Shown: piece by piece, positions 1-64,000 of the stretch
How the letters are laid out: each line of letters starts with the position of its first letter
Numbering within the stretch: position 1 is the stretch's first letter
Source: Pseudoxanthomonas sp. YR558
GTDB lineage: Bacteria; Pseudomonadota; Gammaproteobacteria; Xanthomonadales; Xanthomonadaceae
Length of the DNA: 64,000 bases
NCBI RefSeq assembly: GCF_900116385.1
Contig: NZ_FPCI01000001.1
Span: forward strand, 1,860,001 to 1,924,000
Direction: 5' to 3'
Notes under the pieces: generated by a model
Databases searched by the model: none
Told to the model about the DNA's origin: nothing
What the model saw: only the letters and a program-made list of their open reading frames with translations
Made by a program: the position numbers and the translations under genes

Positions 1-1338
1 GGTGACCAAGGTGCCGGATAGCATCGGCGCGGCAGTGTGGCTCCAAGCGTAAGCCGAGGCAGCCACACGGCTGTACCCCTCTTCCATCTTCACCACCATC
101 ATCTCGATGGCGATGATGGCATCGTCCACCAGCAGCCCCAACGCCAGGATGAGCGAGCCCAACGTGATACGGTCAAAGTTCTTGCCCGTGGCGGCCATGA
201 TGACGAACACTGCGGCCAGCGTCAGGGGCACGGCTGCGGCGACTACGATGCCGACCCGCCAGCCCATGCTGACGAAGCAGACCAGCATTACCACGAGCAG
301 CGCGACGAAGAACTTGACCATGAACTCGTCGACTGCCGAGCTGATGTTCACAGCCTGGTCGGTAACCTTGGTGAGCGAGATGCCCAAAGGCAGCTGCTGG
401 TTGATCTTGGCGACTTCAGCTTCCAGCGCTTTGCCAAGATCAAGCCCGTTCCATTCGTCGCGCATGATGACGCCCAGCAGAAGCGCAGGCTCACCATTGT
501 TGCGGACAAGAAAGGTAGCGGGATCTTCATAGCCACGCTCAACGGTGGCCACATCGGAGAGCTTCAGGGTACGTCCGCGCGCCACGATCGGCGTCTGGCG
601 GATCTTCTCCAGGCTGTCGAAGGCGCCCTCGACACGAACGAAGACCTGCGGTCCACGCGTCTCGATCGAGCCGGCGGGCGTCAGCACGTTCTGGCTGTTG
701 AGTGCAGCGAAAATGTCCTGTGGGCTGACGCCTACGGTGGCCAGCCGATCATGCGAGAAGGATACGAAGATGCGCTCAGGCTGCTCGCCAATGATGTTGA
801 CCTTCTTGACCCCGGGCACATGCAGCAACTGCTGGCGTAGCGCTTCGGCATCGCGCACCAGCAGGCGTTGTGGCTCGCCCTTCGCTTTCAGGGCAAAAAG
901 GGCGAAGGTCACGTCCGCGTACTCGTCATTGAGCATCGGCCCGATGACACCTGCGGGTAGCCTCTTGGCCTCATCTCCCAGCTTCTTGCGGGCTTGGTAG
1001 AACTCCTCCTGCACTTGGGAGGGTGGCGTCGCATCGCGCAAGGACACCATCGTAAAAGCGAGACCTGGCCTTGTGTAGGTCTCGGAGCGGTCGTACCAAC
1101 GCAGTTCCTGCAGCCGCTTTTCCAACGGCTCGGCCACCAAGTCCTGCATTTCTTGCGCCGTCGCTCCTGGCCACGCAGTGACGACCGTCATCTGCTTGAT
1201 GGTGAACGGCGGATCCTCGGCGCGACCCAGCTGAAAGAATGCGAGGACGCCCGCCACCGAGATCAAGACCAGCAGGAAGACGGTGACGGAGCGCTCGCGA
1301 ACCGCGAGCGAGGAAAGATTGAAGCGCCCCTCACTCAT
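1..1338 (-). CDS. RND efflux transporter permease, partial (C-terminus off the window)
   Basis: Inner-membrane proton-driven pump of the AcrB/HAE-1 type, working with the adaptor encoded just upstream. Read on the minus strand, an uninterrupted frame of 446 codons starts MSEGRFNLSSLAVRERSVTV and runs off the left edge. A first transmembrane helix (about residues 14-32) is followed by a periplasmic porter region. Near residue 345 a cluster of helices begins, holding the RND signature LILALGLLVDDAIIAIE, whose paired Asp residues belong to the proton relay. The ATG overlaps the adaptor's TGA as ATGA, so the two are translationally coupled. About 1020-1060 residues are usual for the family, so roughly 60% is missing. 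Substrate cannot be read from this part. Confidence 0.93.
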   Translation of the reverse strand, partial: MSEGRFNLSSLAVRERSVTVFLLVLISVAGVLAFFQLGRAEDPPFTIKQMTVVTAWPGATAQEMQDLVAEPLEKRLQELRWYDRSETYTRPGLAFTMVSLRDATPPSQVQEEFYQARKKLGDEAKRLPAGVIGPMLNDEYADVTFALFALKAKGEPQRLLVRDAEALRQQLLHVPGVKKVNIIGEQPERIFVSFSHDRLATVGVSPQDIFAALNSQNVLTPAGSIETRGPQVFVRVEGAFDSLEKIRQTPIVARGRTLKLSDVATVERGYEDPATFLVRNNGEPALLLGVIMRDEWNGLDLGKALEAEVAKINQQLPLGISLTKVTDQAVNISSAVDEFMVKFFVALLVVMLVCFVSMGWRVGIVVAAAVPLTLAAVFVIMAATGKNFDRITLGSLILALGLLVDDAIIAIEMMVVKMEEGYSRVAASAYAWSHTAAPMLSGTLVT

Positions 1339-2435
1339 GGTTGAGCTCCGGAGGGTGCTGCGCCCTCACCCAACGGCCTGACGATCTGGCCGTTCTTGAT
1401 CAGGTGCGCGCCGAGCGATATGACTTTTTGACCTGATTGCAGGTCGCCTTTGATCTGCGCCAGGTCATCTGAGAGGCCCAGCACTTCTACTGGGCGCCAG
1501 ACGGCTTTGACAGGCTTGCCCTCTAGCGCCCAGACGCCGGTCCCGTTCCCTGGATCGAAGAGTGCGCCGATCGGAACCTGCAGTGCGGCAGCGGCGGACG
1601 CGCCATCCGCGATTTCGATCGTGACCGTGGCGCCCAGCGGGGCCTCTGCAAGCGCGCCGTCCAGGACATACCGGGCCTCATAGGTGCGTGTCAGCGGGTC
1701 GGCCGCGTCAGAGAGTTGCCTAAGCGTGGCGGGCACGGGATCTCGATGATCGCCATAGAGCTTCGCCTGCCCGACCGAGCCCAATGCGGGGCGCAGCGTC
1801 TCGGGGAGCTGCACGATGGCTTCGCGCTCGCCTGTTCGTGCCAGCCGCACGACGGGCTGGCCAGCGCTCACTACCTGGCCCGGCTCGGCCAGCGTCTCCA
1901 TCACGACGCCGTCCGCGTCGGCGAGCAACTCGGCGTATCGATTGGCATTGCTGGCCACTTGCGCCTGGGCTTTGGCGGCACTGAGCTGAGCGCGCGCCGC
2001 ATCGGCCGCAGCCTTGCTCTGATCGTATGACGAGGCGGAGATGGCGCCGGTGCCGAGCAGGGCGCGATATCTGGCCTCATCGGCGACTGCTTGTGTGGCT
2101 TGGGCTTGCGCGGCCACAACGGCCTGCTGTTGCGCTTGCGCCGACAACTCCAGGTCGACCGGGTCAATGCGCATCAAGACCTGCCCGCGGCGCACCTTCT
2201 GTCCCGCATCCACTAGCCGCTGCGACACCTTGCCTGGCACGCGGAACCCGAGATCGCTCTGGACTCTTGCCGCTACCGTTCCCGTGAATGCACGAGACGA
2301 GGCGCCATCACCTTTGACGGTGGCTGTGCGCACCAAGGGCGCCTCAGTACGCGGGTCAGCAGGCGCTTCGGTACCGCACCCGGCCAGAAGACCGACAAGC
2401 GCGAAAGTTAATGAATTTTTAACAAAAGAACGCAT
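1335..2435 (-). CDS. RND efflux periplasmic adaptor subunit (lipoprotein)
   Basis: Membrane-fusion protein of 366 residues linking the RND pump to an outer-membrane channel. The N-terminus has a lipoprotein signal with a lipobox ending LLAGC (Cys20). It then shows the usual adaptor order: a barrel-sandwich half (RVQSDLGFRVPGKVSQRLVD), an Ala/Gln-rich helical hairpin (about residues 95-165), the second lipoyl half (LAEPGQVVSAGQPVVRLA) and a C-terminal beta-barrel/membrane-proximal domain. It lies between a tetR gene (upstream, same strand) and the permease, whose start overlaps its stop by 4 bases. No outer-membrane factor gene is visible in the window, so a TolC-like partner would be outside or shared. 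Confidence 0.93.
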   Translation of the reverse strand: MRSFVKNSLTFALVGLLAGCGTEAPADPRTEAPLVRTATVKGDGASSRAFTGTVAARVQSDLGFRVPGKVSQRLVDAGQKVRRGQVLMRIDPVDLELSAQAQQQAVVAAQAQATQAVADEARYRALLGTGAISASSYDQSKAAADAARAQLSAAKAQAQVASNANRYAELLADADGVVMETLAEPGQVVSAGQPVVRLARTGEREAIVQLPETLRPALGSVGQAKLYGDHRDPVPATLRQLSDAADPLTRTYEARYVLDGALAEAPLGATVTIEIADGASAAAALQVPIGALFDPGNGTGVWALEGKPVKAVWRPVEVLGLSDDLAQIKGDLQSGQKVISLGAHLIKNGQIVRPLGEGAAPSGAQP

Positions 2436-2483
2436 GGGGAGTACCGTCGGTCCAAGTTCGACGGCACTCTGAACCTAGTGACC

Positions 2484-2493
2484 ATATTAGTCA
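2484..2493. promoter_or_regulatory. Candidate operator upstream of the efflux adaptor
   Basis: ATATTAGTCA lies in the 77-bp gap between the tetR gene and the adaptor gene. The same 10-mer recurs at 3182-3191 just upstream of tetR. Around it GTGAC and GTCAC form an inverted pair (2479-2501). The position fits a TetR-family operator; the assignment is inference. Confidence 0.4.
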
Positions 2494-2512
2494 ATAGTCA
2501 CAACCGACCTTC

Positions 2513-3130
2513 TCAGGGGGACAAGCTCCGCAGTACGAGGTTGCAGAGCAGCATGGGAGCCTGCTCGCCGTATTCGAGGCTATGCGGCAACAGAAGTGGA
2601 TTCAGGTAGGGGCGCAACACCAGATGGATAGCATCGGTGGTTTCGTCCAATGGCGTTTTGCGCTCGAAATCGCCTGACTCCCGGCCTTGCTGGAGAATTT
2701 CCTGGAGTAGTGCGCGTAGCCTTGCCTCATAAGCCAATACGGATGGCCACCGCTCGGCGGCGGCCGACTGCGCTATCTCGTAGAGCTTGCGATCTTGGGA
2801 AAGGAGCTTCTGATGCGCCTCAGTAGAGGCCTTGAAAAGCCTTCTCAGCCGCTCTGCCGGCTGCTCCACCCCCTCAAGGGCCTGGAGGATTTCTTGTTCG
2901 AGCTGACGCAAGCAGTTGGCGCAGATCGCCTCGCCAATGGCCTGCTTGGATTCGAAGAACTTATAGACGTAGGCCTTTGAGAAGCCGATCGCCTTGGCCA
3001 GGTCAGAAACGGTGGTTTTCTCGTAGCCGTAGTGGCTGAAGTGCTCGGTAGCCGCGACGACAATCTGGTCACGAATGTCGTGCGTTGCGGGCCCGCGGCC
3101 AGACCCAACTGGAGCAATTGTGGTGTTCAT
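2513..3130 (-). CDS. TetR/AcrR family transcriptional regulator of the efflux operon
   Basis: DNA-binding repressor of 205 residues. The N-terminal helix-turn-helix is clear (residues about 20-65: IVVAATEHFSHYGYEKTTVSDLAKAIGFSKAYVYKFFESK), followed by the all-helical ligand-binding domain. It is immediately upstream of, and on the same strand as, the adaptor and permease genes, the usual arrangement for a local repressor of an RND pump. A 10-bp sequence upstream of this gene (3182-3191) recurs upstream of the adaptor (2484-2493), suggesting it regulates itself and the pump. The inducer is unknown. Confidence 0.9.
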   Translation of the reverse strand: MNTTIAPVGSGRGPATHDIRDQIVVAATEHFSHYGYEKTTVSDLAKAIGFSKAYVYKFFESKQAIGEAICANCLRQLEQEILQALEGVEQPAERLRRLFKASTEAHQKLLSQDRKLYEIAQSAAAERWPSVLAYEARLRALLQEILQQGRESGDFERKTPLDETTDAIHLVLRPYLNPLLLPHSLEYGEQAPMLLCNLVLRSLSP

Positions 3131-3181
3131 GCGTCCAGCTTACCGGCGCCACCATGAACGATCAACGCATGTCCATTAGGG

Positions 3182-3212
3182 ATATTAGTCACAAGGTGGT
3201 CGTGCACCTTGT
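3182..3212. promoter_or_regulatory. Second copy of the candidate operator plus an 8-bp inverted repeat
   Basis: ATATTAGTCA (3182-3191) repeats the sequence at 2484. It overlaps by one base an inverted repeat ACAAGGTG/CACCTTGT with a 6-base loop (3191-3212). This stretch lies between the tetR start at 3130 and the stop of the next minus-strand gene at 3236. It could therefore serve as operator for one gene and weak terminator for the other; there is no T-run. Confidence 0.4.
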
Positions 3213-3235
3213 CTCGTGATCCGTGCGCACTCCGC

Positions 3236-3790
3236 TTATCGCGCCTCTTTGGTAGCTAGTGACGCAAGAATTTGCCTGCGGCACGTCTCTAGGATCTCGT
3301 CCGTCAATGGTGAGTCATCCGGGCAAGCGCGAGAGAGGACCAATGCACCCACCGCGTGGGCGAATGTATCGATCATCTGGGTGCGATCCAGTGCGCTGCC
3401 ATGAAAAGCGGCCAGGCTCCGTTCGATCCCGTCAGCAAACGTCGCTTTGATGTCCTCGGATTGACGTGCAGCGTCGCCGCCAAGTGCCGCCATCGTGCAG
3501 CCGGCACCGCGAGCGTCGCGGTGCTCCCGGGTCAGGTAGCTTTCAACGAAAGCTTCCAGCTCCAAGCCCTCACTGTCTGCCACGCGCTGGGAAATGCTGC
3601 TCGCCGCCGCTTCCCCCATCAGGTCGGCCTTAGAACGGAAGTGTTTGTAAAAGCCCCCGTGGGTGAATCCCGCGGCGGCCATCAACTCGGCCACACCGAC
3701 CCCGTCGTAGCCGCGCTCCCGGAACAGGGTTGCCGCCGTCTCGACGATCCGGGCCCGGTTCTCCTGGGCCTGTGCTTTGGTGACCTTCAC
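3236..3790 (-). CDS. TetR/AcrR family regulator, copy A (divergent from SDR)
   Basis: TetR-family repressor of 184 residues. The start chosen is a GTG at 3790 giving VKVTKAQAQENRARIVETAA, because a strong AGGAGC ribosome-binding site lies 6 bases upstream and the paralogue at 12881-13462 begins at the same point with MKVTKAQAQ. The helix-turn-helix (AELMAAAGFTHGGFYKHF) is almost identical to the paralogue's. The C-terminal half, with GCTMAALGGDAARQ and SRACPDDS, is of the type found in regulators of redox enzymes such as NemR-like proteins. It is divergent from an SDR gene across a gap holding two related palindromes, which are probably its operators. Confidence 0.9.
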   Translation of the reverse strand: MKVTKAQAQENRARIVETAATLFRERGYDGVGVAELMAAAGFTHGGFYKHFRSKADLMGEAAASSISQRVADSEGLELEAFVESYLTREHRDARGAGCTMAALGGDAARQSEDIKATFADGIERSLAAFHGSALDRTQMIDTFAHAVGALVLSRACPDDSPLTDEILETCRRQILASLATKEAR

Positions 3791-3828
3791 ATCAACGCTC
3801 CTAATAGAAAGCAACCCATTGTCTCATT

Positions 3829-3880
3829 TGATGATGATCATAATCAAAGTGTTGACATCATAGATGATGATCATCATCAT
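3829..3880. promoter_or_regulatory. Divergent promoter region with two ATGATGATCATCAT-type operators
   Basis: A perfect 16-bp palindrome lies at 3863-3878 (half GATGATGA). It sits just downstream of a TTGACA hexamer (3852-3857) that would serve the SDR gene. An imperfect copy is at 3830-3845 (GATGATGATCATAATC), close to the divergent tetR start. The arrangement matches repression of both genes by the adjacent TetR protein. A near-identical sequence is found at 13539-13569 in front of the paralogous module. Confidence 0.65.
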
Positions 3881-3945
3881 TATTGCTCGGAGTTCGCCCG
3901 CCCTCTATGTAGAGGAGGGTGCCCCCAACCTCCAAGGCGTAAGAC

Positions 3946-4758
3946 ATGACAAGACAACACAATGGCGTGGCCCTGGTCACCGGTGCCTCCTCGGGGATCG
4001 GCCTGGCAACGGCTCGGGCGCTATCGGTGGCAGGATTTCGGGTGTTCGGCACCAGTCGAAGGCCGGTCGAGAGCGAACAGGGCGTCACCATGCTGGTCTG
4101 CGACGTGACCGATGACGCCTCAGTGCGTGCGGTGGTCGAGGCAATCGTGGCCCAGGCAGGTCGGATCGACTTAGTGGTCAACAATGCGGGCATCGGCCTG
4201 CTCGGTGGCGTGGAGGAGTCGTCCATCGCACAAGCTCAGCGCCTGTTCGACGTCAACGTCTTCGGAGTTACTCGTGTCGTCAACGCCGTGCTGCCGGTCA
4301 TGCGTGAGCAAAAGAGCGGACGGATCATCAATATGAGCTCGATCCTTGGCTTGATCCCGTCGCCGTTCAATGCGTTCTACGCCTCGACCAAGCACGCCAT
4401 CGAGGGCTACACCGAATCGCTGGATCATGAAGTCCGCGCCTTCGGCATCCGCGCCCTGCTGGTCGAGCCCGGGGTCACGCGCACGTCCTTCGAAGAAAAC
4501 CTGACACGCGCCGACCAACCGCTACCCGTCTATGCCGCCGAGCGCAATCGTAGTGAAAGCTTGATGCGCACATGGGTGGAAGCAGGCGACCCGCCGCAGG
4601 TAGTGGCGGACGCCGTGGTGCACGCCGCGACCGCACGTAAGCCCAAGCTGCGCTACCCCGCAGGCAAGCAGTCGCACCAGGTGCGTTCCCTGCGTCGGTT
4701 CATGCCGGAGAGACTAGTGGACGGCATGCTGCGCAAGTTCAATGGGTTCGCGGCGTAA
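3946..4758 (+). CDS. Short-chain dehydrogenase/reductase (SDR)
   Basis: NAD(P)-dependent oxidoreductase of 270 residues, classical SDR fold, probably cytosolic. The cofactor motif is TGASSGIG (residues about 13-20), the NNAG strand motif follows, and the catalytic Ser and YASTK (Tyr-x-x-x-Lys) motif lies around residues 133-150. It stands divergent from the TetR copy A gene and 37 bp ahead of a second oxidoreductase, so the three look like one stress-inducible module. The substrate cannot be told from sequence. Confidence 0.92.
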   Translation: MTRQHNGVALVTGASSGIGLATARALSVAGFRVFGTSRRPVESEQGVTMLVCDVTDDASVRAVVEAIVAQAGRIDLVVNNAGIGLLGGVEESSIAQAQRLFDVNVFGVTRVVNAVLPVMREQKSGRIINMSSILGLIPSPFNAFYASTKHAIEGYTESLDHEVRAFGIRALLVEPGVTRTSFEENLTRADQPLPVYAAERNRSESLMRTWVEAGDPPQVVADAVVHAATARKPKLRYPAGKQSHQVRSLRRFMPERLVDGMLRKFNGFAA

Positions 4759-4795
4759 TGGAACACATCGTAAGCGGACGAGTCCGGAGCCGAAC

Positions 4796-5806
4796 ATGAA
4801 GGCCTTCGTTGTAGAGAAGTACGGGAAGGACGGCGTCCGCGCCGCCCACGTGCCGGTGCCCTCCGTTGGACCGCGTGATGTGCTGGTACGCGTCAGTGCC
4901 GCCAGCATCAACCCGCTGGACAAGATGGTGCGCAACGGCGATTTCAAGCAGCTACTCAAGTACAAGCCCCCGTTCGTACTCGGTCACGATCTCGCAGGCG
5001 TCGTGACCGCGCTGGGCAAGGACGTTCAGGACTTCAAGGTGGGCGACGAGGTTTACGCTCGGCCCCGCGATCTGCGTATCGGCACTTTCGCAGAGTACAT
5101 CGCCGTTGATCGCGCCGACCTTGCCCTCAAGCCCGGGTCGCTCACGATGGCAGAAGTAGCAGCGGTTCCGCTTGTCGCGCTTGCAGCCTGGCAGTCGCTG
5201 GCTGAGCTGGCGCGGATAAAGCCGGGTCAAAAGGTTCTCATCCATGCTGGTGCTGGTGGCCTCGGCTCGACTGCCATCCAGCTTGCCAAGCACCTCGGCG
5301 CGTACGTGGCCACCACAGCGAGCGGGAAGGATGATGAGAAACTTTGCGCCCTCGGTGCCGACGAAGTCATCGATTACACGACACAGAATTTTGCCGAATT
5401 GCTGTCCGGGTACGACGTGGTGCTCGACTCGCTGGGCGGCGAAAATCTCACAAAATCACTAACGGTTCTTAAGCCTGGTGGCTTGGCCATCAGTGTTGTG
5501 GGTCCGCCGGATCCTGCATTCGCCGCCCAGCTTGGGCAGCCATTGCTGAAGCCAGTCATGTGGCTATTGAGTCGCAAAGTGCGATCACAAGCCAAGAAGC
5601 TTGGTGTGCGCTACGAATTCTTCTTCATGCGCGCCGATGGTCGACAATTGCAGACACTATCATCGCTCTACGACGCCGGATTATTGCGGCCAATCCTTGA
5701 TCGTACGTTCGGGTTCGACGAGACGCCAGCCGCGATCGCATACGTGGAGCAGGGCCGAGCAAAGGGGAAGGTCGTTGTTACCATGCCGGCCGTAAGCGCA
5801 GCCTGA
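4796..5806 (+). CDS. NADP-dependent alcohol dehydrogenase / quinone oxidoreductase family protein (MDR superfamily)
   Basis: Medium-chain dehydrogenase/reductase of 336 residues. The start is the ATG at 4796 (MKAFVVEKYGKDGVRAAHVP); an open frame extends further upstream, but the ATG is preceded by a CCGGAG site and matches the usual family N-terminus. The GroES-like domain has GHDLAGVV, and the Rossmann nucleotide motif is HAGAGGLGSTAIQLAKHLGA (about residues 146-165). The residues that bind zinc in true alcohol dehydrogenases are not evident, so the quinone-reductase/enoyl-reductase branch is more likely. It follows the SDR gene by 37 bp and probably shares its promoter and TetR control. Confidence 0.9.
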   Translation: MKAFVVEKYGKDGVRAAHVPVPSVGPRDVLVRVSAASINPLDKMVRNGDFKQLLKYKPPFVLGHDLAGVVTALGKDVQDFKVGDEVYARPRDLRIGTFAEYIAVDRADLALKPGSLTMAEVAAVPLVALAAWQSLAELARIKPGQKVLIHAGAGGLGSTAIQLAKHLGAYVATTASGKDDEKLCALGADEVIDYTTQNFAELLSGYDVVLDSLGGENLTKSLTVLKPGGLAISVVGPPDPAFAAQLGQPLLKPVMWLLSRKVRSQAKKLGVRYEFFFMRADGRQLQTLSSLYDAGLLRPILDRTFGFDETPAAIAYVEQGRAKGKVVVTMPAVSAA

Positions 5807-5840
5807 TACTCCACTCAGGCCTCATGGCGCCGTTTGATGG

Positions 5841-5866
5841 TTGTCCGCTTTGGGTCGGAAGCGGCC
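5841..5866 (+). repeat. Dispersed repeat copy 1 (TGTCCGCTTTGGGTCG family)
   Basis: Sequence TTGTCCGCTTTGGGTCGGAA followed by GCGGCC. It lies just upstream of the integrase pseudogene and is mirrored by an inverted copy at 6604-6629 just downstream of it. Related copies occur at 12806, 14541, 17675 and 19547. Confidence 0.7.
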
Positions 5867-5950
5867 AGGCAGGCCGTCCGGCATCTCTTAACTGAGGCGA
5901 CACGCAGGCAACTTGAGGCTCTCCATTCCATCTCGGGATTGGAGAATGCT

Positions 5951-6577
5951 ATGAAGCGAAGTTCAGGCCGCTCAGCGGCACGCCCTGCTTGGAACCTAGG
6001 CAAGCTGGTTGGACAGAAGGCACCCCTGAAGCTCAAGGAAATCTGGTCGATTCGAGTCAGGCTTCAGCTAAAGGGCGACAGCAGGTAGCTGGCGCTTTTC
6101 GATCTCGCGATCGACAGCAAGCTGCGCGCATGCGATCTGGTTGGGCTGCGTGTCCGTGACGTCGCGCATGGCATGCACATAGGCTCGAGAGGATGCGTCA
6201 TCCAACGCAAGACGAAGCGTCCTGTCCAGTTCGAGATCACGCCGCAGACCAGAGATGCGTTGGTCGCATGGATCGATAGTCAGAAGCTCGAGCTCGACGA
6301 CCACCTGTTTCCCGGAAGACAGAGAGGTTCTTCCCACCTTTCTACTCGCCAGTATGCCCGCTTGGTGAAGGCTTGGGTGCTGAGTATCGATCTGGACCCC
6401 GTGAACTACGGGACGCATTCCATGCGTCGCACCAAGGCGTCACTAATCTATCAACGGACCAAGAATCTACGTGCCGTCCAGCTGCTGCTGGGACACAGCA
6501 AGATTGAGAGCACCGTCCGCTACCTTGGGGTCGAGGTGGATGATGCCCTCTCGCTAGCAGAGCAGACCGAGGCATAG
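5951..6577 (+). pseudogene. Tyrosine-recombinase-type integrase, interrupted by an in-frame stop
   Basis: Site-specific recombinase of the tyrosine family, about 208 codons. From ATG 5951 the frame reads through RPAWNLGKLVGQKAPLKLKE to QLKGDSR, meets TAG at 6086-6088, and continues in the same frame as LALFDLAIDSKLRACDLVGL to the end at 6577. The catalytic box residues are present: Arg near CDLVGLRVRDV, His/Arg in THSMRRTKAS, and LLGHSKIESTVRYLG with the Tyr. It is of the small type that lacks a long N-terminal core-binding domain. The stop replaces one codon, so this is a nonsense mutation rather than a frameshift. It sits between inverted repeat copies (5841 and 6604), which suggests a degenerate autonomous unit. 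A restart at 6173 would lack the first half. Confidence 0.8.
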
Positions 6578-6603
6578 CCCATCCCGAAAGCGGCCTTCGA
6601 ACG

Positions 6604-6629
6604 GCCGCTTTCGACCCAAAGCGGACATT
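6604..6629 (-). repeat. Dispersed repeat copy 2, inverted relative to copy 1
   Basis: On the minus strand it reads AATGTCCGCTTTGGGTCGAA followed by AGCGGCC. It closes the integrase pseudogene unit opened by copy 1. Immediately to the left, GAAAGCGGCC and GGCCGCTTTC (6586-6612) form a further local hairpin. Confidence 0.7.
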
Positions 6630-6660
6630 CGGGGCAGATACGCCCGGCCTACGACTGGGC

Positions 6661-6933
6661 CTACTTCGTGTAACCCTTCAGAAGCTCAATGATCGTAGTG
6701 GCTTCCTGCGCCCGTTTTGACGCAGACGGTTCAGCCACGACGTGCTCGGCTAAGTGTCCCGTCAGGACCTCCATCATCAGCCCGTGCATCGCTCCCTTCG
6801 CGGCAGCGATCTGGATCAGCACGTCGGTGCAGTCGGCATCCGATTCGAACGCCCTCTCTAGGGCGGCGACCTGTCCTGCGACGCGACGGACTCGGGTCAG
6901 AAGCTTCTTTTTTTCGCGGTTGACGTGCGCCAT
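6661..6933 (-). CDS. dmeR: Metal-sensing repressor, CsoR/RcnR/FrmR family (DmeR-like)
   Basis: Small all-helical metal-responsive repressor of 90 residues that binds DNA without metal and releases it on binding Ni/Co or a related ion. The N-terminus (MAHVNREKKKLLTRVRRVAGQVAAL) is typical, and Cys35 (in DADCTDVL) and His60 (GHLAEHVV) lie where the family's metal ligands do. It is divergent from a CDF exporter, with a palindrome (6945-6965) between them. This dmeR-dmeF arrangement is known for cobalt/nickel efflux. The gene name rests on family and context; FrmR-type formaldehyde sensing is the main alternative, less likely beside a CDF gene. Confidence 0.85.
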   Translation of the reverse strand: MAHVNREKKKLLTRVRRVAGQVAALERAFESDADCTDVLIQIAAAKGAMHGLMMEVLTGHLAEHVVAEPSASKRAQEATTIIELLKGYTK

Positions 6934-6944
6934 GGCGAAGGAAT

Positions 6945-6965
6945 ATATACCCTATGGGGGTATAT
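6945..6965. promoter_or_regulatory. CsoR/RcnR-type operator in the dmeR-dmeF gap
   Basis: Perfect 8-bp arms ATATACCC and GGGTATAT flank the 5 bases TATGG. AT-rich ends with a C-tract/G-tract core are characteristic of CsoR/RcnR-family operators. It lies 12 bp upstream of the repressor start and 18 bp upstream of the exporter start, so it can block both promoters. Confidence 0.75.
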
Positions 6966-6983
6966 TGTCCAGCGGCATTGCCC

Positions 6984-7928
6984 ATGAATCTCGATGTTAT
7001 TGCCGATAGCCGGCGCCATTCCCATACCTTCAGCGAAGGGAACCCGCTCGCCGAGCGGAATACCCGCCGCGCCATGTGGCTGACGCTGGCGATGATGGTC
7101 GTGGAGATCTCCGGCGGATGGTGGTTCAACTCGATGGCCGTTCTGGCGGACGGTTGGCACATGAGTTCGCATGCGCTTGCGCTGGGCCTGTCGGCCTTCG
7201 CCTATGCCTGCGCGCGCCGTTATGCGAAAGACCGGCGATTCTCGTTCGGCACTTGGAAGATCGAGATCCTCGGCGGTTACACCAGTGCGATCCTACTTAT
7301 GGGCGTGGCGCTGCTGATGGCCTTCCAGTCCACTGAACGCCTGTTCCGACCCAGCCAGATCCACTACGAGCAGGCAATAGCCATCGCAGCGGTTGGTCTG
7401 GCGGTGAACCTGCTGTGCGCGTGGTGGCTCCGCGATCATCACGCCCACGATCATGACCACGACCACCATGGGCACGAAGATGCCCACGATCATCACCATG
7501 ACCTCAACCAACGCTCCGCTTACCTGCACGTCGTGGCGGACGCGGCCACTTCGGTCCTCGCGATCGTGGCACTGTTGGGTGGTATGTACTTTGGCGCCGC
7601 ATGGCTGGATCCGGTGATGGGCCTGGTCGGTGCGGTGCTGGTCGCGACGTGGGCGTGGGCGCTGATCCGCGACTCCGGACGCATCCTGGTCGACGCGCAA
7701 ATGGATGCGCCGGTTGTCGAAGAGATTCGAGAGGCTATCGAGGAAGGCGACATTCCGGCACGTATCAGCGACCTGCACGTCTGGCAGGTGGGTCGGGGGA
7801 AGTTCGCGTGCGCGGCTGAGGTCGTGACTTCGATGCCCGTGCCCGCAGAACAGTTTCATCGGGCATTGTCCATTCATGACGAGATTGTGCACGTGACTAT
7901 CGAGGTCAGGCCGAGCCAAGCCGGCTGA
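6984..7928 (+). CDS. dmeF: Cation diffusion facilitator, DmeF-like Co/Ni exporter
   Basis: Inner-membrane divalent-cation/proton antiporter of 314 residues. ATG 6984 (MNLDVIADSRRHSHTF) is chosen; an upstream in-frame ATG at 6954 would lie inside the operator. Six membrane helices are recognisable, with the metal-site HxxxD motifs in ADGWHMSSHA and in LHVVADAATS (residues about 190-200). Between helices 4 and 5 is a His/Asp-rich loop (HAHDHDHDHHGHEDAHDHHH) that binds metal. The C-terminal cytosolic domain ends DEIVHVTIEVRP. Control by the divergent repressor is expected. Zinc export (ZitB/CzcD type) is the alternative substrate assignment. Confidence 0.9.
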   Translation: MNLDVIADSRRHSHTFSEGNPLAERNTRRAMWLTLAMMVVEISGGWWFNSMAVLADGWHMSSHALALGLSAFAYACARRYAKDRRFSFGTWKIEILGGYTSAILLMGVALLMAFQSTERLFRPSQIHYEQAIAIAAVGLAVNLLCAWWLRDHHAHDHDHDHHGHEDAHDHHHDLNQRSAYLHVVADAATSVLAIVALLGGMYFGAAWLDPVMGLVGAVLVATWAWALIRDSGRILVDAQMDAPVVEEIREAIEEGDIPARISDLHVWQVGRGKFACAAEVVTSMPVPAEQFHRALSIHDEIVHVTIEVRPSQAG

Positions 7929-8110
7929 TCGACATCCGCTCCGGGGCGGCTGCAGACTGCCCAACCGACTACCCTGCTGACACTTTCGAGTCTCCTAACC
8001 GGGAGACTCCCATGCCGTCTCGACACGCGCCGCAGAATCCAGATCCTTCTAGGTTATGCGCTCGAGAGCACCTTGCATACGGGGCACGGCATCCCCTGCG
8101 TCACGAGGAC

Positions 8111-8389
8111 CTAGTTGGTTGTCCCTTGTCGCGGCACGGCCAAGTCAGCCAACTCTGCTGTCCAATCCTCGGCAAATGCCTGGCACCGCTCGGCAAGATA
8201 TTCGCTGCGACGGGCATAGGCAGGTACTACCGGGCCTAAGGAGGCAATCTCCAATGCATCGCGCCAACTCGCCAGCAGTGTCTTTGAATCTCCGTGAGCG
8301 CGGGCCAAGGCCTGCAAGGCAACACGCAGCACATAGACCTGTGCTTGCAGGTCGCAAATGACCTCTTCGTTCTCTCTGTCCACGACCAT
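8111..8389 (-). CDS. Conserved small hypothetical protein downstream of hsp20
   Basis: A 92-residue acidic, helical-looking protein (start at ATG 8389, MVVDRENEEVICDLQAQV). I do not recognise the family. It follows the hsp20 gene by 51 bp on the same strand. Its C-terminus (RCQAFAEDWTAELADLAVPR) closely resembles the peptide encoded at 9264-9461 (LCRILVEDWTAELVDLSLPR), so there is a second, damaged copy upstream of hsp20. The pairing suggests a heat-shock accessory role, which is inference only. Confidence 0.65.
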   Translation of the reverse strand: MVVDRENEEVICDLQAQVYVLRVALQALARAHGDSKTLLASWRDALEIASLGPVVPAYARRSEYLAERCQAFAEDWTAELADLAVPRQGTTN

Positions 8390-8440
8390 TCCTCCTCGAC
8401 GAGCGTTGCCCGGGCCAAGCCCGGGCAACGAAAGTCGGCA

Positions 8441-8917
8441 TCACGAGTTGTATACCGCGCCCACCTGAATGCGCCGAGGCGTGGTTTCCGGACGCTTGGG
8501 AATGACGATCTGCAACACGCCATTGTGACCAGAGGCAGTGATGCCATCGGGATCGGCGCTATCGGGCAAGGCGAACCGGCGGTAGAAGCTGCCGTGGCGG
8601 CGCTCAATGCGCGAGAAGCTATCCGTCTCCAGCCTCTCTTCGCTACGTCGCTCGCCTTTAATCGTCAGCATGCCTTTTTCCATTTGCACATCGATCTCCT
8701 GAGGATCGACGCCGGGCAAATCGGCAAAGAGCACGAAACGATCAGTTTCTTCCTTGATGTCTACACGGGGCACCCATTGGCTTGTGACCACTGAGGACTC
8801 ATCCGTCGAGTCGTTCTGGAACAGGTTTCCTTCGAAAAGGCGGTCCAGCACTTGCTTGATCGGGTCATGCGCAACACCTTGGCCGGCCCATGGGGAAGAG
8901 CGAACTAGATTCTTCAT
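8441..8917 (-). CDS. Small heat-shock protein, Hsp20/alpha-crystallin family
   Basis: Cytosolic ATP-independent holdase chaperone of 158 residues. A divergent N-terminal arm (about 45 residues) precedes the alpha-crystallin domain (VPRVDIKEETDRFVLFADLPGV onward, residues about 48-140), with KGMLTIKGER and GVLQIVIPKRPE, the beta-strand motifs typical of Hsp20. A good AGGAG site precedes ATG 8917. The small gene downstream may be cotranscribed. Confidence 0.93.
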   Translation of the reverse strand: MKNLVRSSPWAGQGVAHDPIKQVLDRLFEGNLFQNDSTDESSVVTSQWVPRVDIKEETDRFVLFADLPGVDPQEIDVQMEKGMLTIKGERRSEERLETDSFSRIERRHGSFYRRFALPDSADPDGITASGHNGVLQIVIPKRPETTPRRIQVGAVYNS

Positions 8918-9263
8918 GGCAGGGGTCTCCTATTAGTGTCTGAGGGCGATACGCCGCCCATTCCGCAGATAGAATCGGCCCCACAATTTTCAAGAATCGA
9001 AAAAACGCTACGAGCTGGATATTAAGTATTTATTCAGGCATGCGAAAGCTACGTTTGGCGCGCCTCACAGCTGCCTAGGAGGCAGAAAAGTCGAATTGCG
9101 GCTGGTGCCTGGTTTAAGCAAAGAGAAGCCGGTGCCCACGTCTGGGCGCGGGCTCACAGACTGACCAAGGCCCCGGTGGCGACGCGATTAACAGAAAGGG
9201 CGGCGGGGATTGCACTCCCTCCGCCTCTCATACGCCTATCGATTCCGCGGAAGAGTCAAGCCT
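8918..9263. other. Intergenic stretch without a recognisable gene
   Basis: Holds the hsp20 ribosome-binding site and presumably its promoter. An AT-rich patch lies around 8985-9035. I see no convincing gene, repeat or RNA in it. Confidence 0.5.
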
Positions 9264-9461
9264 TCATTCCTGCGGGGGTCGCAACGCGATGATAGAGTCA
9301 CTGTCGGCTATCGCAATCCTGTCGGCGTCGAGCCTGGGCAAAGAGAGGTCGACCAGCTCCGCTGTCCAGTCTTCCACAAGAATGCGACAGAGCTCATCTG
9401 GGTAGGCACCTTCTTGCACGCGTGCCGAGACCTGTCCGGCTTCAGCGTCGAGCTCTCGCAC
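9264..9461 (-). pseudogene. Fragment related to the hsp20-associated small protein
   Basis: A 65-codon frame (GTG start at 9461) whose middle, DELCRILVEDWTAELVDLSLPR, aligns with the C-terminal part of the protein at 8111-8389. The N-terminal part has no counterpart and the frame is closed by a stop just upstream, so this looks like a remnant of a duplicated gene. It could alternatively be a short functional paralogue. Confidence 0.5.
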
Positions 9462-9484
9462 CGAGCCCCCATCTCATACAGAAC

Positions 9485-10303
9485 ATGCGCCTTCTTGCCG
9501 GCTGTGAACTCGTAGTCGAATCCATCGAGGACTGCTCGGTGGTCGCGATGCTTCGGCCGCGTAGCGGGGAAGCTCAATGGCTGATCAGCGAAGCCTATAC
9601 ATTCGACCCTAACGTCCGGCCGACAGAATTTATCGATGTGTTCGGAAACCTGTGCCAGCGCTTTGTGGTGCCGCGTGGGCGTATGCGGATTCGGGTCGAG
9701 CTTGAAGTCGAGACTGAGCGCGATCTTGCCATCGCGCCGTGGGTCTCGCCCGCATCAGCGGCGCTCCTTCCCGACCACACGCTGCAGTATCTACTGCCAA
9801 GTCGTTACTGCCCCAGTGATCGAGCGTTCGAGCAAGCGCGGGCCATTGTGAATGCCGCAGGCCCTCGCAATGGCCAGATCGGCGCCATTGTCGATTGGAT
9901 CCGCACGAATATCGTGTACCAGTATGGTGTTAGCGACGCTAGCACGGACGCACTTGGCACTATGGCGGCAGGTGCAGGTGTCTGCCGCGACTACGCTCAT
10001 GTCGGTATCACACTATGCAGAAGCCTACGCATTCCCGCCCGAATGGTGGTGGGCTATCTGCACGGGCTGGAGCCCATGGATATGCATGCTTGGTTCGAGG
10101 CTTACCTGGACGGTCGTTGGTATACGTTCGACCCCACACAATCCGCGCTTCTTGGCGGGCGGATCGTGGTCGCCTACGGTCGCGACGCTGCCGACGTGGC
10201 CTTCTTGACCAACTTGGGCTGGCTACAGACCGTGGAAATGCAGGTGTGGGTTGGTGAGAAAACTATCGAAGTTTTATCTTCGCATCCGGACGGCGGTCGA
10301 TAA
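9485..10303 (+). CDS. Transglutaminase-like cysteine protease-fold protein
   Basis: Protein of 272 residues with an N-terminal beta domain of the bacterial transglutaminase N type and a C-terminal transglutaminase core. The catalytic triad is visible: Cys in AGAGVCRDYAHVG (about residue 170), His in DMHAWFEAYLDG and Asp in YTFDPTQS. Start ATG 9485 (MRLLAGCELVVESIEDCS) is chosen because the family begins near this point. No signal peptide is evident. Family members act as peptidases or cross-linkers; the substrate is not predictable. It stands alone between the hsp20 region and a convergent two-component pair. Confidence 0.88.
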   Translation: MRLLAGCELVVESIEDCSVVAMLRPRSGEAQWLISEAYTFDPNVRPTEFIDVFGNLCQRFVVPRGRMRIRVELEVETERDLAIAPWVSPASAALLPDHTLQYLLPSRYCPSDRAFEQARAIVNAAGPRNGQIGAIVDWIRTNIVYQYGVSDASTDALGTMAAGAGVCRDYAHVGITLCRSLRIPARMVVGYLHGLEPMDMHAWFEAYLDGRWYTFDPTQSALLGGRIVVAYGRDAADVAFLTNLGWLQTVEMQVWVGEKTIEVLSSHPDGGR

Positions 10304-10333
10304 AACTTGAGTGGTCACCGTGTGGGCGCGGAC

Positions 10334-10687
10334 TTATCGCGGGAGGGCGCGGAGGAGATCGACCAATTGCCTCACCCGATATGGCTTGGACAGGAACTGC
10401 GCGCTCTTGGGGATCGGAGGAAAGTGGGATAAAGGGTGACCGGAGGTGAGGATGACGCGCACGCCTGGTTGCGTATCAATTGCCTCCTGCGCCACGTCGA
10501 TCCCTGTCAGCTCGCCGGGCATTGCGATGTCCGATATCACAGCATCAAATGGCTCCCCGCCACGCAGCGCATCGAATGCCTCGCTGCCTGACGTGGCCTG
10601 AATCACCGTCATGCCGTGGAGATCCAGCGACTCTGACACCAGTGAGAGCAGGTCTGCTTCATCTTCAACAAGAAGGACTCTAGGCAT
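10334..10687 (-). CDS. Single-domain response regulator
   Basis: Receiver-only protein of 117 residues starting MPRVLLVEDEADLLSLVSES. The acidic pocket (EDE), phospho-acceptor Asp (DAVISDIAMP), Thr/Ser (LTSGH) and Lys (LSKPY) are all present. There is no output domain, as in CheY-like or hybrid-relay receivers. It overlaps the end of the histidine kinase gene by 8 bases, so the two are coupled and it is the likely phosphate acceptor of that kinase. Confidence 0.92.
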   Translation of the reverse strand: MPRVLLVEDEADLLSLVSESLDLHGMTVIQATSGSEAFDALRGGEPFDAVISDIAMPGELTGIDVAQEAIDTQPGVRVILTSGHPLSHFPPIPKSAQFLSKPYRVRQLVDLLRALPR

Positions 10688-11849
10688 CGTGCACGCTCGA
10701 CAACGGAAGGTAGATATAGACAACCGTTCCGTGGCCAGGCGTGCTGCTAAGGGACGCATGGCCACCGGACTGCTTGGCGAAGCCAAAAATCTGGCTCAAC
10801 CCAAGGCCGCTGCCCTTGCCAATCCCTTTGGTCGTGAAGAAGGGTTCAAACACGCGTTCCTGGATATCCAACGGGATGCCGGTCCCGTTGTCCGCAACGC
10901 TTACGCACACCATATCCCTTTCGGATGCAGCTGAATCGGAAGGGTCGGCTAAACGGCGTAGACAGGTTGTGACCGTGATCTTCCCGCCCTCCGGCATGGC
11001 ATCCCGACTGTTAACGACCGCGTTAAGTACGGCCGCCTCGAACTGCGGCTTGTCTACCTCCACATGGGGCAGGTCAGCCGCAAGCTCATAGCTCAGTTCG
11101 ATATTGTCTGGACAACTGCGCCGCGTCAGATCCTGGAGCTCTCGGATCGACTGGTTAACGTCAAGAGGCGCGGCAACTAGATTCTGGCCTCGACCGAAGG
11201 TCAGAAGCTGCCGCGTCAGAAGTGCACCCCGCTCCGCGGCGCGGAGCGCGGCTTCTACATTGCGTGAAACCCGGGGATCGTCCGTTACACGGATGGCAAT
11301 GAGATCCAAGGCGTTGATGACGACAGCAAGCAGGTTGTTGAAATCGTGGGCTAAGCCGAGCGTCAACTTGCCAACTGCCTCAAGCTTTTGCGCCTGCAGC
11401 AAAGACGCCTGGGCCTCTTCCAACTGGCGTTGTGACTCAAGGCGCTCAGTGATGTCACGAGTTACCTTGGCAAATCCGACCAGTTCGCCGTCCGACCAGA
11501 TCGGGTCGATGGCGATGCTAGCGAAGAATCGGCTGCCGTCCTTGCGCACTCGCCACCCTTCAGAGGAGTAGCTCCCGTTTTGGCGTGCGGCCTCCAGCTC
11601 ACGCTGTGGCAAACCCGCATCAACGTCGCCAGGTTCATAGAACCGCGAAAAGTGCGCGCCGAGGACCTCGTCCCGGCTGTAGCCTTTGACCCGTTCACCC
11701 CCGTAGTTCCAGGTACGGATGCGACCGGTGGGATCGAGCATATAGATGGCGTAGTCGGTTACGCTGTTAAGGAGGAGGCGAAATTGCTTCGATTCGTCCG
11801 TCCAGCTTTGACTTTCGCTATCGCTGCTCGCTTTGTGGAAGTCTGTCAT
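10680..11849 (-). CDS. PAS-domain sensor histidine kinase
   Basis: Soluble sensor kinase of 389 residues starting MTDFHKASSDSESQSW (ATG 11849, CTATGAC context). Order: PAS domain with PAC segment (about 25-140: LLLNSVTDYAIYMLDPTGRI ... FAKVTRDITER), a HisKA-type dimerisation helix with the phospho-His in LTLGLAHDFNNLL (about 170), and the HATPase with N box (AAVLNAVVNSRDAMPEGG), G1 (VADNGTGIP) and G2 (KGSGLGLSQIFGF). No membrane helices, so the signal is cytosolic. The AHDFNN type of H box is typical of kinases paired with stand-alone receivers, as here. Confidence 0.93.
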   Translation of the reverse strand: MTDFHKASSDSESQSWTDESKQFRLLLNSVTDYAIYMLDPTGRIRTWNYGGERVKGYSRDEVLGAHFSRFYEPGDVDAGLPQRELEAARQNGSYSSEGWRVRKDGSRFFASIAIDPIWSDGELVGFAKVTRDITERLESQRQLEEAQASLLQAQKLEAVGKLTLGLAHDFNNLLAVVINALDLIAIRVTDDPRVSRNVEAALRAAERGALLTRQLLTFGRGQNLVAAPLDVNQSIRELQDLTRRSCPDNIELSYELAADLPHVEVDKPQFEAAVLNAVVNSRDAMPEGGKITVTTCLRRLADPSDSAASERDMVCVSVADNGTGIPLDIQERVFEPFFTTKGIGKGSGLGLSQIFGFAKQSGGHASLSSTPGHGTVVYIYLPLSSVHDA

Positions 11850-11921
11850 AGGAGCCTCGACGAAGCAGGTCAACTTAATTAGATCGCTGTGAAGGCCTGC
11901 TTCACTGTGGTGCATCGCACA

Positions 11922-12609
11922 CTACTGCCACCGCGCGACCGACGCGGGGCGAACCGCGCACCTGACCGCCCCGGTCGCACGCAAGGCGTGATCCGCATCG
12001 ACGTAGTTCGTGGACTCACCATGCCTGGCAGAGGCTAACCACGCAGGCGCCATATCGCCCCGCGCGGCCAGCACCTTGCCTGCGTGCGTCACCACTGCCA
12101 GCGCCACATCAGTCTGGGTCACCGCAACATCCAGCGGCAGTTCCTTGGAGGATCGCGGCGTTGCCGCCTCGATGGGCAACGACGAACGTCTTGGCGCCGA
12201 TCAGGACGTTCTGGCGGAGTAGTATTCCCGTCGGCTACAGCAAGTCGGGGGGGCCGAGGTCGATGACCTCGCCAGTTTCCGCCAAGGACGAGCAAACCAA
12301 CTGATTACCGCTGACATGGCCGAGCGCCTGAATGTAGCTGGATGAAAGGTCCAGTTCCTTCATGGCGGCGATAGCATCAGGACCGCAAGGATCCTGATTC
12401 CCAAGTCTGTCGATCTGGTCGAAAGCCACCTCCATCTGGTCGCCCATGAACTCAGTGCGGAGGAGTACCTCATTGGCACGGGCTACCACCAGGTCCATCT
12501 GGCGCCCTACAGCCAGTTCGTTGACCAAGTAGAGCGACAGCGCGAGCGGCGCAAGGACAACGGTGAAGACCGCTATCCATGTCCTCCATTCGATACGTCG
12601 CTCGAACAC
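11922..12609 (-). pseudogene. N-terminal remnant of a CSS-motif EAL phosphodiesterase
   Basis: On the minus strand MFERRIEWRTWIAVFTVVLA gives a membrane helix, then a periplasmic CSS-type sensor (ALGHVSGNQLVCSSLAETGE). At 12235-12237 an in-frame TAG interrupts the frame, which then continues as PTGILLRQNVLIGAKTFVVA. A later shift of frame leads into KELPLDVAVTQTDVALAVVT and VLAARGDMAPAWLAS, again matching the late CSS domain. The second membrane helix and the EAL c-di-GMP phosphodiesterase domain are absent. It is therefore a decayed sensor fragment with at least one nonsense and one frameshift mutation. Domain identity rests on motif recognition only. Confidence 0.6.
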
Positions 12610-12805
12610 ATGGTCCCCGCGGTTCCCCGCCGCAGGGATGACTATAGGGCCCGCGTCACATTAGCTCCAAGGAGCAGGGGTATTGGCGCGGCAACGAGGG
12701 CTAGGGAGTCGGCGTAGATTCCCGCCAAGCCCTCCGAATGGTCCGGACTACCATAGATGGTGCGTACGGCACTTCCCATGAGGGACTTGCCGCTCTGATG
12801 ACGTC

Positions 12806-12826
12806 TGTCGGCCAGAAGCGGACATT
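12806..12826 (-). repeat. Dispersed repeat copy 3
   Basis: On the minus strand AATGTCCGCTTCTGGCCGAC, the same repeat family as at 5841 and 6604 and closest to the copy at 17675. It lies in the gene-free 270 bp between the phosphodiesterase remnant and the second TetR module. Confidence 0.6.
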
Positions 12827-12880
12827 ATTCGGAACACGCACACCGCAGCGTTCTTGCCGCTTCACGAAGACCCTGAAGCC

Positions 12881-13462
12881 TTAGGCTGGCTGTTCTTTGG
12901 AAAGACGCGCCAAGATGTGCGTCCTGCACACATCCAGTATTTCGTCCGCGAGAAGCGAGTCGTCCGGACAGGATCTCGACAACACGACTGCGCCTACGGC
13001 TTGGGCCATCAGAATGATCCGGCGAATGCGCGCTTCGTCGTTCTCGCCATCATCCGGAGTGTGCGCTGTGCGCGATGGCGCTGACAACTGGCGCTCGATG
13101 CCCGCCGCAAACGCCGCCTTCACCGACTCGGGCTGACGCGCCGCATCCGCACAGAGCGCGGCCATGGTGCAGCCCTCGCCCGGATTGTCCCGGTGCTCCC
13201 GGGAAATGTAGTAACTCAAGAAGTCGGCCGGATCGCTGCTCATCGCAGCGTCTGCGGAACTCGCCAGGCCGCACGCCGCTGCTTCCGCCATCAGGTCGGT
13301 CTTGGAACCGAAGTGCTTGTAGAAGCCGCCATGGGTAAAGCCCGCGGCCGCCATCAGGTCGGCGACGCCCACGCCGTCGTAGCCCCGCGTCCTGAAAAGG
13401 GTGGATGCGGTTTCGACGATGTGCGCCCGATTCGCCTGGGCCTGTGCCTTGGTGACCTTCAT
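12881..13462 (-). CDS. TetR/AcrR family regulator, copy B (divergent from Old Yellow Enzyme)
   Basis: TetR-family repressor of 193 residues, an obvious paralogue of copy A (3236-3790). MKVTKAQAQANRAHIVETAS and the DNA-recognition region LMAAAGFTHGGFYKHF are nearly identical, while the ligand-binding half is more diverged (GCTMAALCADAARQ, SRSCPDDS conserved). It is divergent from an OYE-family reductase, with a 24-bp perfect palindrome between them. NemR-type regulators of OYE genes respond to electrophiles through cysteines; several Cys residues are present here, but no specific sensing site can be assigned. Confidence 0.9.
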   Translation of the reverse strand: MKVTKAQAQANRAHIVETASTLFRTRGYDGVGVADLMAAAGFTHGGFYKHFGSKTDLMAEAAACGLASSADAAMSSDPADFLSYYISREHRDNPGEGCTMAALCADAARQPESVKAAFAAGIERQLSAPSRTAHTPDDGENDEARIRRIILMAQAVGAVVLSRSCPDDSLLADEILDVCRTHILARLSKEQPA

Positions 13463-13538
13463 AACCCGTCTCTCTGACCGTTACAGCTGCGGAAGGGCTG
13501 CACTATATCACTGATAGATGATGTTCATAATCAAACCA

Positions 13539-13569
13539 TTGACATCAATGATGATGATCATCATCATTG
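13539..13569. promoter_or_regulatory. TetR copy B operator and OYE promoter -35
   Basis: TTGACA at 13539-13544 is followed at once by a perfect 24-bp palindrome at 13546-13569 (left half CAATGATGATGA). This is the same layout and almost the same sequence as at 3852-3880 before the SDR gene. The recognition helices of the two TetR proteins are also nearly identical, so cross-regulation between the modules is likely. Confidence 0.7.
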
Positions 13570-13635
13570 TGGCCTCTCAACAGAGGCCGGACATGGACGC
13601 GCTCCGGTAGGCGATCCTCCCATCCAAGGCACGAC

Positions 13636-14586
13636 ATGACCGACACCACGCTGTTCCAACCCTACCTACTGGGTCCGCTGACCCTCGCCAACCGGATCGT
13701 GATGGCGCCTTTGACGCGCAACCGCGCCGGCGCTGGTCTGGTGCCCGGCGTGTTTGCCGCCACGTACTACGCACAGCGCGCCTCGGCCGGACTGATCATC
13801 ACCGAGGCCACCCAGATCTCGGCCCTGGCCCAGGGGTACCAGGACACCCCCGGCCTCTACACGCAGGACCAGATCGATGGCTGGCGCCAGGTCACCGATG
13901 CCGTACATGCCCGGGGCGGGCGCATCTTCGCGCAGCTCTGGCACGTCGGCCGCGTCTCCCACGTCGATCTGCTCGGCGGTGCGGCACCCGTCGCTCCTTC
14001 GGCCATCCGCGCGCAGACCAAGACCTTCGTCAACAACGGCTTTGCCGATGTTTCCGAGCCGCGTGCGCTCGATATCGACGAACTGCCAGGCATCCTCGAC
14101 GACTTCCGCCAGGCCGCCGCCAACGCGATCGCGGCCGGCTTCGACGGCGTGGAGATCCACGGCGCCAACGGGTATCTGCTGGAACAGTTCATCAAGGACG
14201 GCGCCAACCAGCGGACCGACGCCTACGGCGGCTCCATCGAGAATCGCGCGCGCCTGTTGCTGGACGTCACCGCCGCCGTGGTCGAGCAGATCGGCGCCGA
14301 CCGCACCGGCGTGCGGATCTCGCCGGTATCGCCGGCAGGCGCCATTTACTGCAGCGATCCGCAGCCGCAGTACGACTACATCGTCGAACAACTCGATGCG
14401 CTTGGCGTCGTCTACCTGCACGTGGTGGAAGGCGCCACGGGTGGCCCACGCGAGGTGGCGCCGTTCGATTTCGATGGCCTGCGCCGCCGTTTCTCGCGCA
14501 CCTATCTGGCCAACAACGGTTATGACCTGCTTTTGGGGAGGTCCGCTTCGGTTCGGAAGCAGTCAGACGACAGACGCCGGTGCTAA
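13636..14586 (+). pseudogene. Old Yellow Enzyme family alkene reductase, C-terminally truncated
   Basis: FMN-dependent ene-reductase (NemA/OYE type) starting MTDTTLFQPYLLGPLTLANR. FMN and substrate residues are visible: MAPLTRNRA, AQLWHVGR and the catalytic pair in GVEIHGANGYLLEQF. The barrel is normal up to YLANNGYDLLLG (about residue 300). Then the frame runs into repeat copy 4 and ends with unrelated residues (RSASVRKQSDDRRRC). The last 45-55 residues of the family, including the second phosphate-binding part of the FMN site (usually a FGRPFIANPDL-like segment), are missing. The gene was evidently broken at the repeat and is probably non-functional. Confidence 0.8.
14541..14562 (+). repeat. 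Dispersed repeat copy 4, at the OYE truncation point
   Basis: GTCCGCTTCGGTTCGGAAGC resembles copy 1 (GTCCGCTTTGGGTCGGAAGC), differing at two positions. Homology of the OYE gene ends exactly here. Confidence 0.65.
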
Positions 14587-14878
14587 ACCGATCTTGCATC
14601 GGAGGCGCCAACGCCGCACAGGGAAGATCCTGGTCCGCATTAACTGGTAACACCTGAGAACCCAGAGTCCCGCGTTAGCAGACCTTGTTCGGTGATGCTT
14701 GGAGGCATGGGCGTTTCTCTTGCAAGCCACAGTTTCAACGTCGCTCAGCGCTAATGCAGTGCTAGCACAGCTGAATGGCGAGTCATTAAGCCCTCCCAGG
14801 AGTCAAAGGCCTTGTTGCGAGCCTTAGAAGGGCGTACAACGATAGCGCGCACATTCTCGGCGCCCACGAGCGCCAAAC

Positions 14879-15100
14879 ATGGAACCTAGAGAAGCCTCCG
14901 AAGCGGGAGTGTTGCTTCGCATCTATTTTGCTGAGCGCAAGACCGAGAATGGTCTCTATGTGGAAGCCAGGGCCAGCTTTAGAAGCCCGACAGCACCCTG
15001 CACCATCCACCTAATTACTCAGAAGCGTCATCCCACTCGTGAAGCCGCTGATGAGGCTATTGTCAGCATTGCAAGACAGCATGGCTGGGGCGCCAAATAA
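14879..15100 (+). CDS. Small hypothetical protein upstream of a YkgJ-like gene
   Basis: A 73-residue frame (MEPREASEAGVLLRIYFAER ... SIARQHGWGAK) that I do not recognise. The sequence has a plausible small alpha/beta composition and no signal peptide. Its TAA overlaps the ATG of the next gene (TAATG), so translational coupling is likely, which supports it being real. No good ribosome-binding site precedes it. Confidence 0.55.
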   Translation: MEPREASEAGVLLRIYFAERKTENGLYVEARASFRSPTAPCTIHLITQKRHPTREAADEAIVSIARQHGWGAK

Positions 15101-15432
15101 TGGGGCCCGACGCTCAGGAGAGCGGCGACCAAGCAAAGCCGTTATGTGCGCGATGCGATGCTGTATGTTGCCGCCTGACCGTCGTCTTGCTGCCGGAAGA
15201 CGGCATTCCCTCGCATCTCACCGGGCACACATCAGCTGGCTTGACGGTGATGGCACGCGACGCAGAGGGCTGGTGCGTCGCGATTGATGCAAGTCGCATG
15301 CGCTGCACGATCTACGAGACCCGACCCGACGTCTGCCGCCGTTTCAGAATGTCCGGACCCTATTGCCTCGCGGTGCGAACAGAGTATTTCGATAGCACTT
15401 CCCGCGGCATCCCTCTGACGCTTTACTCGTGA
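15100..15432 (+). CDS. YkgJ-family cysteine cluster protein
   Basis: A 110-residue protein with the cysteine pattern of the YkgJ/zinc- or iron-binding family: CARCDAVCCRL near residues 21-31, then GWCVAID, RCTIYETRPDVCRRF and a final Cys in GPYCLAV. Members are believed to carry a metal or Fe-S cluster; the biological role is unknown. It is coupled to the small upstream gene by a one-base overlap. Confidence 0.8.
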   Translation: MGPDAQESGDQAKPLCARCDAVCCRLTVVLLPEDGIPSHLTGHTSAGLTVMARDAEGWCVAIDASRMRCTIYETRPDVCRRFRMSGPYCLAVRTEYFDSTSRGIPLTLYS

Positions 15433-15538
15433 CGAAGATGGATGGCACGTTCTCACGGATCAGCAGCCAACATGCATCACGTGCAACGCAAAGAGCCGCG
15501 AACAGTTTCGCCCGCCCCATCATCATGTGCTGCCTCGA

Positions 15539-15850
15539 TCAGTCATCACCGGTAAGGCTGGCATAGCGAAGTACTGTTCCCGCATCCTGGGTCGCCTGCT
15601 TGGTTGATTCCAGCCAGCGAGCTGCAGCACCATAATTCTTGATTAGACTGCCCAGTTCATCGGTCAGGCACTTCGCACAGGGTTGGCCACCCGGGCTCGG
15701 CCGGCAGCATCTCGCACAAGGCGACATGGTCGTCTTGCTTGCGGGTCTTAACTGATAGGCAATCTTGTCCATCAGGGCTGTCGCAGCCTGTGCACGATCC
15801 GCAATACCGCCGATCGAAGCTGATACGTGGCGGTTAGCTTCTAGGTTCAT
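15539..15850 (-). CDS. Small hypothetical protein with clustered cysteines
   Basis: A 103-residue frame (MNLEANRHVSASIGGIADRA) with a central Cys cluster, MSPCARCCRPSPGGQPCAKC, that could bind a metal. Helical sequences lie on both sides. No family recognised. It is monocistronic, convergent with the YkgJ-like gene, and followed on the same strand side by the fasciclin gene 74 bp away. Confidence 0.5.
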   Translation of the reverse strand: MNLEANRHVSASIGGIADRAQAATALMDKIAYQLRPASKTTMSPCARCCRPSPGGQPCAKCLTDELGSLIKNYGAAARWLESTKQATQDAGTVLRYASLTGDD

Positions 15851-15924
15851 ATTACTCTAAGCGGCGGGAGGGAAGATGCGGCGAGAACTTCTTCCCGCCG
15901 CTAGCAGTCCTTTTCATCCACCCT

Positions 15925-16377
15925 CTAGTTAGGTTTGGATTCCGGAAGGTTGACCTTGTCGATGCCATGGATCACGCCATTCTTGGCAAGGATGTCCGGA
16001 AGCGTGACGTGAGCGACGCCGATGCTGAGCTTGCCCTCAGTGACTTTGATCGGCGCAGCCTGGCCTTGCACCGTACGGGCCGATTGCCACTTCCCGACAT
16101 CGGTCGTCGTCTTGCGGCCACTCACCAAGTGATAGTTGATCACCGAAGCCAACTCATCCTTGTTGGCAGGCTCGAGCAACCGGTCGAGCGCGCCTGCCGG
16201 CAGGCCAGAGAACGCTTCGTCGGTGGGGGCGAAGAGCGTGAACTGCTCGTCACCTGCCAGGGAGGCCGTAAGGCCTGCCTTGTCGACGGCATTGATGAGG
16301 GTCGAGAAGGATTTGTTGGTTTTCAGCGTACCCAACAGGTTCTGCTGGACGAGGCCTTCTTTCTGTTGCATTTCCAT
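15925..16377 (-). CDS. Fasciclin (FAS1) domain protein
   Basis: A 150-residue protein that is essentially one FAS1 domain (residues about 14-146). The conserved H1 and H2 boxes are visible: FTLFAPTDEAFSGLP and GVIHGIDKVNLP, with INYHLVSG between them. FAS1 domains mediate adhesion or protein-protein contacts and are normally exported; here the N-terminus (MEMQQKEGLVQQNLLGTLKT) has no signal peptide. It either acts in the cytosol, uses another route, or has lost its signal. Confidence 0.88.
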   Translation of the reverse strand: MEMQQKEGLVQQNLLGTLKTNKSFSTLINAVDKAGLTASLAGDEQFTLFAPTDEAFSGLPAGALDRLLEPANKDELASVINYHLVSGRKTTTDVGKWQSARTVQGQAAPIKVTEGKLSIGVAHVTLPDILAKNGVIHGIDKVNLPESKPN

Positions 16378-16686
16378 GGGAATTTCCTACGAAGTGGACC
16401 CGTATCAGGGTCAAGCGGACGGCCAAAGCCGTGGCCGGGCGAAATGCCAGGCGCGAGCTCAATGCGGAGAGTAGGAGGGGGTGGAGCGCGGCTGAGCAGC
16501 CGATACGGTATTGCACCGCAACCTCCGCACCGTGCGCCTTTGGTTGTTAGTCTGGCGTGACGCTGCCAGGAATATAAAGCGCTGCCGCCTCAAGAAACGT
16601 GGTAGCGTCATGCAACGCGAAATTCCGATGCTTGGTTAGTTTTCGCGCCCGCAGTGTGCCGGCTCGCACAATGTGCCGGAGCTCCC
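16378..16686. other. Intergenic stretch upstream of the fasciclin gene
   Basis: No gene, repeat or RNA recognised. It should hold the fasciclin promoter; no convincing hexamers stand out. Confidence 0.45.
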
Positions 16687-16998
16687 ATGACTATCAAACG
16701 ACATCGCGTCGTTTCGACCGAATCTCCATTTCAGAACATCACTCATGCGCTGAGGGAGCGTGCGCTGCAGTGTGCTGAGAACGAGGGTTGGCCCGTCCTG
16801 GAGGACGAGATCGAACCCTCTTTCGTAATCGCCCAGTCAAATCTTGCTCAATGCGTCGCGGGACCACTCGATCGGCGTATCCAAGAGGAAGCGTCTTTCT
16901 GGTCTGGGAGATCCCATGCGCCTCGTCGCATAGGACCGAGCACACGACGTGGATTAGCGCTTGTCACCTCGCGCGCACTGCATCGCAGCCATGGATAG
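16687..16998 (+). CDS. Small hypothetical protein, doubtful
   Basis: A 103-residue frame starting MTIKRHRVVSTESPFQNITH with a GGAG site 8 bases upstream. The first 65 or so residues look protein-like, while the Arg/Ser-rich tail (SHAPRRIGPSTRRGLALVTS) looks like out-of-frame sequence, so a frameshift may have occurred. Function unknown. Confidence 0.3.
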   Translation: MTIKRHRVVSTESPFQNITHALRERALQCAENEGWPVLEDEIEPSFVIAQSNLAQCVAGPLDRRIQEEASFWSGRSHAPRRIGPSTRRGLALVTSRALHRSHG

Positions 16999-17674
16999 CA
17001 TTTCGTTGATTATCTCCCTGCAAAGAGTTGAGTGCATCGAAGGTCGCCTCGATCCGGAAATGGATTCGCGATTGAATTCATTTCGTCTTGTTCATGAGCA
17101 GAAGCATCATAGTGGAGACGCTTGCTGGTTCTTCTTCGCCAAGGCCGACCTTACGAAGCCAGAAGCCCTTTCCCGCGCGGAGCAATGGCATGCATCGACA
17201 CACCATTCTCTTTGGCCGGGCATGCTCTATTAGCCGTCATATAAGCGATCAAGACCAATGCCACTACGCGCCTATCGAACGAAGGCTCAGAGCGAAAGAA
17301 GGCAGGTCTTCGTTCTTCGTCTTGGCCTTGGCCAGTCAATTGGCCCGCTCGCACTGAGGTCGATATGGGCTACGGCCTGCGACTCGCCAGACGTTAGCGT
17401 CAGCCGCAGGACACAGAACAATCCCGGCTACGGGGTTCGCCCCTGTTACGGCTTGTGGGCAGGATATGCCTTCAATCGTATCCCAGCCGAGCAGAAGCTA
17501 CGCGCGATGCTGGATGCGGACGGCTACTTCTTTACGCTGATCTCAATGGACGCATAGAACTTAGGACGGTAGCCGCTGCTACTTGGGGGAGCCATCGGTC
17601 TCATGTCGGTGTGGGCGTCCCTTGGCCAGGTTCGTAGCGACCGTTCTCAGGCTGTGCCAATTTTCATCTCGCGA
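16999..17674. other. Region with only weak small frames
   Basis: Two short plus-strand frames occur: 16991-17233 (MDSISLIISLQRVECIEGRL) and 17258-17557 (ending AMLDADGYFFTLISMDA). Neither has a good ribosome-binding site or a recognisable family. I treat the stretch as probable gene debris or unidentified small genes. Confidence 0.3.
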
Positions 17675-17702
17675 ATGTCCGCTATCGGCCAGAAGCGGAC
17701 AT
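17675..17702. repeat. Dispersed repeat copy 5, palindromic form
   Basis: ATGTCCGCT and AGCGGACAT form perfect 9-bp arms around the 10 bases ATCGGCCAGA. It abuts the right boundary of the attC site, so the sequence beyond the cassette junction is this repeat rather than another cassette. Confidence 0.7.
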
Positions 17703-17703
17703 C

Positions 17704-17763
17704 GAGTAACGCCTGAGTTAAGCCGTGCCGCAAAGCGGCATCGGCCTGAACGAACTGTTAGCC
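17704..17763 (-). other. Integron attC recombination site (60 bp)
   Basis: Read on the minus strand it starts GGCTAACAGTTCGTTCAGGC, passes through an imperfect hairpin GATGCCGC-TTTGC-GGCAC and ends GGCTTAACTCAGGCGTTAC. Length, spacing and sequence match the classical 60-bp attC element of resistance cassettes such as aadA (R'', L'', L', R' boxes). The stop codon TAA of the upstream gene lies inside the R'' box, as in many real cassettes. The R' core is GTTACTC rather than GTTRRRY after the crossover point, consistent with a junction to non-cassette DNA. No integron integrase gene is in the window. Confidence 0.8.
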
Positions 17764-18564
17764 GACATTGCCCGCGTCATTGAGTCGATCGCGCTCTTGC
17801 AAGAAGAACTCCACTGGAAGGATTGTTTCGACCTGCAACCCCAGCTCAGATGATAGGGCAGAGTACGTACGTGAAACGTACTTGGATGATCTGTAGAGAT
17901 AGTCAATGTCTGGACTAAAGCTCAGAATTTGAGGGATTCGATGTCCTTTGTGCAGCGCTCTCTTACAACGTTCGACGTTGTATATGCCAACGTGCTGCCA
18001 CATGCTATGCGCTGCACCACTGAATGGCATATAGGCGAATTTGTAGAGTGACTCGCACTCTGCTTCCATCGCCATATCTCGTGTGGATTTTCCGGACCAA
18101 CTCCCAAGATTCACATCAATTGCCCATTCTTGGAGCTGCGAGTTGAGCCACCGCCTTCGGTGTTCTATCAGCTCCGACAACGCAGGGTGCTTTTCTTCAT
18201 CTGGTATGTTCTCTTCTTCATTTTCAAGAAGCTCAATTTGCAGCTTCTCCTGTCCAAGACCGTATTTGATGTACTCGCGACCCCGATCAATAGGACTCTT
18301 GAGAATCCAGGCAAGAGTAATGTGCGTGTCCGTCATTGCTCTTAGAACAAGCGGCGCAAGGTTGCCGTTCCACATTCCAGGATTCTGAGCGAACTCAATG
18401 GCTAGCGTGGCTTGTCTCGCTACCAACCCAGCTATTGCGTCGGAGCCTTCATGATTGTATGTATCTGGCCGGTATAGCGCCCACCGGTCACGCATGCCTT
18501 GGGAAACGTTATCAACGTAACGCTCCAAGAAGTCTTCAAACTCAGCGCGTGACTCATTCATCAT
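17758..18564 (-). CDS. DUF5677-like protein, second gene of an integron cassette
   Basis: Protein of about 268 residues (MMNESRAEFEDFLERYVDNV). It is largely helical, with the segment NPGMWNGNLAPLVLRAMTDTHITLAW typical of DUF5677 proteins, whose function is unknown. The stop lies in the attC site. The gene start overlaps the end of the preceding gene, which shares the cassette. The start is ambiguous between ATG 18564 and the adjacent ATG 18561. Base composition is clearly lower in GC than the core genes, in keeping with a cassette origin. A defence role is possible, as for other integron cassettes, but nothing in the sequence proves it. Confidence 0.75.
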   Translation of the reverse strand: MMNESRAEFEDFLERYVDNVSQGMRDRWALYRPDTYNHEGSDAIAGLVARQATLAIEFAQNPGMWNGNLAPLVLRAMTDTHITLAWILKSPIDRGREYIKYGLGQEKLQIELLENEEENIPDEEKHPALSELIEHRRRWLNSQLQEWAIDVNLGSWSGKSTRDMAMEAECESLYKFAYMPFSGAAHSMWQHVGIYNVERCKRALHKGHRIPQILSFSPDIDYLYRSSKYVSRTYSALSSELGLQVETILPVEFFLQERDRLNDAGNVG

Positions 18565-19285
18565 GAGGGTAGTCGCAAGCAACTAGATCGTAGCTGGAAT
18601 TCCAGAAATATTGAGCCCATTCCTTGGGTGGGTCCACGAATCCAATCTGTGCCATCGTCGATGCACGTATAAAGCTTCCCGCTCTACGGGCGTCTTCTGA
18701 GTCTGGGCGGTCCAATACCGCGTTAAAGTCCGGTAGCTCGATATGAGAAGCAAAATGCACACGGCCCGCAATTAAGTTGTTCATTAGTAGCGCACCATGC
18801 AGCATGATCCCAGGTGTCTGATACTTGTCTGCTGCGCTACCAACGACTCGTTCTAGGCGTTCGACAAGCCTGTCTACGGGAATCGCTTGCGCCGGTGGTC
18901 CGACGAATCGTAGCGCGCAGCTATCGTAGAGCAAGATGAGTGGAGACAGGGCGCTGCGTATAGAGTCCAGAAGCCCCGCTGACTCCCACGAGTCCAGAAT
19001 CTGAAGCTTCTGCTGTTCGGAAAGTGAGATATACGCTGACTGGAGTGCAAAGTTCCTGATCGGCAAGTCCCAATCTTTTCCAACCGTTACGACACGCTCC
19101 AATACATCGCGTCCCCTTAGATAGCCGCTATGGTCATTTATAAGCCCTAGCCACAACAGCTCGGGAAGCAGGTCGTTTACGTAGCTGTACGACTTCATAT
19201 TCTGAAGCGCGTTCAAGGGAGAAACGAGCTTCTTCCCTCGTTTAACGTACCCAGCTAAAGCTTTCCGCTTGCCACGATTCTTCAT
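18554..19285 (-). CDS. Hypothetical protein, first gene of an integron cassette
   Basis: Protein of 243 residues starting MKNRGKRKALAGYVKRGKKL. A basic N-terminus is followed by a mostly helical body; no family or catalytic motif recognised. The ATG lies 13 bases after a GTTAGCC core site (19291-19297), where a cassette would begin, and the gene overlaps the DUF5677-like gene by 11 bases. The two would be expressed together and move together. Their tight coupling suggests a two-protein function. Confidence 0.7.
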   Translation of the reverse strand: MKNRGKRKALAGYVKRGKKLVSPLNALQNMKSYSYVNDLLPELLWLGLINDHSGYLRGRDVLERVVTVGKDWDLPIRNFALQSAYISLSEQQKLQILDSWESAGLLDSIRSALSPLILLYDSCALRFVGPPAQAIPVDRLVERLERVVGSAADKYQTPGIMLHGALLMNNLIAGRVHFASHIELPDFNAVLDRPDSEDARRAGSFIRASTMAQIGFVDPPKEWAQYFWNSSYDLVACDYPHDE

Positions 19286-19693
19286 ATGACGGCTAACTAC
19301 CTAATGGTCGGATCCCTCGGATCCTGGGGTCCGGTTATACGACTTATCCAGAGCGCACCGTATGTTGGGCTATTCCTTTGATGCAGCATGATCTTAGGGC
19401 CGCCGGATCCGGCTAACAAGCCGATGTATGGCCGGACCCAGGGTGGTCTGGACTTGGGTGCGCCGCCCTCGTTTGAGCCTCGCTAATGCGACTCTCACCC
19501 GCCTCTGAATCTGCGCTCTCGTCGGACAATTGCCCAGTTTCTACGCATGTCCGCTTTGGGTCGGTAGCTGCCGTTCCCCTATTCTGCCCAGCCTCCGTCA
19601 TCGATACTGGTACTCGAACGCGCCAAACTCCTGATACAGCGCTTAACGCAGCGTCATTCGAGAGATCACAGAGTCGGAGGTGGATGGACCACG
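19286..19693. other. Possible cassette boundary and repeat copy 6, no gene
   Basis: Minus-strand GTTAGCC at 19291-19297 and GCCCAAC at 19364-19370 could be R' and R'' of a poorly conserved attC (about 80 bp) ahead of the two-gene cassette; the inner part holds GGATCC repeats. Another GTTAGCC occurs on the minus strand at about 19411-19417. Repeat copy 6 is at 19547. No coding sequence is convincing. Confidence 0.35.
19547..19573 (+). repeat. Dispersed repeat copy 6
   Basis: ATGTCCGCTTTGGGTCGGTA followed by GCTGCCG, nearly the same as copy 1 over the first 17 bases. Confidence 0.65.
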
Positions 19694-20134
19694 CTACTTG
19701 CAGTAGCGTGGGTTGACGGTGATCACTAACTCCTTCTGCTGATGCTTGGCGATCTCTTCCTGGTCTCCGAACACGCTATAGCGGATCGATCGCATTACTG
19801 TCTCTCCAGCAGCAATGCGAGTTTGACCACACCCTCCTGGACAATAGCGAGATCTAAGCGCTCCCATTGCAGATGCTGAGCGGTCTCCGTACCTGAGCAC
19901 GAACGCATCCGTATCGCTGGAGAATGAACCGTCCTCTCTAGGCCAAGAATCAACATCGATACATATAGCACTGGTTGCGGCTGAGGCGAACTTTAGCTCG
20001 AAGGATCGATCGCTCGGCACGTCTACGTGCGTGAGCTCGAAATGGTTGTCAAGAACGTCCTTGACTGGCGCCTTACAGCCGACGGCAAGCGTGGCGATGA
20101 CAGCAAGCGATAGCCATCTAGCGTAAGTATTCAT
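19694..20134 (-). CDS. Small lipoprotein, candidate immunity protein
   Basis: A 146-residue exported lipoprotein: signal peptide MNTYARWLSLAVIATLAVGC with lipobox LAVGC (Cys20). The mature part is beta-rich and contains a CPGGCG motif and a C-terminal YCK. Its ATG overlaps the stop of a decayed zinc-peptidase-like toxin fragment as ATGA. Lipoprotein immunity proteins directly downstream of toxin C-termini are common for periplasm-acting toxins. The immunity assignment is by context; the family itself is not recognised. Confidence 0.7.
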   Translation of the reverse strand: MNTYARWLSLAVIATLAVGCKAPVKDVLDNHFELTHVDVPSDRSFELKFASAATSAICIDVDSWPREDGSFSSDTDAFVLRYGDRSASAMGALRSRYCPGGCGQTRIAAGETVMRSIRYSVFGDQEEIAKHQQKELVITVNPRYCK

Positions 20135-20433
20135 TGCGCATGATCCATGATGTGGTCGGGGTTCTTCAGCCTCAGAGGGGACGGCATTTTCCTGAAAGAA
20201 TCTTGTTGATCCTTACTGCCGTCCTTGTACGCCTTATGCCCATTGAACAGCACATCCTTATAGCCGAGGACGCCATGCGCCATCTCGTGCCCCGCCGACC
20301 AAGATAGCTTTGAACGATTCCCGTACTATGCATGCGTCGTGTTGGCGATGGCGGATTTGCCATTCCATGCCGCGAGAGTATTGGAATGCTCTTCCTTGGT
20401 CCCATCGTATTTCGCAACACAGACCGCTCTTCG
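20131..20433 (-). pseudogene. C-terminal remnant of a polymorphic toxin with an HExxH-type motif
   Basis: A minus-strand frame reads VAKYDGTKEEHSNTLAAWNG, meets TAG at 20326-20328 (between THA and YGNRSK, where TGG/Trp would fit), and continues as LSWSAGHEMAHGVLGYKDVL to a stop at 20131. HEMAH (20275-20289) is a zinc-peptidase-type motif. The frame is closed upstream by TAA at 20434-20436, next to the tandem repeats at 20438-20486, so the rest of the toxin is gone. Toxin nature is inferred from the motif, the position before a small lipoprotein gene and the C-terminal-fragment look. Confidence 0.55.
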
Positions 20434-20437
20434 TTAG

Positions 20438-20486
20438 TAACGTAACGTTACGTTAGATGCTGTTACATGCTGTTATATGCTGTTGG
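20438..20486. repeat. 18-bp palindrome followed by three tandem 10-bp repeats
   Basis: TAACGTAACGTTACGTTA (20438-20455) is a perfect palindrome. It is followed by ATGCTGTTAC, ATGCTGTTAT and ATGCTGTTGG in tandem (20457-20486). It lies where the toxin remnant ends and the Tn7-like region begins, so it may be part of a transposon left end or another recombination site. Confidence 0.6.
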
Positions 20487-20618
20487 CTCGCTTGCGACCG
20501 TTTGTCGGATACAACCATCTACGCAACAAAAAATACCGTCGTTACCCAGTTTATGGCTTGACGGGTTGTGATGAAGTCCATACGGTCAAGCGCAACGCAA
20601 CCGAACCACTCCGAACGC

Positions 20619-20882
20619 ATGAGTGCCGTTGTCAACCTCTCTCACGCTCGCGTGGAAACATCCTCTTGGCTTCTAGAGGTGCATGGTGGTGTTCTTGACT
20701 CTTCGACTACCGCCCGCGTAACGGGTTTCCGAACCGCAAGCGCCCTTCAACAAGCAAGACGAGCGGGGCGCTTGCCATTCCAGATGTTTCAAATCCCCGG
20801 GCGGCGTGGCTGGTTCTCCAGCACTCTGGAGATTGGCCGCTGGCTCGACTCGCTGAACAGGAGGACTGAATCTGGCTTATGA
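20619..20882 (+). CDS. Small DNA-binding protein, AlpA/excisionase-like
   Basis: An 87-residue protein (ATG 20619, MSAVVNLSHARVETSSWLLE; a longer start at 20568 is possible). The region SSTTARVTGFRTASALQQAR ... RRGWFSSTLEIGRWLDSL has the layout of a winged helix of the AlpA/MerR-excisionase type. It precedes the Tn7-like tns genes on the same strand and is followed by a stem-loop. It may regulate the element; function is inferred from fold resemblance only. Confidence 0.5.
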   Translation: MSAVVNLSHARVETSSWLLEVHGGVLDSSTTARVTGFRTASALQQARRAGRLPFQMFQIPGRRGWFSSTLEIGRWLDSLNRRTESGL

Positions 20883-20897
20883 ATGCGCGAAATAGAA

Positions 20898-20928
20898 GCG
20901 GGCCACGCATTAGAGGTGCGTGACCCGC
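20898..20928 (+). terminator. Stem-loop after the small DNA-binding gene
   Basis: GCGGGCCACGCA and TGCGTGACCCGC pair over 12 positions with one mismatch around a 7-base loop. There is no T-tract, so it is either a weak terminator or a structural or protein-binding element. Confidence 0.45.
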
Positions 20929-20970
20929 CAGGATTGTCGACTTGAGTCCGCCGACAACATCTATTTAGCG

Positions 20971-21022
20971 CTCCCTACGCAAGAAATCAAGCGCTGGTCC
21001 GGCCTCAGGTCGGACTAGGGAG
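20971..21022 (+). promoter_or_regulatory. Nested hairpin covering the tnsAB ribosome-binding site
   Basis: Outer arms CTCCCTA (20971-20977) and TAGGGAG (21016-21022) are perfectly complementary. An inner stem, GTCCGGCC/GGTCGGAC with loop TCA (20997-21015), has one mismatch. The right outer arm is the only Shine-Dalgarno-like sequence before ATG 21028, so the structure would hide it. Confidence 0.5.
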
Positions 21023-21027
21023 AGCTC

Positions 21028-23376
21028 ATGTACGCCGAACTAATGGATCTGGCTAGATCGCTGGGATTGCCTGCCAGCGGCCTAGCATACATAGAAGAAG
21101 CTATCGCCCAGCCTTCTAGGCTCACAGCCGCAGGGCCGGTACCAAATCGCAGTACGCGCTTCGCTTCGCTAAAGATGCGCGTGGTCATTCAAGCAGAGAG
21201 TGCGACGGTAGAGCTTGCATTTGTTCGGCGATGCGAGCTGGATATGAGCATCATCGCGATACTGGATCAACCACCGAAGATCTTCTATCAGGACTTCGAC
21301 TCGATCGGCCGCAAGCGAACGTTCTCTTACACACCAGACTACCTGATCTTCTTTCGCACATCGATTCTAGCTATTGAGTGCAAGAATCGATCAGGCTTAC
21401 TCAAGCTTTTGGAAAAGAATCCAACTTGCTATGAGCTATCTGAGAATGGAATTCAGCACCCCCTTCGCGAAAGGGCTTTCGCCGCAATGGGAATCGGATT
21501 CCAGATATTCGATGCGAGTTCTCTGACCTTTGTCGAGAAGGCTAATAACGCCTTCTTCGTTAACCATCTTAGAGGTGGCGCTACGGCACTACCCTCTCAC
21601 ATAGCGATTGTCGCGCGGAAACTTCTGGCACGAAAGCCGCTCACTATCACGCAACTCCAGTCGCGCCTCGGGCTTCCAACTGTTGATCAGATAGTCGCAA
21701 GCGTGGTTTCGCGCGACCTCTTCATCTGTGAGCGAACTCATCTCGCAACATCACCAGACACGACATGCATATTCAGTGATGAGGCGCAGTGCAGAATGCT
21801 AGAACAGGCACTGGAACAGAGGCTCATTGAACAAGAGTATTCCGAGTACGCCGTGGTGGTTGATTCGCTGACCGAGCGCCAGTCGAGCGTTCTTCATTCC
21901 AATATCAAGGCGATTCTGGATCACGTCAATGCGGGAGCTTTGCTAACTAGGCAACAGTACCGGTACTACGCTAGATGGAACGCTGCTCGCGCGAGTGGAT
22001 CCTCAACAATAGATGCGTTGACTCCAGATTACCGCTCCAGGGGCTGTGAGCCGTACCTTGACCCAAGAGCGGAGGAGGCGGCTGATCAATTTCTTCAGAA
22101 CGTCTACCTGACCCCCTCGGCACCGACACTGCTAGCAACATGGAGGCTGCTCGATCAGTATCTGAAAGATGCGGGAATGAGCATGTCATACGAGACACTG
22201 CGGAAAAGGCAGCATTCGCTAGAAAGCCGAAGAGTGCTCTCGCGCCGTATTGGAATGAGAGCGGCGCTAGCCGGAGCTCCTCCCGTGTCAGCGTTTGATC
22301 GAGAACTGAGCCCCACTGTGGGCTGGCAACGCGCACATGTTGATTCGACTGAAATTCCGGTTAAGGGATTCCTCGATTGGCTTGGATCTCTCTCTACAGG
22401 AAAGCTCAAGCTGTATGCGCTTGTCGACGACGCGCACTCATACACATATGCCGAGTGGATGTGCTTCCACGGCGGCACGGACGCTCTATCTCTCCTCCTC
22501 CGAGAGTGCGCTCGACGCCATGGCAGAGTTCCTCACTGCATCGTCGGTGACCAGGGCTCGGAGAACATCTCCGTTTACTGGCAGTCAGTCACAGCCTTCT
22601 TTTCCATCGATCTCGAAGAACGACCCGCAGGTGCGTCACGCTATGGCGGAAAGGGTGAGTCCTTCTTTGGAAGAATAAAGAAGCTGTTCTTTCGAAACAT
22701 GCCGGGAAACACAAAGAATGACAGGAAAGGGCGGCACTCGGATTCGAAACATCGAGGACGAGCTCATGCCATTCACACCATCCGAGCTCTTGTCGGCCTG
22801 TCAAAACGTTTTACTTCTTTCTTGAATCGCCGACCTCTTTCGAAAGAACTTCTGTCACCGGAATCCCTCATGGCGCTCGATGACGAGCGCTTCTCATGCT
22901 TGGGAATTAAGGTCGATGCGAGCTCCATGGAGTTCTTGGCTAGGACTGCCATCCTGGATGGGACCCGCATGTACTCCTATCTCAAGGGTATTACTTACTG
23001 CGGAGAGCAATATTTCTCCGACGAGCTTCGCGACCGGTCACTCGATGGCAAAGTCGTCAACATCTCTTACGAGCCGTACGACCCGACGACCATTTACGTT
23101 GAGGCCAATAATCGCTGGTACACCCTTCACAGCAGCGCTCACGTGGTAGTCCGCGCCTTGGGCCGGGACGAGCGCACAGCCCGGGTCCATTTCATGCGCA
23201 ACTCTGGAGAAGCACGTGCGCGCGCCAAGCGCGAGTTTGATCGCGAGACTGCTGACTTGACCATGGACGGCATGAGGTCGGCCGCCGCCTTCAAAGCGCT
23301 CGATCCGCCAGAGCCATCGACTGCTGACTACTTTGCAGAAGCTCGGAACCTCCTTGTGGGGCCGCCCAATGAATGA
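21028..23376 (+). CDS. TnsA-TnsB fusion transposase of a Tn7-like element
   Basis: A 782-residue protein joining both strand-cleaving activities. The N-terminal ~200 residues form a TnsA-type PD-(D/E)xK nuclease: VELAF, SYTPDYLIFF and AIECKNRSG give the acidic and Lys residues. A linker with helix-turn-helix segments follows, then the TnsB/DDE integrase with Asp in WQRAHVDSTEIPVKG (about residue 435), Asp in CIVGDQGSENIS and Glu in GGKGESFFGRIKKLFF. A beta-rich C-terminal domain follows. Separate tnsA and tnsB genes are usual for Tn7; fusions are known in some Tn7-like branches. It overlaps tnsC by 8 bases. All catalytic residues look intact. Confidence 0.92.
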   Translation: MYAELMDLARSLGLPASGLAYIEEAIAQPSRLTAAGPVPNRSTRFASLKMRVVIQAESATVELAFVRRCELDMSIIAILDQPPKIFYQDFDSIGRKRTFSYTPDYLIFFRTSILAIECKNRSGLLKLLEKNPTCYELSENGIQHPLRERAFAAMGIGFQIFDASSLTFVEKANNAFFVNHLRGGATALPSHIAIVARKLLARKPLTITQLQSRLGLPTVDQIVASVVSRDLFICERTHLATSPDTTCIFSDEAQCRMLEQALEQRLIEQEYSEYAVVVDSLTERQSSVLHSNIKAILDHVNAGALLTRQQYRYYARWNAARASGSSTIDALTPDYRSRGCEPYLDPRAEEAADQFLQNVYLTPSAPTLLATWRLLDQYLKDAGMSMSYETLRKRQHSLESRRVLSRRIGMRAALAGAPPVSAFDRELSPTVGWQRAHVDSTEIPVKGFLDWLGSLSTGKLKLYALVDDAHSYTYAEWMCFHGGTDALSLLLRECARRHGRVPHCIVGDQGSENISVYWQSVTAFFSIDLEERPAGASRYGGKGESFFGRIKKLFFRNMPGNTKNDRKGRHSDSKHRGRAHAIHTIRALVGLSKRFTSFLNRRPLSKELLSPESLMALDDERFSCLGIKVDASSMEFLARTAILDGTRMYSYLKGITYCGEQYFSDELRDRSLDGKVVNISYEPYDPTTIYVEANNRWYTLHSSAHVVVRALGRDERTARVHFMRNSGEARARAKREFDRETADLTMDGMRSAAAFKALDPPEPSTADYFAEARNLLVGPPNE

Positions 23377-24403
23377 TGCTCTTCCGTTTGAACCTTTCAA
23401 GCATTCACGATTCGAAGACACGATCGGGCTTGCACATGCTGCCGCCGTGATGGCACGGCCTGGCGACGTCATCTTGATAGTAGGTCCCTCAGGCGTTGGA
23501 AAGACCGTGCTACTTGATGCTTTGATGGACAGGCTCGTCGGCGAACCAGAGCTCTGGCCTCCAGGCGACCGGCCCATGGTCCGCGTCGATCTGGACGTCA
23601 TCGAGTCGGGAGGACTGATGAAAGCCGTCGCTTACGAGTACAACCGGGCATTGAGCAATCCATTTATGACCCCGGAGCTCGACCCCCTGGCATCTGTAAG
23701 AAAGATCAATACCGAGACCGCTCTTAGAGCTAGCGCAAGATCTCTCGCGCATGCACGCGGCGTTCGATATCTAGCCATGGACGAAATCAATCACATTCAA
23801 CCTAGCCGTCCAGCTACAGCTTCAAATAGGCTTGACAGCCTGAAGATGCTTGCAGGATCTAACAACAAGAACCCGAAGAAGGGCGACGTTGTTCTGATCT
23901 TGGCCGGCCATTACTCGGTGCTCGATCTGCTTAGATTCAACCGTCAGTTGCATCGCAGAATATTTGTGATTGCTATACATCCATACTCCGATCTAAGCAG
24001 GTCTGACGTCCTAGAGTGGGAGAGAATTCTCGTGTGGGCCGAGGGCGTGTTTGGATTCGAGTCCGGCATGCTTAGGTCCATCAATGACCTTATTTTCGAA
24101 GCCAGCTTTGGCTGTATTGGCCACCTTACTAGGAGGCTGGAGTTTGCCGAAGCAATCCGGACCAGCAGAGGCGATGATCGCCTTACGTTGGAACATGTCG
24201 CCATGGCTGCACCTTTCGCATCCTTTATGGAGGATATGAAAGATGAGATCCATGGCTTCTCTCAACTCACCGCAACGAGCGATTGGGGCGGGCGAGTCAT
24301 TGCTCGCATGCAGGGGCCGACCAAGGCAGAAGCCCGCAAAGAGAAGCGTGGTCGTCGTGGCCGCAGGAAGGTTGGAGCTCGCGACAACGTCGGTGCGAAA
24401 TGA
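23369..24403 (+). CDS. TnsC-like AAA+ ATPase
   Basis: Transposition regulator of 344 residues that links the target-selection protein to the transposase. Start ATG 23369 (MNDALPFEPFKHSRFEDTIG) overlaps the tnsAB stop. Walker A is VGPSGVGKTVLL (about residues 33-44) and Walker B is RYLAMDEINHIQ, followed by sensor segments (VVLILAGHYS). The C-terminus is Lys/Arg-rich (KEKRGRRGRRKVGA). The stop overlaps the start of tniQ as ATGA. Confidence 0.92.
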   Translation: MNDALPFEPFKHSRFEDTIGLAHAAAVMARPGDVILIVGPSGVGKTVLLDALMDRLVGEPELWPPGDRPMVRVDLDVIESGGLMKAVAYEYNRALSNPFMTPELDPLASVRKINTETALRASARSLAHARGVRYLAMDEINHIQPSRPATASNRLDSLKMLAGSNNKNPKKGDVVLILAGHYSVLDLLRFNRQLHRRIFVIAIHPYSDLSRSDVLEWERILVWAEGVFGFESGMLRSINDLIFEASFGCIGHLTRRLEFAEAIRTSRGDDRLTLEHVAMAAPFASFMEDMKDEIHGFSQLTATSDWGGRVIARMQGPTKAEARKEKRGRRGRRKVGARDNVGAK

Positions 24404-25638
24404 GGGACGTCCTCGCTCCGGTCAGGCCTTACCATCACGAGGTCCATGGGATTGAGTGCTTTCCCACCTATTTCACGCGGGTGGCGCGAACCCATGGCGC
24501 ATCCCCCGGCCAGCTTGCTCATCTTCTCTCGAAACTAGGCGCATCTCTAGAGCTGGCAGACACGGATTTCCAGTCATCTATTCCAAACAATATCTGGCGC
24601 CTGGCCGGCCATACGGTTTCCAGCGAAAGGCTGACTAGGCGGATGGATTATTGCATGCTTGGCGGGCGTAGCCGGCTAACCTGCACACTCAAGCTTCGCC
24701 AAGCCCTGTCCCAGAACCATGTCGGCTCCGTTAGGCCGACACCGGGATACTGTCCCGCTTGCCTGGCGAAGATGGTTGATGAGGCGGAGGGGGAACTTTG
24801 GATTCCGCTCTCGTGGTGCTTATCGGTCGTGACGCATTGCGTGGTGCATGGCTGCGAGCTACACAGCGGCCTCCGCAACACACGGGACCTTCCCTCGCTA
24901 CCGCGGATCAAGAGTGGCTCACTCGGACCGGAGCTCATCTGGACGCATCAGGCCGCACATCGGATATGCAGCTATGTTGCGGATGAGCGGTCAACCAACG
25001 CCCCCTCTGATGGTTACTCATCATTCCTCCGAGAGCTGAGGGATCACTTTAGCGATGTTTCCGATTTTTCCTTCGCAATCGATGCCGGACTAGATCTTGC
25101 GAACGTCAGAAGGAGCCTTGATCAGGGAAGTAAGCCCGGGCTAAACACTGTATTCAAAGTTGCTCGCAGATTCTCATTTAGCCCGCTGGATGTACTCATG
25201 GATGGCGGCAAGTGCCTCATCAATGGCGAGCTCTTCAGAAGATCTAGCACCGACCGTTCGCCGAGGAATAGCATGATGTCACGACTGTACTCAGACGCGG
25301 AGAGACTGGCCGTTCGACAGCAGTTCGTGCGAATACTTTCTTGCGATGATGACCTCCCATCGCTCCGAGAGTTCGCAAAAGATCATGGAGTCTCCACGAA
25401 CATGCTGCGGTATTCGTTTCCGGAATTGGTTGAAAGGCACATTGTCAGGTGGACGGCTCAACAAGACAGCTTGCGCGCGCGGAAAGAGCAAGATGCGCGA
25501 GACGCAGCGGCCGCCTATGTAAAGTCGCGAGGGGTTCGGATTTCTTGTAAGGCGGCAGTTGCAGCGCTCATGCAATCGACCGGGCTTCCGAAGCACGTTC
25601 TGGAAAGAGCAATCCGCTTTGCGTTGGATCCAAGCTGA
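24400..25638 (+). CDS. TniQ/TnsD-like target-selection protein
   Basis: A 412-residue protein (start ATG 24400, MRDVLAPVRPYHHEVHGIEC; the frame extends upstream but this start couples to tnsC). The TniQ domain is clear: PTYFTRVARTHGASPGQL early on and the zinc-binding pattern YCPACLAKM ... CLSVVTHCVVHGCEL. The C-terminal half carries helical DNA-binding-like repeats (LREFAKDHGVSTNMLRYSFPEL), as in TnsD proteins that read a chromosomal att site. It is the only target-selection gene here. The element's right side lies against a tRNA gene, so the tRNA could be its target. Confidence 0.88.
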   Translation: MRDVLAPVRPYHHEVHGIECFPTYFTRVARTHGASPGQLAHLLSKLGASLELADTDFQSSIPNNIWRLAGHTVSSERLTRRMDYCMLGGRSRLTCTLKLRQALSQNHVGSVRPTPGYCPACLAKMVDEAEGELWIPLSWCLSVVTHCVVHGCELHSGLRNTRDLPSLPRIKSGSLGPELIWTHQAAHRICSYVADERSTNAPSDGYSSFLRELRDHFSDVSDFSFAIDAGLDLANVRRSLDQGSKPGLNTVFKVARRFSFSPLDVLMDGGKCLINGELFRRSSTDRSPRNSMMSRLYSDAERLAVRQQFVRILSCDDDLPSLREFAKDHGVSTNMLRYSFPELVERHIVRWTAQQDSLRARKEQDARDAAAAYVKSRGVRISCKAAVAALMQSTGLPKHVLERAIRFALDPS

Positions 25639-25830
25639 CTCAGTCGGAAGGTCAGTAGGGACCGCGGTGGATAGCCATCCAGCCCGCACCTAGACAGTCG
25701 GAGCGATAGCAACACCTAGCCAATCTCAGGAGCAACTGAGATCAGCCTTCTGCCCCTCTTTGGCAGCAGGTATTACTGGACTGCAGAGAACGTCATGGCA
25801 TTAGCCGACCAACTGACATCTAGCGATGTC

Positions 25831-25871
25831 CCATCAAATAATGTCAGCAACGTTTCCATCAAATAACGTCA
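25831..25871. repeat. Two direct repeats, candidate TnsB-binding sites at the right end
   Basis: CCATCAAATAATGTCA (25831-25846) and CCATCAAATAACGTCA (25856-25871) differ at one base and are spaced 25 bp apart. An inverted pair GACATC/GATGTC (25815-25830) precedes them. Arrays of ~22-bp repeats of this kind form Tn7-like ends. A plausible terminal ACA is at 25894-25896. No matching left-end array was found by eye. Confidence 0.5.
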
Positions 25872-25925
25872 AAATTGACGCTATTCCCTCGGAACACCAA
25901 ATTCGAACGTTCTCGGATTGCTTGT

Positions 25926-26001
25926 TGGTGGGCCCACCAGGACTCGAACCTGGAACCAAAGGATTATGAGTCCTCTGCTCTAACCATTGAGCTATAGGCC
26001 C
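25926..26001 (-). tRNA. tRNA-Ile2 (anticodon CAU, lysidine-type)
   Basis: A 76-nt cloverleaf including encoded CCA: acceptor GGGCCTA/TGGGCCC, D arm GCTCAATGGTTAGAGC, anticodon arm GAGGACTCATAATCCTT with CAT, T arm CCAGGTTCGAGTCCTGG. Overall it resembles bacterial tRNA-Ile2 (CAU) more than elongator tRNA-Met. Its 5' part (25961-26001) is one of two 41-bp direct repeats bounding the island; the other copy (37268-37308) lacks the 3' half. The intact gene is therefore a hybrid of island-supplied 5' part and chromosomal 3' part, and its transcription must come from the island side. Confidence 0.9.
25961..26001. repeat. Island attachment-site repeat, left copy
   Basis: 41 bp identical to 37268-37308 (starts GGATTATGAGTCCTCTGCTC). 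It coincides with the 5' half of tRNA-Ile2 through the anticodon arm. The bases on both sides differ between the copies, so these are the exact repeat limits. Confidence 0.88.
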
Positions 26002-26785
26002 TGTAAGGGTTTGGGGGTAGTTCCCGAACCTTTGTGTGTAATTTGCGTGTAATTCTGACCCCGGTGAGGCGCCTCTCTAGGGCGTCCATGGCGTCCTGCA
26101 AAGAGGCCGCATGAGTATAGCGTTCGGCCATCGCCCTCGTCTTCCAACCCCCCATGGCTTGAATGGTTGCCGCATCTAGCCCGGCGTGCGCCGCGTTGGT
26201 GGCCGCCGTATGCCGCAGGGTGTGGGGGGTGACATGCTTTGTTATCCCTGCGCGCTGCACGCAGCGAGCAAAGATTGTGTTCATCTGATGCACCCGGCCG
26301 GTAGCCGACCGGCTAGAACCGAACAGGAGTTGCCCGGGGTCAAGGCCCTGCGTAAGTCCCCCCAGGTAGTCGGCCAGCACCGCGGGCATGGGCTGCTCTC
26401 GCCGCCCCGCTTTGTCCTTCCCGATCCACAGGATCCGACCGGATACGTCTACATCACCGGCCCGAAGGTTGAGGATCGGACTATGCCGCAACCCCGTGAA
26501 CAGCCCAATCATCACGAAGGGCAGTGCATGGGGTGATGGGTCGAGCCTGGCAGCCTCGAGCAGACGCTGACTTTCCTCCGGCAGGAGGTAGATCAGCTTA
26601 CCCGCAGGCTCTCGTTGCCGGGCCAGGAGGGGCATCGCTTGGATTTGTTTACGCCTGCGCATGGTGTTGAACATGTGCAGGAGCGCTGATCGCTCTCGAT
26701 TGATGGTTGCAGGGCTGGCACCCTCTTTCTTACGCCGGTCTACGTAGGCCAACCAATGATCGTCAGTGATCTTGTCGACCTGCAT
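25964..26785 (-). CDS. Tyrosine-type integrase of the tRNA island
   Basis: Site-specific recombinase; the chosen frame gives 273 residues (MQVDKITDDHWLAYVDRRKK). It has a core-binding domain (ATINRERSALLHMFNTM) and the catalytic domain with Arg in IGLFTGLRHSPILNL, HTLRHTAATNAA (His-x-x-Arg) and Tyr in MAERYTHAAS. The N-terminus is shorter than usual. An upstream in-frame extension (HAGLAQHEPFFGT before the Met) is open but lacks a clear start, so the true start may lie further up or the arm-binding domain may be damaged. The gene runs into the tRNA and ends [12 protein letters not shown], coded by the attachment repeat itself. Confidence 0.85.
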   Translation of the reverse strand: MQVDKITDDHWLAYVDRRKKEGASPATINRERSALLHMFNTMRRRKQIQAMPLLARQREPAGKLIYLLPEESQRLLEAARLDPSPHALPFVMIGLFTGLRHSPILNLRAGDVDVSGRILWIGKDKAGRREQPMPAVLADYLGGLTQGLDPGQLLFGSSRSATGRVHQMNTIFARCVQRAGITKHVTPHTLRHTAATNAAHAGLDAATIQAMGGWKTRAMAERYTHAASLQDAMDALERRLTGVRITRKLHTKVRELPPNPYRAYSSMVRAEDS

Positions 26786-26989
26786 CGTGCCGAAGAAGGG
26801 TTCGTGCTGGGCGAGACCGGCGTGCCGTGGACGTGGGAGTACGGCAACAAGGTGTTCGTACCCTGAGGCGGACGAGCATCGCGTAGAGCTGCCAGCCCAC
26901 CTCTAGCGACCTGTGGTGAAAGGCATCCGACTTGCGCTGAAGGCCCCCTGGCGCAAGCATATGCATACCTTCGCCCATAACAGACGCCT

Positions 26990-27775
26990 ATGCCTGCCAA
27001 GTTCAATCCAAGTTTCATCGGACTGCAGATTGACTGGGACGATGATGGCGAGATTGAGTACATCGGGCCAGCGATCCTATATGGATCTGCTGCGTTCGTT
27101 CAAACCGCGGCCACATGCAAGTATGGCCGGAACACGATCCACTACCGTTACCCAGCCGCCGCCAAGCGCGAACGCAACAAGCTCACCTTGAGCTACGCGC
27201 AGAACCCGATCCAGTGGAATCCTGCTTGGGAATGGGAGGTCTACAGAGGCGACCTGACAATCGAGTTCGCCGATGGACGGCCCCACAAGGTGTCTTTCAA
27301 GTACGAAGGCAACGAACTTCCCCACACCGTACTGGATCAGGGCGCGGACTGGACCTATCAATCTGAGCAAACGCGCACTCTACCCACCCCCACGCCTCGA
27401 GGGCGACTGGTGACCACCCAGTTTGAACGAAAGGGCCAGGCTCTGCTTCGAAATCTACTCATCTCCGAGCATGGGCAGTGCCAGGTCACCGGCATAACGT
27501 GCCCGTCGGCGCTCGAGGCCTGCCATATCCTGCCAGTGGCCAACGGTGGCCACGACAATCTCGAGAATGCGCTCTTGCTACGCCGAGACATCCACGCGCT
27601 GTTCGATGCGGGCTTGCTCGAGTTCAAACTCAGGAGCGGTGCTTGGCATATCCAACTGGACCCTAGTATCAAAGACAAGCCTTACGAAGCACTAGCTGGC
27701 AAGCCGCTATTGCATAGTTTTGATACTGCCTCTCCCTATCTGACGGCAAGATCCGAGCTGAAGCGAAACGACTGA
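26990..27775 (+). CDS. HNH endonuclease domain protein
   Basis: A 261-residue protein. The N-terminal ~140 residues are of unknown type (MPAKFNPSFIGLQIDWDDDG). The C-terminal part is an HNH nuclease of the HNH_2 kind: LLISEHGQCQVTGITCPSAL, then LEACHILPVANGGHDNLENA and LLLRRDIHALFDAGLLEF with the His/Asn/His residues. Such proteins are often stand-alone restriction enzymes or parts of defence loci. It is divergent from the integrase and precedes the Septu-like pair by about 180 bp. Confidence 0.85.
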   Translation: MPAKFNPSFIGLQIDWDDDGEIEYIGPAILYGSAAFVQTAATCKYGRNTIHYRYPAAAKRERNKLTLSYAQNPIQWNPAWEWEVYRGDLTIEFADGRPHKVSFKYEGNELPHTVLDQGADWTYQSEQTRTLPTPTPRGRLVTTQFERKGQALLRNLLISEHGQCQVTGITCPSALEACHILPVANGGHDNLENALLLRRDIHALFDAGLLEFKLRSGAWHIQLDPSIKDKPYEALAGKPLLHSFDTASPYLTARSELKRND

Positions 27776-27958
27776 ACTGGTCAGTCAAATGCCAACAAAG
27801 TCGCTCCGCCATCGATACGCGACCAGCAGCTAATCGGGTCCGTGAAGAACGTCGAAAGTGCCGACGGTCAACGCCCTACGACCCCAAGATTTCTGACTAC
27901 TCTTGACAACAAACGCCGCGATCCTTGAATGTCGCATTGGGGACAAAAAGGGGGCCGC

Positions 27959-29335
27959 GTGTCGAATATTGCGATTCGGGAGATCACGATCGATCTTCCC
28001 TTCATTGGCGAGAAAGACCTCGTGCTCTCACCTCAGGTGAGGCATGGCTCCTACGTGACCGTGCTTATCGGAAAGAACGGCAGCGGGAAGTCGACACTCC
28101 TACGCGACTTGACGACTGCGCTGCGAGATTCCTACGCCGGATCCAAGCGATCCAGCAGAGCCAGTTCTCGCGTCACTCGCATCAAGATAGAGAATGATGG
28201 CCACGTCGTTACGATCGAGGGGTCGCGCTCCGGAAAGTCTTCTAGTGAGCAAGACCACTACGCCGCTAGAGCTGCCATCCCTAAGAAGATCATTGCGCTC
28301 TCGTTCACTCCCTTTGACAAGTTTCCGACGAATGATGGATACACGAACAAAGACAAGCTAAATCCCGATTTAAAGAAAGAGACCTACGTCTATTTAGGCT
28401 TTAAAGGAGGCGTTCGCGCTTCACCACGATCTCTGCTCCGTCGATCTATCGATCAGTTGGCGCTTGCCAATGCTAGCTACGCTTCAGATCATCACGTTTC
28501 TGATGTATTTGCAGTGCTTGGGTATGAACCAAGACTTACGATCCAGTATCAGATGAATCGTCTGGACAAAGTACTCAACTCACCGCACATCGATCGTGGT
28601 TATATCGAGAGTCTCATTGAGCAAGTTCGACCGGCCTTTCGATCCGGTCGTGGCGTTAGCGGCCCCGCGCTCTCTTACGAGTTTGACTTTCTTCATGGAG
28701 GGAGCTATTCCTCAAACAACGTCGAGTTCGAAACCTTTCGTCAACTAGTAAGAGCGAATGTTCTGCAGATGACATCTGCAAATCTCCGGCGTCATAACGG
28801 CCAAGAGGTTGAACTCCTTGACCTCTCCTCAGGTGAACTCAACCTACTGTCAGGATTTCTTGGGCTGGCGGCGAACCTAGAAGATGGCTGCCTAGTCCTT
28901 ATCGATGAACCCGAGAACAGCCTTCACCCGGCTTGGCAACTTGAATACATCCAGATGCTGGATGCCCTACTCAACAGCAGAAGAGGATGTCATTACATCA
29001 TTGCCACCCATTCTCCGCTTATCGTGAGCGGCTTTGCTGGCAGAGACTGCTCTGTTCTAAGGCTAGATCAGAACCCCGTCGTAGTCGACGACGACGCTAT
29101 TTCCAATTCCTCGCCAGACGCGACGCTAGTTAGCGCGTTCAGCATCGTCACTCCCGACAACCATTTTTTGAAACAGCTTGTGCTCGAAGCGCTGGCGCTT
29201 ATTGAGCAAGGAAGGCACAAGGAGGAGCGAGCTCAAAGCATCGCAAAGTTCTTGGCGTCTCTTCAAAGCCGAATTCCAGATGAAGGACTTCGGGTCCTAG
29301 TCCGCAACGTCTGCGCTTCGATACTAGAACTATGA
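27959..29335 (+). CDS. ptuA: PtuA-like ATPase of a Septu-type defence pair
   Basis: ABC/SMC-type ATPase of about 458 residues. GTG 27959 (VSNIAIREITIDLPFIG) is preferred because a GGGGG site precedes it; an ATG at 27929 would add ten residues. Walker A is VLIGKNGSGKSTLLR, the signature is LLDLSSGELNLLSGF, Walker B is LVLIDEPENSLHPAW and the H-loop is IIATHSPLIVSG. The 60-residue Ser/Arg-rich insert after Walker A is unusual. The downstream HNH gene overlaps its stop by 4 bases. ATPase plus HNH nuclease is the composition of Septu; no reverse transcriptase or ncRNA of the retron-associated form is seen. Confidence 0.8.
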   Translation: MSNIAIREITIDLPFIGEKDLVLSPQVRHGSYVTVLIGKNGSGKSTLLRDLTTALRDSYAGSKRSSRASSRVTRIKIENDGHVVTIEGSRSGKSSSEQDHYAARAAIPKKIIALSFTPFDKFPTNDGYTNKDKLNPDLKKETYVYLGFKGGVRASPRSLLRRSIDQLALANASYASDHHVSDVFAVLGYEPRLTIQYQMNRLDKVLNSPHIDRGYIESLIEQVRPAFRSGRGVSGPALSYEFDFLHGGSYSSNNVEFETFRQLVRANVLQMTSANLRRHNGQEVELLDLSSGELNLLSGFLGLAANLEDGCLVLIDEPENSLHPAWQLEYIQMLDALLNSRRGCHYIIATHSPLIVSGFAGRDCSVLRLDQNPVVVDDDAISNSSPDATLVSAFSIVTPDNHFLKQLVLEALALIEQGRHKEERAQSIAKFLASLQSRIPDEGLRVLVRNVCASILEL

Positions 29336-30243
29336 CCACAATCTTTCTGGACAGCGAGCAGGCCGAGATTGATGCGGTTCGGCGCGACTGTACGAGCGAA
29401 GAGCTGAATGCCTGGTTTGATCAGTCAGCGATCAAAGCGCGATTCAAGAAGTCGTGTATGAAGCTGCAAGGACTAAGATGCTGCTACTGTCAGAAGTACT
29501 CGAACACCATTAATAGCAGTCAATGGGATCTCGAGCATGTCTTGAGCGAAGATGACTACCCTCAGTTCTTCACAGTGGATGGAAATCTCGCGATCGCCTG
29601 CAAGAAGTGTAATCTTGCAAAACGCAACCAAGATGTGCTCGTGCAGTCGCACCCGCGGCCACCCGTGTCACTTCCCAGCAACTCCATTCACTATTCAATA
29701 CCGCATCCTCGCATCGACGATTGGGCGCAGTGCCTTTCTCACGTCAACTATGAGATCTACAAGGGCCTGAATGATAAGGGCACTGAACTGATCACTGTCT
29801 GCCGGCTCAATGAGCTTGCTGTCTTGAATGGCAACCTCAGTTATGAGGACGTTGTTTTTGCTGCAAAGAGCAGATTCTTCGACAGAATGGGCAGCGATCT
29901 TCCTGCCGACTTCCCGGAAGATGATGCAATCGAACGGATGGCTCAGCTGACGCGCGACAACGAGGACGCACTGAAGTACCTGCAAATGGCTCCGCTCGAG
30001 AATGAACTAAGAAAGCTCAATAACAAGGCCGCCAAGAGGACTGCAGAGTCAGCTGTACTTGCGGCCAAAGAGCTTGCGGCTAGGAAACTCAAGAAGCGAC
30101 TTCTTGATAGCATCTCGAAATGCGAAACTGCAGACTTTGAGATCATACGCAAGGCACTCGTCCTAACCGTCGACGAAAGTGCTCCATTGCTCATTGGAAA
30201 TGATAAGCAGCCTCCTGGAGTGGCGGATCCAGAACCCACTTGA
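29332..30243 (+). CDS. ptuB: PtuB-like HNH nuclease of a Septu-type defence pair
   Basis: A 303-residue protein with an N-terminal HNH domain: CCYCQKYSN, then SQWDLEHVLSEDDYPQF (catalytic His) and LAIACKKCNLAKRNQDV, where two CxxC pairs bind zinc. The rest is helical, with a Lys/Ala-rich coiled segment (about residues 215-255), and probably contacts the ATPase. The ATG overlaps the ptuA stop (ATGA). Expected role: DNA cleavage on phage infection, controlled by the ATPase. It is a little longer than minimal PtuB proteins. Confidence 0.8.
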   Translation: MTTIFLDSEQAEIDAVRRDCTSEELNAWFDQSAIKARFKKSCMKLQGLRCCYCQKYSNTINSSQWDLEHVLSEDDYPQFFTVDGNLAIACKKCNLAKRNQDVLVQSHPRPPVSLPSNSIHYSIPHPRIDDWAQCLSHVNYEIYKGLNDKGTELITVCRLNELAVLNGNLSYEDVVFAAKSRFFDRMGSDLPADFPEDDAIERMAQLTRDNEDALKYLQMAPLENELRKLNNKAAKRTAESAVLAAKELAARKLKKRLLDSISKCETADFEIIRKALVLTVDESAPLLIGNDKQPPGVADPEPT

Positions 30244-30465
30244 GTCGGTCCGCTGAAGCCCACGCTCGCCACGTAGTCAAGGATGTTCGGCTAGACTAGC
30301 AATCCAGCACGCATACATTTCTATGCTGAAGTAGGATCGATCTGGCCGGCCCGTATGCGCCGCCCGCTGCAACTTGCTGCATGGATTTAGTCAGCAAGAG
30401 TCCGCCAGAACGCAGGCCCAGCTTCAAACCATCCGCAAGCAAAGTTAAGTGTCTGTGCGTGTGAC

Positions 30466-33400
30466 CTACTGGATGCTCTTTGCCATTCCCTGCAAACGGG
30501 CGATTGTCCTTCCGATTGCAGGGCGTAGCATAGGTTGGGACCTTCCCAGCACATGCACGATGTCGAGCAGAAGACCCGCCTCAGACTTGTCCAGATCCAG
30601 GCGAACACATGACTCTATGAAGTCAACCACTGAGGCGACCCACTCCCCTGTGTCGGCGTTAGCCCCACATGCCGTCAAGCCTGCCAGCAAACGAAGGCTC
30701 AGTCCAACGTCCGCTCTATCATTAATGAGTGCGATGACCGACTTTGCGAAATGAGACTGACGTGAGGCAGCGGCATTAAGAGCAAGATGCATGAAGAGCG
30801 GCTCCCAGCTCTCTCGCTCTTCAGCCGTAACATCTGAAGCCCTAAGCTCGTTAACGAATTGAGTGAGTCTCGCATACAACTCATGATCACCTCGGCCCAG
30901 TGAGGCCAGGTGGGCCGCCATCGTAAGCCTTTCAGCCAGACATCTCTCCTCACTGTTCAACAGCGTGTGCAACTCAGCTAGGAACCGGGGAGGTAGGCTA
31001 TGCAAATCCTCGAGCCCCCCCTCTAATGGCCCGGGGAGTCCGCTGAACTGCATTACTCGCTGTGACTCCAATGACTGCGGATCGTCGCCGAACGCGAGGC
31101 CATCCAGTGAACCTTCGAAATCCCCTTGTCTATCAAGTAGGGGCTTAATTACCCGGCCTATCAGCTCTTGCTTGAGCTGCCACCACGACATGAGCCAGCC
31201 ACTCCATCTTGGCTCCCTGGTCAGATCCGCCATGGTGGAAAATTGAAATCTAGTTCGCTGAGCCCATGCCCAGCTCGCAAGCTCGTCGAGCGGCGCTCCA
31301 GCCGCCAGCGCTGCTCGTTCTATTAGTGCTGCGTGGGCAAAACTTGCATGACGCCGCCAGAATACAGGCGCCTGCGTAAAGACCCCGCTCGTACTGAGCC
31401 TGCCATCCACCAGCATGGCAATGGAAGCAGCGAACTTAAGGCGACCGCTTTCTTGCGCAATGGATGTTCGGAACACGCGCAGAGCACCCTGGAGAACATC
31501 CAATAGTTCTGTTGAAGCATCTGGCCTTTGCGATAGCGCCTCTAGCAAACCGGTGAGCGACCAGATGTCTACGCCGGGCAGCAGGTCCTCGCAAAGCAAA
31601 CGAATAGACGAGGCATTCAACGCCACTATCGCAGAGACTGGAACTAAACTGGAGTGCGACGACCACATGAGCTCATTACGGACCCGACCTACTACATCCA
31701 GATCCGCCTCTTGCTCGCGCTCGCGCAGCATCTCTGCGAACGTAGAAAGACTTTCACTCTTTCCATGCGAGAGCACGAGTCTTTCATAGTAGCGTCGTGA
31801 CAGTGGGATCAGCTCAGCGGATTTGATAGATCCATTCTCGAAAGACGCTTGGATCCGGCTAAACAACGGATTTGGTGCATCCGCAAGATCGCTGTCGAGC
31901 TTACTGAGGCTTTGCGGCTCAAGAGGAGCAAGCGAGGCACTCTCAAACCAACTTTTCAGGTCTTGCTCCTTGAGTCCAGCCTCTTCCGCCATCGCTCTTA
32001 GGCGCTTATGCCGCAACACCACATCTGGGGACACTAGTGCCGCATGCTCAAGATTGAAGCGTCGCCCCGTCTCCTTCTGATAGCAGACGACACCTTCCAA
32101 GTTATCGCTTGAGTCAATGCGCCATGAAGTACCAGCTTTATCCTGTACGTTGATATCAGACGCACCTGACATCGCTTTCGATACTTCTGCGTAGAGCGTA
32201 TTCACGTCGAAGCTAGGATGCCCCTCTACTCCGATTGTGATCCGACTCGACTTGGAGAGCCCTATCGAACTCAGCAATTTCTCGTCCTCCAACAGACGAC
32301 TCTGCACGGACTCCGGGAGCCTATCGAGCTGCGATTTACAGATCCTTGCATTCATTCCGGCAACATCGCTCTCCGACATGCCTGGTCTAGCTTCAGGTAT
32401 GAAAGACCTGATAGCTTGCAACTGACTAGAAACCTGTTCACATATAGCGTCGAAGACACGAGGCCGCTCCAGCTGCAGTGAGCCCAGAACCGAAGCCTCA
32501 ATCCACTCGTTGTACGCACGTCGCTTCCCAGCGGTAAGATCGAAGTTTGTCAGCAAGCGCGCAACGCCTATCGCGTCGATAACGATTAGTCGCTCTTCAT
32601 TCCAGGGAGGCAACATACTGCTAGCTAGTCCATCCCATTGACCGTACTCAAGCAGCCAGTTTGATTTAGCCTGCGCTTGGATAGGATCATCGGTCGTCAG
32701 CCATACGCGAGCGAGAGTAGCGGCTGCTTGCGCCCCATTGTTAGTTATCCAAGCCGCCTCTCCGGGCAACCTAGCGATACCGGCAACCTGTGCAAGTAAG
32801 TGATTCTCTCGAATCGCGCGAGCGGCGCCTGCCTCAATCAGGATTTCGCCTTGTACTGAGGCGCCTTCCAAGGCCGTCTCCAGTTCGCCGGACTCGACCG
32901 GAATCAACAGATAGCCAGCGCGTCGAAGTTCATTCCTATAACCGCGCCGGGACTTCTCGTCTATAGCGTTGCTGTCTCGTAGCCAGTCCAGAACGTCAAG
33001 ACTGGTCCGCATGGCGATCGCCGCCCCATCAGCATGCGTATAGGTCACAAATCCATTGGCCGCCCTATCATCCACAACGACCGCCTCAACGCCAGTCTGC
33101 TGCTCCATCGTTTGAAGGAGTATGAACTGCGGATCCACCGACAGAACATCGTCGGCTTCAGGCCCGCGAACTGGTCGGCGCAGAAAGCTTAGTCGGCCAC
33201 TCTTCTGGCCATCAACCACGAACTGCCGGATTGCTTCGATGACCTCGTCAATCCTACCCGTGGTCTTTTCAAGATTTAGGAGTTCAGCCGCTTCTCGTTG
33301 AGCATCTTGGTGGATAAGAACCCGATAGGCGTTCTGTAGCTCCCCCCACACTCCAGTACTGTGGAGATAGGAAACCGACAAGTCGTCCAAGTAGAGCGTA

Positions 33401-36400
33401 GCGCCAATCGGCAGAATCGCATCATCCTGCCATCCATGATCGTGCCTTACTAGGAAGGCCTCGCTCCTATCAGCCTTGTCTTCACTGATGGCGCCATGAA
33501 ACCGTAGACTTCGAACCAACTCTCGCGTACTCCGGATAACGTGCGAGTGTTCGCTTACATCCGCGTTCTCTTGGCCGAATGAGCTAACCAAGTGTATGGG
33601 AGCCGCTCTTACCACATAAGCATCAGTACCTTTGCTGCGATCTACATTGGCCGCCTCAATGAGCTCGGCTAGATCTGAGCCAATACGCCTCGTGAGTTCG
33701 CGAGATACGCTTGGGTGACGTTGAGCAATATGTATGTTCCCTGTTGCGAGATAAGCCACAAGAATCTTTGCATCAGCGATTCGACTAGGCTGGTGAAACT
33801 GGATTTCCTGGCGTTCCGCGAAAAGCCAACCACCGATGGAGTGAGGCACCCAGAGACGCTCAAAGCCCTCTAGGACTTTCGGCAAGAGATCGAGGAAACC
33901 AAGCGTCAGGAGAGCGGTCTGATCCAGCGCGATGCTTCTAGGCGTCTCGGGAAGTGAAGGGCGCTCCACACCTGCGAAAGCGATGACCGGGCTCCGACGA
34001 CGGAAATCCTTCTCCACGCGGTTACTTTCGGCAGGGCCGAGCATCATCGATGCTAGCGGCCGGCTGACCTGTCGTGCGGCCATTGAAAGAAAGACTTCAC
34101 CCTTTGTCAGGCCCTCAACCAAGGTGTCGGTGCGCTCGCGCCACTCGGGCATCATGGCCGCAAGATCCTCAAGGCTCTTGGACTGTATAGGGCCCTCATC
34201 GGAGGCCTGAGCAACCGCGGTTCTCACCCACTCGGCTGTAATGGGGTCGCTCTCCCATCGCCCACGCACGGCGAGCATGTAGCACTCCATAAGAAGAGCA
34301 GGATCACTATTGCATTGATCGGCAATGCTGACAGCGTACTTTCTGGCGACCGCTACTCGCCCTAGGTTCGTGGCGAGGCGCGCAAAGACTCGCATGTCAT
34401 CCAGGCTTGGTGACTCTTCCTTTAGAGCGACCTCAAGCATCTCCCATAGTCGATCCCAGTCACATGAGTAGACTGCGATTTGTATCTCGAGGAGTGTGCG
34501 CTGTTCGGTGAGTTCAGGACGGTTGTTTGCTACATTTCGTGCATCCCCCCATCGACCATGCCGGAGGAGCGCCTCCAGATACAGCCCCGGAAGCTTGTCA
34601 GACTGCTCGACCTGACCAGGGTTCTGATCAAGAAACTCCTCGATCTCCTGCCATCGTTGCTGCTTGTATAGAAGCCGAAGCCATTGCTCGGCATCACCAT
34701 GATGTTTCGTTAGCTCGTAGAGCTTCTTCGCATATTCGGATGCCGTCGCCATGTCGTTAGCATCGATGAGCGCTGCAACGAGTATCTGCAAGCTAGCCGG
34801 CAAATGCTTCTTATCGTTGGAAGATGCCTCGAAGACGGCCATTGCTTCGACAGCGCTAACTGACTTGTCATTCTGAAGCTTCAGTCGCTGGAGCATCAGA
34901 GGCGGAGTGTGCTCGGCGCGCTCGATGGCCGCCCTCGCCTCGTCTGTTCGCCCGAGCTGCACCAGGGCCTCAAGTTCATGGTATTCAAGGAATGCAGCGG
35001 TGAAATAGGGCTTCAGCCAGCCTCTCAACTGGTTCCAGTCGTCTATCCATTCGCTTCCGCGACTGCTTAGTATCAACGCGAGGCGTCCACGCGCGTCTAG
35101 GAAGTTCAACGACCCGTAGGTCGTCGCCTGTCGGTCGAGACGAGACGCCTCCTGCGTCTTGTCAATTGATACATTTGCCGCTAGCGCGAGCGGCAACCAG
35201 CGCGAGTCGCCGTTAGACGAAGCCCATCTTTGTGCGATGTCCGTAGCAGCTGAGGCCTCAGTCAGCCGATCCTGAAGCCTCAGCCAAAGATGGAACTCAA
35301 GCGCTTCATCGCTTTTCTCTTGAGCACCAATTTTTACCGCTGCTTCATGAAACCTAAGTAGCAATGCCGACGCTCGGCGGCGTGCATCCAGCGCTTGAGG
35401 ATCATTGCTAAGAGGAAGGTCCGTGAAGATGGGCGGACCCTCAAGGATTATATTTTGCAGGGGCGGTGCGACGCAGTGCGTCAAGAGACCAACGCTGATT
35501 CCCCAGAGCAGCGCAGGAAACTCGTCGCACGCTTCGTTCGGAATGTCATCCAACCATACGAGGGCGTCGCTCCAGCGCTGATGATGCAGATAGTCCATAA
35601 GTATCATGAACATTCCATCTGCATCGACGTCTTCAGGCTTTAGGCCAGCCGCAGCTACCCACTCCAGTCCCGCCTCATTCGCGTCGCGGCGATGAATTGC
35701 ATAGCGAATGGTTTGTGATGACCTATCTTTTAAATCCGCAATCCGGAGTAGAGCATCCGTCTTGTCCTGCTTTGCTACGAGTAAAGCGTCGACAAGTTCA
35801 GCGTGATCATGGCGATCGAGACACTTAGATTCAGAAAGCAATCGATTGGCTAAAGGCTCGTCGCTCTCGACAAGCATACGCGCGCACCAGCTGAGAGCTA
35901 TAGCCCTCAGAGCCGGCTTTCCAAGCTCGAACCTTCCCCCTTCTGATACTTCACCTGCCAGCTCTCGGGCTCGGTCGCTGAGCTCACTGCCAAGAAAGAA
36001 CCGCGCTTTGCGAAGTTTCTGCAAGCGCAGATCTATGTCGCGATCTAGTGGGTCTGTAGCGACGTTTCTCGCTAGCGCTGCGTCATGCTGCAGTTGCTGA
36101 TACTCGGAGTTCAGGACCTTATGATGCGTCGCGTCTTGAATGACCTTTACTAGGTCAGTTCGCCTCAGTTGCCGATCCTTCGGATTGGGTCGTGTAGAGG
36201 TCTCTGTGACCGAATTGATTACAATCGGCGTGAGTGGATCGGTCTCATTCCATGGCACATCGAGCTCATCATGAGCAAACTCCGCAACCCTTTTTGCCAG
36301 TTCAGACTGCAATGAGATCGGAGTGGACTCGCTCCATGCCCAGGTGACTGCGGAGATTAGACCTGCCACAACTTCTTCTGGCGTTGAACTGATCAGAAAC

Positions 36401-36858
36401 GCCCGCAACTTACTTTCTTCTTTTGCGGACTGCTGCAGCAGCTCTAGCAGTGGAGCTGAGTCAGCACCCCGTTTCACTCGATCCCAGTAAGCCAGCGCCG
36501 TCATTCCCTCCGGAATCAGATTGCTCTCTGGTCGATCCCCAAGCGGACTAGTCGTTCGATAGACGAAAGACAAGACATGATTAGGGTTTAATTCGATGAG
36601 TTTTACGACATGCTCGAGGAAAGCCAGCGCCGTCGACAGGGTCAGAGGGGCCTTGACGTTCCGAAGCTGGTGGACATCGAGACGCCCGCCCTCTTCTACG
36701 GCGTAGTCTTCGGCTTTCTCGATGTGCAGTGTCTGATCAGATTGCAATCGTAGCCATGCAAGCGCCGTAGCGACATCCTGATAGTAGTAGCCCCGCTTGC
36801 TCGCGGTCGCATCGGTGCCAGCTACGCCTTCAATCGGCGACTCTTGCCTCTCCGACAT
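30466..36858 (-). CDS. Giant 2130-residue protein: Cap4/DUF4297-like N-terminus, TPR-like middle, possible PIN-like region
   Basis: I do not recognise this family as a whole. Residues 20-75 (KRGYYYQDVATALAWLRL ... LHIEKAEDY ... LDVHQLRNVKAPLTLS) resemble the start of DUF4297/Cap4-type PD-(D/E)xK nucleases, with Glu47/Glu50, Asp61, Gln64 and Lys69 in a plausible order. Residues about 600-900 are TPR-like helical pairs (LVQLGRTDEARAAIERAE; WLRLLYKQQRWQEIEEFL). Asp979 (SIALDQTALLTLGFLDLL), Asp1158-1159 (LYLDDLSVSYL) and Asp1263-1264 (AVVVDDRAANGFVTY) sit at ends of predicted beta strands, as in PIN-like nucleases. The last 800 residues are mainly helical. I see no Walker A motif, so it is not a STAND/Avs ATPase. 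It is a single gene, convergent with the Septu-like pair and last in the island. Antiphage function is inferred from neighbours and domains. Confidence 0.8.
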   Translation of the reverse strand: MSERQESPIEGVAGTDATASKRGYYYQDVATALAWLRLQSDQTLHIEKAEDYAVEEGGRLDVHQLRNVKAPLTLSTALAFLEHVVKLIELNPNHVLSFVYRTTSPLGDRPESNLIPEGMTALAYWDRVKRGADSAPLLELLQQSAKEESKLRAFLISSTPEEVVAGLISAVTWAWSESTPISLQSELAKRVAEFAHDELDVPWNETDPLTPIVINSVTETSTRPNPKDRQLRRTDLVKVIQDATHHKVLNSEYQQLQHDAALARNVATDPLDRDIDLRLQKLRKARFFLGSELSDRARELAGEVSEGGRFELGKPALRAIALSWCARMLVESDEPLANRLLSESKCLDRHDHAELVDALLVAKQDKTDALLRIADLKDRSSQTIRYAIHRRDANEAGLEWVAAAGLKPEDVDADGMFMILMDYLHHQRWSDALVWLDDIPNEACDEFPALLWGISVGLLTHCVAPPLQNIILEGPPIFTDLPLSNDPQALDARRRASALLLRFHEAAVKIGAQEKSDEALEFHLWLRLQDRLTEASAATDIAQRWASSNGDSRWLPLALAANVSIDKTQEASRLDRQATTYGSLNFLDARGRLALILSSRGSEWIDDWNQLRGWLKPYFTAAFLEYHELEALVQLGRTDEARAAIERAEHTPPLMLQRLKLQNDKSVSAVEAMAVFEASSNDKKHLPASLQILVAALIDANDMATASEYAKKLYELTKHHGDAEQWLRLLYKQQRWQEIEEFLDQNPGQVEQSDKLPGLYLEALLRHGRWGDARNVANNRPELTEQRTLLEIQIAVYSCDWDRLWEMLEVALKEESPSLDDMRVFARLATNLGRVAVARKYAVSIADQCNSDPALLMECYMLAVRGRWESDPITAEWVRTAVAQASDEGPIQSKSLEDLAAMMPEWRERTDTLVEGLTKGEVFLSMAARQVSRPLASMMLGPAESNRVEKDFRRRSPVIAFAGVERPSLPETPRSIALDQTALLTLGFLDLLPKVLEGFERLWVPHSIGGWLFAERQEIQFHQPSRIADAKILVAYLATGNIHIAQRHPSVSRELTRRIGSDLAELIEAANVDRSKGTDAYVVRAAPIHLVSSFGQENADVSEHSHVIRSTRELVRSLRFHGAISEDKADRSEAFLVRHDHGWQDDAILPIGATLYLDDLSVSYLHSTGVWGELQNAYRVLIHQDAQREAAELLNLEKTTGRIDEVIEAIRQFVVDGQKSGRLSFLRRPVRGPEADDVLSVDPQFILLQTMEQQTGVEAVVVDDRAANGFVTYTHADGAAIAMRTSLDVLDWLRDSNAIDEKSRRGYRNELRRAGYLLIPVESGELETALEGASVQGEILIEAGAARAIRENHLLAQVAGIARLPGEAAWITNNGAQAAATLARVWLTTDDPIQAQAKSNWLLEYGQWDGLASSMLPPWNEERLIVIDAIGVARLLTNFDLTAGKRRAYNEWIEASVLGSLQLERPRVFDAICEQVSSQLQAIRSFIPEARPGMSESDVAGMNARICKSQLDRLPESVQSRLLEDEKLLSSIGLSKSSRITIGVEGHPSFDVNTLYAEVSKAMSGASDINVQDKAGTSWRIDSSDNLEGVVCYQKETGRRFNLEHAALVSPDVVLRHKRLRAMAEEAGLKEQDLKSWFESASLAPLEPQSLSKLDSDLADAPNPLFSRIQASFENGSIKSAELIPLSRRYYERLVLSHGKSESLSTFAEMLREREQEADLDVVGRVRNELMWSSHSSLVPVSAIVALNASSIRLLCEDLLPGVDIWSLTGLLEALSQRPDASTELLDVLQGALRVFRTSIAQESGRLKFAASIAMLVDGRLSTSGVFTQAPVFWRRHASFAHAALIERAALAAGAPLDELASWAWAQRTRFQFSTMADLTREPRWSGWLMSWWQLKQELIGRVIKPLLDRQGDFEGSLDGLAFGDDPQSLESQRVMQFSGLPGPLEGGLEDLHSLPPRFLAELHTLLNSEERCLAERLTMAAHLASLGRGDHELYARLTQFVNELRASDVTAEERESWEPLFMHLALNAAASRQSHFAKSVIALINDRADVGLSLRLLAGLTACGANADTGEWVASVVDFIESCVRLDLDKSEAGLLLDIVHVLGRSQPMLRPAIGRTIARLQGMAKSIQ

Positions 36859-37267
36859 TGGAATACCCCGCCGTACTGATCCGTGTAAGACCGAAGGTAT
36901 TGAGTTTAAGGCGCCTCCAGCCTGATGTGCGCTGGGGTGTGACCGGCCGGCCTGAGGGGTGGCTCGGGCGTGCGACTTTTCGGAGCTTGCCGTTGCGCGA
37001 GAGCGCTGATTCCCGTCTCAAACGACACCAACGCTTCCGAATGAACCGGATCCTCCGCGCCGGAAATCACTTCGGCCGCAAGCAGTTGGTGTTCACGGCA
37101 CACACTGGCCAGACTACAAGTCTGTGTAATTTCTGTGTAACTGTGCCGCAAAAGGCTGACAACCTGCGGCTAAACTTGGAAAAGGGAGCCGCGGCTAAAT
37201 GACTGTTTTTTAAGCCTTATTCCAAAAATATGAGGCTAGATAAAAAATGCGGAAACTAGCCGATTTC
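36859..37267. other. Right end of the tRNA island, no gene
   Basis: Presumed promoter region of the giant gene (minus strand). At 37123-37145, TGTGTAATTTCTGTGTAACT resembles TGTGTAATTTGCGTGTAATT at 26035-26057 near the other end; these may be integrase arm sites. An AT-rich tract (37200-37260) precedes the attachment repeat. Confidence 0.45.
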
Positions 37268-37308
37268 GGATTATGAGTCCTCTGCTCTAACCATTGAGCT
37301 ATAGGCCC
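37268..37308. repeat. Island attachment-site repeat, right copy (5' half of tRNA-Ile2)
   Basis: Exact copy of 25961-26001. It is preceded on the minus strand by opgH, which marks it as the original chromosomal position of the tRNA 5' end. After the anticodon arm the sequence leaves the tRNA, so this copy cannot make a tRNA. Confidence 0.88.
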
Positions 37309-39241
37309 GCTGGGCCGGGATTGTACCGGACGGGGCCTGTTCCAAAGTTGCGGCGTCGGGCGTGCCGCGCAAAGTCAGTGCACGTACGAGGACGTCCGGC
37401 GGAGCGGACTCCTCCGGGATACGCAGCCACCTGCGCTCGCGCAAGAACTGCCCCACGGCCGGGGACGAGGTGAGCACGTTGATCGGCACCGACAGCACCA
37501 TGCCCAGCACCACCGGCGCCATCCACGCGGCGAGCGCGGGCGATACGAGGTAAGCCAGCACGCCGCTCAGCGCACCGAACACGGTGAGTCCCGCGTAGCG
37601 ACGCACCAGGCTGCCGAGCGGCACGCTGCCGTCGTCGCGGCGTTGGGTTTCCCAGCCCGAATCGCGGCCGGCCAGCACTTCCGCCACGCCGCGCGATTGC
37701 ACGTACATGGTGACCGGCGCCATCAACGCCGCCAGCACCGTTTCCAGCACAGCGCTGCCAATGATGCGGATCGCACCGCCGCACTGCCGACGCAGCTCCG
37801 GTTGCAGCAGCGTTGCCATGCATCCCATCACCTTCGGCGCGAGCAACACAGCCATCGTGAAATAGAACACCCAGAGGAAACGCTCCGGGTCGCCGCCACG
37901 CCAGTACAGGGCCGGCGTGAATCCCTCCAGGTGCGGCTGGTCGAGCGAGAACCCCGCCTGCTGCAACGGGATCGCCAGGCCCGCCAGCATCAGCATCGCC
38001 CACATCGGCGCGGTGAAGTAGTGGCCGATGCCGACCAACAGGTGCATGCGACTGAGCCAATGCAGGCCTCGCGCGGGCAGTACCGCCCCATGCTGCAGGT
38101 TGCCCTGGCACCAGCGGCGGTCGCGTACCAGCATGTCGGTCAGCGACGGCGGACCTTCCTCGTAACTGCCCGACAAAGCCGGCGCCATGTGCACGGCCCA
38201 GCCGCCACGGCGCAGCAATGCGGCTTCGACGAAGTCATGGCTCAGCACCGCGCCAGCGAACGGCTTGCCGCCGCCCAGGTGGGGAAGCCCGGCATGCGCG
38301 GCGAAGGCGGAGGTGCGGATCAGCGCATTGTGGCCCCAGTAGTTGCCCTCCGCGCCGTGCCACCACGCAACGCCCTGCGCGAGGACCGGACCATAGACGC
38401 GCCCGGCGAACTGCTGCATGCGCGCGAAGAAGGTGCGTCCGTTGACGATCATCGGCAACGTCTGCACCAGCGCGAGCCGTGGATTCCTTTCCATCGCCGA
38501 CGACAGCCTCACCAGCGTACCGCCGGTCATCAGGCTGTCGGCATCCAAGATCAGCATGTGCGGGTAAGCGGCGCCGAATCTGCGCACCCACTCGGCGATA
38601 TTGCCGGCCTTACGCTCGGTGTTCTTGTCGCGACGCCGGTAGTACACACGTGCCGCGGGGCCGAGGCGGTGCCTCAGCTGCGCGAAGGCGCGTACCTCTT
38701 CCTGCGCGACGTCCGGCTTGGTGGTGTCGCTGAGCACGAAGAAGTCGAAACGGTCGGATTGGCCAGTCTCCGCCAGTGATTCGTGCATCGCCTGCAAGCC
38801 CGCCAGCAAGCGGTCGGGGTCTTCGTTGTAGGTCGGCAGCAACAACGCCGTGCGCGTCGCGAGCTCCGGCAGCGGCGCATCGGGATCGATGCCCAGCGGC
38901 ATCGTTCGATGCGAAACCAGTTGGACGAAGCCCGCCAGCGCGCTCGAGAACGCCAGCGCAATCCATGCGAACAGCGCCACGAACAAGCCGAGCACCACAC
39001 CTTCCAGCATGTCGATGCCGTCGCCCCGCAGCACCCACCACACCTGGTAGGTCGCCAGCAGGGTGAGCATCGTTGCCCCGCCCATCACGACCGCACGGCG
39101 CCACGGCATGTCGGTGGGCGACGTCGGCAAACGGCGCGACGCAAGCCGCCCCGTCGACAGGTCCTGTACGGGCATGTCGAGCGGTGCTTCCGGCGGCAGC
39201 CACGTCTGCGTACTGGAATCGTGGTCGGCGGTCTTGTTCAT
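37271..39241 (-). CDS. opgH: Glucans biosynthesis glucosyltransferase H
   Basis: Inner-membrane GT2 enzyme that makes the beta-1,2-glucan backbone of osmoregulated periplasmic glucans. About 656 residues, with membrane helices near 45-105 and a second group near 400-580. The catalytic domain has [25 protein letters not shown] (DxD), [12 protein letters not shown] and [12 protein letters not shown] (QxxRW-like). ATG 39241 is chosen; a TTG six bases upstream overlaps the opgD stop. The coding sequence ends inside the tRNA-derived repeat ([12 protein letters not shown]), so the island insertion left its reading frame intact. Forms an operon with opgD. Confidence 0.93.
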
Positions 39242-39243
39242 GC

Positions 39244-40788
39244 TCAAGTGCTCCAGCGGTACAGCCAGGTTTCGGACAGCGGCGCGTGCCCCTCCAACAC
39301 GCGCGCATGCAGTTCGACGTCACGCCCGTCGGCGCTGTCGGTGTTCGGGCGGAACTCGAAGCTCAGGCGCCAGCCCTGCGTTGCCGGATTCGGATACACG
39401 ACCGCACCGCTCACCTCGCCGCGCGCTGCCCAGACATCCGGCGTCAGTTTCGCGTCGCGCGGCATCGAGGCCAGGCGTCCACCTTCCAGGTCGATCACCA
39501 CCAGCCGCCGCGCCGGATCCGGCGCCGCGCCGATGCGCGTGTCGCTGACCACGGCGAGCGCCGGTTGCCATGCATGCATGTCGCACCAGTGCATGCGGTA
39601 GTCGAAGCGATGCTCGCGACCCGCGCGCAATGGTTTCTCCGGGCGCCAGAACGCCACGATGTTGTCGTGGTATTCGTCGCCGGTCGGGATTTCGACCAGC
39701 GTCACCGCGCCCTTACCCCACCGGCCACGCGGCTCGATCCACAGGCTGGGGCGCTGGTGGTAGCGCGCCTCGATGTCGGCGTAATCACCGAAGCCGCGCT
39801 TGCGCTGCATCAGGCCGAAGCCTCGCGGATGCGCGTCCATGAAGGCGCTGCTCTGCACGCGCGGCGGATTGCTCAATGGCCGCCAGATCTGGTCGCCATT
39901 ACCGTTGAAGATCGCCAGTCCATCGGAATCGTGCACGGCGGGCCGGTAGTCGTCGGTGCCCACGCGATCGCCCGCATCGAACTCGAACATGCTGGTCAGC
40001 GGCGCGATGCCGGCACGCGCCAGGTCGACGCGCGGATACAACCGCGATTGCACATCGATAACCGTCTCGGCACCGGGCTTCATGTCGAAGCGGAACGCAC
40101 CGGCCACGCTCGGGCTGTCGAGCAGCGCATGCACCACCAGGTGATCGGCACCGGGTGCGGGCTGTTCGATCCAGAATGCGCGGAAGATCGGGAACTCCTC
40201 CGCTCCCGCATCGCCGCTTCCCAACGCGAGTCCGCGCGCAGACAAGCCGTATGCATGTCCCTTGCCCAGTGCGCGGAAATAGCTCGCGCCGAGGAAGGCG
40301 ATCAGTTCGTCGTAAACGTCCGGCGCATTGAGCGGCGTGTGCACACGGAAGCCGGCGAAGCCGAGATCGCTGCCGAGTTCAGGCGTCGTGCCCGGCGGAA
40401 ACGAAAACAGCTCGGTCGTGTAAGCGATCGGCGTCGCGCTATCGCCTTCCACGCGATACAGCTCGACACGCTGCTTGAACAGAAAGCCGCGATGGAACAT
40501 CTGCACCTGGAAAGGCAGGCCTTCCTTGCGCCAGATCGCCTGTTGCGGATCGAAGCGCAGGTCGCGGTAGGCGTCGTAGCCGGTATCCAGCGCCGCGGGC
40601 AGCGTTTCGTCCGGCGCGCGGTACGGTTGCCGGGCCAGCGCGCGGGCCAAGTCTGGAACCGTTTCCATCGTGAAGCGTGTCGAAGGTGCGGCGGCATCCG
40701 TCGTTGTCGTTGCCTGCGCCAGCACGCGGGGCACGCCGCCCAGCAGTGCGATGGCGAGCGCGCTCTTGAGTGCGTCTCGTCGTTGCAC
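39244..40788 (-). CDS. opgD: Glucan biosynthesis protein of the OpgG/OpgD family
   Basis: Periplasmic protein of 514 residues involved in assembly or branching of osmoregulated periplasmic glucans. GTG 40788 ([20 protein letters not shown]) is chosen: it gives a twin-arginine-type signal, as in OpgD, while the open frame upstream runs through the rpoD terminator. The mature domain holds the family's large beta-sandwich ([10 protein letters not shown]-like segment [52 protein letters not shown]). The gene overlaps the possible TTG start of opgH. OpgG is the alternative name; the Tat-like signal favours OpgD. Confidence 0.9.
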
Positions 40789-40881
40789 GCGGTTCTCTAA
40801 CCGTGGTGATGGCGTCAGTGTAGAGAGCGTGATGTGACGGTGATGACAAGGCGGCGATGCGCGAGTCGCCGACAGTGCACC

Positions 40882-40912
40882 AAAAAAAGCGCGACCCCGA
40901 AGGGCCGCGCCT
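40882..40912 (-). terminator. Rho-independent terminator after rpoD
   Basis: On the minus strand GCGCGGCCC-TTCG-GGGTCGCGC forms a 9-bp stem with a tetraloop, followed by seven T residues. It lies 26 bp after the rpoD stop and separates rpoD from opgD. Confidence 0.9.
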
Positions 40913-40937
40913 GGATGGTGCATCACCGCGCGTTGCG

Positions 40938-42791
<1,854 letters not shown>

Positions 42792-42892
42792 GGAGGTTGC
42801 GCCACCGGGAAGTGAGGAAGGGAGAACCCCGTATTATACCAGCCCGGACCGGGTAGGGCTCCTGAACCCCGGCCACCGACAAGGGGAGAACG

Positions 42893-43333
42893 TCATGGCC
42901 GAAGCAGGAAGGTCACGGGCCCGTCATTGACGAGGCTGACCACCATATGGGCACCGAAACGCCCGGTTTCCACCCTTCCGGTGTGCTTTTCCCTGCATAT
43001 CTCGACCAGCCGGTTGAAGCCCTGTTCAGCCTCGGCCGGGGGAGCGGCGGCGGTGAAGCTGGGCCGCATTCCTGAGCGGGTGTCGGCGGCCAGGGTGAAC
43101 TGGCTCACCAGCAGCAGTCCGCCGCCCGTATCGGCCAGGGACCGGTTCATCCGTCCCGCCTCGTCCGCGAACACGCGGTAGCCCAGCAAGCGTTCGGCCA
43201 TGCGGGCGATCTGCGCCTCGCCGTCACCCGGCTCCATGCCCACCAGCGCCAGCAGGCCGTCGTCGATGGCGCCGACGACCTCGCCGTCCACCGTGACCGT
43301 GGCCGAAGCAACGCGTTGGATCAGGGACAGCAT
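42893..43333 (-). CDS. dtd: D-aminoacyl-tRNA deacylase
   Basis: Hydrolyses D-aminoacyl-tRNAs (and Gly-tRNAAla), recycling tRNA. 146 residues starting MLSLIQRVASATVTVDGEVV; the longer frame to 43375 is rejected because the family begins at MxxLIQRV. The conserved motifs LLLVSQFTLAAD (SQF motif) and LVNDGPVTFLL (GPVT-type cross-subunit motif) are intact. It is divergent from the acyltransferase gene. Confidence 0.96.
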   Translation of the reverse strand: MLSLIQRVASATVTVDGEVVGAIDDGLLALVGMEPGDGEAQIARMAERLLGYRVFADEAGRMNRSLADTGGGLLLVSQFTLAADTRSGMRPSFTAAAPPAEAEQGFNRLVEICREKHTGRVETGRFGAHMVVSLVNDGPVTFLLRP

Positions 43334-43427
43334 GGGCGGGCTCCGCGCGAGGGAGCGACAGGATAGCCGCAGCATCGGACCGCCTTCTTGCCTCGGGTGC
43401 GCCGTCCCGGTTGGCTACACTCTCCGG

Positions 43428-44327
43428 ATGAAACCGGCCACGCTCGCCTCGCTCGCTTACCACGCCGCCGCCCTGGTCGGTCGCCTGCCCTGGCCCTGGC
43501 TGCGCACCTTGGGCGATGCCATAGCCTGGGCCTGGCGCCGATCCGACGCCCGCGAAAGCCGGGTCGCGCGCCGCAACCTGGAAATTGCCTTCCCGGACCT
43601 GTTGCCCGGCCAGCGGGAGGCGCTGCACGAGGCCATCCTGCGCACCACCTCCCGGCAGGCCCTGGAAACGCTCCGCTTCTGGACACGCCCCCCGGCCGAG
43701 AACCTGGCGCTGTTGCGCGAGCGCCACGGCGAAGCGCTCTACGACGCGGCGCTGGCCAGCGGCAAGGGCGTAATCGTGGCGGCCCCGCACTTCGGCAACT
43801 GGGAGCTGCTCAACCAGTGGCTGGCCTCGCGCGGCCCCATCGCGATCGTCTACCGACCGCCCGAATCGGCCGTCGGCGACGCCTTCCTGCTGCGCGTGCG
43901 CGGCGCAGACAACATTCGCCAGGTGCGGGCTGAAGGCCCTGCCGTGCGCCAGCTATGGAAAGTGCTCAAGGAGGGCGGCGCCGTCGGCATCCTGCCCGAC
44001 CAGCAACCGAAAGCCGGCGACGGCGAGTTCGCCCCCTTCTTCGGCACGCAGGCGCTGACGATGACGCTGGTCTCGCGCCTGGCCGAACGCACCGGCGCGA
44101 CCATCCTGTTCGCCTGGTGCGAGCGGATCGGACCCGGTCCCGACTTCGCACTGCACGTGGAGCCGGCGCCCACCGGCATCGCGGATGCGGATCCGATCGC
44201 GGCGGTGACGGTGCTCAACCAGGTCGTCGAGCGCATCGCGCGACGCGATCCCGCGCAGTACCAGTGGACGTACAAACGCTATACCCTGCGGCCGGAGGGC
44301 AGCGGCGAGGACAATCCCTACCGCTGA
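43428..44327 (+). CDS. Lysophospholipid/lauroyl acyltransferase family protein (LpxL/HtrB-like)
   Basis: Inner-membrane acyltransferase of 299 residues, probably adding a secondary acyl chain to lipid A. ATG 43428 (MKPATLASLAYHAAALVGRL) starts with a membrane-anchor helix. The H-x4-E/D active-site motif is AAPHFGNWELLNQW (about residues 115-128), with the downstream motifs AVGILPDQQP and APFFGTQALT typical of LpxL/LpxM. Which position it acylates cannot be told. It begins the plus-strand run 43.4-47.8 kb. Confidence 0.9.
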   Translation: MKPATLASLAYHAAALVGRLPWPWLRTLGDAIAWAWRRSDARESRVARRNLEIAFPDLLPGQREALHEAILRTTSRQALETLRFWTRPPAENLALLRERHGEALYDAALASGKGVIVAAPHFGNWELLNQWLASRGPIAIVYRPPESAVGDAFLLRVRGADNIRQVRAEGPAVRQLWKVLKEGGAVGILPDQQPKAGDGEFAPFFGTQALTMTLVSRLAERTGATILFAWCERIGPGPDFALHVEPAPTGIADADPIAAVTVLNQVVERIARRDPAQYQWTYKRYTLRPEGSGEDNPYR

Positions 44328-44351
44328 AGGGGACAACACACGGGGGATGCG

Positions 44352-45809
44352 ATGCGCGCACGTAGGTGGCTGACAGGATGGTTGGCGGGATGGCTTGTGG
44401 TCCCCGCGGTGGCCGCGCAGGACCCGGCCGCATTGAATCAGGTGTCGCGGGCATGGGACCGCTATGCAGAGTTGAGTAGCCAGAACAAGGCGGAGAGCGT
44501 CGACCTGCTGGCTGCTTCCAGCCTGATCCACTTCGGCTTCCTGCGCGATATGGCGCTCTACGCCTCGCCGGAACAGGTCCGACGGCTGCCCAGCGGCGAC
44601 CGCATCACGGTCTACCTGCTGCGCGCCACCCAGCAACCCGACGCGCTGAAAGCGATGGACAACCGCGCGGTGGCCCGGCTGTGCATGACCGAAGGCTGGT
44701 CCGGCGTGGAAGAGGGCAACGAAGACCGGCCCATCCTCTCGCTGTCCAATGTCACCGTGATCGAAGACCTGGCCGTGGGTGAGGTCGCGCCGCCGACGGA
44801 GAGCCAGTTCCAGTTCGGACCCATCCTGGTCCGCGAGGACGGCCAATGGCGCTACCGGTACGAATCGCTGATACCCGACGTGTCGGCCTACATGGACCAG
44901 ACGTTCAAGCAGGCCGGGCTCGGCGAAGTCCGCAGCATGGAGCTGGCGCTGGCCGGCCTGCTGGAAGACGAAGCCCCGAGCATGGCCCTGCTGGACCGCA
45001 CGCCGCTGGACGATGCGGCCATGCGCACGCGCCTCAGTGAAAGCTGGCCGGACTATGCCGCGCCGTTCCGCTGGCGCCTACGTGCCGTTCGCAGCAAGGC
45101 CGAGGCAGGCGACGCCTTCGCCCAGTTCGCCTACGGCGCACTGCAATACAGCGGAGGCCTGCCGCAGATGGTCCCGAAGAACACGACCGAAGGCCTTGCC
45201 TGGCTCGAGAAGGCCAGCGAAGGCGGCCAAGCGAAGGCCGCGTGGCTGGCTTCGATCGCGATCACCGAGGAAGGCAAGTATTCCGACGACGCCATGCAGC
45301 GCGCGCTTCCCCATCTCAAGCGTGCTGCCGCACAGGGCGTCGATCCCCAAGCGCTGCTGACATTATCCCAATACCACCACGACGGCCTTGCCGGCATGGC
45401 CCGTGATTGCCACCAGGCCGAGGAATGGGCCGCGCGCGCAGAAGAGGCTGGCGCGGAGCAGGCGCGCAACGAGCGCGTGTGGATCCTCGCGACCTGCCCC
45501 GTTCCGGGCCAGCGCGAGGCCGCCCGCGCATTGGAGCTGGCGCAATTCATGATCCAGCGCAAGGACGAACTCGGCTGGCACGAACTGGATACGGTGGCCT
45601 CTGCATTAGCGGCGAACGGCGATTTCACCCGGGCCGTGCAGTTCCAGACGCTCGCCATCGAGAAGATGACCGCCGACGCGGATGTCTCCAAGGAGAGGCG
45701 CGGCCCGATCCAGAAGCGCATGAAGGCGCGACTGGGCAAGTACCGCAGCGGGCGCGACTACGTGTTGGACTACCGTGCCATCGACGAAATGAGAGCGAGC
45801 AGGCTTTGA
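44352..45809 (+). CDS. Exported Sel1-repeat protein
   Basis: A 485-residue protein with a cleavable signal peptide (MRARRWLTGWLAGWLVVPAV, cleavage likely after AVAAQ). The first ~220 mature residues are of unknown type (LSLSNVTVIEDLAVGEVAPP). A Sel1/TPR-like part follows (AGDAFAQFAYGALQYSGGLP; EGLAWLEKASEGGQAKAAWL). Sel1 repeats act as protein-binding scaffolds in the periplasm. It starts 24 bp after the acyltransferase stop and ends against the PH-domain pair, so the four genes could be one envelope-related transcript. Confidence 0.8.
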   Translation: MRARRWLTGWLAGWLVVPAVAAQDPAALNQVSRAWDRYAELSSQNKAESVDLLAASSLIHFGFLRDMALYASPEQVRRLPSGDRITVYLLRATQQPDALKAMDNRAVARLCMTEGWSGVEEGNEDRPILSLSNVTVIEDLAVGEVAPPTESQFQFGPILVREDGQWRYRYESLIPDVSAYMDQTFKQAGLGEVRSMELALAGLLEDEAPSMALLDRTPLDDAAMRTRLSESWPDYAAPFRWRLRAVRSKAEAGDAFAQFAYGALQYSGGLPQMVPKNTTEGLAWLEKASEGGQAKAAWLASIAITEEGKYSDDAMQRALPHLKRAAAQGVDPQALLTLSQYHHDGLAGMARDCHQAEEWAARAEEAGAEQARNERVWILATCPVPGQREAARALELAQFMIQRKDELGWHELDTVASALAANGDFTRAVQFQTLAIEKMTADADVSKERRGPIQKRMKARLGKYRSGRDYVLDYRAIDEMRASRL

Positions 45810-46309
45810 TGCAGACCGATCACGACATCGCCGCGTCGCCGGCTCCGTCTTCCTGGCAGGCGCTGCCGTCGCGCGGCGCCTGGCTGGCCGCGCTGGGCGG
45901 TGCCGCGTTGCTGTTTCCGCTGGGGTTCCCCGCTTTCTTCATCTCGCGCACCAGTGACCTGGTCTCGCCCTGGGTGGCGGTGCCGTTGGCTGCAGGCGTG
46001 GGCGCCCTGCTGGGCGCCTGGGTCGCGGTGAAGCGCCATCGCCGCACGCGCTGGCGCCTGGACGACCAGGGCCTGGCCGTGCGCCGCGGCAACTGGTGGC
46101 AGAGCGAGACGCATGTACCGATCTCGCGCGTGCAACACCTGGACCTCAAGCGCGGCCCCTTGGAACGCAGCGCACGCCTGTCGACGCTGGTGGTGCACAC
46201 CGCGGGAACGCGCATGGCGGCAGTCTCGATCTCCGGGCTGGATGTCGACGATGCCGAGCGCCTGCGCGAGCGCCTGGCGACCCAGTTGGACCACGACGAC
46301 GCGCTGTGA
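45809..46309 (+). CDS. Bacterial PH-domain membrane protein (YdbS-like)
   Basis: A 166-residue protein (MQTDHDIAASPAPSSWQALP) with two membrane helices (about 28-50 and 58-78) and one bPH_2 (DUF304) domain (RWRLDDQGLAVRRGNWWQSE ... ISRVQHLDLKRGPLERSARL). Its start overlaps the Sel1 gene stop (TGATG) and its stop overlaps the next gene. The YdbS-YdbT type pair is common; its exact role in the membrane is unknown. Confidence 0.88.
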   Translation: MQTDHDIAASPAPSSWQALPSRGAWLAALGGAALLFPLGFPAFFISRTSDLVSPWVAVPLAAGVGALLGAWVAVKRHRRTRWRLDDQGLAVRRGNWWQSETHVPISRVQHLDLKRGPLERSARLSTLVVHTAGTRMAAVSISGLDVDDAERLRERLATQLDHDDAL

Positions 46310-47835
46310 TGGACGACGTCTCCGTGGATACCGCCTCGCCCGAACGCCGCCTGCATCCTTGGTCGTGGCTGTTCGTGCTGTTGCAACAACTCAAGCAATT
46401 CATCTTTCCGCTGGCGGCGCTGCTCGTGTTCGGCGCGCGCAAGGGCGACGACGACCTATGGATCTCGCTGGCGCCCTTCATCGGCATCGTCGTGCTGGTG
46501 ACGCTGGCGATCCTGCAGTACTTCACCTACCGCTACGTGATCGGCCGTGACGGCCTGACCGTGCGCGAAGGCCTGCTGCACCGCTCACGGCGCGAGATCC
46601 CGTTCTCACGGATCCACAACGTGGTCGTGCACCAGTCGCTGCTGCACCGGGTGTTCGGCGTCGCGGAAGTGCGGTTGGAATCCGCCGGCGGGCAGAAGCC
46701 GGAAGCGCAGATGCGCGTGCTCGGCCTGCGCGATGCACTCGCGCTGGAGGACCTGGTGCGCCATCAGGTCCGGGGTTCCGCACCCGGCCATGTGGCATCG
46801 CCGGACGCCGAAACACGGGAAGCCGATGCGACCCTGCTGTCGTTGTCGACCGCGGAAGTGATCCGGCTGGGCCTGATCTCCAACCGCGGCATGATCGTGG
46901 TGGCGGCGGCCTTCGGTGCCGCGTGGCAGATCCTGCCAGAGCGCATGATCGAACAGTTCTTCCGCCAGGGCGCCAAGCAGGCCTTCGGATATGCCGAACA
47001 ACTGCACCTGGGATGGCTGGCCGGCGCAGCCGGCGTCGCGGCACTCGTGCTCCTCGCCCTTGGCTTGGTCCGCCTGCTGTCGGTGGTGTTGGCGCTGCTG
47101 CAGTTCCATGGTTTCCGGCTGACCGAAGATGCACGCCGGTTGATGGTGGAGCGCGGGCTGCTCGCGCGCCTGCGCACCAGCGTGGCGCGTCGGCGCATCC
47201 AGGCATGGACGCTGCAGGAAGGCGTGCTGCACCGCTGGTTCGGACGTCGCTCGCTGCGCATCGATACTGCGGTGGCCGAGAAGGCCGGCCAACAGGACCA
47301 GCGCGCACTGAAGGACCTGGCGCCGATTGCCACGCCCGAGGCCTGCGATGCCCTGCTGGGCCACCTGCTTGCGCAGGGAGCGTGGCCACGCGAGGACTGG
47401 CAGCCTGTCGCCGCATCCGCGCGCTGGCGCTTGCTGCTGCCGACCGTGGCCTGGCTGCTGCCCGTCACCGCCCTGGCCGCCTGGCACCTTGGGCCGTGGG
47501 CCTGGTGCGCGCTCGCATGGCTTCCTGTCGCCGCCTACGCCGCGCACCGGCAGTCGTCCCGGATGGGCTGGTCGCTGGACGATCATTTCGTTGCGGTCCG
47601 CGGCGGCTGGTGGTCGCGCTACTGGCGCTTCGCCGAGATCGACAAGCTGCAGGCCCTGCGCCTGTCTCGCTCACCGCTGGACCATGCCTGCGGCACGGCG
47701 TCGGTGTGGCTGGACACCGCCGGCGCGAATGGCATTGCCGCACCGCTGGCGCTGCGTTTCGTTCCGGAAGCTGAGGCGCACGCTACCTTCGAGCGCCTCT
47801 CCACCGCATTGTCCCGCCGCCGTCTCCGCTGGTGA
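46309..47835 (+). CDS. Bacterial PH-domain membrane protein (YdbT-like)
   Basis: A 508-residue membrane protein with several bPH_2 (DUF304) domains separated by membrane helices: helices near 30-50 and 58-78; first PH domain from YRYVIGRDGLTVREGLLHRS; a second after the helices near 245-265 (FRLTEDARRLMVERGLLARL); a third near 420 (MGWSLDDHFVAVRGGWWSRY). This is the layout of the larger partner in YdbS-YdbT pairs. It overlaps the ydbS-like gene by one base. Confidence 0.88.
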   Translation: MDDVSVDTASPERRLHPWSWLFVLLQQLKQFIFPLAALLVFGARKGDDDLWISLAPFIGIVVLVTLAILQYFTYRYVIGRDGLTVREGLLHRSRREIPFSRIHNVVVHQSLLHRVFGVAEVRLESAGGQKPEAQMRVLGLRDALALEDLVRHQVRGSAPGHVASPDAETREADATLLSLSTAEVIRLGLISNRGMIVVAAAFGAAWQILPERMIEQFFRQGAKQAFGYAEQLHLGWLAGAAGVAALVLLALGLVRLLSVVLALLQFHGFRLTEDARRLMVERGLLARLRTSVARRRIQAWTLQEGVLHRWFGRRSLRIDTAVAEKAGQQDQRALKDLAPIATPEACDALLGHLLAQGAWPREDWQPVAASARWRLLLPTVAWLLPVTALAAWHLGPWAWCALAWLPVAAYAAHRQSSRMGWSLDDHFVAVRGGWWSRYWRFAEIDKLQALRLSRSPLDHACGTASVWLDTAGANGIAAPLALRFVPEAEAHATFERLSTALSRRRLRW

Positions 47836-47857
47836 GGCCCGCCGGCCCTGGCGGTGC

Positions 47858-48886
47858 TTAGGCCGGGCCCCAGTACCCGATGCGCTTGCGGATCTTGAGC
47901 TTCCGCCAGAAATTCATCGGCTTGGACTTCGGGTTTCGTGCGCCGGCCGCGATGAAGGCATCGATGGCATCGAGGACGCGCTCGCTGGAACGACCATCGC
48001 GGTAAGGATGGATGCTGTCGGCGTAAGCCGCGATCGCTTCCATCAGCTCGGGCGGCCGCGACAGTGCGCGGCGGATCGCAGGCTCGAATTGCGCAGGATC
48101 GTCGATATCGATCAGCTGCGGGCCGGGACGACGATTCTTGAACGTCACCACCGGCTTGTGGGTCAGCAGGAACTCGTTGAGCGCAGACGAGGTGTCCGAG
48201 CACATCATGTCCACCTGCGGGAACAATTCCAGGATGTTGTCGTCGTCGGCGAAGCGCAGGTGTCCGTTCTCCAGCGCACGGAACTTCGCCACCGTGGCCG
48301 GATCCATCTTGGGGTGGAAGGTGACGATCCACTTCCATTCGCCGGTGCGCGAAAGCCGCTTCACTTCCTCGTACAACGTCTCCGCGGCACTCCACGACGG
48401 CGAGAACGTCGAGTGGTAGAGGATGACCGGAGGTTGGCGCACGGGTGGCACGCCACCGGCGATTTCCTGCATGAAGGGGTCGATCTTCGGCCAACCCGTC
48501 TCGACGACGCTGAAGTGCCCGACCTTGTCGGCGATCGCCTTGAACTGCGCCGTGTCGCGCGGCCCGGTAGTGCAGTAAAGATCGAAGAACCCACGGATGT
48601 AGATGTGGCGCGGTTTGCCCGCGTCGAAGCCGTGGAAGGTTTCCACTTTCACGCCGGGGAAGAAGTGCGGCACCGCGTTGCTGCCGGTGATTACTGCGAT
48701 CGCGCTCCAGCGACGGACCTCCTCGGTCGTCGTCAGCAGCTTCTCGTCGGGATGAAGATCCTCGGCGCCGGGACCGTCGAAGAACCAGGCCGCCTCGCCG
48801 CCGCGCGCACGGATGGCCTCCTGCACGGGCCGTAGGATCGCCAGCGCATAGCGCTCGGAGCCGTAGAGGAGGTAATGCTTGGCCAT
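47858..48886 (-). CDS. CDP-glycerol glycerophosphotransferase family protein
   Basis: A 342-residue GT-B-like transferase starting MAKHYLLYGSERYALAILRP. The C-terminal half contains YHSTFSPSW, FHPKMD and MMCSDTSSALNEFLLTHKPV (the SDxSS-type motif of CDP-glycerol transferases). In Gram-negatives such genes belong to surface-polysaccharide loci; the acceptor is unknown. Its start overlaps the stop of the upstream GT2 gene (ATGA), so both act in the same LPS-core or surface-glycan pathway. Confidence 0.85.
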   Translation of the reverse strand: MAKHYLLYGSERYALAILRPVQEAIRARGGEAAWFFDGPGAEDLHPDEKLLTTTEEVRRWSAIAVITGSNAVPHFFPGVKVETFHGFDAGKPRHIYIRGFFDLYCTTGPRDTAQFKAIADKVGHFSVVETGWPKIDPFMQEIAGGVPPVRQPPVILYHSTFSPSWSAAETLYEEVKRLSRTGEWKWIVTFHPKMDPATVAKFRALENGHLRFADDDNILELFPQVDMMCSDTSSALNEFLLTHKPVVTFKNRRPGPQLIDIDDPAQFEPAIRRALSRPPELMEAIAAYADSIHPYRDGRSSERVLDAIDAFIAAGARNPKSKPMNFWRKLKIRKRIGYWGPA

Positions 48887-49701
48887 CAGTGTTCCAGTCC
48901 GTGTTGGGCGAGCTTGGTGTGCGCGGCGTCGATGGAGGCCGGGTTCCGCTGCATTTCGTAATAGCGCATGCGCTTGTAGACGGCGTAGCTGGCCGCGGTC
49001 TGCGCGATGATGAAACCACGCCAACCATCCAAGCAGGCCAGACGCAGCACGTAGTCCTTGAAGAAGGTGGACAGGTAGACCAGCGGCGTGAGCCACATCC
49101 GCACCGGGCGCCGCTTGTCGCGCCAGTCGAGCGCCTTGAGTTCGCTGTAGCGCAGGACCTTCAGCTGTTTGTGCGCCAGGCTGGGATTGTCGGCATGGTT
49201 GAACGGCGTCTTGAACTCGGCCGCCTCGCCGTCGAAACGAAGGGATTCATGCACACGCGCATCGGTCCATCGCGCACGTCCGCGATGGTAGAACCGCGCC
49301 ATCCGCTCACCGACCATCGGCCTGTACCAGCGCATCGGCGCGCCCATCAGCCAGGTGCTCCGGCGCAACCAAGCGCCGGCCTTGTCGGAGGCGATCAGAG
49401 CGGGCAGCGCGCGCTCCAGGTCAGCGGCCAGTTCGGGCGACAGGAATTCGTCCGCGTCCAGCACCAGGATCCAGTCATGGGCCGCCTGCGTGCTGGCGAA
49501 GTTGCGTTGCGGGCCGAAGCCCAGCCAGTCCTGGTGGGCGACGCGCGCGCCATGGGCCTGAGCGATGGCGACGGTGGCATCGGTGCTGCCGCTGTCCACG
49601 ATCAGCTTGTCCGCGGCGAACGGCACGCTATCCAGGCAACGCGCGATGTTGGACGCCTCGTTGTGGGTGATGACGACGAGGGAGACGGGCAGGCGGGGCA
49701 T
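48886..49701 (-). CDS. Glycosyltransferase family 2 (LPS core type, WaaE/KdtX-like)
   Basis: A 271-residue GT-A enzyme: SLVVITHNEASNIARCLDSV at the nucleotide-sugar site, DSGSTDATV, and LVLDADEFLSPEL (DxD, metal binding). The C-terminal segment (NHADNPSLAHKQLKVLRYSE) and one amphipathic or membrane-associated region near 215-240 match the KdtX/WaaE group, which adds sugar to the LPS inner core. It is coupled to the following CDP-glycerol transferase-like gene. Confidence 0.9.
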   Translation of the reverse strand: MPRLPVSLVVITHNEASNIARCLDSVPFAADKLIVDSGSTDATVAIAQAHGARVAHQDWLGFGPQRNFASTQAAHDWILVLDADEFLSPELAADLERALPALIASDKAGAWLRRSTWLMGAPMRWYRPMVGERMARFYHRGRARWTDARVHESLRFDGEAAEFKTPFNHADNPSLAHKQLKVLRYSELKALDWRDKRRPVRMWLTPLVYLSTFFKDYVLRLACLDGWRGFIIAQTAASYAVYKRMRYYEMQRNPASIDAAHTKLAQHGLEH

Positions 49702-49767
49702 GCCACGATTCTACCCGCAGCGACGGCTGTGCCCGCGCGCCGCAGGGTCGGCCAGGCTGGTTGGGCG

Positions 49768-50835
49768 CTACGCTTGCGCTGCAGGCAGCGGGACGTACGC
49801 CTCGCCCGGGGTCGCGGGCAGGCGCCGCGTCGCGCTGACCGTGCCGGCGCCATCGATCATCGCCGCCACGGCTGCGGCCAAGCGCTCGCGAAAGGCCCGA
49901 TCGTTCTGCAGATAGAAATCGCGGGCCGCCGCCTGTTTGGCCTTGATCTGCGCCTCATCCAGCGCCAGCGCCGCCGCCACCGCGCACTCCAGCGCCTCCG
50001 CTTCGACCAGGTAGCGCGTGGCCAGTTGCTGTTGGCCGGTCTGCGAGAACGGGATCAGTACGCCGCGATCGGCGGTCACCAGTTCGTTCATCGGTTCGGC
50101 ATCGGTCGTAAGCACGATCGCGCCGGCACTCAATGCCTCGACGATGTAGTGGCCGAAGCCTTCGGTCTCGGAGGGACACAGGTGGAACAGATTGGCGTTC
50201 TGGATCTCGCGCAGTTCGGCGTCGTCCAGGTAGTCCACCCGGTGGACGATATTGGCTGCCTGCGGTCGGAAGTCCGCCATGCGCGGATGCTGCACTACCG
50301 TCAGCACCGGCCACTCGGGATGACGTGCCCAGGTCTCCAACACCAATCGCGTGCGCTTGGCGCTGCTGCGCCCAGCCAGGTGCAGGAAGCTTCGCTGGCG
50401 CGCGACGCTGTCCAGGTGGCGGTCCGTGCTGGTGAACCCGACGGGCGCGACCTCACAGCCCTGGCGATGGAAGATCCCCGTGGCATGTGAGGTCTTGGTC
50501 AGTACGCGATCGACCCGCGGCAGGCGGCGCACGTCACGCGGCAGGCACCATTCGGGGTTCGGAATAAAGGCGTTTCGCTCGGCCGCCCCCAAGAACTCCG
50601 GGGTGATGTGTTCGAGCATCAGATTCAGGTCGAAGCGTTTGCGCCGGGCCAGGCGCCGGCCCACGATCGCCGCGCGCTGGAACCAGGGACCTAACCATTT
50701 GCGCAGCTTGCCTCGCCCGCGCGCCGGCTGGATGGCGACCTGGAACCCCGCTTCGCGCAGCGCCTGCTCGATCAGTCGTAAGTCACGGCTCAAGCCGACA
50801 CCGTTGTCCCAACCGATCAGGTTGACGTGGCGCAT
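49768..50835 (-). CDS. Glycosyltransferase (GT4-like)
   Basis: A 355-residue GT-B enzyme starting MRHVNLIGWDNGVGLSRDLR. The C-terminal nucleotide-binding domain shows FLHLAGRSSAKRTRLVLETW and the E-x7-E type motif LCPSETEGFGHYIVEALSAG. No membrane helices. It is part of the minus-strand surface-glycan cluster 47.9-52.2 kb and separate from its neighbours by 66-116 bp. Confidence 0.85.
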   Translation of the reverse strand: MRHVNLIGWDNGVGLSRDLRLIEQALREAGFQVAIQPARGRGKLRKWLGPWFQRAAIVGRRLARRKRFDLNLMLEHITPEFLGAAERNAFIPNPEWCLPRDVRRLPRVDRVLTKTSHATGIFHRQGCEVAPVGFTSTDRHLDSVARQRSFLHLAGRSSAKRTRLVLETWARHPEWPVLTVVQHPRMADFRPQAANIVHRVDYLDDAELREIQNANLFHLCPSETEGFGHYIVEALSAGAIVLTTDAEPMNELVTADRGVLIPFSQTGQQQLATRYLVEAEALECAVAAALALDEAQIKAKQAAARDFYLQNDRAFRERLAAAVAAMIDGAGTVSATRRLPATPGEAYVPLPAAQA

Positions 50836-50951
50836 AGGGGGGCACTACAGGGGGGAGCGCAGAGTGTAGGAATCGCTTGATGACTCAAATGTGAGAGAAC
50901 GCCCGGTCTACAACGGCGTTCCGCCCGCATTTAGAAATGTGAAACGAAACT

Positions 50952-52205
50952 TCAGCTACGTTTGCTTGGCCTGTCCGGCGCTGGCAACAGCGTCAATGCG
51001 CAGCCCAGTAGCAGGCCGACGATGACAACGTAGGCACTGGCGCTCAACGCATGCGAGAACATCGACTGTGTCAAACCCGATATCAGATAGACCGCGACCA
51101 GCATGCCCGCGGTCCAGGCAGCACCGACGGGGACGTCTGGGTTTAGCCGGCGGACTTGGCTCGCCGCGATCATCAGGGGCGCGCCATAAAGCAGCAGCAG
51201 GGCGGCGATGCCGCCGATCCCCATCGTCGCACCCCACTGCGCGAGATCGTTGTGCGCATGCTCAAGGCCGCAGAAGTGGCGCGGCGCCTGCTGGCAGTAA
51301 CGGCTGTCGTCGACGCGCTGGGCGAAGCCCCCCACACCTACGCCCGCCAGCGGCGCCGACCTGAAAGCGCCCCAAGCGACCGTCAGCAGCCCCATGCGCG
51401 CGCTGATGGGCTGGTCGACCTGGTCGCCCGCGTAGCCGGAGACGTCCGCGTGCACCTGATCGAGCCGGAACTGTGTGGACAGCCAGGGCACCGTCCACAG
51501 CGCAACGAACAGCGCTGCGAAGAGGCCCGACACCATCGCCAGCCGCCGCCACCGATGCTGGGGAGCACCACCGACGAAGAGCATCAGCAGGACCAGACCC
51601 AGCCCCGGCAACGCGCCCCGGCTCCCGCTCAGGGTGATCGCCACTACGGCCAGCGCCACGATGAGGGCGAGCAGCAGCTGCATCGAAAAGCCGGTCCGAG
51701 CCGGACGGGCGAACACGGCGACTACGAGCAGAACCAGTACCGCGTTGGCGAACACGATGGGGTTGGCTTCACCGCCGGCGCGCGGCGCGCCCGACCACGT
51801 TTCCATGATCGACAGTACGAAAGCGACAAGTAGGCCGGCCAGCGCACCGTACCAGAGGCATGAGACGCGGACGCGGGTCACCCAGGCCAGCCATGCGCAC
51901 CACGGCAGCAACAGGCATCGCGAGACGTTGTCGAGAGCGGAGAGATTCGCGCCACTGGCCCACGCCGAGAATGCCGACATCGCCAGGACGACGAGCACGG
52001 CCAGCGTCAGGCCCTTCACGGCGCGCGGAACCCGCTCGCGTGCAGAGCGCCAGGCCTCGGGCAACGCGACGCACGTCGCGACCAGCATCAAGGCGGCGAA
52101 GATCGAAAGTCCCTTGGGCACGACCAGCAAGGCGACGGCGCTGAAGCCCGCCAGCCACGCGAGTGCGCGTGCGACATCCTGTCGACGATGGCTCCTGACC
52201 TGCAT
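50952..52205 (-). CDS. O-antigen ligase/polymerase family membrane protein
   Basis: A 417-residue polytopic inner-membrane protein (MQVRSHRRQDVARALAWLAG; ATG 52205 preferred over an upstream extension rich in Arg/Pro). About ten to twelve helices, with the large periplasmic loop holding the Wzy_C-type motif FCGLEHAHNDLAQWGATMG (His-containing, about residues 310-330) and GSRGALPGLGLVLLM. It would join or polymerise O-antigen onto lipid A-core in the periplasm. It belongs with the adjacent glycosyltransferases. Confidence 0.88.
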   Translation of the reverse strand: MQVRSHRRQDVARALAWLAGFSAVALLVVPKGLSIFAALMLVATCVALPEAWRSARERVPRAVKGLTLAVLVVLAMSAFSAWASGANLSALDNVSRCLLLPWCAWLAWVTRVRVSCLWYGALAGLLVAFVLSIMETWSGAPRAGGEANPIVFANAVLVLLVVAVFARPARTGFSMQLLLALIVALAVVAITLSGSRGALPGLGLVLLMLFVGGAPQHRWRRLAMVSGLFAALFVALWTVPWLSTQFRLDQVHADVSGYAGDQVDQPISARMGLLTVAWGAFRSAPLAGVGVGGFAQRVDDSRYCQQAPRHFCGLEHAHNDLAQWGATMGIGGIAALLLLYGAPLMIAASQVRRLNPDVPVGAAWTAGMLVAVYLISGLTQSMFSHALSASAYVVIVGLLLGCALTLLPAPDRPSKRS

Positions 52206-52418
52206 GACCTCGGGTTCTGCGTAGTGCGACGGCACGTTCAATGATGCAGCGACCGGACTGGACGGGAACCTGAGTCTGCTCCTTCCATTCCGCTCAGGCG
52301 TCAAGCCTGGGTGACGCCATGGTGACACTGCACCAACTCGCAGTATCGCCGAAATGACCCGCAGGCATGCCGCGCGCGGTCGCATGCGCGCGACAGGGGC
52401 CGCATCCTGCAATCGCGT

Positions 52419-53714
52419 TCACGCTTTTTTGAGGGCGGCGTAGAAGAAACCGTCCATATCACCCTCACCGGGCAGGCGCTGGCGACCGCCGGCATCCTCG
52501 CGCCCCCAATCGGCACCGAGCGGCTCGATCACGGCCTCGGCATGGCGTCCTCGGAAGGCCTCTACCTGCAGCGCATTCTCCGCCCGCAGGACCGAACAGG
52601 TGGTGTACACCAGGCGGCCGCCCGGTCGCAGCACCTGCCAGGCCGCGTCCAGCAAACGTGCTTGCAGGCGCGTCAGCGCGTCCAGGTCATCCGCGCGCCG
52701 GTGCAGCAGGACATCCGGTTGGCGGCGCACGATGCCGGTAGCCGAGCAGGGAGCGTCGAGCACCACGGCGTCGAAGGGCTCGCCGTCCCACCATGCGGCC
52801 GGATCGGCCGCGTCGGCGGCCTTCGTCTCAGCGCCTAGGCCCACACGCTGCAGCGTCTCCTGGACGCGCTGCAACCGACGCGCATCCACATCCAGCGCCA
52901 GCAGGCGACGGGTCGGGTCGCGCTCCAGCAGGTGCGCCGACTTGCCGCCAGGCGCTGCGCACATATCGAGTACGCGTGCCCCGGAGGGAAGTTCTTCCAG
53001 CAGATCGGCAACGCGTTGCGCTGCGCCGTCCTGCACAGAGACATCCCCCTGTGCGAAGCCGGGCAAGGTCGTGGGCGCCACCGGCTCTCGCAACAACAGG
53101 GCGTCCGGCATGTCGTCCGGCGCTTCGGTCGGCAGCCCTGCCTCGACAAGGCGCTGACGGTATGCGTCGCGGCTGCCATGCTGCCGGTTGACCCGCAGCC
53201 ACAACGGCGCCTCGCGCAGACTCTCGGCGAACACCCGTTCGGCCTCGGCCGGCCAATCTTTCCGGACCTGCCCACGTAACCAAGCCGGCCACGCCAACTC
53301 GGGCGTCGACGCAGGCAGGCCCTCGCGCTGAGCACGCCGCAGCAGCGCATTCACCAGCTTGTCCTGGTGGGAGCGCCCAAGTACGCGCACGGCCTCGACC
53401 GTTGCCGAGACGGCAGCATGCGCCGGCAGTTCCAGCACGACCAGTTGCGCGAAGCCCACGTGCAATAGCGACTTGAGTTCGTTGTCGCGGGGACCAAGGG
53501 GCCGCGGCATCCATTGCGCCAGTGCGGCATCGCTCCGCGTCCGCGCGCGCAGCACGGCGAAACAGATGGCTTCCAGCAGCGCGCGGTCGCGCACGTCTTC
53601 GATACCGGGCAGGGTGTGGGTCAACTCGGCCTTGAGCGAGCGGCCGCGATGCATCACGGCATCGACCACGCGGGTGGCCAGCACCCGCACCGCCACACCG
53701 GCTTGCCCAGTCAC
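52419..53714 (-). CDS. rsmB: 16S rRNA (cytosine(967)-C(5))-methyltransferase
   Basis: RsmB (Fmu/Sun) of 431 residues. GTG 53714 ([20 protein letters not shown]) overlaps the fmt stop and matches the usual N-terminus; the longer frame is rejected. An N-terminal NusB-like domain (to about 135) is followed by the Rossmann methyltransferase with SAM motif [16 protein letters not shown]. Two cysteines act in catalysis and product release: [15 protein letters not shown] and [11 protein letters not shown]. It forms the fmt-rsmB operon, with def upstream on the same strand. Confidence 0.95.
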
Positions 53715-54631
53715 GACGTCACCAGATCGCGCCGCGCGTTGAGGTAGTCGGCGGCGGTGATCGCCTTGCCACCTTCGCGCTGGACGACGCGCAGGCGTAG
53801 CACGCCATGGCCGCACGCGACGTCCAATCCCTGGCGACTCGCGCCCAGCAAAGTGCCCGGCGCCGCATCGTGCGCTTCGTCCAGCGAAACAGCACCGTGG
53901 ATCCGCAACCGTTCGCCCGCGAGGTGAGCTTCGGCCACTGGCCAGGGGTTGAACGCGCGCACCTTGCGCGCCAGTGCCTCCGCCGGCTGCGCCCAGTCGA
54001 GCTTCGCTTCGGCCTTGTCCAACTTATGCGCGTAGGCCACGCCCTCTTCCGGCTGCGGGTGCGGCGGCAGGCGGACGCCCGCCCGCAGCAGGCCCAGGGC
54101 ATCGCGCAGCACCTGGGCGCCGAGATCGGACAGGCGATCGTGTAGTTGCCCACCAGTCTCTTCCGCACCGATCTCCAGACTTTGCGCTAGCAGTACCGGC
54201 CCGGTGTCCAGCCCGGCCTCCATCTGCATCAGGCAGACGCCGCTCTCGTCGTCGCCGGCTTCGATCGCGCGCTGGATCGGCGCGGCGCCGCGCCAGCGGG
54301 GCAGCAGCGAGGCGTGCACGTTCCAGCAGCCGTACTGCGGGATGTCGAGCACCGCCTGCGGCAGGATCAGACCGTAGGCCACGACGATCATCACGTCGGG
54401 CTGCATCTCGCGCAGCGCATCCTGGGTGGACTTTTTCTTCAGCGACAGCGGCTGCAGCACGGGGATGCCGCGCTGGATCGCTTCCAGCTTCACCGGCGAC
54501 GGCGTGAGGCCGCGTCCGCGCCCTGCGGGACGATCGGGCTGGGTGTAGACGGCCACCACTTCATGCTGGGCATGCGCGGCGCGGAGGCTGGGCACGGCGA
54601 ACGCCGGCGTACCGGCGAAGACGATTCTCAT
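53711..54631 (-). CDS. fmt: Methionyl-tRNA formyltransferase
   Basis: Formylates initiator Met-tRNA using 10-formyl-THF; 306 residues. N-terminus [20 protein letters not shown], the formyl-THF site and catalytic region [20 protein letters not shown] (Asn/His and SLLP motif) and DTGPVLL are standard. The C-terminal OB-like domain binds tRNA. Lies between def and rsmB on the minus strand, overlapping rsmB by 4 bases. Confidence 0.97.
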
Positions 54632-54702
54632 GGGGCGGGTTCCGGTAAAGGGCTGGCGGGACGGGTGGGGTCGGACCCGCGCATCCCGGCCCCGCGGTCG
54701 CC

Positions 54703-55215
54703 TCAGGCGACGTGCTTGCGCTGCTTGGCGAGCTTCTTGCGCACCATCTCGCGCTTCAACGGCGAGAGGTAGTCCACGAACAGCTTGCCGTCGAGGTGGT
54801 CCATTTCGTGCTGGATGCAGACCGCGAGCAGTCCATCGGCACGCAGTTCCTGCGGTTGGCCCTGGCGATCGAGGAAGCGCACCGTGATCTCATCGGCCCG
54901 GGTGACATCGGCGAAGATGCCGGGCACGGACAGGCACCCTTCCTGATAGACCTGTTCGCCGGCCTGCTCGCTCAGCTCGGGATTGATGAAGACCTGCGGC
55001 TGGTTCTTCTCCTCGCTGACGTCGATGACCATAAAGCGCTGGTGCACGTCCACCTGGCTGGCCGCCAGGCCGATGCCCGGTGCGTCGTACATGGTCTCGA
55101 ACATATCGTCGAGCAAGCGCTGGAATTCGGGCGTCGTCACGTTTCCGGCGTCGACCGGCACCGCCTTCGTGCGCAAGCGGGGGTCGGGGAATTCGAGGAT
55201 GGAGAGCAGTGCCAT
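54703..55215 (-). CDS. def: Peptide deformylase
   Basis: Metal-dependent enzyme removing the N-formyl group from new proteins; 170 residues starting [20 protein letters not shown]. All three motifs are present: GIGLAASQ (44-51 region), EGCLSVPG (Cys ligand) and QHEMDHLDG (His ligands and catalytic Glu). The much longer open frame to 56454 is antisense to the LysM gene and is not used. Divergent from that gene across 132 bp. Confidence 0.97.
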
Positions 55216-55280
55216 GGTACGTCTCGAGATGGGGGTGCCTGCGGAATCCGGCAAGGCCTCACGAATTCTAACAAGGGCGC

Positions 55281-55311
55281 TTGCGTTGCGCCGGGTTTTC
55301 TGGACTATAGT
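55281..55311 (+). promoter_or_regulatory. Putative sigma-70 promoter of the LysM gene
   Basis: TTGCGT (55281-55286) and TATAGT (55306-55311), 19 bp apart, stand 37 bp before ATG 55348. Spacing is slightly long. Confidence 0.4.
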
Positions 55312-55347
55312 GCTGACCACCTGTCGGGGAATCAGGTAGATACCGCC

Positions 55348-56472
55348 ATGTTTAAATATTTTCGTACGGTTCTCGCCGTTGCGGTGCTGACCGTCGGCAC
55401 CTACGCGACCGCGGCCGAGATGGCGGGGAGCCATCCCGACACATATGTGGTCAAGCGGGGTGACACCCTGTGGGACATCTCGGCTCGCTTCCTCAAGAAG
55501 CCTTGGCTGTGGCCGGAGATCTGGCAGGCCAACCCGCAGATCCAGAACCCGCACCTGATCTATCCCGGTGACGTCATCAGCCTGGCGTACCTGGATCGCG
55601 TCGCCGTGCAGCCGGGTCCGCGCCAGGACGCGCCGCTGAATGCGATCCCCCTTTCCGACATCGAGCCGTTCCTGAAGGATCGCCGCGTGGTGGACAGCTT
55701 CGAGGGTCTGCCGCACGTGGCCGGCCTGGACGAAGATCGCCTGCGCAGCTCCGGTGGCCACAACATCTATGTGCGCGGCCTGGATGGCGCCCAGCCTGGC
55801 CAGCGCTTCGCCATCGTACGTCCGAGCGCCCGCTTCACCGACAATCCGCGCGCGCAGGACCTCGATTTCCGCGGCAAGACGATTCGCGGCGATGTCGACA
55901 TGTGGAAGGAAGTCACCGAACAGACCGGCAAGGGCGAGTTCCTGGGTTACGAACTGGCCAAGGTCAACCTGGCCACGTTTACCCGCGGCGTGGTGCCCGG
56001 CACCGAGGTCAGCACGCTGCTGGTCGACATCGGCGGCATGGAAGTCCGCGTCGGCGATCGCCTGATCCCGGTGGACGCACAGCCGTACGACCTGCACTTC
56101 TTCCCGCACCCGCCGGCGACCGATCCGGCCGGCAAGCTGCGCGTGCTCGCCGTGGCCGATGCACTGACCTCCGGCGGCCCGCGCGACGTCATCGCCATTT
56201 CCGGCGGCCGCCTGGACGGCGTCGACAACGGCACCGTGTTCTCGATCTGGCGCAACGGCAGCCACACGGCTAACCGTATGGCGCATCCGGAATCCTCGCG
56301 CGTCAGCGAATCGCCGAAGTCGGGCGCCGGCCGCGTCGCATTGCCCGACGAGTACGCCAGCCATGCGATGGTGTTCCGCACCTTCGACAAGGTCAGCTAC
56401 GCGCTGGTCATGGAAGGCGTGGAAGCGACCCGCGTGGGTTACGAGCTGAAGCACCCTGACGCGACCTACTGA
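55348..56472 (+). CDS. LysM-domain exported protein
   Basis: A 374-residue periplasmic protein: signal peptide [20 protein letters not shown] (cleavage near ATAAE), then a LysM peptidoglycan-binding domain at about 34-80 ([20 protein letters not shown] ... [15 protein letters not shown]). A long C-terminal beta-rich region of unknown function follows. Found next to def/dprA in many xanthomonads and relatives. No catalytic domain is evident, so it is a wall-binding rather than a hydrolytic protein. Confidence 0.92.
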
Positions 56473-56550
56473 TCCGCGTCAGGCAACTCCTACGCACCAC
56501 TGCGACGGCGCCCGAGGGCGCCGTCGTCGTTTCCTGCCTACGCTCGCGGG

Positions 56551-57726
56551 ATGCCCAACGAAGACATGAACGCGCTGGCCCGGCTCGTCCTGGCCGGCGG
56601 CCCCGTACTACCCCGTCGCCGGCTGCTGGAGGCGCATGGCACGCCCTCCGCAGCGCTTGCCGCCGGTCGCGCCGCGTGGCGTGACGCCGGCTTGGCTGCG
56701 ACGCAGGCCGATGCCCTCCGCAACCCGGACGACGATGTGCTGACGGGCACGCGCGCATGGCTCCAGCACCCGGGCCATCACCTGATCGGTTGGCACGACG
56801 CCGACTACCCCGCCCCTCTGCGGCGCGGCCCGAGTCCGCCGCTCGCGCTTTTCATCGAAGGCGATCCAGGCCTGCTTTGGCGACCATCCGTGGCCGTCGT
56901 CGGCAGCCGCTCGCCAACCGCAGGCGGGCGCGAGAACGCACAGCGTTTCGCCCGCGCCCTCGCCTCGACGGGCATCGTTGTCGCCAGCGGCCTGGCGCGA
57001 GGAATCGACGCTGCCGCCCATGAAGCCACGCTCGCCACCAAAGACGGCGCCACCATCGCAGTGGTGGGCACCGGCACGGACGTGGCCTATCCCCCGCACC
57101 ACGTCGGTCTGCGCGATCGCATCGCCGCCCGCGGCGCGATCATCAGCGAACATGCGCCGGGCACTCCGGCCCTGCGCAGCCATTTCCCGGCCCGCAACCG
57201 GATCCTCGCGGGTCTGACGCTGGGGACGCTGGTAGTGGAGGCCGCGGAGCGTTCGGGAGCCTTGATCACGGCCCGCCTTGCAGCCGAAGCGGGCCGGGAG
57301 GTCTTCGCCGTCCCCGGTTCTATCCACAACCCGATGGCGCGCGGCTGCCACCGTCTGATCCGCGAGGGCGCGGCTTTGGTCGAAGGCGCGGAGGACATCC
57401 TCAGCGCGCTGGCGCCGCTGGCCGCTGACCTCGCCAATGCCTTGCGCGAACGCCTTGGCGAAACTGAATGGGGACCCCCGCCCGGCGCAGCCAACGCGCC
57501 CCGCGCGCTGGCACCCGACTACCAGACCTTGTGGGAGTCACTTGGTCACGACCCAACAGGTATGGATCAGCTCGTCTCACGCACCCGATTGACGGCCGCG
57601 GAACTGTCCTCCATGCTGCTGGTCATGGAACTGGATGGCTTAGTAACGGCGGAACACGGCCGATACCAGAGAAAGACCGGTTTCTTCACCTCCACAGCGT
57701 CGATGACGCAGGCCGAGGGGCAATGA
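56551..57726 (+). CDS. dprA: DNA-processing protein DprA
   Basis: Loads RecA onto incoming single-stranded DNA in natural transformation; 391 residues. An N-terminal SAM-like part precedes the Rossmann fold with [57 protein letters not shown] and [14 protein letters not shown]. The C-terminal winged-helix (DMQLVSRT-like segment [20 protein letters not shown]) is present. The stop overlaps the smg start (ATGA). Confidence 0.96.
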
Positions 57727-58196
57727 AAGAGAGCATCCTGGACGTACTGCTTTACCTGTTCGAACACTACTTCACCGAAGATGCGGACCCCGTCCGCGAC
57801 CGCGACTCTCTCCAGAACGGCCTGATCCAGGCCGGCTTCAGCCCCACCGAGATCAGCAAGGCCTTCGACTGGCTCGACGCACTCGCCGATCAACGGCCCA
57901 GTGCGGCGAACCCGCGCGTGGGCGGTCCCACCCGTGTGTTCCATGGCCCGGAATTGGAAAAGCTGGACGTGGAATGCCGCGGCTTCCTGCTTTTCCTCGA
58001 GCAGCACGGTGTGCTCGATGCAGACCAGCGTGAACTGGTCCTCGACCGTGCGATGGCCCTCGACCAGGACGAACTGGACCTGGACGACCTGAAGTGGGTC
58101 GTACTCATGGTGCTGTTCAACCAGCCCGGCTCGGAAGCCGCCTACGCCTGGATGGAAACCCAGATGTTTGCCGACGAGCCCGAACCGGTACACTGA
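57723..58196 (+). CDS. smg: DUF494 family protein Smg
   Basis: A 157-residue acidic protein starting [20 protein letters not shown], a standard Smg (DUF494) sequence with [17 protein letters not shown] and the C-terminal [16 protein letters not shown]. Function unknown, but the gene is regularly next to dprA and topA in this group. Coupled to dprA by a 4-base overlap; the usual family length. Confidence 0.95.
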
Positions 58197-58223
58197 GACG
58201 TCGGTACCGCTTCTGGGGGAAGC

Positions 58224-58946
58224 ATGTCGGGTTGGTATTACGCCGACCGGAGCCGTGAACAGCACGGCCCGGTGACGGCGGAAGAATTGGGGACGCATTA
58301 CCGCTACGGTCGCATCACGCTGGACAGCCTGGTCTGGCGCGAAGGCCTGCCGCAATGGCTGCCATTGCGCGATGTCGCCGACGAACTCGGCCTGCATGCG
58401 ACCGCCGATGAAACGACGTCTACGTTGCCTCCGCCGGTGCCGCCAGTCATCGTGCCACCGCGGGCAGCCCCGTCTCGATCCATGCCGGCACCGCCCCAAA
58501 AACAAGGCATGTCCGGCGGCAAGATCGCCCTGATCGTCGCCGCCGTCATGGTGGTGCCGTGCATCGGCATTGCCGGCATCCTCGCCGCGATCGCGATTCC
58601 GGCCTACCAGGACTACACGCTGCGCACCAAGGTCACACAAGCCGTGACCGACAACTTCGAATTGCGTGCCGAAGTGAAGGATTTCCTCGACACACAGGGC
58701 CGCTGCCCGCGCAACGGGGAAGCCACGTTCGGCACACCCGAAAGCTATGCGAGCACCTACGTCACCCGCGCCACCATCGGCGAGTTCGAAGACGGCACCT
58801 GCGGGTTCGAACTGGAGTTCGGCAACATCGGCAATACCAACATCGACGGCCGCAAACTATGGTGGGACCTGGGTAGCGACCACGCCGAGTGGCACTGCTC
58901 GTCTGAAGTCGAAGACAAGTGGTTGCCGACGGATTGCCGCGGCTGA
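58224..58946 (+). CDS. GYF-domain protein with a pilin-like C-terminal part
   Basis: A 240-residue protein. Residues 1-55 form a GYF_2 domain (MSGWYYADRSREQHGPVTAE ... SLVWREGLPQWLPL), residues about 70-95 are a Pro-rich linker, and a membrane helix (KIALIVAAVMVVPCIGIAG, about 97-125) runs into a type-IV-pilin-like stretch (ILAAIAIPAYQDYTLRTK). A C-terminal domain with four Cys follows. A pilin motif behind an N-terminal GYF domain and an internal helix cannot be processed as a normal prepilin, so it probably stays in the inner membrane. Confidence 0.82.
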   Translation: MSGWYYADRSREQHGPVTAEELGTHYRYGRITLDSLVWREGLPQWLPLRDVADELGLHATADETTSTLPPPVPPVIVPPRAAPSRSMPAPPQKQGMSGGKIALIVAAVMVVPCIGIAGILAAIAIPAYQDYTLRTKVTQAVTDNFELRAEVKDFLDTQGRCPRNGEATFGTPESYASTYVTRATIGEFEDGTCGFELEFGNIGNTNIDGRKLWWDLGSDHAEWHCSSEVEDKWLPTDCRG

Positions 58947-58996
58947 CAACGTCAGCGCGGCGACGCGGGCCGCGCACATGACAGGGGAACACGGGA

Positions 58997-59899
58997 ATGA
59001 CGCACTGGTACTACGCCGACGCCGGGGGGCAGCGGCAGGGGCCTTTCACGGCCGATGAGCTCGCTGCGCACGCGCGCAACGGCCGCCTCACCGCGGAATC
59101 GCTGGTGTGGCGCGATGGCCTGGGCGATTGGCAGCCGTTCGGCAGCCTCGCCTCCGAGCTGGACGTCCCCGTTACCGCGCTGCCACAGAGGGAATCTGTT
59201 GCCGAGGAGGCACCCGACCCGGCGCACGTTCCCTACGCGCCGCCCAGCGCCCAGCTCACCTCGACGCACAGCTTCGTCACCGGCGGTCGTGTCGTGCAGG
59301 CGGGCTTGTGGAAGCGCTTTGCGGCGTCGTTCATCGACAACATCGTCACCACCGTCCTGAGCTACGCGTTGATCGTCCCGCTGATGCTGCTCGGTGTGGG
59401 CGTCATGGGTGCCGGCGGCGGCGACAATGCGATGGCGACCGGGGCCGGCGTGGCGGCCATCCTGGCGATGTACCCGATTCTGATCCTGGCACCCTGCGTG
59501 TACTTCGGCTGGATGCAGTCCTCGTCGATGCAGGCCAGCCTGGGCAAGCTCGCCGTGGGGATCAAGGTAGTGCGGACCCGCGGCGAACGCGCCGGATTCT
59601 GGCGCAACTTCCTGCGTGCGCTGGCCTATGTGATGTTCAGCGCCGTCACCTGCGGCCTGGGCGTGTTGATTTCGGCGCTGATGGTCGCGTTCACCGAGCG
59701 CAAGCAGGCGCTGCACGACATGATGTGCGACACGCTGGTGGTCGACAAATGGGCGTTCACCGCCCATCCGGAGCGCCAGCGGGAAGATCTGGGTACGGTG
59801 ACCATCGTGATCCTGGTCCTCGCGGCTGTCGTGATCGTTGGCGCGATCGCCATGTATGCCGTGATGGGCGCCATGATGCTGGGCAACCTGCCTTCGTGA
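58997..59899 (+). CDS. GYF- and RDD-domain membrane protein, copy 1
   Basis: A 300-residue protein: GYF_2 domain (MTHWYYADAGGQRQGPFTAD ... WRDGLGDWQPFGS) followed by an RDD membrane domain starting AGLWKRFAASFIDNIVTTVL, with the conserved Arg and Asp, and a late segment TERKQALHDMMCDTLVVDKW. RDD proteins are poorly understood; some act as ion transporters. The last ~40 residues add a further helix. It is the middle of three consecutive GYF proteins and a close paralogue of the next gene. Confidence 0.88.
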   Translation: MTHWYYADAGGQRQGPFTADELAAHARNGRLTAESLVWRDGLGDWQPFGSLASELDVPVTALPQRESVAEEAPDPAHVPYAPPSAQLTSTHSFVTGGRVVQAGLWKRFAASFIDNIVTTVLSYALIVPLMLLGVGVMGAGGGDNAMATGAGVAAILAMYPILILAPCVYFGWMQSSSMQASLGKLAVGIKVVRTRGERAGFWRNFLRALAYVMFSAVTCGLGVLISALMVAFTERKQALHDMMCDTLVVDKWAFTAHPERQREDLGTVTIVILVLAAVVIVGAIAMYAVMGAMMLGNLPS

Positions 59900-59963
59900 G
59901 CACCCTCCGCCCGTTCCCTTCTCTCTCCCCTTGATCGCGGGATCCTCCCCGCAGGCACGTCAC

Positions 59964-61001
59964 ATGACCCAGTGGTACTACGTCGACCCGCAACACCAGC
60001 GACAAGGGCCCGTCGCTGCGGAGTCCATCGCCCAGCTCTACCGCTCCGGCGCACTGACGCGCGCGTCGCTCGCATGGCGCGAAGGCATGTCGCAGTGGAC
60101 GCCGCTGGGCGACATCGCGGCGGAATTGGGAATCGGCGATCCGGCGCCCGTCGGCGCACCTGTCTCGTCGGCGATCCCACCAACACCCATGGCCGTCGAA
60201 GCCGAAGCGCCCGTTGAGCGCCCGCTCACCGGTCGCGCGGTGTTCACCGCCAGCGAACCCACCCATATCCAATACACGCCCCCTCATGCCAGCCCATCCG
60301 AGTCCATGGCCGCGTACCCCGCGACGTCGATCGACATCGGCGCGCCCACCGCTTCGCCCTATGCGGCACCGCGGGCCGACATCGGCGGATACGCCGGCAC
60401 GCCGGTGCACGAAGGTCACGTGGTCTATGCAGGATTCTGGAAGCGGGTGGCGGCCAGCGTCATCGACGCGTTCGCCATCGGTATTCCGGTGGGCATCGTG
60501 GCGGCCATCGTCGGCGGTCTGTTGGGGTTCGGCAGCTCGTTCGCCGGCGGCCTTTCCGGAGCCGCCGACGTGCTCAACCCCGGCGAGACGATCACGTCCT
60601 ATCTGCTCACCGCCATCGCATACGCCTGGTTCCATTCCACGGCAGGCCTGACGGCCACGCCCGGCAAATTGGCGATCGGGATCAAGGTCGTCCGGACCGA
60701 TGGCGAGCGGATCAGCTTCCTGCGCGGGTTCGGCCGCTACTGGGCCTACCTGCTCAGCGGCCTGCTCCTGGCCATCGGCCTGATCATGGCCGCCTTCACC
60801 GCCCGCAAGCAGGGCCTGCACGATCTGATCTGCGACACCCTGGTGGTCGACAAGTGGGCTTTCACCTCCCAGCCCGAGCGCCAGCGCGACGAGCTGGGGA
60901 CGGTTGCCCTGGTCGTGTTGATCATCTTCGGCGTTCTGCTGGTAGGTGCCTTCATCCTGATGGCGGTGGGCTTCGCGGCACTGGCGTCCATGGGCCGCTG
61001 A
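59964..61001 (+). CDS. GYF- and RDD-domain membrane protein, copy 2
   Basis: A 345-residue protein starting at ATG 59964 (MTQWYYVDPQHQRQGPVAAE). GYF_2 domain, then a Pro/Ala-rich linker of about 110 residues, then RDD domain (AGFWKRVAASVIDAFAIGIP ... TARKQGLHDLICDTLVVDKW) and a last helix. Same layout as the preceding gene with a longer linker, so the two arose by tandem duplication. Confidence 0.88.
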   Translation: MTQWYYVDPQHQRQGPVAAESIAQLYRSGALTRASLAWREGMSQWTPLGDIAAELGIGDPAPVGAPVSSAIPPTPMAVEAEAPVERPLTGRAVFTASEPTHIQYTPPHASPSESMAAYPATSIDIGAPTASPYAAPRADIGGYAGTPVHEGHVVYAGFWKRVAASVIDAFAIGIPVGIVAAIVGGLLGFGSSFAGGLSGAADVLNPGETITSYLLTAIAYAWFHSTAGLTATPGKLAIGIKVVRTDGERISFLRGFGRYWAYLLSGLLLAIGLIMAAFTARKQGLHDLICDTLVVDKWAFTSQPERQRDELGTVALVVLIIFGVLLVGAFILMAVGFAALASMGR

Positions 61002-61057
61002 GCCCGCCCAGGCCGCGACCCGGTTCACGGAACCCGCCCCCCGTTCGACGGCACGGC

Positions 61058-61133
61058 TTGACACGCCCGGCCCGGGCGTGATTCCACTATAAATAGGAAA
61101 TCTGAACGCCCGGGGCCCCCGCCCTGGGCGTCC
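61058..61133 (+). promoter_or_regulatory. Hairpins and possible promoter upstream of topA
   Basis: CACGCCCGG-C-CCGGGCGTG (61062-61080) is a perfect inverted repeat, and ACGCCCGGGG/CCCTGGGCGT (61105-61130) pairs with one mismatch. TTGACA at 61058 and TATAAA at 61088 are 24 bp apart, too far for a normal promoter unless the hairpin matters. It may instead end the GYF transcript. Confidence 0.35.
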
Positions 61134-61207
61134 GCTTCTCTGGCGCCCACGTTTGGGCCACCCTAGCCGGCCCCGGACGGCCCCTCGAATCCCCCTGAAT
61201 CCCTGAC

Positions 61208-63709
61208 ATGCCCAAGCACCTGCTCATCGTCGAGTCGCCCGCCAAGGCCAAGACGATCAACAAATACCTCGGCAAGGACTTCACCGTCCTGGCGTCCTAT
61301 GGCCATGTCCGGGACCTGGTGCCGAAGGAAGGTGCGGTCGATCCGGACAACGGGTTCGCGATGCGGTACGACCTGATCGACAAGAACGAGAAGCACGTCG
61401 ATGCCATCGCCAAGGCCGCCAAGGGCGCCGATGACATCTTCCTGGCGACCGACCCGGACCGCGAAGGCGAAGCGATCAGCTGGCACATTGCGGAGATCCT
61501 GAAGGAGCGCGGCCTGCTGAAGGACAAGCCGCTGCACCGCGTGGTGTTCACCGAAATCACCCCGCGCGCGATCAAGGAGGCGATGAACCAGCCGCGCCAG
61601 ATCGCCGGCGACCTGGTCGACGCCCAGCAGGCGCGTCGCGCGCTGGACTACCTGGTCGGCTTCAACCTGTCCCCGGTGCTGTGGCGCAAGGTGCAGCGCG
61701 GCCTGTCCGCCGGCCGCGTGCAGTCGCCCGCGCTGCGCATGATCGTCGAGCGCGAGGAAGAGATCGAAGCCTTCATCGCGCGCGAGTACTGGAGCATCGA
61801 GGCCGAGTGCATGCACCCGCGCCAGGCCTTCACCGCCAAGCTGACGAAACTCGACGGCCAGAAGTTCGAGCAGTTCACCGTCACCGACGGCGATACCGCC
61901 GAAGCCGCACGCCTGCGCATCCAGCAGGCCGCGCAGGGTTCGCTGCACGTCACCGACGTGGCCAGCAAGGAGCGCAAGCGCCGGCCCGCGCCGCCGTTCA
62001 CCACCTCCACGCTGCAGCAGGAAGCCTCGCGCAAGCTCGGCTTCACCACCCGCAAGACCATGCAGGTCGCGCAGAAGCTGTACGAAGGCGTGAACATCGG
62101 TGACGAGGAAGGCACCGTCGGCCTGATCAGCTACATGCGTACCGACTCGGTGAACCTGTCGGCCGAGGCGCTGACCGAGATCCGCGACGTCATCGCGCGC
62201 GACTTCGGTACCCAGGCGTTGCCCGACAAGCCGAACGTCTACCAGACGAAGGCGAAGAATGCGCAGGAAGCGCACGAGGCCGTGCGCCCGACCAGCGCCC
62301 TGCGCACGCCCGCACAGATGGCGCGCTACCTGAGCGACGACGAGCGCAAGCTGTACGACCTGATCTGGAAGCGCGCCGTCGCCTGCCAGATGGTGCCCGC
62401 CACGTTGAACACCGTCAGCGTGGACCTGGCCGCCGGCAGCCAGCACAGCTTCCGCGCCAGCGGCACCACGGTGATCGATCCGGGCTTCCTCGCCGTCTAC
62501 GAGGAAGGCAAGGACCAGAAGAACGCCGAGGACGAAGACGAAGGCCGCAAGCTGCCGGCGATGAAGCCGGGCGACACGGTCCCGCTGGACCGCATCCATG
62601 CCGACCAGCACTTCACCCAACCGCCGCCGCGCTTCACCGAAGCCGCACTGGTCAAGGCGCTCGAGGAATACGGCATCGGCCGTCCGTCGACCTATGCCTC
62701 GATCATCCAGACGCTGATCTTCCGCAAGTACGTGGAAATGGAAGGCCGCGCCTTCAAGCCCAGCGACGTGGGTCGCGCGGTCAGCAAGTTCCTGTCCGGC
62801 CACTTCACCCAGTACGTGGACTACGACTTCACCGCCAAGCTGGAGGACGAGCTCGATGCCGTCTCCCGCGGCGAGGAAGAGTGGGTGCCGCTGATGGAAA
62901 AGTTCTGGGGCCCGTTCAAGGAACTGGTCGACGAGAAGGCCGAGACCGTCGATCGCAGCGAAGCCACCGGCGCGCGCGAGCTAGGTACCGATCCCAAGTC
63001 CGGCAAGCCGGTCAGCGTGCGCCTGGGCCGCTATGGACCGTACGCGCAGATCGGCGACAAGGACACCGACGAAAAACTGGAGTTCGCCTCGCTGCGTCCC
63101 GGCCAGTCGATGCACACCATCACCCTGGAAGACGCGCTGGAGCTGTTCAAGCTGCCGCGCAAGCTGGGCCAGGACAAGGATGAAGAAGTGAGCGTCGGCA
63201 TCGGCCGCTTCGGCCCGTTCGCCAAGCGCGGCAGCACCTACGCCTCGCTAAAGAAAGAGGACGACCCGTACACGATCGACCTGGCCCGCGCCGTGTTCCT
63301 GATCGAAGAGAAGGAAGAGATCGCGCGCAACCGCATCATCAAGGAATTCGACGGCAGCGACATCCAGGTGTTGAACGGCCGCTTCGGCCCGTACATCAGT
63401 GACGGCAAGCTCAACGGCAAGATCCCGAAGGATCGCGAGCCCACCTCGCTGACGCTGGAGGACGTGCAGAAGCTGCTGGAGGAAACCGGCAAGCCTGCGC
63501 GCCGCGGCTTCGGCGCCAAGAAGGCCGCCGCCAAGAAAGTGGCCGTGAAGAAGGAAGCGGCGCCGAAGAAGACGGCGGCAAAGAAGGCGCCCGCGAAAAA
63601 AACAGCGAAGAAGGCCACCAAGAAGACCGCGACGAAGAAGGCAGCGACCAAGAAAGTGGCGAAGAAGTCCGTCGCCAAGGCCGCTGCCGGGGACGACGCC
63701 CCGTTCTGA
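61208..63709 (+). CDS. topA: DNA topoisomerase I
   Basis: Type IA topoisomerase relaxing negative supercoils; 833 residues. The TOPRIM domain has LLIVESPAKAKTINKYLG and LATDPDREGEAISWHIAEIL (catalytic Glu and DxDxE-type residues). The active-site Tyr is in GLISYMRTDSVNLS (about 313). The C-terminus has topoisomerase C-terminal repeats (LGTDPKSGKPVSVRLGRYGP) and ends in a Lys/Ala tail (AAKKVAVKKEAAPKKTAAKK). The Cys zinc fingers of E. coli TopA are absent, as in other xanthomonads. Confidence 0.97.
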   Translation: MPKHLLIVESPAKAKTINKYLGKDFTVLASYGHVRDLVPKEGAVDPDNGFAMRYDLIDKNEKHVDAIAKAAKGADDIFLATDPDREGEAISWHIAEILKERGLLKDKPLHRVVFTEITPRAIKEAMNQPRQIAGDLVDAQQARRALDYLVGFNLSPVLWRKVQRGLSAGRVQSPALRMIVEREEEIEAFIAREYWSIEAECMHPRQAFTAKLTKLDGQKFEQFTVTDGDTAEAARLRIQQAAQGSLHVTDVASKERKRRPAPPFTTSTLQQEASRKLGFTTRKTMQVAQKLYEGVNIGDEEGTVGLISYMRTDSVNLSAEALTEIRDVIARDFGTQALPDKPNVYQTKAKNAQEAHEAVRPTSALRTPAQMARYLSDDERKLYDLIWKRAVACQMVPATLNTVSVDLAAGSQHSFRASGTTVIDPGFLAVYEEGKDQKNAEDEDEGRKLPAMKPGDTVPLDRIHADQHFTQPPPRFTEAALVKALEEYGIGRPSTYASIIQTLIFRKYVEMEGRAFKPSDVGRAVSKFLSGHFTQYVDYDFTAKLEDELDAVSRGEEEWVPLMEKFWGPFKELVDEKAETVDRSEATGARELGTDPKSGKPVSVRLGRYGPYAQIGDKDTDEKLEFASLRPGQSMHTITLEDALELFKLPRKLGQDKDEEVSVGIGRFGPFAKRGSTYASLKKEDDPYTIDLARAVFLIEEKEEIARNRIIKEFDGSDIQVLNGRFGPYISDGKLNGKIPKDREPTSLTLEDVQKLLEETGKPARRGFGAKKAAAKKVAVKKEAAPKKTAAKKAPAKKTAKKATKKTATKKAATKKVAKKSVAKAAAGDDAPF

Positions 63710-63730
63710 TCCTCTGCCACCCCGCACGCC

Positions 63731-64000
63731 ATGCCCATCGAAAGGACCATCGAGGAAGCCGCGGAAGTGATCCGCAGCGGCGGGATCGTCGCCTATCCTA
63801 CCGAAGCCGTATGGGGCCTCGGCTGCGATCCGTTCGATGAGGGCGCGGTGCACCGGCTGCTGGCGATCAAGCAGCGGCCGGTGGAAAAGGGCCTGATCCT
63901 GATCGCCGCCACGCTGGAACAGCTCAAACCGCTGATCGATGTGGCCGCGGTACCGACGGACCGTCTCACCGAGGTGCTGTCGAGCTGGCCCGGGCCGCAC
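63731..64000 (+). CDS. tsaC: Threonylcarbamoyl-AMP synthase, partial
   Basis: First 90 residues of a Sua5/YciO/YrdC protein that makes threonylcarbamoyl-adenylate for the t6A37 tRNA modification. MPIERTIEEAAEVIRSGGIV, AYPTEAVWGLGCDPFD and LLAIKQRPVEKGLILIAA (KxR...SKxx-like substrate motif) are recognisable. The rest lies beyond the right edge. It follows topA by 21 bp. Confidence 0.93.
   Translation, partial: MPIERTIEEAAEVIRSGGIVAYPTEAVWGLGCDPFDEGAVHRLLAIKQRPVEKGLILIAATLEQLKPLIDVAAVPTDRLTEVLSSWPGPH

Follow-up and report, generated by a model that had tools for sequence, protein, structure and literature searches.

A probable single-gene member of the predicted TPR–GreA/B-C–PIN conflict family, headed by a distant Cap4/DUF4297-like module, in a tRNA-Met island of Pseudoxanthomonas sp. 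YR558

The locus described here raises the question of what a giant protein, encoded by a single gene amid defence genes in a mobile island, is built from and what it might do. In the window, by which we mean the whole 64,000-nucleotide stretch of DNA that was analysed, a frame of 2130 codons is open without interruption, as claimed in an earlier note made from the same DNA; it begins with ATG and lies on the minus strand (36858..30466). The chance of meeting no stop codon over such a length is about 10^-39 given the local base composition, and a distant homologue, G854, can be aligned to residues 271-1971 of the product (BLAST, E 3e-150). The earlier view of this protein as carrying two nuclease centres proved largely right, but it overlooked both a probable permuted GreA/B-C domain and the fact that residues ~270-2130 are part of a constant core common to the carriers of this family (Table 1).

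The surroundings of the gene are those of an integrase-driven tRNA island, as had been proposed, and its ends can now be placed exactly: the island measures 11.3 kb, and at each edge the 5' half of tRNA-Met is repeated perfectly over 41 bp. Of 11 congener loci fetched, 10 have a complete tRNA-Met at the site of the right repeat, and the final codons of the integrase gene fall within tRNA-Met, as seen from the overlap of their coordinates. The Septu-like pair and the neighbouring HNH nuclease named in the earlier note are both recovered by profile, so that the giant gene shares its island with other defence genes. The 2130-codon gene itself has no match in the PADLOC library used.

Table 1. Coordinates of the island features and of the predicted regions of the 2130-codon gene product in the window.
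Feature	Position	Strand	Details
Left 41-bp repeat	25961..26001	.	inside tRNA-Met (25926-26001, -)
Tyrosine integrase of island	25964..26785	-	Phage_integrase 89.7 bits
HNH_2 endonuclease gene	26990..27775	+	47.5 bits, cut-off 21
Septu PtuA-like ATPase	27929..29335	+	PADLOC PtuA 251 bits
Septu PtuB-like HNH nuclease	29332..30243	+	PADLOC PtuB 110 bits
All-helical C-terminal region	30469..32040	-	residues ~1607-2130; AF2 model m02bf9f245463
Probable permuted GreA/B-C domain (PF24388)	32113..32223	-	residues 1546-1582; 19.3 bits, E 9e-4
Second PIN-like unit (PF20698)	32959..33417	-	residues ~1148-1300; D1158 16/18, D1263-D1264-R1265 20/20, D1288
First PIN-like unit	33559..33957	-	residues ~968-1100; D979 20/20, acid at 1061/1062
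HTH_upst_double_PIN (PF24407)	33970..34173	-	residues 896-963; 64 bits, cut-off 27, E 1.5e-17
TPR-like helical repeats, constant core begins	34189..36048	-	residues ~271-890; TPR_14, ANAPC3 below cut-off
Exchangeable effector module, distant Cap4/DUF4297-like PD-(D/E)xK nuclease	36049..36858	-	residues 1-270; profile A2
Right 41-bp repeat	37268..37308	.	perfect repeat of left copy

Profile comparison identifies a distant Cap4/DUF4297-like module in residues 1-270, in agreement with what had been suggested for the N-terminus: A2, a profile built from 11 members of the module, matches DUF4297 chains in the PDB (8ziq, E 4e-6; 8xav, E 1e-5), and Pfam Cap4_nuclease is matched at E <= 1 by four of the 11 (best 5.8e-4). 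Profile A1 gave no useful match in the PDB, and the window's own copy of the module does not match Pfam Cap4_nuclease (PF14130). The YYYQ of the earlier note lies at residues 24-27, and E47, E50, D51, D61, Q64, R66 and K69 are in place; however, D61 and K69, taken as nuclease residues in that note, lie off the aligned catalytic columns, which are occupied by D51, Q64 and R66, with E47/E50 conserved. Since D51 and Q64 are kept from the catalytic D, Q and K of Cap4/DUF4297 and the Lys is replaced by R66, we call the module Cap4-like rather than a proven Cap4 nuclease, and its DNase activity is uncertain because of this Arg. The same substitution is central to a reading that we regard as somewhat unlikely, in which the module is catalytically weak or dead and serves for dimerisation or DNA binding, leaving the PIN pair as the sole effector of an RNase defence protein. 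It would account for Arg at the position of DUF4297 K55 and for D61 and K69 being off the catalytic positions, whereas E47, D51 and Q64 are retained, other carriers have varied effector-type domains at the same position, and R66 is not a lone loss, since Arg stands in the Lys column in three of the 11 module members, L009 and L011 included.

The company that this module keeps elsewhere bears on a second alternative, namely that the window protein is an Avs/STAND-like sensor whose NTPase has degenerated. A strict Walker A motif is indeed found in seven of nine checked proteins headed by the same module; BLAST similarity to such proteins, however, ends at residue 248 (L011, L020) or 334 (L009). 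The strict G-x4-GK[ST] motif is absent from the window protein, just as the earlier note had it, and likewise from 10 other carriers, in which 13 gene products were checked; no NTPase family is matched in the window protein. With neither motif nor family match to support it, we reject this reading as extremely improbable.

What follows the module is shared with other carriers, in that BLAST similarity to Afab_A, Mthal_A, G854 and G1150_A starts at window residues 262-272. The TPR-like helical pairs described earlier in the middle of the protein correspond to weak TPR matches below the Pfam cut-offs (TPR_14, 22.8 bits vs a cut-off of 23.5, E 1.2e-4), and the TPR_14 cut-off is exceeded in G608. 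An HTH domain leads to two PIN-like units. D979, D1158/1159 and D1263/1264, in which the earlier note saw a possible PIN-like active site, are found there as numbered. Their PIN-type character is borne out by the invariance of D979, D1263 and D1264, together with R1265, in 20 aligned carriers, and by the PIN-TPR-GreABC model (PF20698, cut-off 27.8), which scores 46.8 bits in Mthal and 58.0 in G854; it stays below the cut-off in the window (19.1 bits), in Agrobacterium (26.5) and in G608 and G569, and finds no match in Gloeocapsopsis, G499, Allocoleopsis and Nostoc.

Further along the core the window protein probably has a permuted GreA/B-C domain, to judge from its match to PF24388. The cut-off of 27 for this model is exceeded in Afab_B, Mthal_B, G854 and G1150_B; the score falls short of it in the window and in Gloeocapsopsis, and the five one-gene carriers scanned (G499, G608, G569, Allocoleopsis and Nostoc) have no match. 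In the AF2 predictions, a strand terminates just ahead of D979 and a strand-rich unit spans residues 1539-1602. The two AF2 models have a mean pLDDT of 67-68, a middling confidence, and neither matched a PDB structure at E <= 0.001 in Foldseek; the best 50 of 745 and the best 50 of 910 matches contain no entry for a PIN or Gre protein. The PIN and GreA/B-C assignments therefore rest on family profiles and homology, the window protein's own GreA/B-C, PIN and TPR matches all being below the Pfam cut-offs. The outcome that the earlier note had named as refuting, a structure prediction with no nuclease fold, was seen in part, in the model of residues 880-1500, for which no PIN entry stood among the Foldseek matches listed.

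The two PIN-like units also invite the thought that the "double PIN" forms a single nuclease centre partitioned over both, a doubling of the PIN having given a composite RNase, which we consider unlikely. D979 in the first unit and D1263/D1264 in the second are invariant (20/20 each). The first unit, the start of which resembles single-PIN relatives, lacks a DDR motif; in the second, two of 18 carriers have another residue in place of the strand-1 Asp, and two single-PIN relatives keep one such D and one DDR. Because hhalign compares the two units with a probability of 2%, which is not significant, an internal duplication of the PIN unit is not demonstrated. If the composite PIN were true, the RNase so formed would be carried by a scaffold directed at RNA polymerase, and the same polypeptide would also bear a DNase-type domain.

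The N-terminal module is exchanged on the shared core. We surveyed 24 carriers, the window included. Not counted are G387, whose contig is truncated and whose PF24407 score misses the cut-off, the second Agrobacterium plasmid H2, which repeats the match of H1, and H6/H18. Seven N-terminal types were distinguished, and three carriers have no assigned type (G499, G1150 and L032, the last of which is cut by its contig). The Cap4-like type occurs in the window only (1/24); nine carriers have two hydrophobic segments (membrane helices), five an esterase type (DUF676 by Pfam in Agrobacterium, by likeness in L026-L029) and three a PD-(D/E)xK-like type by motif. Single carriers have an HNH-like N-terminus (G854), a nucleoside phosphorylase domain (PNP_UDP_1) and a bacterial death-like domain (bDLD3), the last being preceded by a gene for a phosphorylase that bears its own bDLD3. 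A cyanobacterial N-terminus owes its PD-(D/E)xK label to the motif GIDLLA...TEVGQCK, which we take to be of that kind, a phmmer search against the PDB having found nothing. The core is split over two overlapping genes in 16 of the 24 carriers, G1150 among them, and is encoded by a single gene in the window. G854 is likewise a fused homologue (2014 aa), in which PF24407 (82 bits), PF20698 (58) and PF24388 (30.5) all exceed their curated cut-offs and the N-terminus matches HNH_2 marginally under its cut-off (20.2 vs 21 bits). BLAST does not link G608 and G569 to the window protein at E <= 1e-3; they were taken as carriers on PF24407 and profile comparison, G569 being marginal (23.6 bits, 27.6 with neighbours).

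One could perceive in GreA/B-C and RNase-type domains, which suit transcript cleavage, a housekeeping factor of transcription or RNA quality control instead of a defence protein. Such a role is very unlikely given that matches are sporadic (found in 3 of the 369 genomes searched for the class and in 4 of 398 for the phylum, the window's own included), that the genes are carried by plasmids or a tRNA island and follow recombinase genes in two loci tested, and that their N-termini are exchanged between effector types. Defence genes are close to some relatives, with PADLOC matches beside them in two of five loci scanned. No relative was found by whole-protein scans of genome-contig and viral-contig collections or by tblastn of P0001 against phages, and E. 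coli genomes gave no match to part of the gene (blastn) or to the Klebsiella relative (megablast).

Taken together, we consider it likely that this is a single-gene TPR–GreA/B-C–PIN defence protein whose exchangeable N-terminal effector is a Cap4/DUF4297-like nuclease domain. The constant core comprises the TPR-like scaffold, the HTH, the two PIN-like units, the probable permuted GreA/B-C and the helical C-terminus. In the scheme that we infer, from target and trigger to both nuclease activities and the order of events, the GreA/B-C of this core would probably engage RNA polymerase once an invader takes over transcription, whereupon the PIN centre would cut the transcript. If this were insufficient, or in response to that trigger itself, the Cap4-like domains could be united by oligomerisation or by a change of conformation and would then degrade DNA, killing the cell and ending the infection as a last resort. 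The locus offers a single-gene example of a predicted defence family with exact mobile-island borders, in which immunity acting on hijacked RNA polymerase becomes directly testable, and two separate nuclease-type regions provide clear residues to mutate.

As for known systems, the DUF4297-HerA paper sets DUF4297 beside the Cap4 and Avs3 nuclease domains, and in its account K55 is one of three residues mutated together in an inactive mutant (PMC11291478). The window module resembles DUF4297 (8xav, 8ziq) in its N-terminal RGYxYQ, its E..ED and its Q-x-K region, with D40/Q53 aligned to D51/Q64, but differs in having R66 at the K55 position; no HerA gene was seen beside the window gene, and the window protein is without a STAND domain. 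DefensePredictor DS-3 is likewise one protein, and its PIN nuclease is required for defence; compared by description, its PIN is split over the N- and C-terminus, unlike that of the window (PMC13092281). The closest counterpart makes the "new architecture" of the earlier note untenable: a conflict system of TPR, GreA/B-C and PIN was predicted in eLife in 2021, with REase among the listed effector domains, mostly standalone genes, and RNA polymerase as the target predicted by its authors (PMC8195603). Pfam holds models named for this family (PF20698, PF24407 and PF24388), and searches of the open-licence PubMed Central literature yielded no experiment on it. The window protein is most likely a further member of this already predicted family, sharing with it the PIN region and the variable N-terminal effector, with a putative TPR and GreA/B-C part in the constant region (Fig. 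2K legend of PMC8195603); it differs from the description in the text of that paper, which names one PIN and no permutation, in its two PIN-like units with the probable permuted GreA/B-C behind them and in its Cap4/DUF4297-like effector.

The earlier note's observation of a giant single-gene frame is confirmed. At the local base composition a frame of 2130 codons would stay open by chance with a probability of only ~10^-39, so its openness is not random. The gene forms the right end of an island that is bordered by perfect 41-bp repeats of the tRNA-Met 5' half and contains, besides the large gene itself, an integrase, an HNH_2 gene and the Septu-like pair PtuA and PtuB. G+C per 1-kb step is 0.51-0.57 over 27-37 kb (0.61 in the integrase block) and 0.62-0.72 rightward; it is also low, 0.52-0.58, left of the tRNA over 17-26 kb. 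When the right flank was searched in 31 congener genomes (own included), 30 matched, and loci were taken from 11 others. Ten of these 11 (L055, L057-L065) carry an intact tRNA-Met at the place of the window's right repeat, and the window island is therefore missing from them. The eleventh, L056 (G1187:C1), is without a complete tRNA there and has a second 42-bp copy ~6 kb off, so that a different element or island seems to occupy the same tRNA-Met site. In the window, Tn7-like core genes stand directly left of the tRNA-Met and, farther left, two overlapping frames make up a DitA-like gene, two-part or broken.

Positions of the large gene and of neighbouring or related features in the window and in fetched loci
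Sequence	Feature	Position	Strand	Remark
Window	Large gene	36858..30466	-	ATG start; single open frame
Window	Left repeat	25961-26001
Window	Right repeat	37268-37308
Window	Overlap of integrase 3'-terminal codons with tRNA-Met 5' half	25964-26001
Window	Tn7-like core genes	21028-25638	+	TnsA-like/rve/Mu-transpos_C fusion; AAA/TniB-like ATPase; TniQ
Window	Frame matching C-terminal part of PADLOC DitA model	17758-18582	-
Window	Frame matching N-terminal part of PADLOC DitA model	18554-19285	-
L018	Phosphorylase + death-like domain (bDLD3) gene	561-1706
L018	Core protein starting with bDLD3	1729-7515
L028 (Rhizobiales contig)	Esterase-type gene A	5224-9812		Split into two overlapping frames
L030	Three Phage_integrase matches upstream of two-gene system	443-5245		Second and third below cut-off

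Pfam places HTH_upst_double_PIN (PF24407) at residues 896-963 of the window protein (64 bits against a cut-off of 27), with sub-cut-off matches to Permuted_GreAB-C (PF24388; 1546-1582), PIN-TPR-GreABC (PF20698; 1156-1223) and TPR_14, while PADLOC and NCBIfam gave no match. These weak matches gain support because relatives score better. In G854, a single 2014-aa protein aligned by BLAST to window residues 271-1971 (E 3e-150) and HNH-like at its N-terminus (HNH_2 20.2 bits, cut-off 21), PF24407, PF20698 and PF24388 all exceed cut-off; in the Agrobacterium and Methylophaga relatives PF24407 and, on the second gene, PF24388 do so, with PF20698 above cut-off in Methylophaga and slightly short of it in Agrobacterium; and the second gene of G1150 matches PF24388 at 54.8 bits. 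Counting against this support, however, PF24388 was absent from G499, G608, G569, Allocoleopsis and Nostoc in the Pfam scan, and its match in Gloeocapsopsis is weak.

The core was followed through 24 carriers, namely the window, plasmids H1, H3 and H4, two cyanobacterial plasmids, the genome relatives G499, G608, G569, G854 and G1150, and 13 genome contigs; the match on plasmid H2 is identical to that on H1 and was therefore left out. By BLAST, the G854, G1150, Agrobacterium, Neorhizobium, Methylophaga and Klebsiella proteins resemble the window protein from residue 233-336 onwards and well into its C-terminal region; the similarity is narrower in G499 (852-1946 only) and in three cyanobacterial proteins (parts of 853-1590). 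G608 and G569, which gave no BLAST match to the window protein at E <= 1e-3, were counted by PF24407 and profile comparison. Sixteen carriers (the 13 contigs, Agrobacterium, Methylophaga, G1150) encode the core as two overlapping genes, similarity of the second, gene B, beginning at window residue 1494-1518 by BLAST; in the other eight, window included, it is one gene. The N-termini are exchanged. The adjoining L018 genes form a possible adaptor-effector pair.

N-terminal types among the 24 carriers
Type	Carriers	Remark
Cap4-like	1	Window
Esterase	5	Agrobacterium by Pfam DUF676; L026-L029 by likeness; broken gene in L028
Two hydrophobic segments	9	Methylophaga, L030, L031, L033-L038; hydropathy
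PD-(D/E)xK-like	3	Motif alone
HNH-like	1
PNP_UDP_1	1
bDLD3	1	Phosphorylase-bDLD3 gene precedes
Unassigned	3	G499, G1150, L032 (cut by contig)

Ten other proteins begin with a module that aligns with residues 1-270 at 24-31% identity, and in seven of the nine checked a strict Walker A follows it. The resulting 11-member profile matches solved DUF4297 nucleases (8ziq, E 4e-6; 8xav, E 1e-5). Within it E47 and D51 are invariant and E50 and Q64 nearly so, and the catalytic Lys column holds Arg in the window protein and two others (3/11); DUF4297 D40, Q53 and K55 correspond to window D51, Q64 and R66 in the profile-to-structure alignment. According to passages of PMC11291478, D40A/Q53A/K55A served as the nuclease mutant of DUF4297-HerA, and defence was lost when the nuclease site was mutated. 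Judged by sequence, the predicted DNase activity of residues 1-270 is plausible.

The proposal of two nuclease centres is mostly right by sequence evidence, but fold comparison did not confirm it: Foldseek with an AF2 model of residues 880-1500 showed no PIN among the 50 matches listed. In an alignment of 20 carriers (without G854, G1150, Allocoleopsis and Nostoc), D979, D1263, D1264 and R1265 are invariant. Position 1288 has D in 18 sequences and E in the other two; position 1158 has D in 16 of the 18 sequences that include it, the exceptions being Gloeocapsopsis with N and G499 with S. The model, built on 14 sequences with mean pLDDT 67, has two alpha/beta units, with strands ending immediately before D979 and D1158 and two residues before D1263. 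In profile comparison the single-PIN relatives G608 and G569 match the second unit (92.8%, 119 columns) over most of its length, the DDR motif included, and the first unit (92.6%, 46 columns) at its start.

In the window a Septu pair accompanies the large gene. A PADLOC scan of relatives' neighbourhoods covered ten flanking proteins in five loci, and five proteins, in two loci, matched at E <= 1e-5: HEC-05 (701 bits) with weak ApeA-like and phospholipase-effector matches beside L029, and two mad3-like proteins beside L036; those of L030, L031 and L034 gave no match at that threshold. By annotation, SIR2 and HsdR-N genes lie near the system on the Agrobacterium plasmid and, by eye, restriction-type genes adjoin L017 and L042. 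Tyrosine recombinases, several of them weak matches, lie upstream in both loci tested (three in L030, two in L031), and L034 and L038 have frames of comparable lengths at that place; the L030 region is possibly a recombinase-trio element. PF24407 was found in 2/299 genomes at order level, one of these matches being below cut-off, and in 4/398 of the phylum, and A5, a sequence profile used to search genomes, in 3/369 of the class, the window's own included each time. The family's distribution is sporadic.

The architecture, which the earlier note considered new, is of a kind that PMC8195603 already describes. Its relevant passages give a constant region of TPR, GreA/B-C and one PIN domain, an N-terminus that is EAD10 or one of 13 effectors, REase and HNH among them, and mostly standalone genes; the predicted target is RNA polymerase hijacked for viral DNA transcription, with the effector as back-up killer. 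Searches of open-licence PubMed Central turned up no experimental work on the TPR–GreA/B-C–PIN family; the single gene makes the predicted mechanism testable. Taken together, the window protein is an additional member of the PMC8195603 family, to which we add a Cap4/DUF4297-like effector with Arg in place of the catalytic Lys, the occurrence of the core as one gene or as two, invariant PIN-type residues and an exact island.
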